Shown one piece after another: positions 1-35,987 of a stretch of 35,987 nucleotides of DNA (its first letter is position 1; each line of letters opens with the position of its first letter). The notes under the pieces were generated by a model. That model ran no database searches and was not told the origin of the DNA. It was given only the letters and a program-made list of their open reading frames with translations. Both the position numbers and the translations under genes were made by a program. Origin of the DNA: Clostridiales bacterium (lineage in GTDB: Bacteria > Bacillota > Clostridia > Lachnospirales > Lachnospiraceae); contig JAAYPX010000007.1 in the NCBI GenBank assembly GCA_012519565.1, positions 1 to 35,987 on the forward strand. Reading direction: 5' to 3'.

Positions 1-1
1 C

Positions 2-91
2 AAGGATATTGATGAGGTCAAGGATATTGATAATGCCGAGGATATTGATAATGCCGAGGATATTGATAATGCCGAGGATATTGATAATATC
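2..91 (+). repeat. 18-bp tandem repeat coding for an acidic DIDNAE-type repeat
   Basis: Five consecutive 18-bp units of the form GAGGATATTGATAATGCC run from the window edge. The first two begin AAG, and the first and fifth differ in the last codons. A degenerate partial copy (GAGGATAATGCTATC) follows. The repeat is in frame with the downstream hydrolase and encodes K/E-D-I-D-N-A. More copies may lie upstream of the window. Confidence 0.9.
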
Positions 92-1093
92 GAGGATAAT
101 GCTATCGAAAATGATAATGACCATCTTATCCAAGAGAGGCTTTCATCAGCTACTAATGATTTGGAGGAAGAGAAATCCAAATACTCTAACATCGGAATAT
201 CCATAGCCAATTCCTATTTAAACATCCGGGAAAAGGCAACTACTGAGAGTAATGTACTAGGCAAACTATACCGGGATTCTGTTGCAAGGATTATAAATAC
301 CGAAGGGGATTGGTACTATATTGAATCAGGCAGCGTCAAAGGTTATGTTAGCTCTGACTATATTAAAACCGGATTGACTGATGATGAATTAATTAAAAAG
401 TACGGTTCCCAGTATATTCAAGTCAAATGCAATGGTTTAAATGTTAGAGAAGAGCCAGATACTGAATCAAAGAGAAGGACTGTGATTTATCTAGATGAAA
501 CCTATCCTGTAGTGGAATTATTAGAGGACTGGGTAAAGATAAATATAGAAGATGATAATGTAATTGGTTATGTAAGTAGAGAATATGTTGATTTAATAAT
601 CGATTTTCCCCAGGCCATATCTAAGGAAGAGGAAGCTGAACTACAACGCTTAGAGGAAGAAAAAAAAAGAAAAAAGGAAACTTCCATAAAATATGGAGAC
701 GAAGTTAAATATACCCAGGAAGAACTAAAATTATTGGCTTGCCTTGTCCATGCTGAGGCTGGTAACCAAAGTTATGAAGGTAAATTAGCTGTAGCCAATG
801 TTGTATTAAACAGGGTAAAATCAAAAAAATATCCCAATAGCATAAAGGAAGTTATCTACCAAGCGGGTCAGTTTGCCGTGGCAACCAGTGGTTCCTTAGA
901 AAAACAATTGGCCAAATATGACAATTATAATTCCACATCTCAGAAACTATCAATAAAAGCAGCAAAAGCAGCCCTAGAGGGTGCTAATAACATAAAAGCA
1001 AGACTATACTTTAATTCATATAAATCTGCAGTAAAAAAAGGATACGGCGATAAGCCCAATGCCGTAAAAATAGGCGACCAACTTTTTTGGTAA
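2..1093 (+). CDS. SH3-domain / SleB-type cell wall hydrolase, 5' end outside window
   Basis: The reading frame is open from base 2, so the ORF-track start at 161 (a TTG, inside the gene) is artificial; 363 residues are visible. Order of parts: an acidic repeat (about 1-35), two bacterial SH3 domains (about 68-123, with YLNIREKATT, and 138-198, with GLNVREEPDT), a charged EEEAELQRLEEEKKRKK linker likely to be coiled coil, and a C-terminal Hydrolase_2 (SleB/CwlJ) domain from about 243. That domain contains LVHAEAGNQSYEGKLAVANV, where the Glu of HAEA is the likely catalytic residue. SH3 domains in this setting usually bind peptidoglycan. The product is therefore probably a secreted peptidoglycan hydrolase for spore germination or wall remodelling. 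The signal peptide would lie upstream and cannot be seen. A strong hairpin terminator follows 12 bp after the stop. Confidence 0.88.
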   Translation, partial: KDIDEVKDIDNAEDIDNAEDIDNAEDIDNIEDNAIENDNDHLIQERLSSATNDLEEEKSKYSNIGISIANSYLNIREKATTESNVLGKLYRDSVARIINTEGDWYYIESGSVKGYVSSDYIKTGLTDDELIKKYGSQYIQVKCNGLNVREEPDTESKRRTVIYLDETYPVVELLEDWVKINIEDDNVIGYVSREYVDLIIDFPQAISKEEEAELQRLEEEKKRKKETSIKYGDEVKYTQEELKLLACLVHAEAGNQSYEGKLAVANVVLNRVKSKKYPNSIKEVIYQAGQFAVATSGSLEKQLAKYDNYNSTSQKLSIKAAKAALEGANNIKARLYFNSYKSAVKKGYGDKPNAVKIGDQLFW

Positions 1094-1105
1094 GTTTATA
1101 TAAGA

Positions 1106-1165
1106 AGGCCCTTGCAAAATTAATCTGAGTATACAGATATACTCTTTTATATTTTGCAAGGGCCT
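1106..1165. terminator. Bidirectional terminator with a second hairpin in its loop
   Basis: Perfect 15-bp arms AGGCCCTTGCAAAAT (1106-1120) and ATTTTGCAAGGGCCT (1151-1165) enclose a further perfect 7-bp hairpin, GAGTATA/TATACTC (1127-1133 and 1138-1144). It lies between the convergent hydrolase and phosphofructokinase genes, with T-rich flanks on both sides, so it probably ends both transcripts. Confidence 0.85.
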
Positions 1166-1193
1166 CTTTATCTTATTCTAGAACAATCTTATT

Positions 1194-2414
1194 CTAGAAC
1201 AGCGATATATGTTTTGGAATTCCATTCTCATATCTATGTTGTAATTCTCCCTGTATTAAAGGCTTCATATAGGTAATTAGCTCTTCTGTTACATCATTGC
1301 CTGATGGAGAAATCCATTCAATAGGAACCTTCTTCTCATGATTGGCAACTTGCTCCACCGGAACAGATATATATTCTACAGAATAAGGATTATTACTAAC
1401 CCTTTGAATCGCAGCCATCATACCACTTTCACCATCTAAAGCACATCTTAAGGCCTTTTCTCCAAGCATGCAGGATTCCTTAATATCAGTCAGACTAGCC
1501 ACATGGGATGCTGCCCTTTGCATGATATTAAATTCTACTGAACGGACCTTACATCCGATTTCTTTCCGTACAAGATACTCTAAAACTTTACCAGCTCCAG
1601 CTATATATTTATGACCAAAGCTATCTACCTCTCCACTGGAGTTTTGATCAGAGACATAACTACCATCACTGTATTTAATCCCTTCACTTAATGTAACCAG
1701 AACATTCTTCTTCTTTTTCATAACTTCTTTTACATCAGCTATAAATCTTTCATTACTAAATTCTTTTTCACAAAGATATATTAAATCCGGTCCTTCTGCT
1801 CCATTTAATCTAGACAGTGCAGAAGCGGCAGTTAACCAGCCGGCATTCCTTCCCATAATTTCTACTATAGTAACAGCAGGAAGATCATATACATCTATAT
1901 CTTTTTTTATTTCAGCTATTGTAGTTGCAATATATTTTGCAGCTGAGCCAAATCCAGGACAATGATCAGTTAAATTTAAATCATTATCGATAGTCTTAGG
2001 GGCTCCTACAACCCTTATATCATAATTATTAAATTTAAAGTACTCATTTAATTTATAAACGGTGTCCATAGAGTCGTTTCCGCCGATATAAATAAAGTAT
2101 TTAATATGATATTTGGTAAATATCTCATATATTTTCTTATATTCACTATCATCGTCTTTCCAATTAGATAATTTATGCCTACAGCTTCCTAGGGCTGATG
2201 CAGGTGTGTTTTTTAATAACTCTAATGCGTCTAGATTCTTAGCAACTTTACTTAAATCGATTAATTCATCAGATATGACACCGTTGATACCATGTTTCGC
2301 TCCATAAACCTTATCAATTTGGTTAGTGACTTGAATTCCTTGTAACACTCCGGCCAAGGTTGCATTAATGGCAGCCGTTGGACCACCAGATTGTGCTACT
2401 AATAAATTATTCAT
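1194..2414 (-). CDS. pfp: Pyrophosphate-dependent 6-phosphofructokinase
   Basis: This cytoplasmic glycolytic enzyme interconverts fructose 6-phosphate and fructose 1,6-bisphosphate. The N-terminus (LLVAQSGGPTAAIN) and the length of 406 residues fit the phosphofructokinase family. Two positions indicate PPi rather than ATP as phosphoryl donor. GGNDS (111-115) has Asp where ATP enzymes have Gly in GGDGS, and PKTIDND (139-145) has Lys where ATP enzymes have Gly in PGTIDND. MGRNAGW (near 190) is also typical of the PPi group. AAGGAG precedes the ATG by about 8 nt. A good sigma-A promoter lies upstream, so it can be expressed independently of the ABC operon behind it. PPi use is known from saccharolytic clostridia and saves ATP. 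Donor choice is inferred from residues only. Confidence 0.93.
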   Translation of the reverse strand: MNNLLVAQSGGPTAAINATLAGVLQGIQVTNQIDKVYGAKHGINGVISDELIDLSKVAKNLDALELLKNTPASALGSCRHKLSNWKDDDSEYKKIYEIFTKYHIKYFIYIGGNDSMDTVYKLNEYFKFNNYDIRVVGAPKTIDNDLNLTDHCPGFGSAAKYIATTIAEIKKDIDVYDLPAVTIVEIMGRNAGWLTAASALSRLNGAEGPDLIYLCEKEFSNERFIADVKEVMKKKKNVLVTLSEGIKYSDGSYVSDQNSSGEVDSFGHKYIAGAGKVLEYLVRKEIGCKVRSVEFNIMQRAASHVASLTDIKESCMLGEKALRCALDGESGMMAAIQRVSNNPYSVEYISVPVEQVANHEKKVPIEWISPSGNDVTEELITYMKPLIQGELQHRYENGIPKHISLF

Positions 2415-2450
2415 CTTAATTTCTCCTTTATATCGGTATTATACTTATGG

Positions 2451-2479
2451 ATTCTATATGCTGAAATAAAAAGTGTCAA
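2451..2479 (-). promoter_or_regulatory. Sigma-A promoter for pfp
   Basis: On the minus strand TTGACA (2474-2479) and TAGAAT (2451-2456) are separated by exactly 17 bp. The site is about 37 bp upstream of the pfp ATG. No clear terminator separates it from the ABC operon upstream, so read-through is also possible. Confidence 0.7.
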
Positions 2480-2521
2480 CCAATTTTTGACTAAAAGATA
2501 ATATTGTCACTATATCGTGCA

Positions 2522-3295
2522 TCAATTTCCACATTCTATGCTTATTTCATTAAACTTTTCCAGTATATCATCTATACTCAAATACTTCTTTTTCTCTGAA
2601 TCACAATCGATAACTATCTCTCCTTGGTGCATCATTATCAGCCTGTTGCCGTACTCCACCGCATATCGAAGATTATGGGTTACCATAATTGTTGTCAGCT
2701 TCTTCTCTGTTACAATCTTATCTGTTAGCTCCATTATTAAATCTGCAGTTTTAGGATCCAATGCCGCCGTATGTTCATCTAAAATCAAAAACTCTATAGG
2801 TGTCATGGTTGCCATAACTAGGGCCATGGCCTGTCTTTGTCCCCCGGATAAAGATCCAACCATAACATCCAACTTATCTTCCAATCCTAGGTTCAAAGCC
2901 CGAAGACAATCCCTATAATAATCAATCCGATTTTTATTGGTCCCCCTTAGAAGATTAAAAGATTTACCCTTGTTGTCGGCTAATGACATATTTTCCAGTA
3001 TCGTCATATTAGGGCAAGTTCCCATAGCAGGATTTTGATATACTCGGCCTATCTTTTTAAGCCGCTTATACTCCTGCCTATGGGTAATATCCTCATCATT
3101 CATAAGAATTCGACCTCGATCTAGAGGAATACTTCCGCATATAAGATTTAACATTGAGGTTTTACCAGAACCATTGCTACCAACTACTGAAACAAACTCT
3201 CTATCTTTAATAATAAAATTAAAATTATTAAACAGGCACATCTCATTAACCGTTCCTGGATTATAATATTTATTGATACTTTCCATCCTAAGCAT
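2522..3295 (-). CDS. trpZ: Tryptophan-type ABC importer, ATP-binding subunit
   Basis: The protein has 257 residues with a complete ABC ATPase motif set: Walker A GSNGSGKT (39-46), signature LSGGQRQAM (149-157), Walker B FLILDEHTAALD (169-180) and a switch His in MVTHN. It should power uptake on the cytoplasmic face together with the permease encoded directly upstream. Its ATG overlaps the permease stop by 8 nt, which suggests translational coupling. DEHTAALD, with His after DE in place of the usual Pro, is a small departure from the common DEPT form. The substrate is assigned from the T-box in front of the operon, not from this protein. The family (partners of PF04392 binding proteins) also includes transporters of unknown substrate. 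Confidence 0.85.
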   Translation of the reverse strand: MLRMESINKYYNPGTVNEMCLFNNFNFIIKDREFVSVVGSNGSGKTSMLNLICGSIPLDRGRILMNDEDITHRQEYKRLKKIGRVYQNPAMGTCPNMTILENMSLADNKGKSFNLLRGTNKNRIDYYRDCLRALNLGLEDKLDVMVGSLSGGQRQAMALVMATMTPIEFLILDEHTAALDPKTADLIMELTDKIVTEKKLTTIMVTHNLRYAVEYGNRLIMMHQGEIVIDCDSEKKKYLSIDDILEKFNEISIECGN

Positions 3296-4199
3296 TAGAC
3301 TTCACCTTCCTTTTCCTATCCTTGCTGATAACCAGAATAAACAAGAACAACGATGCCATTATCAACTTAAGATCCGAAGGATTTAATCCTATGAAAATTG
3401 CTATGGCAACACATAATTTATATAAAACCGCTCCTATAATAACAGCTGTAGTTGTTTTCAGCCAGGTGTTTCTTTTGAAAAGATTTATACCAATTATTAC
3501 ACTGGCTAAACCAATAGTAATGGTTCCCGTTCCTGATGAAATCTCAAAATAACCAACCTTTTGAGCATACACACTACCTGATAATGCTACAAAGGCATTC
3601 GCAATGGAAAGACCAATAATTTTTACCACGCCTTTATCTTTAGCCAAAGATGTAACTAATGTATCATTGTCCCCTGCTGCTCTAAGGAGATAGCCTGATT
3701 TTGTATTTAGATAAAAATCAAGAAGAAGCTTCATTATAATAACAATAACTAATGATATTATAGCTATTTGATAATCCTGCAAAATTGGTGGGAACAACTT
3801 TTTTATTATATCATTTCTAAAAATAGTATCCTGCATGAAAAACGGTAAATTAGCTCGTCCAGCAATTCTTAAATTAATAGAATATAATGCTGTCATCATG
3901 ATTATTCCAGCAAACAAATCCCTTACTTTTAATTTAACATGAATAAGACCAGTTATCATACCTGCTAAAGCACCAACTAAGAAGGATATGAAAAGGGTTG
4001 CCACAGGATTGACTCCTGACACTATTAATATGGCCGTAACAGCCCCTCCCAGGGGAAAGGTCCCATCTACAGACAAATCGGGAAAATCTAATATCCTATA
4101 AGTAATATAAATTCCCAATGCCATAATTGCATATGCAAACCCTTCCTCTAAAGTACCAACTAAAATCGTTTCTAATGTATCCCAAAGATTAACCAACAT
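3288..4199 (-). CDS. trpY: Tryptophan-type ABC importer, permease subunit
   Basis: This hydrophobic protein of 303 residues has about eight or nine predicted membrane segments. The N-terminal block YRILDFPDLSVDGTFPLGGA is characteristic of permeases that pair with PF04392 (TrpX-like) binding proteins and resemble the branched-chain amino-acid permease family (BPD_transp_2). It forms the membrane channel of the importer. It ends in a basic cytoplasmic tail (KDRKRKVKSNA) that overlaps the ATPase start. An A/G-rich Shine-Dalgarno site (GGGAGG) precedes the ATG. It lies in one transcript with the lipoprotein upstream (91-bp gap, no terminator seen) and the ATPase downstream. Substrate identity rests on the T-box specifier. 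Confidence 0.85.
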   Translation of the reverse strand: MLVNLWDTLETILVGTLEEGFAYAIMALGIYITYRILDFPDLSVDGTFPLGGAVTAILIVSGVNPVATLFISFLVGALAGMITGLIHVKLKVRDLFAGIIMMTALYSINLRIAGRANLPFFMQDTIFRNDIIKKLFPPILQDYQIAIISLVIVIIMKLLLDFYLNTKSGYLLRAAGDNDTLVTSLAKDKGVVKIIGLSIANAFVALSGSVYAQKVGYFEISSGTGTITIGLASVIIGINLFKRNTWLKTTTAVIIGAVLYKLCVAIAIFIGLNPSDLKLIMASLFLFILVISKDRKRKVKSNA

Positions 4200-4290
4200 A
4201 CTTTTCTTATCCCTCCCAGGTATTAAACCTATACTTTACTTTGGCAGATATAATATATCAGCCCCTTGAATTATATCATAGCATAAAACA

Positions 4291-5283
4291 CTAGTCAGAA
4301 ATCTCATCAAACATCTCAACCGCATTGGCAACTAGATCCTCAGGTAACTCAATACCCAGTTTCTCTGCAACAGCAGTATTACCATAAAAAGATGCAGCTT
4401 CAATAACTTCAAACTTCATTTCACTGGCCTTTGCCTCACCTTTTAAAATCTTAGCTGCCATCTTCCCTGTCTGTATTCCCAGTTCATAATAATCAAGTCC
4501 CATAGCAGCCAGACAACCTATCTTTACTTGTTCCACTTCGCTACCAAACACCGGTATATTCTTGCTAAATGCCTTCTCTAATATTATTGGTAATGCGCTA
4601 ACTACTGTATTATCTGTTAGGTTGGAAATAACATCCACCTTTCCCAGGATATTATCCGTAGCTAAAGGTATGTCCGCCTGAACAGTTACACCACTTTCTA
4701 TTATCTCAAAGCCATATTTTGGCCCTAATTCCTTATATACTTCAATAGCCGATACGGAATTAACTTCACTGGTACTATATAGAATACCTATTTTCTTAGC
4801 CTCTGGCAATATCTGACGAATCATCATCAGCTGTTCTTCAATAGGAAGTTTATCACTGGTTCCAGTAATATTGCCTGTAGGTGTACCATCTTCATTAGCT
4901 AATTGAGCCAAAACAGGATCTGTAATCGCTGTATAAACCACTGGTAAATCTATATCTCGGGTTGCTCCATATGCACTTTGAGTTATAGGTGTGGCAATTG
5001 TAGCAATCATATCTACTTTCTTAGCTACAAAGTTAGTAATAATCTGATTGGCCAAATCAGTATCGGCTTGGGCATTATGAAAGTCAATTGATAGATTTTC
5101 TCCCTCTACAAAACATTCCTCTGCAAGACCTGCTATGAAGCCTTCCCTACAATTATCCAGAGAACCATGTTCTGCAAACTGTCCGATACCTATAGTCACC
5201 GTTCCTTCTTTTGACTTTTGACAACCTGTTAAAGTACTTAAGGTTAAAGTTAAAATTCCAATTACCAGTAAAAATTTCTTCAT
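4291..5283 (-). CDS. trpX: Tryptophan-type ABC importer, substrate-binding lipoprotein (PF04392 family)
   Basis: The 330 residues begin with a lipoprotein signal peptide: MKKF, a hydrophobic core, then lipobox LTGC with Cys21 as the lipidation site. The mature part matches the two-lobed ABC_sub_bind family, with TVTIGIGQFAEHGSLDNCREGF at its start, ATPITQSA, PVVYTAITDP and a C-terminal ALGLDYYELG-like block. It is the first gene of a lipoprotein-permease-ATPase operon and should capture the ligand outside the membrane. A T-box riboswitch with a UGG specifier controls the operon, so tryptophan is the likely ligand. Related trpXYZ operons in streptococci carry the same regulation. GGGAGG lies just upstream of the ATG. 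Direct evidence for ligand specificity is absent. Confidence 0.87.
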   Translation of the reverse strand: MKKFLLVIGILTLTLSTLTGCQKSKEGTVTIGIGQFAEHGSLDNCREGFIAGLAEECFVEGENLSIDFHNAQADTDLANQIITNFVAKKVDMIATIATPITQSAYGATRDIDLPVVYTAITDPVLAQLANEDGTPTGNITGTSDKLPIEEQLMMIRQILPEAKKIGILYSTSEVNSVSAIEVYKELGPKYGFEIIESGVTVQADIPLATDNILGKVDVISNLTDNTVVSALPIILEKAFSKNIPVFGSEVEQVKIGCLAAMGLDYYELGIQTGKMAAKILKGEAKASEMKFEVIEAASFYGNTAVAEKLGIELPEDLVANAVEMFDEISD

Positions 5284-5315
5284 AGAATAATCCTCCCTTT
5301 TATATGTTTTATTTT

Positions 5316-5353
5316 TATATTTTATCTTTATATTTTATCTTTATATTTATATG
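5316..5353. repeat. 13-bp AT-only tandem repeat in the leader between T-box and trpX
   Basis: TATATTTTATCTT occurs exactly twice in tandem (5316-5328, 5329-5341) and continues as a degenerate third copy. It lies between the T-box terminator and the trpX start. It is probably a replication-slippage tract; no function is evident. Confidence 0.6.
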
Positions 5354-5434
5354 ATTTTTATATATCCTATTTTTATTCTTGGGTCCTATCCTAGTGTAGA
5401 AGCTAATTTATATACAATAAAAGGTAATAAAAAA

Positions 5435-5716
5435 GTCTCAAGTAACATTATACTTGAGACGAATAATAATCCGCGGTACCACTCAATTTGACTAAGCCAA
5501 TTTATCTGACTTAGACCACTCTTTCATATACTAACATATATGCCATATATATATAACGGTTATGGATTCCGTCAACGCCTACTATTACTTCGGGTTGCCC
5601 TCAAAAGCCCATTCAGCTTATAATCATATCGCTTCCCACCTACCAGCGACTCTCTGAAATGTTATTATTAAGCTTACTCCTCTTTCTCAACGGTTTAGCA
5701 TATTAACTTGTTAATT
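5435..5716 (-). ncRNA. T-box riboswitch (tRNA-Trp sensing) controlling the trpXYZ-type importer
   Basis: Read on the minus strand, all main T-box parts are present. Stem I closes with GTTG/CAAC and carries a specifier loop formed by AGTA on the 5' side and GAA on the 3' side. GAA is followed at once by the codon TGG (5609-5611, tryptophan) and a purine. The AGAGAG and GGTGGGAAGCG segments form the upper stem I. The conserved T-box GAGTGGTACCGCGG lies at 5471-5484. The terminator is GTCTCAAGTA/TACTTGAGAC (5435-5444, 5451-5460) followed by a run of T. Uncharged tRNA-Trp should stabilise the antiterminator and switch on the importer. The 5' end is inferred from the promoter. Confidence 0.93.
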
Positions 5717-5722
5717 TACTAA

Positions 5723-5751
5723 ATAATAATACAAGGTCTATCAATTGTCAA
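5723..5751 (-). promoter_or_regulatory. Sigma-A promoter of the T-box / trpXYZ-type operon
   Basis: On the minus strand TTGACA (5746-5751) and TATTAT (5723-5728) are separated by 17 bp. The predicted transcription start, near 5716, lies just before stem I of the T-box. Confidence 0.8.
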
Positions 5752-5776
5752 CCATAAAATAAAATTCTTTATAAAA

Positions 5777-5806
5777 TGGTTGTCGCGGAATTGACTGCGA
5801 CAACCA
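5777..5806 (-). terminator. Terminator of the cotJABC operon
   Basis: Perfect 10-bp arms TGGTTGTCGC (5777-5786) and GCGACAACCA (5797-5806) with a 10-nt loop lie 9 bp beyond the cotJC stop. The minus-strand tail ATTTTATAAAG is T-rich but not a pure run. Confidence 0.75.
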
Positions 5807-5815
5807 AATAACCTC

Positions 5816-6430
5816 TTATTTACATGGCGCTTTATCAAAGGATGGATTAAAGGCATAGAAATTCTTAGAATCCAGTTCATCCTGTATCATTCTTAATGCT
5901 TCACCAAATCTTTGGAAATGTACAATTTCCCTTTCCCTTAGGAATCTAATAGGATCGCAAACTTCTTGATCATGAACCAACCTAAGAATATTATCATAGG
6001 TGGTTCTTGCTTTCTGTTCTGCTGCCATATCTTCAATAAGATCTGTAATAGGATCACCTTTACTCTGGTAATATGATGCAGTAAATGGAGTTCCAGAAGC
6101 AGCCACATGATATAGACCTAATGTATGGTCAACATAGTATTTGTCAAATCCACTTTCAACAATTTGTTGAGGGGATAGGTCCCTAGTTAATTGATGAACG
6201 ATAGCACCAATCATTTCCATGTGCCCCAGTTCTTCTGTTCCAATATCTAGTAAAAGTCCAGCCACCTTACGATTAGTAGTACTCATTGAATACATCTGTG
6301 AAATATATCGCATAGAAGCTGCAAGTTCGCCGTCGGGCCCGCCAAACTGACTTATTATTACCTGCGCCAATTTAGGGTTACATTGTGTGATATTTACAGG
6401 GTGTTGTAATCTTCTTTCATAACTCCACAT
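5816..6430 (-). CDS. cotJC: Spore coat protein CotJC, manganese-catalase family
   Basis: The 204-residue protein starts MWSYERRLQHPVNI and is close to CotJC in length and order. It has a ferritin-like di-metal helical bundle. Likely metal ligands are Glu35 (GELAAS), Glu66/67 and His70 (EELGHMEM), Glu138 (MAAEQKAR) and His171 (EREIVHFQRF), which match the Mn-catalase pattern. It is expected in the inner spore coat and may detoxify peroxide; catalase activity is inferred from family membership. It is the last gene of cotJABC, starting 3 bp after the cotJB stop, and is followed by a hairpin terminator. Its presence is one of the clearest signs that this organism sporulates. Confidence 0.95.
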   Translation of the reverse strand: MWSYERRLQHPVNITQCNPKLAQVIISQFGGPDGELAASMRYISQMYSMSTTNRKVAGLLLDIGTEELGHMEMIGAIVHQLTRDLSPQQIVESGFDKYYVDHTLGLYHVAASGTPFTASYYQSKGDPITDLIEDMAAEQKARTTYDNILRLVHDQEVCDPIRFLREREIVHFQRFGEALRMIQDELDSKNFYAFNPSFDKAPCK

Positions 6431-6433
6431 ACA

Positions 6434-6691
6434 CTAGCACCTACCTTCCCATGGCCATGGATCTCTAACCCATTCCCATTTATTTTCCGAATCTACCATA
6501 TAACTATTCATCGGCCCATAGCACTTTGTATACTCTTCAACCGCTTCATTTCTAATCCTATCCATCCTCTTCCAATACTCTAAAGCTGCCTGGTCAGTGG
6601 GATGTGTATCAAGGAATAGTCTTAGGTCATCCAGTACAAAACTGGTAGCCGTAATACATGCAAATAATTTGTCTTTATTTTTATCATCCAT
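6434..6691 (-). CDS. cotJB: Spore coat protein CotJB
   Basis: The protein has 85 residues and is of CotJB type. It is mostly helical, with FVLDDLRLFLDTHP, YWKRMDRIRNEAVEEY and a conserved aromatic end, WEWVRDPWPWEGRC, typical of the family. CotJB is a small coat component encoded with CotJA and CotJC; its biochemical role is not known. It begins 1 bp after the cotJA stop and ends 3 bp before cotJC, so the three are almost certainly co-translated. No signal peptide or membrane segment is present, which fits assembly in the mother-cell cytoplasm onto the forespore. Confidence 0.93.
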   Translation of the reverse strand: MDDKNKDKLFACITATSFVLDDLRLFLDTHPTDQAALEYWKRMDRIRNEAVEEYTKCYGPMNSYMVDSENKWEWVRDPWPWEGRC

Positions 6692-6692
6692 A

Positions 6693-6992
6693 CTACCTAC
6701 AGCTCCTTCCTAGAAATTCTAAATTTAAATCCTTAAATAAAGTACCATTAGCCAAGGCCACGAACTCGTTTTCATACAGGTTCTCAAATTTTTGCCAAGG
6801 CACATAGCACATTCCTAATGGGAACCTATCGAAATCTTTTTTTCCGCAATCTCTGTCATCATAATTATCTCTTCCACATGATCGTCCCAAATCATAATCA
6901 TTATCGCAGCTAACATTTTTTTGCTTATATGGAGGAACGTTACGGCCACGACCATAGTTGGCCATATTACCACGATACATCCGTCTATCCAT
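6693..6992 (-). CDS. cotJA: Spore coat protein CotJA with a long Arg/Asp/Cys-rich N-terminus
   Basis: The C-terminal half of this 99-residue protein (about 57-96) has the CotJA pattern: FPLGMCYVPWQKFENLY, then ALANGTLFKDLNLEFLG. The N-terminal 55 residues are unusual, rich in Arg, Tyr, Asn, Asp and Gly, with three Cys (SCDND, SCGRD, DCGKK). This low-complexity region resembles coat or crust proteins and could allow disulfide or tyrosine cross-linking; that is inference. AAAGGAG precedes the ATG at a good distance. It is the first gene of cotJABC and the longer ORF in another frame over it is a shadow. A possible mother-cell sigma promoter lies about 50 bp upstream. Confidence 0.9.
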   Translation of the reverse strand: MDRRMYRGNMANYGRGRNVPPYKQKNVSCDNDYDLGRSCGRDNYDDRDCGKKDFDRFPLGMCYVPWQKFENLYENEFVALANGTLFKDLNLEFLGRSCR

Positions 6993-7045
6993 AAATGATC
7001 TCCTTTCCTATACTTATAGCAACCCCTGTGCTTTATTGTTCTATA

Positions 7046-7072
7046 TATATTATGAATCAAGACTAAATCAGT
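7046..7072 (-). promoter_or_regulatory. Possible mother-cell sporulation promoter for cotJABC
   Basis: Minus-strand CATAATATA (7046-7054) fits the sigma-K -10 form CATANNNTA, with AC 16 bp upstream (7071-7072). It also matches six of eight bases of the sigma-E -10. In Bacillus cotJABC is sigma-E dependent, but no good sigma-E -35 is visible here, so the sigma factor is uncertain. Confidence 0.35.
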
Positions 7073-7153
7073 GCCTGTTCCTTTACAAAGAAAGTCCTAA
7101 AATGTATTCTTATATGTGATTTTAAGATATAAAGGTTTTATCCAAGCTAATGA

Positions 7154-7182
7154 TTGACATTAAAATCTGAATAATGTAATAT
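7154..7182 (+). promoter_or_regulatory. Candidate sigma-A promoter for the lipid kinase gene
   Basis: TTGACA (7154-7159) and TAATAT (7177-7182) are separated by 17 bp, about 40 bp before the start codon. The -35 is perfect and the -10 weak. Confidence 0.55.
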
Positions 7183-7221
7183 TTAATTACAACTTATAGT
7201 TTTAATAACAAGGGAGAATGT

Positions 7222-8151
7222 TTGGTGTATCATTTTATAATTAATGCAAAAGCCAGTTCAGGTAAGGGAATAAAATACTGGTGGATAATAAAAAGGGAAT
7301 TAGATAATAGAAATATTAATTACAGAGCATATTTTACTAAACATAGCGGCCACGCTACTAATATAGCGGAGAAAATATGTAAAAGTAATTATGGAACTAA
7401 AAAAATAGTAATTGTCGGCGGTGACGGTACAGTCAATGAAGTAATAAACGGATTACATAACTATAATGAGATTATATTGGGCTATATTCCCTCTGGATCC
7501 AGTAATGATCTGGCTAGAAGTTTAAAAATACCCAAAGATCCCGTTGAAGCTTTAGAAAACATCCTTAAACCAAGGAAATTTCAGTATCTAGATCATGGTA
7601 TGATGGAATATATGAACAATAATATGGCTCCTAGAAAATTCGCCTGCTCCAGTGGTATAGGATATGATGCCAATGTCTGTTATGAGGTACAAAAGTCTAC
7701 TCTTAAGAAGCAATTAAATCGAATCGGAACTGGCAAATTGGTATATTTCCTTATCGCCATCAAACAAGCTCTGGGAATAGATTTTATGGATGCTGAAGTG
7801 ATTATTGACGGAGAGCAAAGATATTTTTATAAGAAAGTTCTTTTGCTATCTGGAATGATACATAAATATGAGGGAGGCGGTCTACCCATGGCTCCTTCTG
7901 CCAATCCCTCCGACGGCAAATTAAATGTAGTTATTGTCCATGGATTAAGTCGGCTGAAGATTTTAGCTTTTTTGCCTACTATTATATTCGGTAAACACAT
8001 TCATGTAAAAGGAGTGGAAACCTTTATATGCTCCAGCGCAGAGATTAAAGCAACTAAAGACATGGCTACTCACACAGATGGAGAAGTACCTGCTATCTGT
8101 TCACATATTAAGTTAAGCAATGTCCCCCATCAAATTCGAATGATAACATAG
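7222..8151 (+). CDS. Diacylglycerol kinase-like lipid kinase (DagK/YegS/BmrU family)
   Basis: This 309-residue cytoplasmic enzyme is of the DAGK_cat family. The nucleotide-binding motif GGDGTVNEV (66-74) and the following GYIPSGSSNDLARSL block are diagnostic. A C-terminal beta-sandwich region contains GGGLPMAPSANPSDGKL and ends with HTDGE, also typical. The likely reaction is ATP-dependent phosphorylation of a lipid such as diacylglycerol, returning it to phospholipid synthesis; the exact lipid cannot be told. The start is TTG at 7222 or GTG at 7225, both after AGGGAG. The ATG at 7218 is in another frame. It lies 15 bp upstream of a VanZ-like membrane gene, so the two are probably co-expressed in envelope lipid metabolism. 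Confidence 0.9.
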   Translation: MVYHFIINAKASSGKGIKYWWIIKRELDNRNINYRAYFTKHSGHATNIAEKICKSNYGTKKIVIVGGDGTVNEVINGLHNYNEIILGYIPSGSSNDLARSLKIPKDPVEALENILKPRKFQYLDHGMMEYMNNNMAPRKFACSSGIGYDANVCYEVQKSTLKKQLNRIGTGKLVYFLIAIKQALGIDFMDAEVIIDGEQRYFYKKVLLLSGMIHKYEGGGLPMAPSANPSDGKLNVVIVHGLSRLKILAFLPTIIFGKHIHVKGVETFICSSAEIKATKDMATHTDGEVPAICSHIKLSNVPHQIRMIT

Positions 8152-8166
8152 AAAGTTGGTTGTATT

Positions 8167-9054
8167 ATGCCTAGACGCTCTTATACTAATATTTCATTGT
8201 TAATAGTAGTGTTAAGTATGGTAACTATATTAGCACAATTTATAACTTATTATTTTATTGCTTCCCCCTATGTGATTATTGGGATATCAACTATAGTTTC
8301 CATATTTAGCACCCATATTTTACTAAACAAGTCCTTAACCTATGAAACTGGTTTTATTTATTCATTACTTACATTATTTGTTAGCTTGATTATAACCTTA
8401 ATGACTTTCTACAGTAAGGACCAGTCTATTTTTCCTTATTCCGGTCTTCTATTTGCAATTGTCTTTATCAACTGGTTTATTCCTAGCCTTCACTGTTTCA
8501 TCCGCAACATGCTTGATACTGGTGGAAGAATTGGAGGCTATTACTCCTTCTATAGAAATCATAGCATAGTTTTAATAATCTTTTACATAGGTATCTTTAT
8601 ATATGGTTTTATTTATCCTGAGGCAGTTCAAAGGTTCTATCCATTACCATTTACATTTAACCATGGAAATATAATACCTTTTAATATACTTTCTGCCCAA
8701 ATTGAATTATACATCTATCACCAATTACCATTATCCGATATCTTAATTTACCTATTTAGCAGAATAGCAATTTTTGCTCCTTTTGGTTTTTATATCGCAC
8801 TAGTTACTAGGAAAAAATCTAAACTCATAAGATTTTTATTGTACTTACTCATCCCTGTAATCATTGAAACTATCCAGTATTTTTATGCTAGCTCATATTC
8901 TGATATTGATGATATTATCTATGGACTTATTGGCTGTATTCTTGGGGGCTTCTTATTCCAGTTAAAAAACTATGTATTCCGCTTGTTTTCTGGACAAGAT
9001 TTCCTTGCTACTAGGCATAGATATAGTAATTATAATCGGCCCCTACATTTTTAA
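8167..9054 (+). CDS. VanZ-like family membrane protein
   Basis: This 295-residue integral membrane protein has about eight hydrophobic segments. The C-terminal half carries the VanZ-like layout: NIIPFNIL, then a helix with IAIFAPFGFYIAL, then IPVIIETIQYFYASSYSDIDDIIYGLIG, where the Glu, Gln and Asp-Asp positions are the conserved polar residues of the family. The N-terminal half (about 1-140) is extra membrane sequence not needed for a minimal VanZ domain. VanZ proteins affect glycopeptide sensitivity in some bacteria, but most homologues have no known role. The gene follows the lipid kinase by 15 bp without a good Shine-Dalgarno site, suggesting translational coupling. Its stop is 7 bp from the end of the convergent helicase gene, with no terminator hairpin between them. 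Confidence 0.82.
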   Translation: MPRRSYTNISLLIVVLSMVTILAQFITYYFIASPYVIIGISTIVSIFSTHILLNKSLTYETGFIYSLLTLFVSLIITLMTFYSKDQSIFPYSGLLFAIVFINWFIPSLHCFIRNMLDTGGRIGGYYSFYRNHSIVLIIFYIGIFIYGFIYPEAVQRFYPLPFTFNHGNIIPFNILSAQIELYIYHQLPLSDILIYLFSRIAIFAPFGFYIALVTRKKSKLIRFLLYLLIPVIIETIQYFYASSYSDIDDIIYGLIGCILGGFLFQLKNYVFRLFSGQDFLATRHRYSNYNRPLHF

Positions 9055-9060
9055 CATATT

Positions 9061-11475
9061 TTACTCCCCTTTATTGCTCCAGAATTCTTCCAAGACAGGA
9101 TACATAGATGTTTGGTTAACATAAATATTGGGAAACCATTCCCTAGGAAATAAGTTTTGATACTGTTTAAAACAAAATCTTTCATCCAATAGCAAGATTG
9201 CCCCTCTATCTTCCTTGGTACGGATTACCCTCCCTGCTGATTGCAAAACCTTATTCATACCTTGATACAGATATGAATATTCAAAACCCATCTTATTTCT
9301 CTCGTCATAATAAGCCCTAAAGAGTTCTCTTTCATTGCATACCATAGGAAGACCAGTCCCTACAATTACTGCTCCAATCAACCTATCATTTCTAAGATCA
9401 ATTCCCTCGCTGAAGATGCCTCCCATTACACAGAATCCGATTCTGCTTTTGTCTGGAGCTTCTACGAATTGATTTAAAAACTCTTCTTTTTCTTCTTCTG
9501 TCATCCTGCTACTTTGCACAACTAAGCCCTCCAGCTGGTTATCAGCCAGCAGGACTATCTCCTCCATCATACTATAAGAGGGGAAGAACACCATGTAATT
9601 TCCAATTTTGGCCTTAGTAAAATCAATAATATAATCTAATATCTTTCTATATTCCTTCTCCGATCTTCTTGTATACTTGGTACTTACATCAGTGCCAATC
9701 ATTATTAAACGGTTATCCAGTAAAAATGTTGAAGGGGCATAGACAGCATAATCTTCTTCACTTCCTCCCAATTGTTCCTTATAATACTTTATAGGTAAAA
9801 AGGTTGCAGAAAATAGAATTGAACTTCTGCCCCTCTCTAGACAGTTCTGCATATTCTTAGAGGGATCCATACATTGCAGTTTAATCCTAAAATTATTATC
9901 ATTATCATAATCTGTATAGATGGTGTAATTATCATCCAATATTTCAAATATATTAAGAAAGTGTCTGACATCTAAAAAAAGTTTCATAAGCTCTTCATTT
10001 CCCTCAGAAACTACATGGTCCTGCAGAAATACTTCAAATTCCGACATCAAACCCAGTAAATGATAGGCAAAATCAGAGATATTCTCCACTATCTCGAATT
10101 CATCACACTCTCTCTTTAATTTTAGAAGATCGCTATTACAATTATTTAAATGTTTGGCCAATTCACCACTAATATTTTTAACAATGTTTTTTACAACTAA
10201 GAAATCTTCTTTTACCAGTGTTGCACTGTACATCTCCCTGGCCCTATCTACCATATTATGGGCCTCGTCAATTAAAAATACATAATCATTCTTTTTCTCA
10301 CTGGCGAAAAATCTTCTTAGGTATACATTGGGATCAAATACATAATTATAGTCACATATAATTGCATCGGCCCATAAAGCTACATCTAAACACATTTCAA
10401 AAGGGCATACCCCATACTTTTTAGCGTATTCATTGATAAGATCCCTAGATATATCATTTTTATTTAATAAAAGGTCATAGACTGCATCATTAACTCTATT
10501 ATAGTAACCCTTTGCCCTCTCACAAGCCACAGGATTACAGTCAGGCTTATCTAGAATACATATTTTTTCCTTGGCGGTTAATGTTACAACCTTCATATTT
10601 AGTCCTTTTTCACCAAGCATACGAAAGGTATCCTCTGCCACTGTTCTGGTTATGGTTTTTGCCGTTAGATAAAATATCTTACTAACCAGATCCTCTCCCA
10701 TGGCTTTAACAGAAGGAAAGACTGTGGATATGGTTTTACCTACACCAGTTGGTGCTTGTATAAAAAGCTTTCTATTCCTGAGAATTGTCTTATAAACATC
10801 AGTAACCAGCTTTTTTTGACCCTCTCGATAAGAAAAGGGGAATTCCAACCCTTTAATGGACTGATTCCTTTTCTTGGTCCAGTTAATCTGCCATACAGCC
10901 CATTTACTATATTCATAGATTAGATTATTAAACCATTCTTCTAAATCATCATAGGATAATACCTCTTCAAAATAGCGCAGGTTTTCAGTCTTAAGATTAC
11001 AATAGGTTAGTCTTATACCTATACTTTTATGGTCATGTTGTTTAGCGTATATATAGGCATAACACATTACCTGGGCTTTGTGAACATCTATAGGAGCTTT
11101 TAAATGGGATAGGTCCATATACATACCTTTGATTTCATCAATGGTAATAGATGGAGGAGGCACAATCGATGCATCATCTTCTAATAAGGCAAAAATATTA
11201 TTCTGAACTTCCTCATTAATTATAATACCATCAGCTCTACCTTCCACAGTTAAATCTATAGTAATACCATCCCTGGTAACTGGCATAGTAATACTTAAAG
11301 GTACTTCTGCTGTATAATTGACACCCATGCTTTTCTGGATTTTCCGATGTATCCTGCTTCCTTCATGCATGGCATCTACTTCATACCTAACTCTTCTATT
11401 GTCAATATCCCCTGACCTAAGGATAAACTCAACAAGGTTACGTACCGATATTTTAATCTGATAATTATTAGTCAA
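9061..11475 (-). CDS. RecB/Cas4-like nuclease fused to a DinG/Rad3-family Fe-S DNA helicase
   Basis: The 804-residue protein has two parts. Residues about 30-145 show a PD-(D/E)XK nuclease pattern: HEGSRIH (37-43), an Asp in GRADG (82), DEIKG with Glu114 and Lys116, and QVMCY (135-139), the RecB-type Q...Y motif. From about 215 it is an XPD/DinG-type superfamily 2 helicase: Walker A APTGVGKT (241-248), likely Fe-S cysteines C306, C313, C318, C357 and C362, DEAH (403-406) and a C-terminal QSAGRVIRT motif VI. It probably processes structured or damaged DNA in the cytoplasm. The start is TTG after AGGAGG at 8 nt. This fusion is known in Firmicutes, but its physiological substrate is not clear. 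Confidence 0.88.
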   Translation of the reverse strand: MTNNYQIKISVRNLVEFILRSGDIDNRRVRYEVDAMHEGSRIHRKIQKSMGVNYTAEVPLSITMPVTRDGITIDLTVEGRADGIIINEEVQNNIFALLEDDASIVPPPSITIDEIKGMYMDLSHLKAPIDVHKAQVMCYAYIYAKQHDHKSIGIRLTYCNLKTENLRYFEEVLSYDDLEEWFNNLIYEYSKWAVWQINWTKKRNQSIKGLEFPFSYREGQKKLVTDVYKTILRNRKLFIQAPTGVGKTISTVFPSVKAMGEDLVSKIFYLTAKTITRTVAEDTFRMLGEKGLNMKVVTLTAKEKICILDKPDCNPVACERAKGYYNRVNDAVYDLLLNKNDISRDLINEYAKKYGVCPFEMCLDVALWADAIICDYNYVFDPNVYLRRFFASEKKNDYVFLIDEAHNMVDRAREMYSATLVKEDFLVVKNIVKNISGELAKHLNNCNSDLLKLKRECDEFEIVENISDFAYHLLGLMSEFEVFLQDHVVSEGNEELMKLFLDVRHFLNIFEILDDNYTIYTDYDNDNNFRIKLQCMDPSKNMQNCLERGRSSILFSATFLPIKYYKEQLGGSEEDYAVYAPSTFLLDNRLIMIGTDVSTKYTRRSEKEYRKILDYIIDFTKAKIGNYMVFFPSYSMMEEIVLLADNQLEGLVVQSSRMTEEEKEEFLNQFVEAPDKSRIGFCVMGGIFSEGIDLRNDRLIGAVIVGTGLPMVCNERELFRAYYDERNKMGFEYSYLYQGMNKVLQSAGRVIRTKEDRGAILLLDERFCFKQYQNLFPREWFPNIYVNQTSMYPVLEEFWSNKGE

Positions 11476-11493
11476 CCCCTGTACCTCCTAAAT

Positions 11494-11549
11494 TACTATA
11501 TATAAAAAGCATCCTTAAGTCTTTCTTTTAAGGATGCTTGTATATAGTA
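11494..11549 (-). terminator. Terminator downstream of the charged unknown gene
   Basis: Arms AAGCATCCTTAA (11507-11518) and TTAAGGATGCTT (11528-11539) are perfect. An outer TACTATATA/TATATAGTA pair (11494-11502, 11541-11549) extends the stem. On the minus strand a T run follows, and the helicase Shine-Dalgarno site lies just beyond. It probably separates the 147-codon ORF from the helicase gene. Confidence 0.75.
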
Positions 11550-11612
11550 ATAATATATCAGATTATGAACAAAAGTTCTATGCATTTCTAGCTTACATAT
11601 TACCTTTATATA

Positions 11613-12023
11613 TTACCTATCATAATATTCATCATAATCATCATCTAAACCATTTAAATAGTTAACAGTCCAATAATTTTTATTGTTCACCCTCTTTGTC
11701 TTTGTTTGGGCGCGTCTTGGTCTTTCAAAATCATCCTCTCGAAGTTTCCTCTGTAAGGCCTTTTTCTCCCGTTCTAAACGCTTTAGCGTCTCTAATTTGT
11801 CCGACTGTTCATTCAAGTCCTTACCATTGGATCGTTTTCTTCCTTCACCATTCTTCTGCCCAAAAGTAACATTATCCTCCTCTTCATCTTTCAGTACATA
11901 CGTGTTTTTATAAGAGCTTTTTCCTACATTTTTTTTGGACTTGATTTGATTATAGTCCTTTTTACTTTTTTGCTCTACACTATTTTCTCTAATCATTCTT
12001 TCATTAGCATTGGCTGTAGCCAC
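11613..12023 (-). CDS. Unknown highly charged protein
   Basis: I do not recognise this protein. The track ORF starts at a GTG at 12056, but GAGAGGGG lies inside it and points to TTG (12026) or GTG (12023) as the real start; I use 12023, giving about 136 residues. It is almost entirely polar and charged, with few hydrophobic residues. A Lys/Asn/Ser-rich N-terminal half is followed by a helix-prone KLETLKRLEREKKALQRKLR segment that could be a short coiled coil. The end is aromatic and acidic (NYWTVNYLNGLDDDYDEYYD). No signal peptide, membrane segment or metal motif is present. Conservation of the C-terminal aromatic and acidic tail would be the best sign of a real binding site. It is followed by a terminator and is divergent from the DUF1292 gene. 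Confidence 0.65.
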   Translation of the reverse strand: MATANANERMIRENSVEQKSKKDYNQIKSKKNVGKSSYKNTYVLKDEEEDNVTFGQKNGEGRKRSNGKDLNEQSDKLETLKRLEREKKALQRKLREDDFERPRRAQTKTKRVNNKNYWTVNYLNGLDDDYDEYYDR

Positions 12024-12143
12024 CAAAATGAACCCCTCTCTAAACAATTTCTGCACATATAATCATCTGTGCTTCCACAATTTAATTTTATGCTTTTTTA
12101 TTATAAAGTCAATATAATTTTAATAAAAATTTTTATATTTAGG

Positions 12144-12172
12144 TTGCATTTTTTTTCTAAATCTGATACATT
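12144..12172 (+). promoter_or_regulatory. Candidate sigma-A promoter for the DUF1292 gene
   Basis: TTGCAT (12144-12149) and TACATT (12167-12172) are 17 bp apart. A small CTCCA/TGGAG inverted repeat (12187-12203) lies in the leader before the GAGGT Shine-Dalgarno site. Confidence 0.5.
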
Positions 12173-12229
12173 CTAAATATATATTTCTCCATATATTTTG
12201 GAGCTAAAATAAAAAAGCGAGGTAGTATT

Positions 12230-12613
12230 ATGAGCGATCACAATCACAATGGCAGTTGCGGCTGCGGACACAATCATAGCCATGAATTTGAATATGATTC
12301 TATTACTTTATCATTAGATGATGGCAAAGAGATAAATTGCGCTGTATTAGAGATATTTACAGTAGAGGGCAAGGATTATATCGCCCTTGTTCCTGAAGAT
12401 TCAGAAGACGAAGAAGAAGGTAATGTGTTCTTGTATCGTTACATCGAAGAAGAGAACGGAGAGCCTCAACTACTTAACATTGAAGATGATGACGAATTTG
12501 AAGCTGTTGCTGATGCTTTCGAAGAGATCCTTGATGCACATGAATTCGATGAAATGTTTGATGACGATGACTTCGATATCTTTGATGATTTCGACGATGA
12601 AGATGAAGAATAA
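12230..12613 (+). CDS. DUF1292 protein with a His/Cys-rich N-terminal segment
   Basis: The 127-residue protein has three parts. The first 20 residues are HNHNGSCGCGHNHSHE, a dense His/Cys cluster that could bind zinc or another transition metal. Residues about 22-95 fit DUF1292, with TLSLDDGKEINCAVLEIFTVEGKDYIALVP and YRYIEEENGEPQL, a small beta-rich fold widespread in Firmicutes whose function is unknown. The last 30 residues are nearly all Asp, Glu and Phe. It has no signal peptide. The N-terminal segment is unusual for DUF1292 proteins and suggests metal sensing or storage, which is inference. It starts with ATG after GAGG, has its own promoter and ends at a bidirectional terminator. Confidence 0.88.
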   Translation: MSDHNHNGSCGCGHNHSHEFEYDSITLSLDDGKEINCAVLEIFTVEGKDYIALVPEDSEDEEEGNVFLYRYIEEENGEPQLLNIEDDDEFEAVADAFEEILDAHEFDEMFDDDDFDIFDDFDDEDEE

Positions 12614-12662
12614 TAGTCCCATAATATAAAGACTATTTGTCCAATATACCTGCAGTAAATCA

Positions 12663-12720
12663 AAATAAAGAACCATAAGCACTATGATATTAACTCATTA
12701 ATGCCTATGGTTCTTTATTT
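12663..12720. terminator. Bidirectional terminator between the DUF1292 and UvrD-like genes
   Basis: Perfect 15-bp arms AAATAAAGAACCATA (12663-12677) and TATGGTTCTTTATTT (12706-12720) surround a 28-nt loop, with A/T runs on both outer sides. The downstream arm runs into the stop codon of the helicase gene. Confidence 0.8.
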
Positions 12721-14545
12721 ATTGTATCTCAGCTATAAATCTAGAAGCTTCCATGGTTTTATTATAACGCTCCTTGCTACTATAAATATATAGATGATCC
12801 TTGGCCCTAGTCATAGCCACATAGAAGAGACGCCGTTCTTCTTCAATATCCGCATCCAGTATAGCCTTTTTATGAGGGGTAATACCTTCGTTAGCATCCA
12901 CTATAAAGACCACATCAAATTCTAATCCCTTGGAACTATGCATGGTGGCAATTGTGACGCTGTCCACGTTTTTGTTTCGGTTTTCTTCAAATTGCCTCAA
13001 CAATTCTTCTTTATAGTCTTTCATATATTGAAGCCACTCACCAAAGCTTTCAAAGTTTTTAGCATTTTCCTGTAATTCGTCTAATACATCTAACAGTTCC
13101 TCATACTTGATTTTTCTAAGCTGAGCATATTCCTGTAAATATTCCTCGTACCCTATTCCCCTCCTAATATAATTCACAGCTGCATAGGGTTTCATACGGC
13201 ATAGCATAGCCAAATCATATTCCAGCTGATCTAGCCTTTCCAGCATCCAATTCTTATCCTCATAGTATTCCTTGATATCATCTAGATTTACCTCTGGCCT
13301 ATCAAAGCATTCACGGCTTACATATCGCTTTGGCTTATTAATTATTTGCAGAAATAATCTGCGATCCCAGTTACCCATGGCTATCTTAATATAGGATATA
13401 ATATCCCTGGCAATCCAATGGTCAAAGATATTTGGTAGGTTGTCCTTCATTCGAAAGGGTATATTATATTCCATTAATTTATGAAGTAGGGCCTCAGACC
13501 CCATATTAGTCCTAATAAGAATTGCCATATTGTTTAAAGCAATACCTTTTTTGTTTAGCTTTATTATCTCCTCTGCCAATGTTTTATTTTCCTGGGTTAA
13601 AGTTTCAAAATTTTTTATAACAATACTACTTCCACTGGCACGAACTGCATTAACAGCCTTATCATATCTCTGTTCATTATTCTTAATTAACTTGGATGAT
13701 GCTGCCACTATATTGGCTTGGGAACGATAATTTTTATCCAATAAAATTCTCTTGCCATCTGGATAATCCTTGGGGAATTTTAGCATAATCTCTGGTTTTG
13801 CACCGCGAAAACGGTAGATGGATTGATCATCGTCTCCTACGATAAAGAGATTATTATGGGGCGCTGCCAACATTTTAACTATTTCATATTGAATTCTGTT
13901 GATATCCTGAAACTCATCAATCAATATGTATTGAAATTTATTCTGCCAAAGGGCCAAGATATCTTTTCTCTCGGATAGGAGTTGATAACATAAAACCAGC
14001 ATATCATCAAAGTCTATTAGATTGGCCCTACGGAGTTTCTTATCATATTCTTGATATATTTTTTTAAAAACATCACTGGCACAATGGGAAGAATAATAAT
14101 TTGCCAGGTCAATCTGCTCCCCCTTTACCAAGCTTATCTCAGATGCTATGTCTGATATAAATTCCTTCTCATCCTCATATTCCAGGTCCAATCTTTGTAT
14201 TGTTTCTCTTAAAAATTGATTCCTAACCTCCTCCCTTACAATATTGGAGGCATTAAGGTGATAAGCATATTTTAATATAGTAAAAAATATAGCATGGAAT
14301 GTTCCATAACTTACTGCAGTATAGTTAACCTTCATCCTTTTAAGGAATCTATCCTTCATCTCATTGGCAGCAGCTTTGGTAAATGTAATTACAAGAATAT
14401 GCTTCTCAGGTATCTTATATTCTTCTATCAGATACCTAGTTCGCTCTGTTATTACAAAGGTTTTCCCTGAGCCTGGCCCTGCTAGAACTAACATCGGCCC
14501 ATCTTTATGCTGCACTGCTTGCTTCTGCGCCCAATTCATCTCCAT
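12719..14545 (-). CDS. Short UvrD/PcrA-like superfamily 1 DNA helicase
   Basis: The 608-residue protein has the UvrD motif series: Walker A AGPGSGKT (22-29), TFTKAAANEM (Ia), DEFQD (210-214), GDDDQSIYRFRG (237-248), NYRS (IV), TMHSSKGLEFD (V) and VAMTRAKDHLYIYSS (VI). It should unwind DNA 3' to 5' during repair or recombination. It is shorter than ordinary PcrA (about 720 residues or more), ending about 25 residues after motif VI. It therefore lacks the usual C-terminal tail that contacts RNA polymerase, and is probably an accessory paralogue rather than the housekeeping PcrA. It starts ATG after AAAGAGG. It is downstream of gltX in the same direction but separated by a hairpin terminator. 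Confidence 0.9.
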   Translation of the reverse strand: MEMNWAQKQAVQHKDGPMLVLAGPGSGKTFVITERTRYLIEEYKIPEKHILVITFTKAAANEMKDRFLKRMKVNYTAVSYGTFHAIFFTILKYAYHLNASNIVREEVRNQFLRETIQRLDLEYEDEKEFISDIASEISLVKGEQIDLANYYSSHCASDVFKKIYQEYDKKLRRANLIDFDDMLVLCYQLLSERKDILALWQNKFQYILIDEFQDINRIQYEIVKMLAAPHNNLFIVGDDDQSIYRFRGAKPEIMLKFPKDYPDGKRILLDKNYRSQANIVAASSKLIKNNEQRYDKAVNAVRASGSSIVIKNFETLTQENKTLAEEIIKLNKKGIALNNMAILIRTNMGSEALLHKLMEYNIPFRMKDNLPNIFDHWIARDIISYIKIAMGNWDRRLFLQIINKPKRYVSRECFDRPEVNLDDIKEYYEDKNWMLERLDQLEYDLAMLCRMKPYAAVNYIRRGIGYEEYLQEYAQLRKIKYEELLDVLDELQENAKNFESFGEWLQYMKDYKEELLRQFEENRNKNVDSVTIATMHSSKGLEFDVVFIVDANEGITPHKKAILDADIEEERRLFYVAMTRAKDHLYIYSSKERYNKTMEASRFIAEIQ

Positions 14546-14604
14546 ATCTTACCTCTTTCCCTGCACCTAATAACTCTAATACACATTTTATAAATATATT
14601 TTAT

Positions 14605-14635
14605 AAAGCCCTTCGCAAGAGTTGTGAAGGGCTTT
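14605..14635 (-). terminator. Terminator between gltX and the UvrD-like gene
   Basis: Perfect 10-bp arms AAAGCCCTTC (14605-14614) and GAAGGGCTTT (14626-14635) lie 25 bp after the gltX stop. The T run is stronger on the plus side; on the minus strand only ATAAAATAT follows, so some read-through into the helicase gene is possible. Confidence 0.7.
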
Positions 14636-14659
14636 TTTGTACATTACATTTACTACTTA

Positions 14660-16135
14660 TTAACTCAATTTTTCTATAGCTTTTTTAATTCTACTTAAGC
14701 TTTCTTCCTTACCTATGATGCTCATTATCTCATAGGCACCCCCAGGGGTCGATTGTTTTCCCGATACAGCTGTTCTAATTGGCCATAAACCTTGACCATT
14801 CTTAATCTCTTTCTCCTTAATATAAGTCATTATGACATTCTCAATATTATCCTCAGAATAGTCGTCCAAGGCTTCAAAACGAGGCAATAGTTCCTGTAAA
14901 ACCCCTAAGGAACTTTCAGCCGTAGTTTTCATCTTCTTATGGGTATAGATAGCTATATCATAATCTGGCAGTTCCTCAAAGAAATCAATCATATCTTTAA
15001 TATCACAAAATGTCTCTATTCTGGTTTTAACTAAAGTTGCTATTTTTCTTAGATCCAAATCCTTCTTAATAACTTCTTTTATATATGGCAGGGCCAGACT
15101 ATAATATTTATCAAACTCCATGTTTTTAATATATTCACCGTTCATCCAGCGTAACTTTACCATATCAAAGACTGCTGGTGCTTTATTAATATTATTATAA
15201 TCAAATTCCTCTATTAATTCTTCAAGGCTCATAATCTCCTTATTACTTTGAGGACTCCACCCCAGTAATGCAACGAAATTAACAATGGCCTCAGATACAA
15301 AGCCCTGCTCTAACAGATCTTCATAAGAAGAGTGTCCACTTCTTTTACTTAGCTTCTTATGTTCTTCATTGGTTATTAAAGGACAGTGAATATATACTGG
15401 CTCCTCCCAACCAAAATCTTGGTACAGTCTTGTATACTTTGGTGTTGAGGATAGATATTCATTCCCCCTAACCACATGGGTTATTTTCATCAAGTGGTCA
15501 TCTACCACATTGGCAAAATTGTAGGTTGGATAACCATCTGATTTAATCAAAATCATATCATCTAATTCTTCGTTCTTAACACTTATCTCACCAAAGATAA
15601 CATCCTTAAAGGTAGTAGTTCCCTGGACGGGAATATTTTGGCGAATAACAAAGGGAACCTTATTAGCTAACTTCTCCTCTATCTCTTCTTTAGATAAATG
15701 AAGGCAATGCTTGTCATACTTAGTGATTTCCTTAACTTCATTATCTTCATCTCCATCTTCGCTACCAATTGTACTTTTTAAAGTCCCTAATCTTTCCTTA
15801 GAGCAAAAACAATAATAAGCAGCACCCTTTTCTACCAATTGTTTAGCATATTCTAAATATATCCCTTTGGCAAATCTCTCGCTTTGGACATAAGGGCCAT
15901 AACCGCCATCCTTATCAGGTCCTTCGTCATGAATAAGTCCTGTTCCTTGTAGGGTACGGTATATAATATCTACTGCGCCTTCAACATATCGTTCCTTATC
16001 TGTATCCTCTATTCTTAAAACAAATGATCCATTTTCATGCTTTGCTATCAAATACGCATATAAGGCAGTTCTTAAATTTCCAACATGCATTCTCCCTGTA
16101 GGACTGGGAGCAAATCTGGTTCTGATTGTAGCCAT
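14660..16135 (-). CDS. gltX: Glutamyl-tRNA synthetase
   Basis: This 491-residue class I aminoacyl-tRNA synthetase attaches glutamate to tRNA-Glu in the cytoplasm, possibly also to tRNA-Gln if GatCAB is used, as is usual in clostridia. The ATP-binding signature is seen as [13 protein letters not shown] (8-20, the HIGH motif) and KLSKR (261-265, the KMSKS motif). Also typical are RIEDTD (41-46) and WMNGEYI at the start of the anticodon-binding half. A CFCSKE cysteine pair (about 109-111) lies in the zinc-site position of some family members. The ATG follows GAGGGA. It lies 56 bp downstream of the zinc-ribbon gene, probably in the same transcript, and is followed by a hairpin terminator. Confidence 0.97.
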
Positions 16136-16191
16136 ATAAATCCCTCACTATCGATTATAATATTTTAGTTTACTCGGTTTTATATTAATTA

Positions 16192-16599
16192 TTAAATATA
16201 GTTTCCCTCAAGAATTTGTCTAAACATTGGATCGCTCATAAAATCACCCAGCATATCACTTAATAAGTATATTGCTAGAATGAAATAAGCCAGTAGAAAA
16301 ATTAAAGTTGCCCTAGCCCAATTTTTCCGACTTATAGATCCTTCCTTTTGAAAGGCCCATACAAATAGCATTACCAAACCAATAATCCATCCAACTATTG
16401 GTATAAAAAACAAACCATAAGTACCCAACCAATGTAAAAAAGGTATAGGCTCTTCCCTTGCTTCCTTTAATAAGGTCTCATTCCCATGGGTTTTATTTTC
16501 ATTATATTGAAATGGTTGTTCTTTAAAAGAACTTCCACAGTATTCACAGAAATTAGCATCAACATTCATAGTACTACGCCCACAAGTATTACAAACCAT
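16192..16599 (-). CDS. Zinc-ribbon membrane protein of unknown function
   Basis: The track starts at GTG 16605, but GGAGG is better spaced to the ATG at 16599, which I use (135 residues). The N-terminus has a four-cysteine zinc ribbon (CNTCGRSTMNVDANFCEYCG), a polar linker, then two membrane segments (about 60-85 and 98-118) joined by a basic loop (EGSISRKNWARATL). Such proteins, annotated in many Firmicutes as zinc-ribbon domain proteins, have no assigned role. The ribbon would face the cytoplasm. It has its own extended -10 promoter and lies directly upstream of gltX. Confidence 0.8.
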   Translation of the reverse strand: MVCNTCGRSTMNVDANFCEYCGSSFKEQPFQYNENKTHGNETLLKEAREEPIPFLHWLGTYGLFFIPIVGWIIGLVMLFVWAFQKEGSISRKNWARATLIFLLAYFILAIYLLSDMLGDFMSDPMFRQILEGNYI

Positions 16600-16637
16600 T
16601 CTCACACCTCCAAGACACTAATCTACTTATCCTGAAC

Positions 16638-16665
16638 ATTATATCATAACCCGTATAAAAATCAA
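16638..16665 (-). promoter_or_regulatory. Promoter of the zinc-ribbon/gltX unit
   Basis: Minus-strand TTGATT (16660-16665) and TATAAT (16638-16643) are 16 bp apart, and a TGN extended -10 (TGATATAAT) is present. It reads toward the zinc-ribbon gene and gltX. Confidence 0.7.
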
Positions 16666-16702
16666 ATTAGAGTTTTTATTTTAAAACAATAAACTATAAA
16701 AA

Positions 16703-16737
16703 GGTTGCTGAAAAGCTATCACCTCTTTTCAACAACC
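16703..16737 (-). terminator. Terminator of the ABC/repeat-protein operon
   Basis: A 13-bp stem (16703-16715 with 16725-16737) is perfect on the minus-strand RNA apart from one G-U pair, and is followed by CTTTTTATAG. The same position would be a C-A mismatch on the plus strand, so it is oriented for the minus-strand operon. Confidence 0.85.
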
Positions 16738-16789
16738 CCTTAAGCTTTATATAACTTTTATTAATTCTTAAATTGGATATATTGCGAAA

Positions 16790-18112
16790 TTAACCATCAG
16801 TCCTCATAGCCTCTATGGCACTTATCTTGGTCGCCCGTCTAGCTGGAAAATATCCAGATATTAAACCGATCATGATAGCAATAATTAGTGCAATAAAAGG
16901 TAACCAGATTGGTATTATAGAAAATGCTGTATTTTCCATGTTATACATATAATTACCTGACATAAGGGCTTTAAAAATCGGTTCACCAAACTTATTGACA
17001 AGTATTGAGGCCACATACCCCAGGCCAATGCCAATTATTCCTCCAATTAGCCCAATCATTCCAGCTTCAAATAGGAATAACTTTCTTATATCCTTAATTA
17101 CACAGCCCAATACTTTCATGATACCAATCTCTCTGGTTCTTTCGTAAATTGACATAACCATGGTATTGGCAATACTTATTGCAGATACTATCATTGCCAC
17201 TGCACCTAATGCTCCAAGCACCATTTGCAAGGTATCAGATGCCTCGGTTAAAGGGGCTAAGTCACTAACCAAACTATAGGATTTAAAGCCCAGCTCCTCT
17301 ATAGCACTCTGAACCTCTTCAACATGCTTTACATTATCCACGTTAACCATGATACTTTGGTATTGACTAAGGGATTTTAAAGCCTTCTTACGATCTTGCA
17401 ATGACAATGTATTACAGTATTTCATATAGATGCTTTTAAAATACTCCAAATCCATATATGTGTTCCAATTGTAATCACTGTTGGTTTCTTCCATCTTAGC
17501 TATATTCTTTATCGGTAAAGAAAATTCCCTCTGCTGAGCTACAGGATATTCAGAGAACCTTAATACAATTTTTTCTTTTTGTAAATCCAGTTCAATTTCT
17601 TGCCAGAACCTTGATTTAGGATCATAAAATTCAGGGGCATTAGAACCAAAGACAATTACAGATTTATCTTCCTCTGTAGGATATTCCCCAAACTGTAGGG
17701 CTGGAAAGTCAAAATCCTTAAAGGTAGAGCTATCCATAGCAGTTATATATGCCCAACCTTGATATTTACCAGAGTAAAGGTTTGCACTCTTTCTTATAAC
17801 TGGAGACACAGCCCTAACATGGTCTATTGTCTTGATTTTGGCAACAACCTCATCATTAAGTTCTTGTTTCCTGCTTCCAATATAACTACCATCATCATCA
17901 AATTCATATTGGTCAGCATTCACATTAATAGTTGTTAAGCTTCCCCATTGCATAATCTGAGACTGATAATTACTGCCCATTCCAATACCTATTGATATCA
18001 TGATAATAATAGATAGGGTTCCAATTACTACTCCCAATACAGTAAGCAGTGTTCTTGCCTTCCTCCTGGATAGATTCTTTAAACCCATTATAACCAAATC
18101 ACTAATCCTCAT
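16790..18112 (-). CDS. MacB/FtsX-type ABC transporter permease
   Basis: The track start at 18121 is a TTG; I prefer the ATG at 18112, which sits 10 nt after AAGGA and overlaps the small upstream gene by 11 nt, giving 440 residues. The layout is that of MacB/FtsX permeases: one N-terminal membrane helix (TLLTVLGVVIGTLSIIIMIS), a large extracellular domain (about 50-300), then three C-terminal helices with MSIYERTREIGIMKVLGC and a closing FPARRATKISAIEAMR. These proteins work by mechanotransmission and act on substrates outside the membrane rather than moving them through it. It is the last gene of a four-gene unit with the MacB-type ATPase, the 812-residue repeat protein and a 73-residue membrane protein. 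Confidence 0.92.
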   Translation of the reverse strand: MRISDLVIMGLKNLSRRKARTLLTVLGVVIGTLSIIIMISIGIGMGSNYQSQIMQWGSLTTINVNADQYEFDDDGSYIGSRKQELNDEVVAKIKTIDHVRAVSPVIRKSANLYSGKYQGWAYITAMDSSTFKDFDFPALQFGEYPTEEDKSVIVFGSNAPEFYDPKSRFWQEIELDLQKEKIVLRFSEYPVAQQREFSLPIKNIAKMEETNSDYNWNTYMDLEYFKSIYMKYCNTLSLQDRKKALKSLSQYQSIMVNVDNVKHVEEVQSAIEELGFKSYSLVSDLAPLTEASDTLQMVLGALGAVAMIVSAISIANTMVMSIYERTREIGIMKVLGCVIKDIRKLFLFEAGMIGLIGGIIGIGLGYVASILVNKFGEPIFKALMSGNYMYNMENTAFSIIPIWLPFIALIIAIMIGLISGYFPARRATKISAIEAMRTDG

Positions 18113-18323
18113 ATAGGTCAATTCCTTTTTTAATTTTTCGCCTTGCCAATAATGTACCTAAACCTACACTTGCTACCAGTACCGCAACAGAAATCACTAT
18201 AATAAACACCCAGGAAGATAAAAGCGGATCTTTAACTTCTTCTATCCCCATGCCCATAGTAGGGTCTACCATCATTCCTTCTTCAAAGTCAACATAGCCC
18301 TCTTCAACAATATCTATATCCAT
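18102..18323 (-). CDS. Small single-pass membrane protein, linker of the ABC operon
   Basis: I do not recognise this 73-residue protein. It has an acidic, Met/Gly-rich outer segment (EEGMMVDPTMGMGIEEV), one membrane helix (about 36-60) and a short basic cytoplasmic end (ARRKIKKGIDLYED). There is no cleavable signal peptide; the negative-outside, positive-inside charge suggests the N-terminus is outside. GGAGG stands 8 nt before the ATG. It overlaps the permease start by 11 nt, which argues strongly that it is translated and works with the permease. A role as a transporter subunit or link to the large repeat protein is inference. Confidence 0.8.
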   Translation of the reverse strand: MDIDIVEEGYVDFEEGMMVDPTMGMGIEEVKDPLLSSWVFIIVISVAVLVASVGLGTLLARRKIKKGIDLYED

Positions 18324-18366
18324 ATATTTAGCTCCTCCATTCTTCAGGCCTTAACCCCTATTATAT

Positions 18367-20805
18367 TTAAAATTGTTCCTCTTCCTTTTTGCGAAGTTTG
18401 ACTTTATATATGCTAATAATAACTTTTCTAGTAATAACACAAGCTATTAAAAAGAATACTACTTCAATACTAGCAAATAGCCATACTGGTAAGATGGGTT
18501 TTTTAGGCTCTGGTACTTGTGGTGCAAAAACATCATCATAATCAATATCAAAATCATCTTCCCATTTAAGTTCACCCATCACAAATTGTTCAAACTCCTC
18601 AGTTATGGAGAGCTCATCTCCGTTACTATCTTCAAATGTAATAGTTAACACACCTTTAGCTATACCTTCTACCAAAGGTATAACTTCAAACTCTTCATAA
18701 GAAGATGAACCAGCCGTTACATTACCAACAAGGAACATGCTGCCATCGGCTTTTACAAAATCACCACTGACTGTAGCAACCACATTGTTTAATGTGGATT
18801 TACCCATATTATAAAATTCAAAACTTAGAGTAGCAGGATTATTTACTTGTAGATCCCCATCCCAGGAATATACACTTACATAATCTACTACAGGTCGGTA
18901 ATTCTCCACCACTTGTAGATTAAGTTTTTCTGTCTTTGTTACTCCAATCTCTCCTGTCTCAGGATTGGTTGCAGCACCATCAAACTCATAATTTATCTTA
19001 ATATCAATTGGATAGGTTCCTGTGGATGCATCTGCCTTGACCTTAAGCTCTATTGTATTTTGAACAGATTGACCCGGAGTAATTTTATTTATAAAGAAAC
19101 TATTACCTCCTTGAGTGGGAGCAAATACATTCTCATTCTGCGTAATGGTTACAGTAATATTCTTTGCCACTGCTGAAGAGTGAGTATTATGTAAGTCAAA
19201 GGTAAAATTGAAAGTAGATCCTGCCTTAATCTGTTCAACATCAGTAGAGTATTGGCTAACAATTAGCTTAGGCATACTACTGGAATTCTCCGCTTCATTC
19301 TGAACATCAAGTATAGGTATTTTAATAGCCTCACCTTCAGGTTTTCCTTCATAGGTATATCTTATCTCCAAATGGTTTAAACCTTCGTTTATTTGATCTG
19401 ATACCATAAGAGGTATGGTTATTCTTTCCTTGGTACCACCCTTAAGCTCCTCTAAATATATATATGGCTTGGGGTTTCTTGGAATAAAAGTAGTATCTGA
19501 AAGATTATTTAAATAGATTTTTACATCTTTTATATCATACTGACTTTTATTTTCCATATCGAAGGAGACCTCTAGACTCTCTCCTGCCATAGGTTTAGCT
19601 GGCTTTTGGGTTACAGCATCAATAATAATATTTGGCTGAGTTAATATCTCCAAATATATTGTTTTACTGCTTGTTAAGGTCATTCCCAGTTCATTGGTAT
19701 AACTAATATTGAGCTTTAATTCATTTATTCCTCCTGTGATATCCTTGGATACTATTAGAGGTATCTTAACATCTACACTGTCATCTTTTCGTATATTCCT
19801 TACTTCTATTACATCGGTAAAATAATTTTTAATAAATTTATCTGCTCCAATACTAGATGGATCTACTGAGACTGCAACGTCATTTGCCATAGAACCACCA
19901 TAATTACGAATAGTTGCAATCAAGATAAAATCATCGCCAGGCCACAACTCGCCATTATAAGTAACACTGTCAATATCCAGTTTAGGTGCAATATCACCCT
20001 CAGCTACCTCTATTGAAATATTGTAGGTGTCAGTTAGTTCCGTTCCCGCTGCTGTCTTATAAGTAAAATCCACTGGAATAGTTACTACTCCAGTATTGGC
20101 TGTTGGTAAAATCCTTATGGGCAGTGTCACCGCATACTCTTGATTGGGCATCAAATCTCCAATCTTAATCTTCTCAGCTGTATATCTATTAACAATGCCA
20201 TTCTCACCATAATTTAACTTTATGTATATATTATGAGCCTTAATTTCACCTTCATTTTTAATATAAAATGATAGCTCTGTATCATTTCCCAAGTCCGCAT
20301 CCTTGCTGGACACCTTACTGATGGTTAGTTGTGCAGGAGACTTCTCCTCTGTTATTCTTAAATTAATATTTAGAGGAGTTGTTATAGTTGTAAAACCTTC
20401 TTTATCAGCAGAATAAGAATAAGCTTGATATGTAAACTTTAATGTAATAGGATAATATCCAATTTTGGCAGTATCATCAACTATAACATCAAATTTTACA
20501 GCAGTTGTAGCGTCTGCAGTTATACCCGTAGTCACATTATCATAATAGTACAACTGGGGTCTTGATATAGTAAATGGTGTATCGTCCTCTGTTTCTAAAC
20601 TTATCGATACATCAGCTAAATAAGACTTCAATGATTTTATTGGTATTGTTATAGTATTCTTCTCTCCCGGTTTCACAACCAAATCGACATTCTCAGTAGC
20701 TATAACAATAGAATTTTCAGCCTGCACTGTAATATCTTTGCCAAGCACTCCCATTCCCACTAGGAATATGGCAATCGCAGCAATAATGACTTTCTTCATC
20801 CTCAT
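18367..20805 (-). CDS. Large extracellular repeat protein (CARDB/NEW3-like Ig domains) anchored by a C-terminal helix
   Basis: The 812 residues begin with a signal peptide (MRMKKVIIAAIAIFLVGMGVLG...VQA). A long extracellular part follows, made of about six or seven beta-sandwich repeats of roughly 100-120 residues. Repeated features include a start such as P-K/R-L-x-I-x-x-V, an N-x-G or N-K/T/G turn (IKNEGEIKAHNI, IRNYGGSMANDV, MENKSQYDIKDV, LHNTHSSAVAKN, FYNMGKSTLNNV), a hydroxyl-rich strand and L-x-I-x-Y-T. This is the CARDB/NEW3 type found in S-layer-like proteins. One membrane helix (about 776-797) and a basic tail (KVKLRKKEEEQF) place the C-terminus in the cytoplasm. It lies between the ATPase and permease genes and probably forms the outside partner of the ABC complex, in place of a MacA-like adaptor. 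Ligand unknown. Confidence 0.85.
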   Translation of the reverse strand: MRMKKVIIAAIAIFLVGMGVLGKDITVQAENSIVIATENVDLVVKPGEKNTITIPIKSLKSYLADVSISLETEDDTPFTISRPQLYYYDNVTTGITADATTAVKFDVIVDDTAKIGYYPITLKFTYQAYSYSADKEGFTTITTPLNINLRITEEKSPAQLTISKVSSKDADLGNDTELSFYIKNEGEIKAHNIYIKLNYGENGIVNRYTAEKIKIGDLMPNQEYAVTLPIRILPTANTGVVTIPVDFTYKTAAGTELTDTYNISIEVAEGDIAPKLDIDSVTYNGELWPGDDFILIATIRNYGGSMANDVAVSVDPSSIGADKFIKNYFTDVIEVRNIRKDDSVDVKIPLIVSKDITGGINELKLNISYTNELGMTLTSSKTIYLEILTQPNIIIDAVTQKPAKPMAGESLEVSFDMENKSQYDIKDVKIYLNNLSDTTFIPRNPKPYIYLEELKGGTKERITIPLMVSDQINEGLNHLEIRYTYEGKPEGEAIKIPILDVQNEAENSSSMPKLIVSQYSTDVEQIKAGSTFNFTFDLHNTHSSAVAKNITVTITQNENVFAPTQGGNSFFINKITPGQSVQNTIELKVKADASTGTYPIDIKINYEFDGAATNPETGEIGVTKTEKLNLQVVENYRPVVDYVSVYSWDGDLQVNNPATLSFEFYNMGKSTLNNVVATVSGDFVKADGSMFLVGNVTAGSSSYEEFEVIPLVEGIAKGVLTITFEDSNGDELSITEEFEQFVMGELKWEDDFDIDYDDVFAPQVPEPKKPILPVWLFASIEVVFFLIACVITRKVIISIYKVKLRKKEEEQF

Positions 20806-20866
20806 TCTTATTCCCTCGACTTCCTTATAAAATTATTATTGTCTTAATCTTTATCATATTGTTTAT

Positions 20867-21727
20867 CTATGTCTCCAATGCTTCTGGACTGCTCAAAAGA
20901 TGAGGAGCCTGCCTTGTAATATCATCTTCCTCCTGCGATACAGCAGTTTCTTCCGTCATATCATTTAATTCTTCTATTGTAGATTGGGCAGTTTCAGATT
21001 GAGCACTTTCAGACTGGCCAGGCTTAGATGTAACTTCAATTTTTTCCACTCTACCATCTAGAATATGTATGATTTTATCTGCATATTCCGCCATACCTCT
21101 GTCATGGGTTACCATAACTATGGTCTGATTATTTTTCTTAGCCATATCTTTTATTAAATTCATTACCTCTCTAGAGGTCTTAGAATCCAGATTACCTGTA
21201 GGTTCATCGGCAAATACAATTTCGGGATTACCTACAAAGGCCCTAGCTATACCAACTCTCTGCTGTTGACCACCACTCATCTCTTTGGGCTTATGCTTCA
21301 TTCGCTCCCCTAAACCTACCTTAATTAATATATCCCTGGCCAACTTCCTTCTCTTCTTCTTTCTAACATGCTGAAACACCAAAGGTAACTCTACATTCTC
21401 CAAAGCAGTCATCGAATTTAAGAGGTTATAGGACTGAAAGACGAAACCCAGATGTCTTTGCCTAAACTTAGCAAGATTTCTTTCACTCATCTTCCCAATA
21501 TTCTTACCTTTAATATATATCTGCCCACTGGTAAGCTTTTCGATACCCGCCATTAAATTTAATAGAGTCGATTTTCCTGAACCTGATGCCCCAAAAAGGC
21601 AACAAAATTCACCCTTATTAATAGTAAAGCTGGCATTATCCACAGCAGTGATTCGCTCACTACCCATCCGGTATACCTTTCTAGCTTTTTTAACTTCTAT
21701 AATAACTTTTTCGGTCTTACTGTTCAT
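20867..21727 (-). CDS. MacB/LolD-type ABC transporter ATPase with an acidic C-terminal tail
   Basis: The 286-residue cytoplasmic ATPase has Walker A GASGSGKST (46-54), Q-loop FQSYNLL, signature MSGGQQQRVGIARA (150-163), Walker B VFADEPTGNLD (171-181) and switch His in MVTHD. This set is typical of the MacB/LolD/FtsE group, which pairs with FtsX-like permeases such as the one encoded at the end of this operon. Residues from about 235 onward form a tail not found in the core family: Ser/Gln/Glu-rich (SESAQSETAQS) then acidic. The tail may regulate or dock the protein; that is inference. AGGAAGG precedes the ATG. It is first in the four-gene unit. Confidence 0.93.
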   Translation of the reverse strand: MNSKTEKVIIEVKKARKVYRMGSERITAVDNASFTINKGEFCCLFGASGSGKSTLLNLMAGIEKLTSGQIYIKGKNIGKMSERNLAKFRQRHLGFVFQSYNLLNSMTALENVELPLVFQHVRKKKRRKLARDILIKVGLGERMKHKPKEMSGGQQQRVGIARAFVGNPEIVFADEPTGNLDSKTSREVMNLIKDMAKKNNQTIVMVTHDRGMAEYADKIIHILDGRVEKIEVTSKPGQSESAQSETAQSTIEELNDMTEETAVSQEEDDITRQAPHLLSSPEALET

Positions 21728-21858
21728 TTTAGCACCTTCCTAATGCGACATGAAATCTCACCGCTTCTTTATTACGATACATAAAAAATCTTAAATAATA
21801 GCTAATATTATCTTAAGTTTTTCTTACAATTTAACCCCACTTTCATTAATTCATTTAA

Positions 21859-21894
21859 TTACTTAATTATACTATATTTTTGTAATTAAGTAAA
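21859..21894 (-). promoter_or_regulatory. Promoter of the ABC/repeat-protein operon overlapped by an 11-bp inverted repeat
   Basis: Minus-strand TTTACT (21889-21894) and TATAAT (21866-21871) are 17 bp apart. Perfect arms TTACTTAATTA (21859-21869) and TAATTAAGTAA (21883-21893) overlap the -35 on one side and the -10 and start region on the other. The arms could be a repressor operator, or a weak AT-only hairpin after the transglutaminase gene. Confidence 0.55.
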
Positions 21895-21906
21895 TTATTC
21901 TCTGTT

Positions 21907-24498
21907 TTAAAAAAGCATTCCAATATTTAAGATTAATCTCCTCCCTATAGATAGATTGCTTTTTAGCTTGCTCCACAGTTCTCTATAAAACTTCTCTACC
22001 TGTTGTAATTCAGTTAAACTTATGCCTTCTCTACCATAACGGGCTTTCCTGGCTATTTCAATGCAAGACAATAAGTCACTCTCATTAATATAGGCATACT
22101 GACCCTCTATCTGGTCTGCTTCTGCTGCATCCTCCAAACTTATTTTATCCTTGGATATAAGGTTAAGGAGAATAAATACCTTCTCTATATCACTATATAG
22201 ATATAAGGCTTTTTTATTATAATTACCGTATGCAGAATTTAGATTTTTTCTACGGAATATAATACGGCTTACCAATACAATTATTAATCCCAATAAGAAT
22301 ACAGCCAATATACTGGCAACTGATAAAAGATTAGATGCCTTATCATCTAATTGCTTCATAGCCTCATGTTCAATTTGCCTATCTGTTTCTCTGGGCAGAT
22401 CTGTTGGTTCTAAGATATCAGTTGGCTCTGGAGCAGCAGTGGGATCAGGAGTGATTGTTAAGGTTGGTGTCAAGCTGCTGGCATCTTCTATTTCATCTTG
22501 TAATAATAACATATCCTCCATAGCCTCTATTGTTCCCTGCACAGCAGATGAAGGCGTGAATTCGATTGGTACCCATCCGCATCCATTAATATATACTTCT
22601 ACCCAAGCGTGGGCGTTATAATCGCTAACAATATACTCTCCATATTCAACCTTCTGGTCCATATAATTAGAATTAGAATAGGTCCTTACATCCTGCTGAC
22701 CTAAATTATTACTCTCCGGGATATTGCCAAGGGCATAACCTTCTACATAGCGGGCAGGAATACCCATGGCTCGTAATATAAGGGTAGCTGCTGAGGCATA
22801 ATGGGCACAATAGCCTAATTTATTTTCATAAAGAAAATACTCTACAAAATCCTCCCCCTGCGGTAGCAAGCCAGGACTTAATGTATATTCAGTACTATTA
22901 TGAAGATAATATTGTACATACTTAATACGTTCCAGCAAACTAGAAGCGTCATTGCGGTCATAGGACATGGAAAAATCATTCTTTAACTGCTCTAATCCTC
23001 TTTCAGGAAGCTTGGTATAGACATCATAGACATAATCCTGATACATTTTCTCAAATTTTATATAATTACTATCCCTTAGATTAAGATTGGGATACCAACT
23101 AGAGCCATAATTATCTTCTATCAATAGATTATAATAAAACATCAGTTCATAAGTATTCTTCCTGCGAACAGGCTTAGCATAAAGATCATCCCTATATTCC
23201 ATATCATCTCTTTTATTAAAGTCTGTAAAATACGGAGCATAGATAAAATCTCTATTGGCATTTATATATTCAATTAGAATCTTACCCTCTTTGAAGCCAT
23301 ATAATCCCTCTGGAAGTGTAAGCCCCTTGTTATACTCCCTAGAGTTATCAAGTATAGAAATGCTTTTTAAAAGCCATGGGATTTGATTCACAGGCCTAAT
23401 ATCCCCATTGGGTATTTTCTTTAGTAAATCTTCATACTTATTTCTAACCTCTTGGGAGGCTTCCGTCCATCTATCCCCCATATACTCTAGGCCCACATAC
23501 CCCTTCAAATACATACCTTTGCCAATAGCCTCCTTGGGCATTCTAAGATGTAAATGCTCTTGCCCTGTATATCTGACTTCCCCTACTCTGCCTAATAGGC
23601 CTCCTCTTAACCCTCCATAGGACTTATCCTTTTCAACCGTTATCTTCCAATCGCTAAACTGATTTGATATATCATCAAAGTTAAGCTCAGTTAGAAAAGT
23701 TTGCAATTCTTCCTTCTTCTCAGGTATATAGGTTACCTTGTAATAATCCTCTGGAGCAAATAGGAGTCTTATAATTGCCATTATTCCTAAGCTAATAGCG
23801 CACAGCAGGATGGCAACATTTGTATTAACCCTTTCAGCATTTATTCTCTCTGCCTTCTGCATACTATGAAATCTTGGCCCCTGCAGCTTTAGCATAAATA
23901 ATAAAACAATCATTAATGTTATCAGATAAACACCTGAAGGTACTAAGCCAACCAAAAAATTGGGCGCCACTGGTATTATCATAATTACAACACAAAGATT
24001 AATCATCCATCCCCGTAACATAGACATGGTAAGAAGAGCAATAATTGGTATCATTATTGCTATGATAACTAGGGTGACATCCTCATACATACGGCTGTAA
24101 TCAGCTACATATTTTATAATATTAACTTCATAGTAATCATTAATTTTATTTATAGCAAAATTTTCAAAGATATAAAAACCATTTTCAAACTGTTTCCATC
24201 TCTTACTTAGAAAAAAGGCGTAGACCAGTAGTAGAGATAATATCTTCCATATGCCATAGGCTTTCCCTCTAAATAGAAAATACATTATTAGGCAGGCAAT
24301 AAAGGCCACCGCATTTAAACTAATAAATGACACTGGAAGATCAAAGGTCTCTACTAAAATAGAAATTATTGACCAATTCCCCATAAAGATAGCAATAAAT
24401 TGGGTGAACATTAAATATAAGGGGTATCGCCCCCCTTTAGAATTTATACTATTTAGATTAGCTTTGATGCTTATACCATCCTTCATGCTATAGCTCAT
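21907..24498 (-). CDS. Membrane-anchored transglutaminase-like protein (TgpA type, DUF3488/DUF4129 layout)
   Basis: The 863 residues start with about six membrane helices (25-245). An extracellular region follows, with a papain-fold transglutaminase core at about 525-660. A Thr/Pro-rich linker (TPTLTITPDPTAAPEPTD) comes next, then a further helix (about 722-748) and a cytoplasmic DUF4129-like tail. Catalytic residues are Cys563 in LGYCAHYAS, His630 in NAHAWVEVY and Glu646 in GWVPIEFTPS, where many relatives have Asp. Such proteins occur with MoxR ATPases and DUF58 proteins, as here, and are thought to cross-link or cleave envelope proteins; the substrate is unknown. It is last of the moxR-DUF58-transglutaminase group and starts 14 bp after the DUF58 gene. 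Confidence 0.92.
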   Translation of the reverse strand: MSYSMKDGISIKANLNSINSKGGRYPLYLMFTQFIAIFMGNWSIISILVETFDLPVSFISLNAVAFIACLIMYFLFRGKAYGIWKILSLLLVYAFFLSKRWKQFENGFYIFENFAINKINDYYEVNIIKYVADYSRMYEDVTLVIIAIMIPIIALLTMSMLRGWMINLCVVIMIIPVAPNFLVGLVPSGVYLITLMIVLLFMLKLQGPRFHSMQKAERINAERVNTNVAILLCAISLGIMAIIRLLFAPEDYYKVTYIPEKKEELQTFLTELNFDDISNQFSDWKITVEKDKSYGGLRGGLLGRVGEVRYTGQEHLHLRMPKEAIGKGMYLKGYVGLEYMGDRWTEASQEVRNKYEDLLKKIPNGDIRPVNQIPWLLKSISILDNSREYNKGLTLPEGLYGFKEGKILIEYINANRDFIYAPYFTDFNKRDDMEYRDDLYAKPVRRKNTYELMFYYNLLIEDNYGSSWYPNLNLRDSNYIKFEKMYQDYVYDVYTKLPERGLEQLKNDFSMSYDRNDASSLLERIKYVQYYLHNSTEYTLSPGLLPQGEDFVEYFLYENKLGYCAHYASAATLILRAMGIPARYVEGYALGNIPESNNLGQQDVRTYSNSNYMDQKVEYGEYIVSDYNAHAWVEVYINGCGWVPIEFTPSSAVQGTIEAMEDMLLLQDEIEDASSLTPTLTITPDPTAAPEPTDILEPTDLPRETDRQIEHEAMKQLDDKASNLLSVASILAVFLLGLIIVLVSRIIFRRKNLNSAYGNYNKKALYLYSDIEKVFILLNLISKDKISLEDAAEADQIEGQYAYINESDLLSCIEIARKARYGREGISLTELQQVEKFYRELWSKLKSNLSIGRRLILNIGMLF

Positions 24499-24512
24499 AG
24501 ATTACCACCACT

Positions 24513-25748
24513 TTAAAATAAATTTAGCTGTTCAATATTCTCCTTTAAATTTTCAATATACACTGGAACGATATGAATATCCATATTATCTAGTAAATCA
24601 CTAATCTCTTGTCTAAGCCGTGGCTTAGAATAATTATTCTCAACTTCTTCTAAATCAGTAGCTTCCTGAACATGGATAATAGATCCTCCTTTAACATTAA
24701 GCCCAGACAGAGAATACAGCTCTTTATTGTCAACCATACTAGTAATATAGTAAAAGTTGGTATAATAATCATGGGGAAACTCTGAGACATATTGTAAAAT
24801 CACATCATTATTGGCTGAGTTTGATGCCATTAACAATAAATTACCTGTGGCTTCATATAGGTCTTTTTCATTCTCAATTCGAACCCTATGGCATGTTTTG
24901 TTGTGATTATCATACCAAGCAAGATAATGAACTACTCCATTTATCATGTAAGTAAAAGAAAGGGACAAAGCACTTTCCAAAAGTCCGTCCATATATGCAA
25001 TAAGCTCTTTATCTTCTGGTACTTTAAGATCCATAAAAATCAAAATATTACAATTAATAGGATCGCTGAATTCTTTGATCATCAACTGATTCTGCTTTAT
25101 ACTTAATTTCCAATGTATCTTCTGCATCTTATCCCCTTCCCTGTATTCACGAATATCAAATACTTCAGAAGGGTCATCCCCGCCTCTGCTGTTAGAATAA
25201 ATCTCACTTTCCACTGGAATAGTTGTTTGATAGCCTAAATCTGGATTTAATACTTCGTAGAAGCTGGGTAAAATAGACACATTTATATCCCTTTTTATTC
25301 TTTTATTAATAGAAAAAACTTTGAAATAATCATATAGTTTTATATTTTTAAGGGATATAGCTATATTACCTATATAGTTTGAGCTGATATCTAAAGTAAG
25401 GGTACTATCTTTCAAGGGGCTAACAGAAGTAATATAGGTGTATTTGCTTATCTTTTTTGTCAATGTATTACCTAATGTAAGAACAATTTTAACATTGGCA
25501 ATTGGAAAAATAGTAGGATTGTGCAGCTGTACTAACAAAGGACTAGGTTCCCCTTTGCCCACTACATAGGAAGTGGTTATTAACTGAGCCTTTATCCTCC
25601 CTTTAATATACATATGGATACCTAAAGATACTAAAGGAAGAAGTAAGATGGTCATAAAAATAAGCAGCATAATATATTCATTATAAAGTATAGATAAAAC
25701 CCAGGATATTATCAGTAATAATAAATACTTTATTTTATTTCTAAACAT
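24513..25748 (-). CDS. DUF58 membrane protein
   Basis: The 411-residue protein has two N-terminal membrane helices (about 8-45) and a beta-rich middle part (about 60-170). The DUF58 core is marked by GGDDPSEVFDIREYREGDKM followed by IHWKLSIKQNQLMIKEF. After that comes a von Willebrand A-like segment beginning ILIFMDLKVP, where a metal-site DxSxS motif is not obvious. DUF58 proteins are encoded next to MoxR ATPases in most bacteria and are believed to be their chaperone or assembly partners, but no biochemical role is proven. It lies 39 bp after the moxR stop and 14 bp before the transglutaminase gene, clearly one operon. Confidence 0.92.
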   Translation of the reverse strand: MFRNKIKYLLLLIISWVLSILYNEYIMLLIFMTILLLPLVSLGIHMYIKGRIKAQLITTSYVVGKGEPSPLLVQLHNPTIFPIANVKIVLTLGNTLTKKISKYTYITSVSPLKDSTLTLDISSNYIGNIAISLKNIKLYDYFKVFSINKRIKRDINVSILPSFYEVLNPDLGYQTTIPVESEIYSNSRGGDDPSEVFDIREYREGDKMQKIHWKLSIKQNQLMIKEFSDPINCNILIFMDLKVPEDKELIAYMDGLLESALSLSFTYMINGVVHYLAWYDNHNKTCHRVRIENEKDLYEATGNLLLMASNSANNDVILQYVSEFPHDYYTNFYYITSMVDNKELYSLSGLNVKGGSIIHVQEATDLEEVENNYSKPRLRQEISDLLDNMDIHIVPVYIENLKENIEQLNLF

Positions 25749-25787
25749 GGTTCACCTGTACCTTTCAGGTTCAATTCTTACCTAACA

Positions 25788-26735
25788 TTACCTATTACTA
25801 AGTCTTGGTGGCCTTACCATCTTCAATATATCATCTAAAAGGTTGTCCACAGTTACATTATTTACCCTGGCTTTGGCCTTTAATATCATTCTGTGGGAGA
25901 CAACATCTTTAAAAACATACTGAACATCCTGTGGTATAGCAAAATCTCTATCATTTAAAAATGCTGTTGCTTTGACCATATTCATTAAGGCTAAGGATCC
26001 TCTTGGGCTAACACCTAATTCAATCAGAGGATTCTCCCTGGTTTTTTGCACCAGATTGGTAATGTATTCATAGATAGAATCATGGATATATACTGATTCT
26101 ACACTTTTTTGCATATGCAAGATTTCAGCTCCATCGGCAACTTGGACAACCTTATTTAGTGGATTAGTATTCTGCCTTTCTTTCAGCAATGTAATCTCAC
26201 TCTTTATATCCGGATATCCCATGGTTAACCTAATCATAAAGCGGTCTAGTTGTGATTCTGGTAGCATCTGTGTTCCTACAGACCCAATAGGATTTTGTGT
26301 CGCAATTACAAGGAAAGGTTTTGGCACTTCTCTTGTTATACTGTCTACAGTTACTTTCCCTTCCTCCATAACCTCCAGTAAGGCAGACTGTGTCTTAGAG
26401 GATGTCCTATTGATCTCATCTGCTAGAAACAGATTACACATAATTGCTCCAGGTCTATATTGATAGCTTTCCCCATCCATATCTAATAGGTGAAAACCAA
26501 CCACATCTGTAGGTAGTACATCTGGGGTAAATTGTAAACGATTATGTTCTAAAGCCATGGCTTTGGAGAAGGCTAGGGCCAAGGTGGTCTTTCCTACACC
26601 AGGGTTATCCTCCAGCAGAATATGCCCCTTAGCCAGAATGGCAGTTAGTACTTTGATAATAATATTATTTTTCCCGATAACAACTTTATTTACTTCATTC
26701 ATTATTAATCTAGCTTTATCAGCGTATAAAACCAT
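25788..26735 (-). CDS. MoxR-family AAA+ ATPase
   Basis: The track ORF begins at 26834, but the first 33 residues do not look like a MoxR start. A GGGAGA site stands in front of the ATG at 26735, giving 315 residues that begin MVLYADKARLI. Walker A (EDNPGVGKTTLA), Walker B (LADEINR), sensor 1 (VIATQNPIG) and arginine-rich C-terminal motifs (SPRGSLALMN) are all present. MoxR ATPases act as chaperones that assemble or activate partner proteins, usually DUF58 or VWA proteins encoded beside them, as seen here. It heads the moxR-DUF58-transglutaminase operon and is divergent from the PrsA-like gene. Confidence 0.93.
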   Translation of the reverse strand: MVLYADKARLIMNEVNKVVIGKNNIIIKVLTAILAKGHILLEDNPGVGKTTLALAFSKAMALEHNRLQFTPDVLPTDVVGFHLLDMDGESYQYRPGAIMCNLFLADEINRTSSKTQSALLEVMEEGKVTVDSITREVPKPFLVIATQNPIGSVGTQMLPESQLDRFMIRLTMGYPDIKSEITLLKERQNTNPLNKVVQVADGAEILHMQKSVESVYIHDSIYEYITNLVQKTRENPLIELGVSPRGSLALMNMVKATAFLNDRDFAIPQDVQYVFKDVVSHRMILKAKARVNNVTVDNLLDDILKMVRPPRLSNR

Positions 26736-26836
26736 AATATTCTCCCGTCTATCATAAATAATTATTGTACATTTCTCACTTATGATGAACATTATATCAT
26801 ATTTATGGCAGATTACAATTATCTCTCTTGCCATTC

Positions 26837-26872
26837 CATCCTATATTATAGGATGTTTTTACATATGTAAAC
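26837..26872 (-). promoter_or_regulatory. moxR operon promoter embedded in two palindromes
   Basis: Minus-strand TTTACA (26867-26872) and TATAAT (26845-26850) are 16 bp apart. The -10 lies inside the 19-bp palindrome CATCCTATATTATAGGATG (26837-26855), and the -35 inside the perfect 14-bp palindrome TTTACATATGTAAA. Both could bind regulators. Confidence 0.55.
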
Positions 26873-26914
26873 TCTATAAAATTATGTTGTTTTTGTGAAA
26901 TAACGGTTTTAATA

Positions 26915-26942
26915 TTGACTTATGGACAGAAATGATTAAAAT
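26915..26942 (+). promoter_or_regulatory. Promoter of the PrsA-like gene
   Basis: TTGACT (26915-26920) and TAAAAT (26937-26942) are 16 bp apart, about 34 bp before the start codon and just upstream of the GGGAGG Shine-Dalgarno site. Confidence 0.6.
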
Positions 26943-26975
26943 TAATTTGAGGATATTACACGGGAGGTAGCAAAT

Positions 26976-28076
26976 TTGAACAATTCAAAAAAGACAATTA
27001 AATATCGTGAACCAAAAAAACAAGAGAGGAAACCAATCAATCCAAAGATTTGGTTAATCACTGGAATTGCTCTTGTTGTATTGTTAATTGCATCTATTTT
27101 ATTTGATCAATTATATAAGAGAAAAATTTTTACTATAGATGGTGATGATTACTATCTAGAAGACTTAACTTATTATATTAATGTGGTTGAATCAAATTAT
27201 GCTTATTTAGATCAATACTACGGACAGCTTTTTGGAACATCATATTGGAATATGGCTGCCGATGCAAATTCCGGTACCACTATGAGAGATGCCGCAAGGG
27301 ATGAAGCTATTGAAACGGCACTTTACTATGAAATCCTATATCGGGAAGCTATGACAGATGGATATGAAATCACTGAAGATGAGGAACAGACAATAGCAGA
27401 TCAGGTGGATCTACTAGTTAATGAGCAATATTCTGATAAGATGATAAAACATAATGGCTTTACCAAGGAGTACTTGACTGAAGTATTTAGTAAGATGGCA
27501 ATTGTTGATCGATATAAGGCAGATATAATTAATTCTTTAGATATCGATCAGGAAGCAATTAAAGCCACCTTCGACTATGAAGATTATCATGAATATGAGA
27601 TTGATACCCTTTTTATACCTGCATCAAAAAGTGATGAGGAAGGAAATCAGCTTACCTTAACCGATGATGAAAAAGCCCAGCTTCGCCAAAAGCTTGGTAA
27701 TTACTATGATGATGCCCTAACTAGTGAGGACTGGTCTGAGCTGCTGCCTGAAGATGAAGAGGAAGTAAAATATAATAATTTAAAATTCTATGAAAGTAGC
27801 TCCACTTTCTCAGATGAAACCAAAGCCATGATCTTGGCTATGGAAAATGGAGACATCAGCGATATTATCGAAGAAAGTAATGGTTACTATATTATTAAGA
27901 TGGTTAATAATAGATCTACAGACAGCTATGATGCTGCTATAAATCAAGCTATTAGGGAAGAGGAAAACAAAAAATTCCAAGAAGAATATGATGTAATTAA
28001 AAATAATTACGACTATAAAATTTATAAGAGCGGTGTGAAATCTTTATACATGGGACAGGTTACTTTAGTTGATTAA
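26976..28076 (+). CDS. PrsA/SurA-like membrane-anchored foldase (parvulin family, divergent)
   Basis: The 366-residue protein has a basic cytoplasmic head, one membrane helix (about 28-45) and a long acidic extracellular part. Residues about 50-190 form a helical SurA_N-like chaperone region. Residues about 195-330 fit a parvulin-type fold: YEIDTLFIPA, a helix DDEKAQLRQKL, then ILAMENGDISDIIEESNGYYIIKMVNN, the usual end of a PpiC domain. The catalytic residues of classical parvulins are not clear, so it may act as a holdase more than a prolyl isomerase. It is anchored by a membrane helix, unlike lipid-anchored PrsA. The start is TTG after GGGAGG. It is divergent from the moxR envelope operon and may help fold those exported proteins. 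Confidence 0.85.
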   Translation: MNNSKKTIKYREPKKQERKPINPKIWLITGIALVVLLIASILFDQLYKRKIFTIDGDDYYLEDLTYYINVVESNYAYLDQYYGQLFGTSYWNMAADANSGTTMRDAARDEAIETALYYEILYREAMTDGYEITEDEEQTIADQVDLLVNEQYSDKMIKHNGFTKEYLTEVFSKMAIVDRYKADIINSLDIDQEAIKATFDYEDYHEYEIDTLFIPASKSDEEGNQLTLTDDEKAQLRQKLGNYYDDALTSEDWSELLPEDEEEVKYNNLKFYESSSTFSDETKAMILAMENGDISDIIEESNGYYIIKMVNNRSTDSYDAAINQAIREEENKKFQEEYDVIKNNYDYKIYKSGVKSLYMGQVTLVD

Positions 28077-28088
28077 TTTTTATTTTTT

Positions 28089-28117
28089 GCATATTTTCTC
28101 CTATTATAGTCATACTA
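28089..28117 (+). promoter_or_regulatory. Forespore (sigma-G/sigma-F type) promoter
   Basis: GCATA (28089-28093) and CATACTA (28111-28117), 17 bp apart, fit the Bacillus sigma-G consensus (GHATR and CATNHTA) at every defined base. The site is about 33 bp before the start of a small Lys/Asn-rich gene. Confidence 0.65.
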
Positions 28118-28149
28118 AAAGTGATAGATGATTTATAAAGGAGATTATG

Positions 28150-28302
28150 ATGGCAAAAAACAAACACAATAATTATAAGAATTCTAAAAACAAGAATTCT
28201 AGCAATAACTCCAGTCGCAATAAGGCAAAAAACGTGGCTAAAAACACCCATGCTGAAGTTCCAGATAATGAGGAAGGACGTAGTGGTCCAGGCGGAAACT
28301 AA
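28150..28302 (+). CDS. Small Lys/Asn/Ser-rich protein, likely forespore-expressed
   Basis: This 50-codon gene is absent from the ORF track. It reads MAKNKHNNYKNSKNKNSSNN... and ends EEGRSGPGGN. AAAGGAG (28137-28143) is 6 nt before this ATG; an ATG one codon upstream is too close. It has a strong Shine-Dalgarno site, a sigma-G type promoter and a terminator hairpin of its own. The protein is basic, with no hydrophobic core. It resembles in composition, not demonstrably in sequence, the minor small spore proteins (SspN/SspP type) of Bacillus. It is probably a spore-core protein; this rests on promoter and composition. Confidence 0.75.
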   Translation: MAKNKHNNYKNSKNKNSSNNSSRNKAKNVAKNTHAEVPDNEEGRSGPGGN

Positions 28303-28324
28303 TTAATAATATTCTATAAAATTA

Positions 28325-28366
28325 AAACCAGCAGTTACAGATTGATAATCTTATAACTGTTGGTTT
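28325..28366 (+). terminator. Terminator of the small spore-type gene
   Basis: Arms AAACCAGCAGTTA (28325-28337) and TAACTGTTGGTTT (28354-28366) pair over 13 bp, with one G-U pair on the plus-strand RNA, followed by TATTTTATTATTT. Confidence 0.8.
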
Positions 28367-28403
28367 TATTTTATTATTTCAACATAAATAATTATAGATG
28401 CAA

Positions 28404-29087
28404 CTAATAACAATTGGGTGGAGTTGCTCCCCTTGATGAGTAGGGTATGGTAAACTCCACTATACCACTAGAATAGGGAGCAATATCATACTGCTGATAA
28501 TAAATTACAAGACCGTCATTAGTTAAATAAAAGCTATTTTCCTTAAAGTTCTCCTGTACCAATTGCTTATAATTCTCAAAGTATATATTATTTCCCTCAG
28601 CAATCTGCCCTTCAATCTCTTTAATAATATGATCGATTATATAGCTTCTATAGTCTTGTTGATAGGGGAAGAACTCCTGTAACTCAAGCTTCTTACTTTT
28701 AATTAGATGCCAGGTATCGGAAGAGCGAACAGTAATCCCATGGGCGCCTCCGGTATACTCGTATTGATCAAAATATAGACTTATAGCACAATTTCGATTA
28801 TAGGTAGTCTTATAAGCGGTGAAGGCTTCAAAAGCCCGGATAGGATAATTATGGGCTACTGAATATTCATATTCTACCATTGCCATCTGAAATAGATTAG
28901 AAATGTTAGATTTTTCATACATTAAGGCCTTGGTCCTGTAAAATATATTTAATTTATTAAGTATAAGATGAAATCTATCAGATATAAATTGTGGATATTT
29001 AATAGTATAACTTAGTATTACATGCCCTTTATAGGTTTTATCAGCTTGTAGCATCTTCTCTTTAACAACAACTATATACGGCCTCAT
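28404..29087 (-). CDS. DUF3298/DUF4163 (RsiV-like) domain protein without a signal peptide
   Basis: The track start at 29093 is only 2 nt from GGAGG; the next ATG (29087) has an 8-nt spacing and is preferred, giving 227 residues. The N-terminal half fits DUF4163 and the C-terminal half DUF3298, with the telltale YEYTGGAHG (about 120) and a closing YQQYDIAPYSSGIVEFTIPY. Such domains normally lie outside the cell, for example in the lysozyme-binding anti-sigma factor RsiV and the deacetylase PdaC. Here there is no signal peptide or membrane helix, so the protein should be cytoplasmic or released on cell lysis. Function is unknown. It is a single gene, divided from nrdJ upstream by a hairpin. 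Confidence 0.8.
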   Translation of the reverse strand: MRPYIVVVKEKMLQADKTYKGHVILSYTIKYPQFISDRFHLILNKLNIFYRTKALMYEKSNISNLFQMAMVEYEYSVAHNYPIRAFEAFTAYKTTYNRNCAISLYFDQYEYTGGAHGITVRSSDTWHLIKSKKLELQEFFPYQQDYRSYIIDHIIKEIEGQIAEGNNIYFENYKQLVQENFKENSFYLTNDGLVIYYQQYDIAPYSSGIVEFTIPYSSRGATPPNCY

Positions 29088-29231
29088 CTCCATACCCTCC
29101 CAGCGGAAATAGCTTATAAGAAAACATATGCCAAGTTAACTATATATATTCAAAAAAAGTGGCTATTCCAATACGTATATGGAGGGTATACGGGTATGGT
29201 CATAAGATACGGTTAAAAGAAGGCTCATATA

Positions 29232-29280
29232 ATTTGGGTGCCACAAAGGGACTTTTATGTCCCATATATGGCACCCAAAT
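29232..29280 (-). terminator. Double-hairpin terminator after nrdJ
   Basis: Perfect outer arms ATTTGGGTGCC (29232-29242) and GGCACCCAAAT (29270-29280) enclose an inner GGGAC/GTCCC hairpin (29248-29252, 29259-29263). It begins 16 bp after the nrdJ stop. The following T-rich stretch is short, so termination is inferred from position and stem. Confidence 0.65.
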
Positions 29281-29296
29281 CATGTGGATGAACTTA

Positions 29297-31387
29297 TTAT
29301 CTAATAGGGCAAACACCACTGGCACATTCTTTATCTATGATTTCATGCTCCTGATCATCGTCTAATCTAGCCAGCAATTCATAATCAAGAGGTTTTATAT
29401 TCTTAACCCTTTGCTCATAATCCTCCTTAGTAGTCTTTTCAAATGGTAATAGAGGATAGGTTTCTTCCATTAAAGGTAGGAAGGTAATACCAACTACATA
29501 ATCAAAATTATCGTATAGCCATCTGGATACATCATCCCATTCCTCTTCACGGACATGAACAGTGATAGAAGTATTATGATCGGTCCAGTTAACCATTGAA
29601 AGTTTATAAAGTTCCAATTGCTCAATTGCCCCTACATCATATTTGGTTTTACCTTCTGGGGCTTTTACTGGGAATTCTATAACTTTAACAGTAGCATTTT
29701 CATCTGTCTGACCATTTTCATTGTAAATTGGATAACTACCTTGGGCTTCTATTAATTTATAAAGAGGGTCTGTTGTTGAGATTCTTATTCTTCTAATATA
29801 ATAATTGGCATGGGCATAATGTATACCAGGGCTTACGCTAGGTAAATTGGATAAACTTCCTTCTGGCTTAATTGTTGTCATTAATTGAGGCGGCTCTATG
29901 CCCAGTTGCTTACAATATCTTTCCCCTTCTTGATGAACAGTATCTTTTAATCTCTTAAGGAGTTTTCCTAGATCTTCATAACTCATTCCTGTTTTATTAA
30001 CCATATCCATCATACCAGTCAGGGATATGCCAACAATTCTGTCCTCATGCATAACCTTATTCCACTCAGGCAATTCCACATCTACTAAAGTCATACGGAT
30101 AGCAACCCTAGCAGAAAGTCTTAGAATCTCTTCCAAACTTTCAACATCTAAGACTCCCTTATCATCTACAAAGGCGACCAGATTGTTGGTTGTAAGATTA
30201 CAACATTGTTTAGATTGTAATAATATCTCCCCACAAGGATTACATCCTTCAAAACTATTCTTTCTTCGGGCAGCTTCTGTAGCATTGATAAAACCTGGTT
30301 CCCCATTAATTTTAATGGAATTAACTATTTCTCTAATTCTCTCTAGAGAGGGTTTCTCAGTATAGAGCACTGAATTATTACTCATCATTCTGTGGGATAT
30401 CTTGGTGTCTTCTATCCAGTTGCCATCCACTACTTTAAATATTTCTCTCTTGGCATTGATTATATCATGGTCATCTTCATCACATATAACCATCATAGCA
30501 CTTCGTCTCACGCCACCAGATACAACATTTTCACTGATAATAGTAGCCACATCAAGAATATCAATGGATTTTAGTAGACCATCTTTGCGGTTCTTGAATA
30601 CATCATTAATTTTATTAAACATTCTTTTAATAGAATTATGACCAGATGCTCTACCTCCAAAGCGTTTAAGCCTCTCTCCTTCAGGTCTTACGAAACTATA
30701 ATCAATAATAATCTTCTTTATATCTTGATATTCTTCTAAAGTTACGATTTTAAAATATTCCTCTAAGGCCTTACACCATCCTTCCTTACTATCTCCGACT
30801 TTAATAGTAATTACAGATGGCTCCTCAGGATTTCTATTACATATGGTATGCTCCATAGCTTCCTTGGGAGTTACAGCCCTAATATATTCATCATAGATAC
30901 TGTCTAGTTGAACATGTCTTACAGCAGGAAGTTTACCTACCCCTTCTTTACTAATTCTTATACCAACTCCACTGCCGACCATAAGTAGGTAGAATACATC
31001 CACCAGATCCTGCATCTTATCTATATTGGTAAAGGCACAATTATAATTGGAAAGAGGATATTCCTCAACAATCTCTGTGCCACCCATGTATAAGGTTCTT
31101 CCAGAAGTGAATGTTCTTAGGTTAAATAGATTATCAAATAAAAATTCTGCCTCCCTTTTCTCCTCTTCCATATCTACATCCAATCCATTGTTAAGCTTAT
31201 ACTTAATACCTAAACCTATATTATACTTGGTTGTTCGAAGCACAGTTTCAAACCAGTTCTCCCTTCTTTTCTTATCCTCCAGATAACGGGAATATGTTCT
31301 TAGGTATACGAACTCTCCAATAGGTGTTAAGGGACTTTTTTTATTTTTATATTTATTTAAAAACTCCTCTGACAATATATGTACCAT
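29297..31387 (-). CDS. nrdJ: Adenosylcobalamin-dependent ribonucleoside-triphosphate reductase (class II, monomeric)
   Basis: The 696-residue cytoplasmic enzyme makes deoxyribonucleotides from ribonucleoside triphosphates using vitamin B12. Key sites match the Lactobacillus enzyme: the N-terminal redox cysteine in NYNCAFTN, the radical site in NPCGEILL (Cys and Glu two apart), the partner cysteine in SKQCCNLTTN, and the C-terminal shuttle pair in ECASGVCPIR. GSGVGIRIS and GGVRRSAMMV are also typical. It does not need oxygen, which suits an anaerobe. AGGAGG lies before the ATG. A consensus promoter overlapped by two NrdR boxes lies about 150 bp upstream. No cobalamin riboswitch was seen. Confidence 0.95.
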   Translation of the reverse strand: MVHILSEEFLNKYKNKKSPLTPIGEFVYLRTYSRYLEDKKRRENWFETVLRTTKYNIGLGIKYKLNNGLDVDMEEEKREAEFLFDNLFNLRTFTSGRTLYMGGTEIVEEYPLSNYNCAFTNIDKMQDLVDVFYLLMVGSGVGIRISKEGVGKLPAVRHVQLDSIYDEYIRAVTPKEAMEHTICNRNPEEPSVITIKVGDSKEGWCKALEEYFKIVTLEEYQDIKKIIIDYSFVRPEGERLKRFGGRASGHNSIKRMFNKINDVFKNRKDGLLKSIDILDVATIISENVVSGGVRRSAMMVICDEDDHDIINAKREIFKVVDGNWIEDTKISHRMMSNNSVLYTEKPSLERIREIVNSIKINGEPGFINATEAARRKNSFEGCNPCGEILLQSKQCCNLTTNNLVAFVDDKGVLDVESLEEILRLSARVAIRMTLVDVELPEWNKVMHEDRIVGISLTGMMDMVNKTGMSYEDLGKLLKRLKDTVHQEGERYCKQLGIEPPQLMTTIKPEGSLSNLPSVSPGIHYAHANYYIRRIRISTTDPLYKLIEAQGSYPIYNENGQTDENATVKVIEFPVKAPEGKTKYDVGAIEQLELYKLSMVNWTDHNTSITVHVREEEWDDVSRWLYDNFDYVVGITFLPLMEETYPLLPFEKTTKEDYEQRVKNIKPLDYELLARLDDDQEHEIIDKECASGVCPIR

Positions 31388-31514
31388 TTTTTCTTCCTCC
31401 TTGTTTGTCGAATTATCATTCTTTATTTACTATCAAAAAGAAATATCTATGATAAAAGAAAATGCTATCTTTATATTCTCCTTTTATTGCAAAAATAAAC
31501 ACGCCTTTGGCGAG

Positions 31515-31564
31515 GCACAACATATAGTGTTTTATATTATATATAAATACTATATATATGTCAA
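31515..31564 (-). promoter_or_regulatory. nrdJ promoter with two NrdR boxes
   Basis: On the minus strand TTGACA (31559-31564) and TATAAT (31536-31541) are exactly 17 bp apart, a full consensus. Two NrdR-type boxes flank the -10. ACACTATATGTTGTGC (31515-31530) matches 14 of 16 bases of ACACWATATATWGTGT and covers the start site. GACATATATATAGTAT (31547-31562) matches 11 and overlaps the -35. They are 32 bp apart, three helical turns, as is usual for NrdR. NrdR with dATP would block the promoter. Confidence 0.8.
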
Positions 31565-31610
31565 ATACATTTTATCGGGAAAGCTAAAATGATACAAATT
31601 ACTTAAATGA

Positions 31611-31638
31611 ACTATCAGGGAGTTTACTGCATATATTA
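31611..31638 (+). promoter_or_regulatory. Possible mother-cell sporulation promoter for the proline-rich gene
   Basis: CATATATTA (31630-31638) fits the sigma-K -10 and seven of eight bases of a sigma-E -10. AC (31611-31612) is 17 bp upstream. The motifs are short, so this is a weak call. Confidence 0.3.
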
Positions 31639-31670
31639 ATAGTGAATATTATGTAAAGGAGTGTCATATT

Positions 31671-32249
31671 TTGAAGAAAATATTCACTATAATAGCAAGT
31701 ATCGTATTGTTGGTTGCTTTGATTGTCCTTGTGATAATCACACCATTCACCAACTTATTTATAAAAATCGCTATGATAATTTTAGCCTTTATACTTGGAT
31801 TTATATGGGGAAGATTCACAAAGGTGTGTTGGCCTTATGTACCAATACCTGATAAACCCAATCCTCCACCCCGTCCTCCCCATCCACAGGAACCACCTGT
31901 TAGACCTCCTGTGATAGGACCTTGCCCAGAACCTCCTAATAATAAGCCACCAGAGATGGGACACTGTCCTAAACCACCTAGTAATAGGCCTCCAGAGATG
32001 GGACACTGTCCTAAACCACCTAGTAATAGACCTCCAGGAACAGGACATTGCCCTGGAAGCTCTACTAATAGGCCAGGAACTTTTCCTGGTGCCAAACCAC
32101 CAGTAATGGGTCCTTGCCCTAAACCTACTAATAATAACCCTCCAGTGAAAAACTCCCATGCAGACCCAGCAGGTAACATGCCTCCAGTGAAGTCATCTTA
32201 TACAGAACCCTCTGGGCAAAGAAAAAATCCCTATTATCGGGAACCATAA
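31671..32249 (+). CDS. Membrane-anchored proline-rich repeat protein
   Basis: I do not recognise this 192-residue protein. Two hydrophobic segments (about 4-24 and 29-48) are followed by a proline-rich tail with imperfect 14-residue repeats of the form PPEMGHCPKPPSNR, each containing one Cys. The first two copies are identical over 14 residues; later ones drift (PGTGHCPGSSTNR, PPVMGPCPKPTNNN). The tail ends in polar NPYYREP. The start is TTG after AAAGGAG, and other long ORFs over it are frame shadows. The tail could be extracellular and cross-linked through its cysteines, or span the wall; a spore-coat role is possible if the weak upstream sigma-K/E motif is real. Confidence 0.75.
   Translation: MKKIFTIIASIVLLVALIVLVIITPFTNLFIKIAMIILAFILGFIWGRFTKVCWPYVPIPDKPNPPPRPPHPQEPPVRPPVIGPCPEPPNNKPPEMGHCPKPPSNRPPEMGHCPKPPSNRPPGTGHCPGSSTNRPGTFPGAKPPVMGPCPKPTNNNPPVKNSHADPAGNMPPVKSSYTEPSGQRKNPYYREP
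31945..32040 (+). repeat. 42-bp tandem repeat in the proline-rich gene
   Basis: A 42-bp unit, beginning CCACCAGAGATGGGACACTG or CCTCCAGAGATGGGACACTG in successive copies, occurs at least twice almost unchanged, with a third diverged copy. It encodes the PPEMGHCPKPPSNR repeat. Boundaries are approximate. Confidence 0.75.
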
Positions 32250-32344
32250 CTAAAAAGATAAATTAACTCTTAGTATACGGCTATAATAAATAGTGCTTAT
32301 ATCTTCCCTACTTTTGATTAACTTTATATAAGTTACAATAAAAT

Positions 32345-32384
32345 ACACACTCTTCCTGTACACCTTTTACAAGGGAGAGTGTGT
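32345..32384. terminator. Terminator between the proline-rich and sugar kinase genes
   Basis: Arms ACACACTCT (32345-32353) and AGAGTGTGT (32376-32384) are perfect, with partial pairing continuing inward and T-rich flanks on both sides. It lies between convergent genes. Confidence 0.7.
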
Positions 32385-32390
32385 TTTATA

Positions 32391-33410
32391 TTATCTGTTC
32401 ATTTCACTTTGTGCTTCTGAACTTTGATGGGAACGTATAATTCCTTCAATCTCTTTAAGATTGGTTGTAGTAACATCACCGGGAATTGTGTTCTTAATAG
32501 CAGCCATGGCATTGCCATACTCTAAGGCCTTCTGCAAATCATTATATTTCAGTAAACCAAATAATACACCTGATACATAAGCATCACCGCTTCCTATACG
32601 ATCCACCACCTCAATATTTTCATAGGTTGCCTCTCGGTAGAAACGATCTTCATCTTTGCTATAAATTGTGGATGTAAAGTTATGGCGAGTTGGACTAACC
32701 ACTTTACGCTCTGTAGTAGCAATAATAGATATACCATAATCCTGGCAATAGCTCTTCATTATATCTTCCAATTCCCCTGTTTTCCTAAACATTCTACGGG
32801 ATGTTTCCTCTGACACAAATAAAATATCTAACATAGGTAAAATCTGCTCTATAGTTTCTCTTGCCTCATCTTCACTCCATAGATTGGCACGATAATTAAT
32901 ATCAAAGGACAAGAGGGCACCAGCTTTCTTAAAACGCTTCATCATCTCAATAGCAGTATCACGAACATTACTAGATAAAGCTAGGGTTATACCACTGGTG
33001 TGAAATAATCTGGCACTATTGTAGGCCTCTTGTGGTATTTCATCAATATTAATGTAGTTAATAGCTGTCCCCCTACGATCATAGACAACACTAGGTTTAC
33101 GGGGGCTGGCAGCACTTTCATAATAGTATATCCCTAATCTGGAATTCTTATCTTTATCATAAATAATATAATCATCAGAGACCCCTCTGGCTCGGACTTC
33201 ATTAACAATAAATTGTGTAATATCATGCTCAGGGATACGGGTAATTAAAGCAGTACTTAGTCCTAAATTCGATATTCCTGCCACAACGTTAAATTCAGAA
33301 CCCCCAGCTTGTTTTTCAAAGGTTTCACTACTGCTTAATCTAAGCTTTCCCGGAGGAGATAAACGAAGCATCATTTCACCTAAACTAACTGCATCATAAA
33401 TTTTACTCAT
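32391..33410 (-). CDS. PfkB-family sugar kinase, 2-keto-3-deoxygluconate kinase-like
   Basis: The track ORF starts at 33443, but homologues start near MSKIYDAVSLGE, and AAAGG precedes the ATG at 33410, so I use 33410 (339 residues). PfkB signatures are visible: the N-terminal AGGSEFNVVAGISNLG and the C-terminal DRIGSGDAYVSG, with the catalytic Asp in GSGDAY. Similarity is closest to KdgK, which phosphorylates 2-keto-3-deoxygluconate in hexuronate and pectin breakdown. No Entner-Doudoroff aldolase or uronate genes are present nearby, so the substrate could also be another keto-sugar. It is a single gene, ending at a convergent terminator. A weak, incomplete promoter may lie upstream. Confidence 0.87.
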   Translation of the reverse strand: MSKIYDAVSLGEMMLRLSPPGKLRLSSSETFEKQAGGSEFNVVAGISNLGLSTALITRIPEHDITQFIVNEVRARGVSDDYIIYDKDKNSRLGIYYYESAASPRKPSVVYDRRGTAINYINIDEIPQEAYNSARLFHTSGITLALSSNVRDTAIEMMKRFKKAGALLSFDINYRANLWSEDEARETIEQILPMLDILFVSEETSRRMFRKTGELEDIMKSYCQDYGISIIATTERKVVSPTRHNFTSTIYSKDEDRFYREATYENIEVVDRIGSGDAYVSGVLFGLLKYNDLQKALEYGNAMAAIKNTIPGDVTTTNLKEIEGIIRSHQSSEAQSEMNR

Positions 33411-33549
33411 ATTATCACTATACCTTTCGTTAAATATTCGCATAAAATATATAATCCCATGGTCACATATTATGCCATTGACTTATTCTTAATATAAACC
33501 ACTATATCTATAAATACTATTCAATAATATTAGGGTATCCCTCTTAATC

Positions 33550-34398
33550 TTACATAAAAAGTAATAGGCTTACAGCCATTACTATCATACCAGCCACAAG
33601 ACCATAGATGGAAAGGTGGTGCTCCCCGTATTCCCTAGCTGATGGTAGAAGTTCATCTAGGGATATATATACCATAATACCAGAAACCATTCCAAATACT
33701 ATGCCCATAAGGACATCATTGAGAAAGGGTTTAAGAATTAAGTAACCTATAATTGCTCCAACAGGTTCTGATAAACCAGAAAGAAAAGAATATTTAAATG
33801 CTTTCTTCTTACTTCCTGTAGCAAAATATATTGGAACCGAAACAGCAATACCTTCAGGAATATTATGAAGGGCTATAGCTATTGCAATTGGTATAGCAAT
33901 TGAAGGTTCCTGCAATGCTGCAATAAATGTTGCTATCCCCTCTGGAAAGTTGTGGATACCTATAGCTAAAGCAGTAAATAGGCCCATCCTCATCAGTTGA
34001 TTATTTTTCTTAGCCTCCTCATGTTTGAGTTTAATATCTAGATGATGGCTATCAGATATATCAGTAACATTCATTTCCTCAATAGAATGCATCTCATGGG
34101 GATTCTCTTCACTGGGTATCAATTTGTCGATCAAAGCAATAAAAAACATGCCGCCAAAGAAAGATATCACAGTTATCCATGAACCAGCTTTTTCACCTAA
34201 TTCTAAGACCAGGGAATCTTTAGCTTTAAAGAATATTTCAATCATTGAAATATATATCATTACCCCTGCAGAAAACCCAAGACTTATGGATAAAAACTTA
34301 GTATTGCTTTTCTTGGTAAAGAAAGCCAACAAGCTTCCTATACCTGTACTAAGACCTGCAAATAAGGTAAGCAAGAAAGCAAATAACAGGTTTTCCAT
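33550..34398 (-). CDS. ZIP-family metal transporter (ZupT-like)
   Basis: This 282-residue integral membrane protein has eight predicted helices. The two metal-binding helices carry HNFPEG (about 150) and HNIPEG (about 178), the ZIP hallmark, with a further Glu in SGLSEPVGA. A cytoplasmic loop (about 100-135) has HEMHSIEEM and SDSHHLDIKLKHEEA, a His-rich region of the kind thought to bind metal before transport. It imports zinc or other divalent metals such as iron or manganese; the preferred metal is not clear from sequence. AGGAGGAGT stands before the ATG and a good promoter lies upstream. It is monocistronic and its 3' end is 106 bp from the sugar kinase start. Confidence 0.93.
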   Translation of the reverse strand: MENLLFAFLLTLFAGLSTGIGSLLAFFTKKSNTKFLSISLGFSAGVMIYISMIEIFFKAKDSLVLELGEKAGSWITVISFFGGMFFIALIDKLIPSEENPHEMHSIEEMNVTDISDSHHLDIKLKHEEAKKNNQLMRMGLFTALAIGIHNFPEGIATFIAALQEPSIAIPIAIAIALHNIPEGIAVSVPIYFATGSKKKAFKYSFLSGLSEPVGAIIGYLILKPFLNDVLMGIVFGMVSGIMVYISLDELLPSAREYGEHHLSIYGLVAGMIVMAVSLLLFM

Positions 34399-34471
34399 AC
34401 TCTACTCCTCCTATATTTATATTATCAAACATTATTAAATAATAAAATCCTTAAAATTCTATGTTAATAAT

Positions 34472-34499
34472 ATTATAACACAAAATTATTCTGTCACAA
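34472..34499 (-). promoter_or_regulatory. Promoter of the ZIP transporter gene
   Basis: Minus-strand TTGTGA (34494-34499) and TATAAT (34472-34477) are 16 bp apart, with an extended -10 (TGTTATAAT). No zinc-regulator (Zur) box was recognised. Confidence 0.6.
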
Positions 34500-34531
34500 G
34501 CAGTAAGATAGTGTTTAATTAAATTATAATA

Positions 34532-34577
34532 TTTGCAAATTAAGTTTAATAATGACAAAAATAGTTTGCAACTTAAG
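34532..34577 (+). repeat. Pair of 13-bp direct repeats, likely operator
   Basis: TTTGCAAATTAAG (34532-34544) and TTTGCAACTTAAG (34565-34577) differ at one base and are 33 bp apart, close to three helical turns. The second overlaps the -35 of the ABC exporter promoter. The first copy contains the perfect palindrome ATTTGCAAAT. A regulator binding both is likely, identity unknown. Confidence 0.55.
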
Positions 34578-34593
34578 CGGTCTATAGTATAAT
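34565..34593 (+). promoter_or_regulatory. Promoter of the broken ABC exporter gene
   Basis: TTTGCA (34565-34570) and TATAAT (34588-34593) are 17 bp apart, about 55 bp before the ATG and behind a good AAAGG Shine-Dalgarno site. Confidence 0.65.
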
Positions 34594-34647
34594 ATTGCCA
34601 ATGGGGTTTATGTAACAAAAGAAAATATAAGGAAAGGTAATCTTATT

Positions 34648-35987
34648 ATGGAAAGTAAGCTATTAAAGTCAGGAAAAAAGTATTATCTTTGGGATTTTAT
34701 ATCTATATCTTTCAAAGTCAGTCCTATGGCTATCTCTGTAAAATTTATTAATCTAATTATTACCTCTTTGATTCCATCAATTCAAGTACTTGTAACGGCC
34801 AGTTTTATCGATAGGGCCCTGGCGATTTTTAATGGTACAGCCGCAAAAAGCAGTATTTTTTCACCCTTAGCATGGATGATGCTGATTACTATTTATCAAT
34901 ATCTAAATTGGTGGCTCTTAAGCTTTGTAGATATAAAACTAAGTATGAAGCTGACAGAGACTTATCGAGCTGAGATGGTTGAAAAACGGGCTAGACTGGA
35001 ATATCGACATATCGAAGATAATGACACCTGGGATCTGATTAAAAGAACCTGTGGCAATCCCGTTGATAAAGTTAATCAAGGTATTAGCAACATATTAAAT
35101 ATCTTAAATATTATTATTCGAGTCTTTTCCATTCTAACTATCTTAGTTGCTCAAGTATGGTGGGCAGCAATAGTAATTGTGTTAATATCTGTACCGCTTT
35201 TTATGCTTGCCATCAAGGGTGGTAAAGCTACATATCAGGCCAACAAAGAAGCGGAAAAACACAGCCGCCGTGCTGGCTATTTACATAATGTACTATCCAG
35301 TAGGGATAACGTTGAGGAAAGAGCACTATTTGGATATACAGATGACTTAAATAAGAAATGGCATGGTAGATATGAGGAGGCTCGCTTGATTAATCATAAA
35401 GCTCAATTAAAACATTATGCTAGAACTAAAGGCTCTAGTTTGATTACCATGGTCATCTCTATCTTTATTATAGCCATGCTTTTAATACCCTTATCCAGCG
35501 GAACAATTACTATAGGTATGTTTATGGGATTAGTTACTGCTACCCTTAACCTTGTACAGATGATGTCATGGCAATTGTCATGGACCACTAGCCAGTTAGC
35601 TAATAATCAAGAATATTTGAAAGATCTAACTGCATTTATGGCCCTATCAGAACAGGAAGGAGCTTTAGACCTTCCTGAGAAGGAAGATAAGGTTAGTTTT
35701 AACAATATCGAATTTATCAATGTCTCCTTTAAATATCCAGGCACTGACCGATATATCCTAAGAAACTTTAATCTTAAGCTAAGGAGAAATCTACACTATG
35801 CTTTTGTAGGTATTAACGGCGCTGGAAAAACTACCATAACCAAGCTTTTAACTGGTATGTAGGGTTGCCATCGCCCGGGGCTTCTATAGAAATCATAATC
35901 TCATTATCCTAGATGAGCCAACTGCAGCTATAGATCCCTTTGAGGAAAGCAAGCTCTATAATAAATTCGCTGAAATATCCAAGGATA
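34648..35987 (+). pseudogene. ABC exporter (fused membrane and ATPase domains) broken by an internal deletion
   Basis: Residues 1-330 form the membrane domain of a full-size ABC exporter half-transporter, with about five or six helices. The ATPase domain begins with FINVSFKYPGT and Walker A GINGAGKTT (388-396), then stops after KLLTGM at 35862. Directly after the stop, in frame +2, the sequence continues VAIARGFYRNHNLIILDEPTAAIDP to the window edge: the Walker B part of the same kind of protein. The Q-loop and LSGGQ signature between Walker A and Walker B (normally about 95-100 residues) are missing, and the frame is shifted. The likely event is a deletion of roughly 290 bp. The remaining protein cannot hydrolyse ATP normally. 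An assembly error is the alternative. Confidence 0.85.

Follow-up and report, generated by a model that had tools for sequence, protein, structure and literature searches.

T-box specifier codons were used to name transporters in 2008, and Trp T-boxes on ABC importers were listed at that time (PMC2494555). In Streptococcus suis, the UGG T-box of the trpXYZ operon has been tested by reporter, qRT-PCR and mutants, and a trpX mutant was found to grow poorly on low tryptophan (PMC9382623). Three relatives of the binding protein have been solved: C. difficile CD0873 (PDB 6HNI), which binds tyrosine, V. cholerae VC_1101, which binds phenylalanine, and S. pneumoniae SP1069 (PDB 3LFT), which binds tryptophan. 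A two-position specificity rule was described, in which Glu/Tyr denotes tyrosine, Ala/Tyr phenylalanine and Ala/Gln tryptophan (PMC6816091).

We analyzed a stretch of 35,987 nucleotides (hereafter the window) from a clostridial genome; among named organisms, its closest relatives are members of the Lachnospiraceae, for example Herbinix and Anaerocolumna. Similar to the S. suis system, the locus combines a UGG specifier, a terminator, and a PF04392-type binding protein with permease and ATPase in one operon (PMC9382623). It differs in its T-box sequence (UGGU, versus UGGC in S. suis), in its leader of about 250 nt, compared to 461 nt, and in its TrpX pocket, where S. suis has the tryptophan-type glutamine Q273 and the window protein has Glu/Tyr. 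The UGG T-box on a trpXYZ-type importer is already known from streptococci, and the window holds a further member. We consider it very probable that the leader is a class I transcription-attenuating T-box riboswitch for tRNA-Trp governing a trpXYZ importer operon, most likely one for tryptophan.

T-box leader and importer operon

The first-pass annotation had proposed a complete UGG-specifier T-box, with promoter and terminator in place, in front of a PF04392-type ABC importer. An Infernal search (cmscan) with the Rfam T-box model RF00230 returned a single match in the window, at 139.3 bits (gathering threshold 93; E 3e-31), spanning the full model from 1 to 219. All conserved boxes were present and nothing notable differed from the family, so that a complete class I leader is confirmed at the locus. 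The proposed loop, AGTA ... GAA-TGG, was recovered as well, with the 3' side reading GAA-UGG-G at 5614-5608. The promoter, matching 11 of 12 consensus positions, and the terminator hairpin both fell within 5435-5751; promoter-like sites over the whole region were not above chance, and the promoter call rests on position, not count.

On the minus strand the order is promoter, T-box leader, intrinsic terminator, trpX-like, trpY-like and trpZ-like genes (Table 1). The TrpXYZ gene set of binding protein, permease and ATPase is consecutive behind a single leader, and 168 bases separate the end of the T-box match (5452) from the start of the trpX-like gene. The assignment to PF04392 was upheld by a Pfam profile search, where ABC_sub_bind matched the trpX-like protein at 263.4 bits (gathering 25.9). 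The leader parts, specifier, gene content and conservation are all evident from the sequences themselves.

Table 1. Features of the T-box leader and the trpXYZ-like operon in the window.
Feature	Position	Strand	Basis
Sigma-A type promoter TTGACA-17-TATTAT	5723..5751	-	11/12 consensus positions
T-box leader RNA from stem I through the antiterminator (RF00230)	5452..5699	-	cmscan, 139.3 bits
AGUA, specifier loop 5' side	5675..5678	-	sequence and cmscan alignment
Tryptophan specifier UGG, with GAA 5' of it at 5614-5612	5609..5611	-	cmscan alignment, same-genome trpE/trpB leaders, relatives
T-box sequence UGGU, pairing with tRNA NCCA end	5478..5481	-	sequence and cmscan; G73 of relatives' tRNA-Trp
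Antiterminator, UUGAG ... CUCAA flanking UGGU bulge	5454..5486	-	cmscan, folding, covariation
Intrinsic terminator, 10-pair stem, loop 6, T6	5429..5460 (hairpin 5460-5435)	-	sequence, folding, covariation
trpX-like lipoprotein substrate-binding protein, 330 aa	4291..5283	-	PF04392
N221 codon; pocket position specific to the clade, aligned with CD0873 V235	4621..4623	-	alignment, relatives
Codon of E249 (slot of CD0873 E263)	4537..4539	-	alignment with solved relatives
Codon of Y265 (slot of CD0873 Y279, SP1069 Q284)	4489..4491	-	alignment with solved relatives
trpY-like permease, 303 aa	3288..4199	-	PF02653
trpZ-like ATPase, 257 aa, overlapping trpY	2522..3295	-	PF00005

The terminator fold (-14.9 kcal/mol, z -5.8) was strong given its composition, and the bulged antiterminator hairpin can also form (-6.8 kcal/mol). 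A common CUCAA strand pairs with UUGAG upstream in the antiterminator and with UUGRG downstream in the terminator, making the two structures mutually exclusive. In four relatives the three strands were found to covary, for example from UUGAG/CUCAA/UUGAG to UUGGG/CCCAG/CUGGG or GCGGG/CCCGG/CCGGG, although two of the four retain one imperfect antiterminator pair. Such a joint change of all three strands is needed if antiterminator and terminator both matter. A chance or decayed T-box devoid of function would have to be set against intact parts, covarying stems and a specifier that is invariant across the clade, and we give this explanation a negligible probability.

By analogy with the known family, the switch would operate through binding of uncharged tRNA-Trp. 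When tryptophan is short, the uncharged tRNA would pair with the leader at two sites: the CCA anticodon at the UGG specifier, and the GCCA end, through one U.G wobble, at the UGGU of the antiterminator bulge. The antiterminator would then form and the operon would be transcribed. With charged tRNA-Trp, the terminator at 5460-5429 would form instead and transcription would end.

It was also noted that an inverted repeat, GGTTGTCGC ... GCGACAACC, lies at window positions 5775-5810, 3' of cotJ-like genes; it is probably their terminator, immediately ahead of the T-box promoter. At the other end, trpZ is followed by a PFK-family gene (PF00365; 1194-2414) with a promoter-like TTGACA-17-TAGAAT ahead of it at 2479-2451, which suggests that this gene may be transcribed on its own.

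Specifier codon and the tRNA-Trp end

The specifier slot was checked against fourteen other T-boxes in the same genome, with gene names read from translations. The codon directly after GAA was UGG for trpE and trpB, UAC for tyrS, CCC for proS and CUC for leuS; one base further on, the leaders of pheS, cysE, valS, metG, thrS and ileS read UUC, UGC, GUA, AUG, ACC and AUC. In eleven of these other leaders the slot codon fits the downstream gene. Among distinct orthologous trpX leaders, UGG occupied the specifier in 68 of 68, while the base 3' of it varied between A, G and C. Two leaders of the same genome could be read only tentatively. One (L011; G000:C203:18020-18315) precedes a metG-like gene of the class I aminoacyl-tRNA synthetase type, with CAA or ACA as specifier candidates. 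The other (L013; G000:C83:194-442) carries a UGGA T-box ahead of a branched-chain-type substrate-binding protein and has an irregular specifier loop in which AUC is possible; in that reading, an A73 tRNA would be unable to pair with UGGA.

No tRNA-Trp was found in the source assembly, which is incomplete (269 contigs), and G73 was therefore taken from same-genus relatives, in which every tRNA-Trp gene read had anticodon CCA and discriminator G. Some same-genus genomes had a tRNA-Trp(CCA) gene of very different sequence (L098, L101, L102), with G73 too, and two genomes (G012 and G002) gave two tRNA-Trp hits each. Opposite G73, the UGGU of the window leaves a U.G wobble. We considered this wobble as an anomaly and rejected the idea, as it is already recorded for Trp T-boxes, 46% of which carry it according to TBDB (PMC7778990). 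UGGU is also the T-box sequence of the trpE leader in the same genome; that of the trpB leader is UGGC. Across 97 UGG leaders of PF04392 genes the variable T-box base was U in 76 and C in 20, counts that come from related sequences and are not independent. C was confined to the UGG class, with none in 17 UAC/UUC leaders; this base is the one expected for a G73 tRNA, and it fits tRNA-Trp.

These data bear on whether the specifier could be a different codon, namely AUG (Met, frame -1) or GGG (Gly, frame +1). One-base shifts of T-box specifier frames do occur (PMC7778990), and UGGU would pair perfectly with A73 of tRNA-Met. However, GAA-UGG recurs in the leaders of trpE and trpB within the same genome, and the C found in 20 of the 97 UGG-class leaders excludes tRNAs ending in A73 (Met) or U73 (Gly). 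Because the base after UGG varies, GGG is also not conserved. Both frames were rejected on the mismatch of their tRNA ends with this C, leaving either of them highly improbable, and the UGG reading of the first-pass annotation holds. The operon is almost certainly regulated by uncharged tRNA-Trp.

Clades and paralogues of PF04392 genes

About 220 PF04392 genes were gathered from the genus, from GTDB genomes and from the class, and their leaders were read. Pattern calls gave 97 UGG, 11 UAC and 6 UUC leaders; with manual reading UGG rose to 99 and UUC to 8. The UAC and UUC leaders were genuine T-boxes where tested. In a quick tree, the UGG clade with the Glu/Tyr pair received an SH-aLRT value of 100, with the window protein inside it and CD0873 outside; its 53 sampled rows comprised 41 UGG leaders, 12 without a T-box call and zero UAC or UUC. 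A second, small UGG group carried the Ala/Tyr pair. No T-box was recognized by leader pattern at five Butyrivibrio-type loci (L142, L148, L159, L162, L168), and none was called within 1 kb upstream of a gene near-identical to that of CD0873 (L228).

One genome (G324; a single contig without a trpA match) possessed three PF04392 paralogues, L225, L273 and L283, under UGG, UAC and UUC T-boxes. This trio is consistent with a separate importer for each aromatic amino acid. Two of the three stand in tandem, with specifiers that differ in the middle base. The source genome has a second PF04392 paralogue of its own (L254; G000:C62:8104-8904), cut at a contig end, which scored 310 bits on the NCBI TrpX model versus 263 for the T-box gene. 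Its genus orthologues had no T-box call and group with the UUC/UAC-regulated genes.

Of 15 genomes sampled from the class that carry a PF04392 gene under UGG control, 9 had no trpA match and would thus need tryptophan import; with 146 of 293 overall, the absence is not clearly enriched and shows no more than that such genomes exist.

Binding pocket and transported substrate

The first-pass annotation had assigned tryptophan as the substrate from regulation alone. Tryptophan stands as the regulating amino acid, but the substrate is not fixed thereby, as we compared the window protein with CD0873, VC_1101 and SP1069 and found E249/Y265, the tyrosine-type pair, there and in nearly all orthologues. 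The Ala/Gln tryptophan pair of SP1069 was absent from the window protein. The best-scoring solved structure was CD0873, which shares its family and its Glu/Tyr pair but has V at the N221 slot and lies outside the UGG clade; SP1069, with the same fold and family and an A/Q pocket pair, matched at only 168 bits. The pocket and the UGG regulation are therefore two lines of evidence in conflict.

Taken at first as evidence against tryptophan, the Glu/Tyr pair proved not to discriminate, since it occurs in all UAC and UUC genes and in all but a few UGG genes. As it is common to the three classes, the amino acid that regulates a gene cannot be predicted from it. The column that does separate them is position 221, with Asn in 95 of 99 UGG genes and in 0 of 19 UAC/UUC genes. 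In CD0873 the corresponding V235 helps hold a water that contacts the tyrosine hydroxyl (PMC6816091). As this column is confounded with descent, N221 is a candidate specificity determinant of the UGG clade and not a demonstrated one. We lean slightly toward a non-streptococcal pocket through which the clostridial UGG clade would bind tryptophan, keeping Glu/Tyr while Asn221 and the FGSExEQ segment accommodate the indole.

An alternative is that the leader senses tRNA-Trp, yet the importer mainly takes tyrosine, or aromatic amino acids of any kind; starvation for tryptophan would then induce a broad aromatic importer. The pair shared with tyrosine-binding CD0873, the rank of CD0873 as top-scoring structure, and the compatibility of Glu/Tyr with UGG, UAC and UUC regulation would all agree with this. 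It is nevertheless unlikely, given that the specifier follows the protein clades, that separate UGG, UAC and UUC paralogues coexist in one genome, and that N221 is a pocket change peculiar to the UGG clade. The first two of these suggest a division of substrates. Clade and paralogue evidence thus still favours tryptophan despite the pocket conflict, and we infer that it is probably the main substrate of the importer.

The earlier remark that the substrate of this transporter family is often left unnamed is fair for the clade of the window protein: on the NCBIfam TrpX equivalog NF041285, the window protein scored 263.3 bits, below the cut-off of 390. Because this model misses the clade, the T-box carries information that protein models lack, and it supplies a likely substrate for a large importer clade of clostridia, most of them Lachnospiraceae. 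For about a hundred genes, the pocket rule, which was derived from three crystal structures, is at odds with their regulation; if the clade does bind tryptophan through its own pocket, the published two-residue rule would be wrong for most clostridial members.

Follow-up and report, generated by a model that had tools for sequence, protein, structure and literature searches.

A CARDB/NEW3 Ig-chain protein is the constant genetic partner of a YtrF-like ABC permease lineage and may stand in for the HlyD adaptor

Introduction

What, if anything, takes the place of the HlyD/MacA adaptor in a MacB-type ABC locus that encodes none? The question is raised by four genes on the minus strand of the window (the whole stretch of DNA that was analysed, 35,987 nucleotides), which encode, in order, an ATPase, a large CARDB/NEW3 protein, a small single-pass protein and an FtsX/MacB permease (Table 1). 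An earlier note on this DNA had described them as a MacB-type system in which the repeat protein, together with a small membrane protein, occupies the place of MacA. Gene coordinates and Pfam matches agree with that note on the four genes, on their order and on the 812- and 73-residue lengths of the two products between ATPase and permease; the overlap of the last two genes is exactly 11 nt, and no HlyD/MacA gene was found in the neighbourhood of the four.

Composition of the locus

Table 1. Features of the locus, in coordinates of the window
Feature	Coordinates	Strand	Remarks
ABC ATPase subunit, 286 aa	20867..21727	-	Pfam ABC_tran; Walker A, MSGGQ signature, H-loop; acidic C-terminal extension
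CARDB/NEW3 extracytoplasmic subunit, 812 aa	18367..20805	-	signal peptide, six predicted Ig-like domains, disordered acidic linker, C-terminal membrane helix
CARDB protein domains D5-D6, membrane-proximal, residues 511-744	18574..19275	-	conservation peak; common to all relatives
CARDB protein C-terminal linker, membrane helix and tail, residues 745-812	18367..18573	-	profile match to small protein
Small single-pass protein, 73 aa	18102..18323	-	acidic G/M-rich N-terminal part, one membrane helix, basic tail ending LYED
11-nt overlap of small gene and permease gene	18102..18112	-	end codons and stop of small protein coincide with permease start (MRI..)
AAAAAAGGA, putative Shine-Dalgarno of permease	18123..18131	-	encodes KKG of small-protein tail; 10 nt 5' of ATG
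FtsX/MacB-type (YtrF-like) permease, 440 aa from ATG	16790..18112	-	four membrane helices; extracytoplasmic domain of ~220 residues after helix 1

In Pfam, the ATPase matches ABC_tran (5.7e-35), the 812-residue protein NPCBM_assoc/NEW3 (1.3e-12) and CARDB (6.8e-9), and the permease FtsX (1.8e-20) and MacB_PCD (1.2e-14). The CARDB and/or NPCBM_assoc matches of the 812-residue protein exceed the gathering score, and these families name domains rather than a transporter subunit; the small protein matches no Pfam family above cut-off. Models of defence systems gave generic ABC matches only. The window comes from an incomplete genome assembly of 2.77 Mb, spread over 269 contigs and 90% complete.

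Genes for MoxR, DUF58 and transglutaminase proteins, with cytidylate kinase-like and AI-2E family genes, lie upstream in the window (21907-26834). Their position is kept in several relatives (L096, L112, L115, L116 and L125), which looks like vertical synteny. The MoxR-DUF58-transglutaminase operon was considered as a component of the system and rejected, being absent beside most of the loci described below.

A conserved three-gene unit

The permease occurs in 45 of 120 genomes of the same family, in 47 copies (E up to 1e-50), and each of the 47 has a CARDB match within 1 kb. Within the same 120 genomes the permease adjoins all 46 CARDB matches at E 1e-60 or better; weaker matches (E 1e-60 to 1e-30) lack it in 13 of 14 cases, and those inspected are NEW3-type proteins near other genes. 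The CARDB protein is the constant genetic partner of the YtrF-like permease lineage.

Matches to the CARDB partner were also found in 86 of 391 genomes sampled from the class and 65 of 399 sampled from the phylum, that is, in about a sixth to a fifth of genomes. Across class and phylum, 38 of 40 neighbourhoods keep the order ATPase, CARDB protein, permease, among them one (L246) in which a one-helix gene is inserted. Of the two exceptions, one (L233) shows CARDB and permease genes with the ATPase not called, and the other (L270) has neither ATPase nor permease beside the CARDB gene; neighbourhood genes were called by a simple script and such lone exceptions may be artefacts. Named relatives include Herbinix, Anaerocolumna, Mobilisporobacter, Anaeromicropila, Catonella and Acidaminobacter. 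In L263 the trio is extended by a further CARDB gene, unlike the first, downstream of the permease gene.

Since it is conserved in many otherwise unrelated neighbourhoods, this trio is far beyond chance. The general unit is ATPase, CARDB protein and permease, and the small gene is specific to one clade. The four-gene machine of the earlier note is thus not upheld as such, the small gene being missing from most relatives; of its gene order, the three-gene core recurs across genomes and the fourth member often does not. In the literature searched, to which subscription papers mostly do not belong, no description of the trio was found, nor any of CARDB/NEW3 proteins (NPCBM-associated, COG1361) with an FtsX permease. 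The trio is real, widespread and apparently undescribed as a system, and it belongs to the type VII ABC kind.

A YtrF-like permease and a MacB/LolD-class ATPase

A profile search of solved structures with the permease placed YtrF of YtrEF (9o9x) first, at 214 bits over residues 1-440, and MacB next, at 156 bits. The AlphaFold model of the permease, built from 72 sequences (pLDDT 85.6), again found YtrF as best fold match (E 7.5e-22, TM 0.67), followed by LolE and MacB. The protein has the build of type VII ABC permeases, with four helices of FtsX type, the first two separated by a large outer domain, and is the sole four-helix permease of its type found in its own genome. The ATPase is of the MacB/LolD class, with intact Walker A, MSGGQ and H-loop motifs and the Walker B sequence VFADEP. 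Its C-terminal extension, acidic in the window, is highly variable in length (proteins of ~236 to 424 aa; L031, L149, L170).

LolCDE/LolDF form the second-best fold family for the permease, which the lolCE model scores at 66 bits, far below its cut-off of 362. To our knowledge, neither an outer membrane nor LolA is expected in the lineage of the window.

YtrEF of Bacillus subtilis (PDB 9o9x/9o9y; ytrGABCDEF operon) is the best full-length match of the permease in both profile and fold, and like the locus it combines a separate ATPase with a four-helix permease. The ytr operon differs from the locus in having no known CARDB subunit, in encoding YtrA, YtrB, YtrC and YtrD, and in the upstream position of its small gene, ytrG (PMC12772383, PMC8060467). 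YtrE2F2 has been observed experimentally, and the operon is switched on when the lipid II cycle is inhibited (PMC12772383). Neither a YtrA-type regulator nor a YtrBCD operon was found at the locus, and among the neighbourhoods only L246 is somewhat similar: there (674-7877), an ABC ATPase, a 649-residue eight-helix protein and a GntR regulator directly precede ATPase, CARDB protein, a 76-residue one-helix protein and permease, an arrangement like that of a ytr-type operon whose second half is the CARDB trio.

The fold of the permease also raises the possibility of signalling in the manner of FtsEX, in which the permease would switch a wall enzyme or an adhesin at the cell surface through the CARDB arm and transport nothing. 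FtsEX with SweDC shares with the locus an FtsX-type permease and single-pass co-factors, two of which, SweC and SweD, are required by FtsEX of B. subtilis (PMC6705773), and the wall is thicker when the ytr operon is overexpressed (PMC8060467). However, SweC and SweD have a type II topology and carry cytoplasmic domains, whereas the small protein of the locus is predicted to be N-out with a short tail; the FtsX family model gives the permease 52 bits, far below its cut-off of 225, and no constant wall-enzyme neighbour was seen among the partly annotated trio neighbourhoods. We regard this alternative as unlikely.

HlyD adaptors lie elsewhere and beside other pumps

MacAB-TolC and the Gram-positive MacAB systems (SpMacAB, YknWXYZ) resemble the locus in their type VII ABC fold, in a three- or four-part operon and in an extracytoplasmic partner gene that adjoins the motor genes. 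YknWXYZ includes an extra membrane protein, YknW. The locus differs from these systems in the absence of an HlyD adaptor, in a separate permease branch and in an Ig-chain partner with a C-terminal anchor. At the trio loci sampled, no HlyD/MacA adaptor is encoded with the permease, as it is in MacAB/YknXYZ. In a quick tree of 52 rows, permeases linked to CARDB genes and permeases linked to HlyD genes are split with a support of 100; the window permease falls outside the adaptor-linked branch, in which a MacAB/YknXYZ permease would be expected.

An adaptor encoded elsewhere could nevertheless serve the trio, and the earlier note had named co-variation of such a gene with the permease as evidence against its proposal. 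At the level of genomes there is an excess: HlyD adaptors (E 1e-20) occur in 37 of 45 genomes with the trio and in 27 of 75 others (p 7e-7, uncorrected for kinship or genome size), a difference that may reflect genome size and kinship. Against such a role, eight trio genomes, each at least 95% complete, have no HlyD match at E 1e-20, and in each of 20 trio genomes the adaptor that was inspected lies beside other pump-like genes, never beside the trio. The neighbours of these adaptors are a large multi-helix protein or an FtsX permease of ~400 residues, usually with an ATPase of its own. An adaptor shared with other pumps may still be compatible with the genome-level co-occurrence, for which linkage alone leaves room.

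In the genome of the window, HlyD-type proteins are found in two clusters, on contigs other than that of the window. The first, on contig C158 (L087: 423-8259), encodes three different HlyD-type adaptors in tandem, with a 941-residue FtsX-like permease and two ATPases downstream; the second, on contig C5 (L086: 1-4649), is cut by the contig end and, up to that point, has the same layout. A triple-adaptor cassette is unusual, and this genome has two copies.

The CARDB protein as a predicted tethered Ig chain

The model of the CARDB protein (pLDDT 84, pTM 0.37) consists of a signal helix, six Ig-like domains and a C-terminal helix, with a disordered linker at residues 749-768. A PDB search by sequence and fold returned nothing specific for the chain. 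Among relatives its length ranges from 304 to 1033 residues. Of the 79 alignment columns that reach at least 90% conservation across 40 relatives, 58 fall in D5-D6. A conserved base with a variable tip suggests that the base, D5-D6, contacts the permease.

In ordinary ATPase-adaptor-FtsX cassettes of the same genomes, the HlyD adaptor gene holds the operon slot that the CARDB gene holds in the trio. This shared slot and the constancy of the partner are what one would expect of a MacAB-like exporter in which the CARDB chain, arranged around the permease, would build or direct the way out, with the small protein as seal or coupling. In Gram-positive MacAB, moreover, the membrane helix and cytoplasmic region of the adaptor are needed for ATPase stimulation (PMC5985334), a role that could fall to the CARDB anchor and the small protein. 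The predicted structure argues otherwise: the modelled chain is a string of six beads without barrel, lipoyl or hairpin domains, its length varies widely, and its anchor is C-terminal, not N-terminal. A MacA-like conduit is therefore structurally unlikely as far as the model goes, and we hold the exporter reading to be quite unlikely.

The multi-Ig architecture and variable length are also those of surface proteins, and the CARDB protein might itself be a surface or adhesion cargo that the ABC pair puts in place, the operon having no other job. Conservation is highest in the membrane-proximal part and not at the tip, and linkage to one permease branch throughout the phylum is tighter than would be expected of cargo; this seems to us very unlikely. 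The proposal that the repeat protein takes the adaptor's place thus keeps three points in its favour, namely constant partnership, operon slot and separate permease branch, and is weakened as regards the conduit function that MacA would imply.

The small protein probably derives from the CARDB anchor

Of the 80 loci that make up the closest set, 57 have the small gene; in nearly all of the other 23, the CARDB gene runs directly into the permease gene. The small gene is confined to one Lachnospiraceae clade, and its presence changes four times on a tree of 109 permeases, which, the root not being inferred, is best read as about one gain and about three losses. Just outside this clade, another one-helix gene, that of L246, occupies the same slot.

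In profile-profile comparisons, the small protein scores 36.3 against the C-termini of coexisting CARDB proteins and 41.0 against those of relatives that lack the small gene, similar to the 40.1 of a positive control in which two sets of CARDB anchors were compared with each other. Block-shuffled controls gave means of 14.9 (sd 2.6) and 19.3 (sd 3.5), with maxima of 20.8 and 26.7, and reversed and permease C-terminal controls gave 13.7 to 21.6 (permease 21.6), so that the similarity exceeds what composition yields. The small protein is most likely a duplicate of the 3' end of the CARDB gene, that is, of the C-terminal anchor, although a short membrane anchor makes a weaker case for homology than a globular domain. 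Such an origin would explain why the small gene, and not the CARDB gene, overlaps the permease start. It does not fit a small membrane protein in place of MacA, as the earlier note had it, since the protein matches the CARDB anchor and is limited to a clade.

The claim rests on linker and helix, not on the tail: the similar ends (..DLYENF) of some CARDB proteins from loci without the small gene were set aside as proof of homology, this region being tied to permease start signals. Loss of the small gene by fusion to the CARDB gene is not supported, as most anchors from loss lineages have the CARDB anchor, and not the small protein, as their better-scoring match. Within the clade, long CARDB linkers occur in 17 of 19 proteins from loci without the small gene and in none of 54 with it; compensation for the loss by a longer linker is a lead only, with three independent events and a pattern that fails outside the clade.

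The membrane helix of the small protein, outside the overlap, is under protein-level selection as judged from a dN/dS of 0.10 (24 pairs, synonymous sites near saturation). By the positive-inside rule, the N-terminal part would lie outside and the basic tail inside. In relatives, small proteins reach 245 residues and the outer part is ~23% acidic; in L034 (7673-8209) and L035 (7426-7968) this part owes its expansion to near-perfect repeats (EGEEVT.., EGETSEEG..).

Translation signals inside the small gene

The overlap with the permease start measures exactly 11 nt in 53 of 58 small genes. The KKG codons of the tail are AAA AAA GGA in most of them, and synonymous change is lower at the tail (pS 0.36 vs 0.64). 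The constancy of the tail is explained in part by the permease start signals that lie inside it; the view that the invariant IKKGI.LYED tail reflects pure protein function was kept in part only, since this stretch holds the Shine-Dalgarno and start codon of the permease. In L128 and L153 there is no overlap, and apparent new ribosome-binding sites have arisen. That the small gene is a mere leader for translational coupling, carrying these permease signals and encoding an idle product, would account for overlap, codons and reduced synonymous change, but is highly improbable given the selection on the helix beyond the overlap and the retention of tail residues in these two lineages, with synonymous changes in L153.

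Proposed mechanism

We consider it probable, with moderate confidence, that the locus encodes a mechanotransmission ABC system of type VII (MacB/YtrF-like), in which a dedicated, tethered Ig-chain subunit replaces the HlyD adaptor and its anchor has been duplicated. The motor would consist of two ATPases and two four-helix permeases, as in the family. In the MacB family, the established mechanism links the binding of ATP to motion of the outer domain (PMC5985334); by analogy, ATP binding and release would move the 220-residue outer domain of the permease, and this motion would be handed on to the CARDB protein, whose D5-D6 would receive the stroke. The outer Ig domains may reach the wall zone and act there on an envelope client or a substrate. 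With the small protein, the permease would have another linker, helix and basic tail at its side, and the end of the small gene carries the permease start signals. If Gram-positive MacAB is a guide, the CARDB anchor, with its copy in the small-gene clade, would assume the ATPase-coupling role of the adaptor.

A bolder form of this proposal, in which a MacB-type motor works across the thick monoderm wall through a tethered multi-Ig lever of variable length in place of an adaptor tube, with the duplicated anchor as a tunable coupling, is tentative and somewhat doubtful.

Significance

A MacB-type ABC system is defined by the work of its outer partner. Here an entire lineage of permeases is constantly paired with an Ig chain, and no adaptor is linked to it. 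The trio offers a direct test of how far mechanotransmission extends beyond the partners of MacA, Lol and FtsX type. It also includes a membrane subunit whose apparent origin is a copy of the anchor of another subunit, and within whose gene lie the signals that start translation of the following one. If the bolder proposal is true, the Ig lever would add one more class of partner to type VII systems, next to HlyD tubes and the hydrolase activators bound by FtsX.
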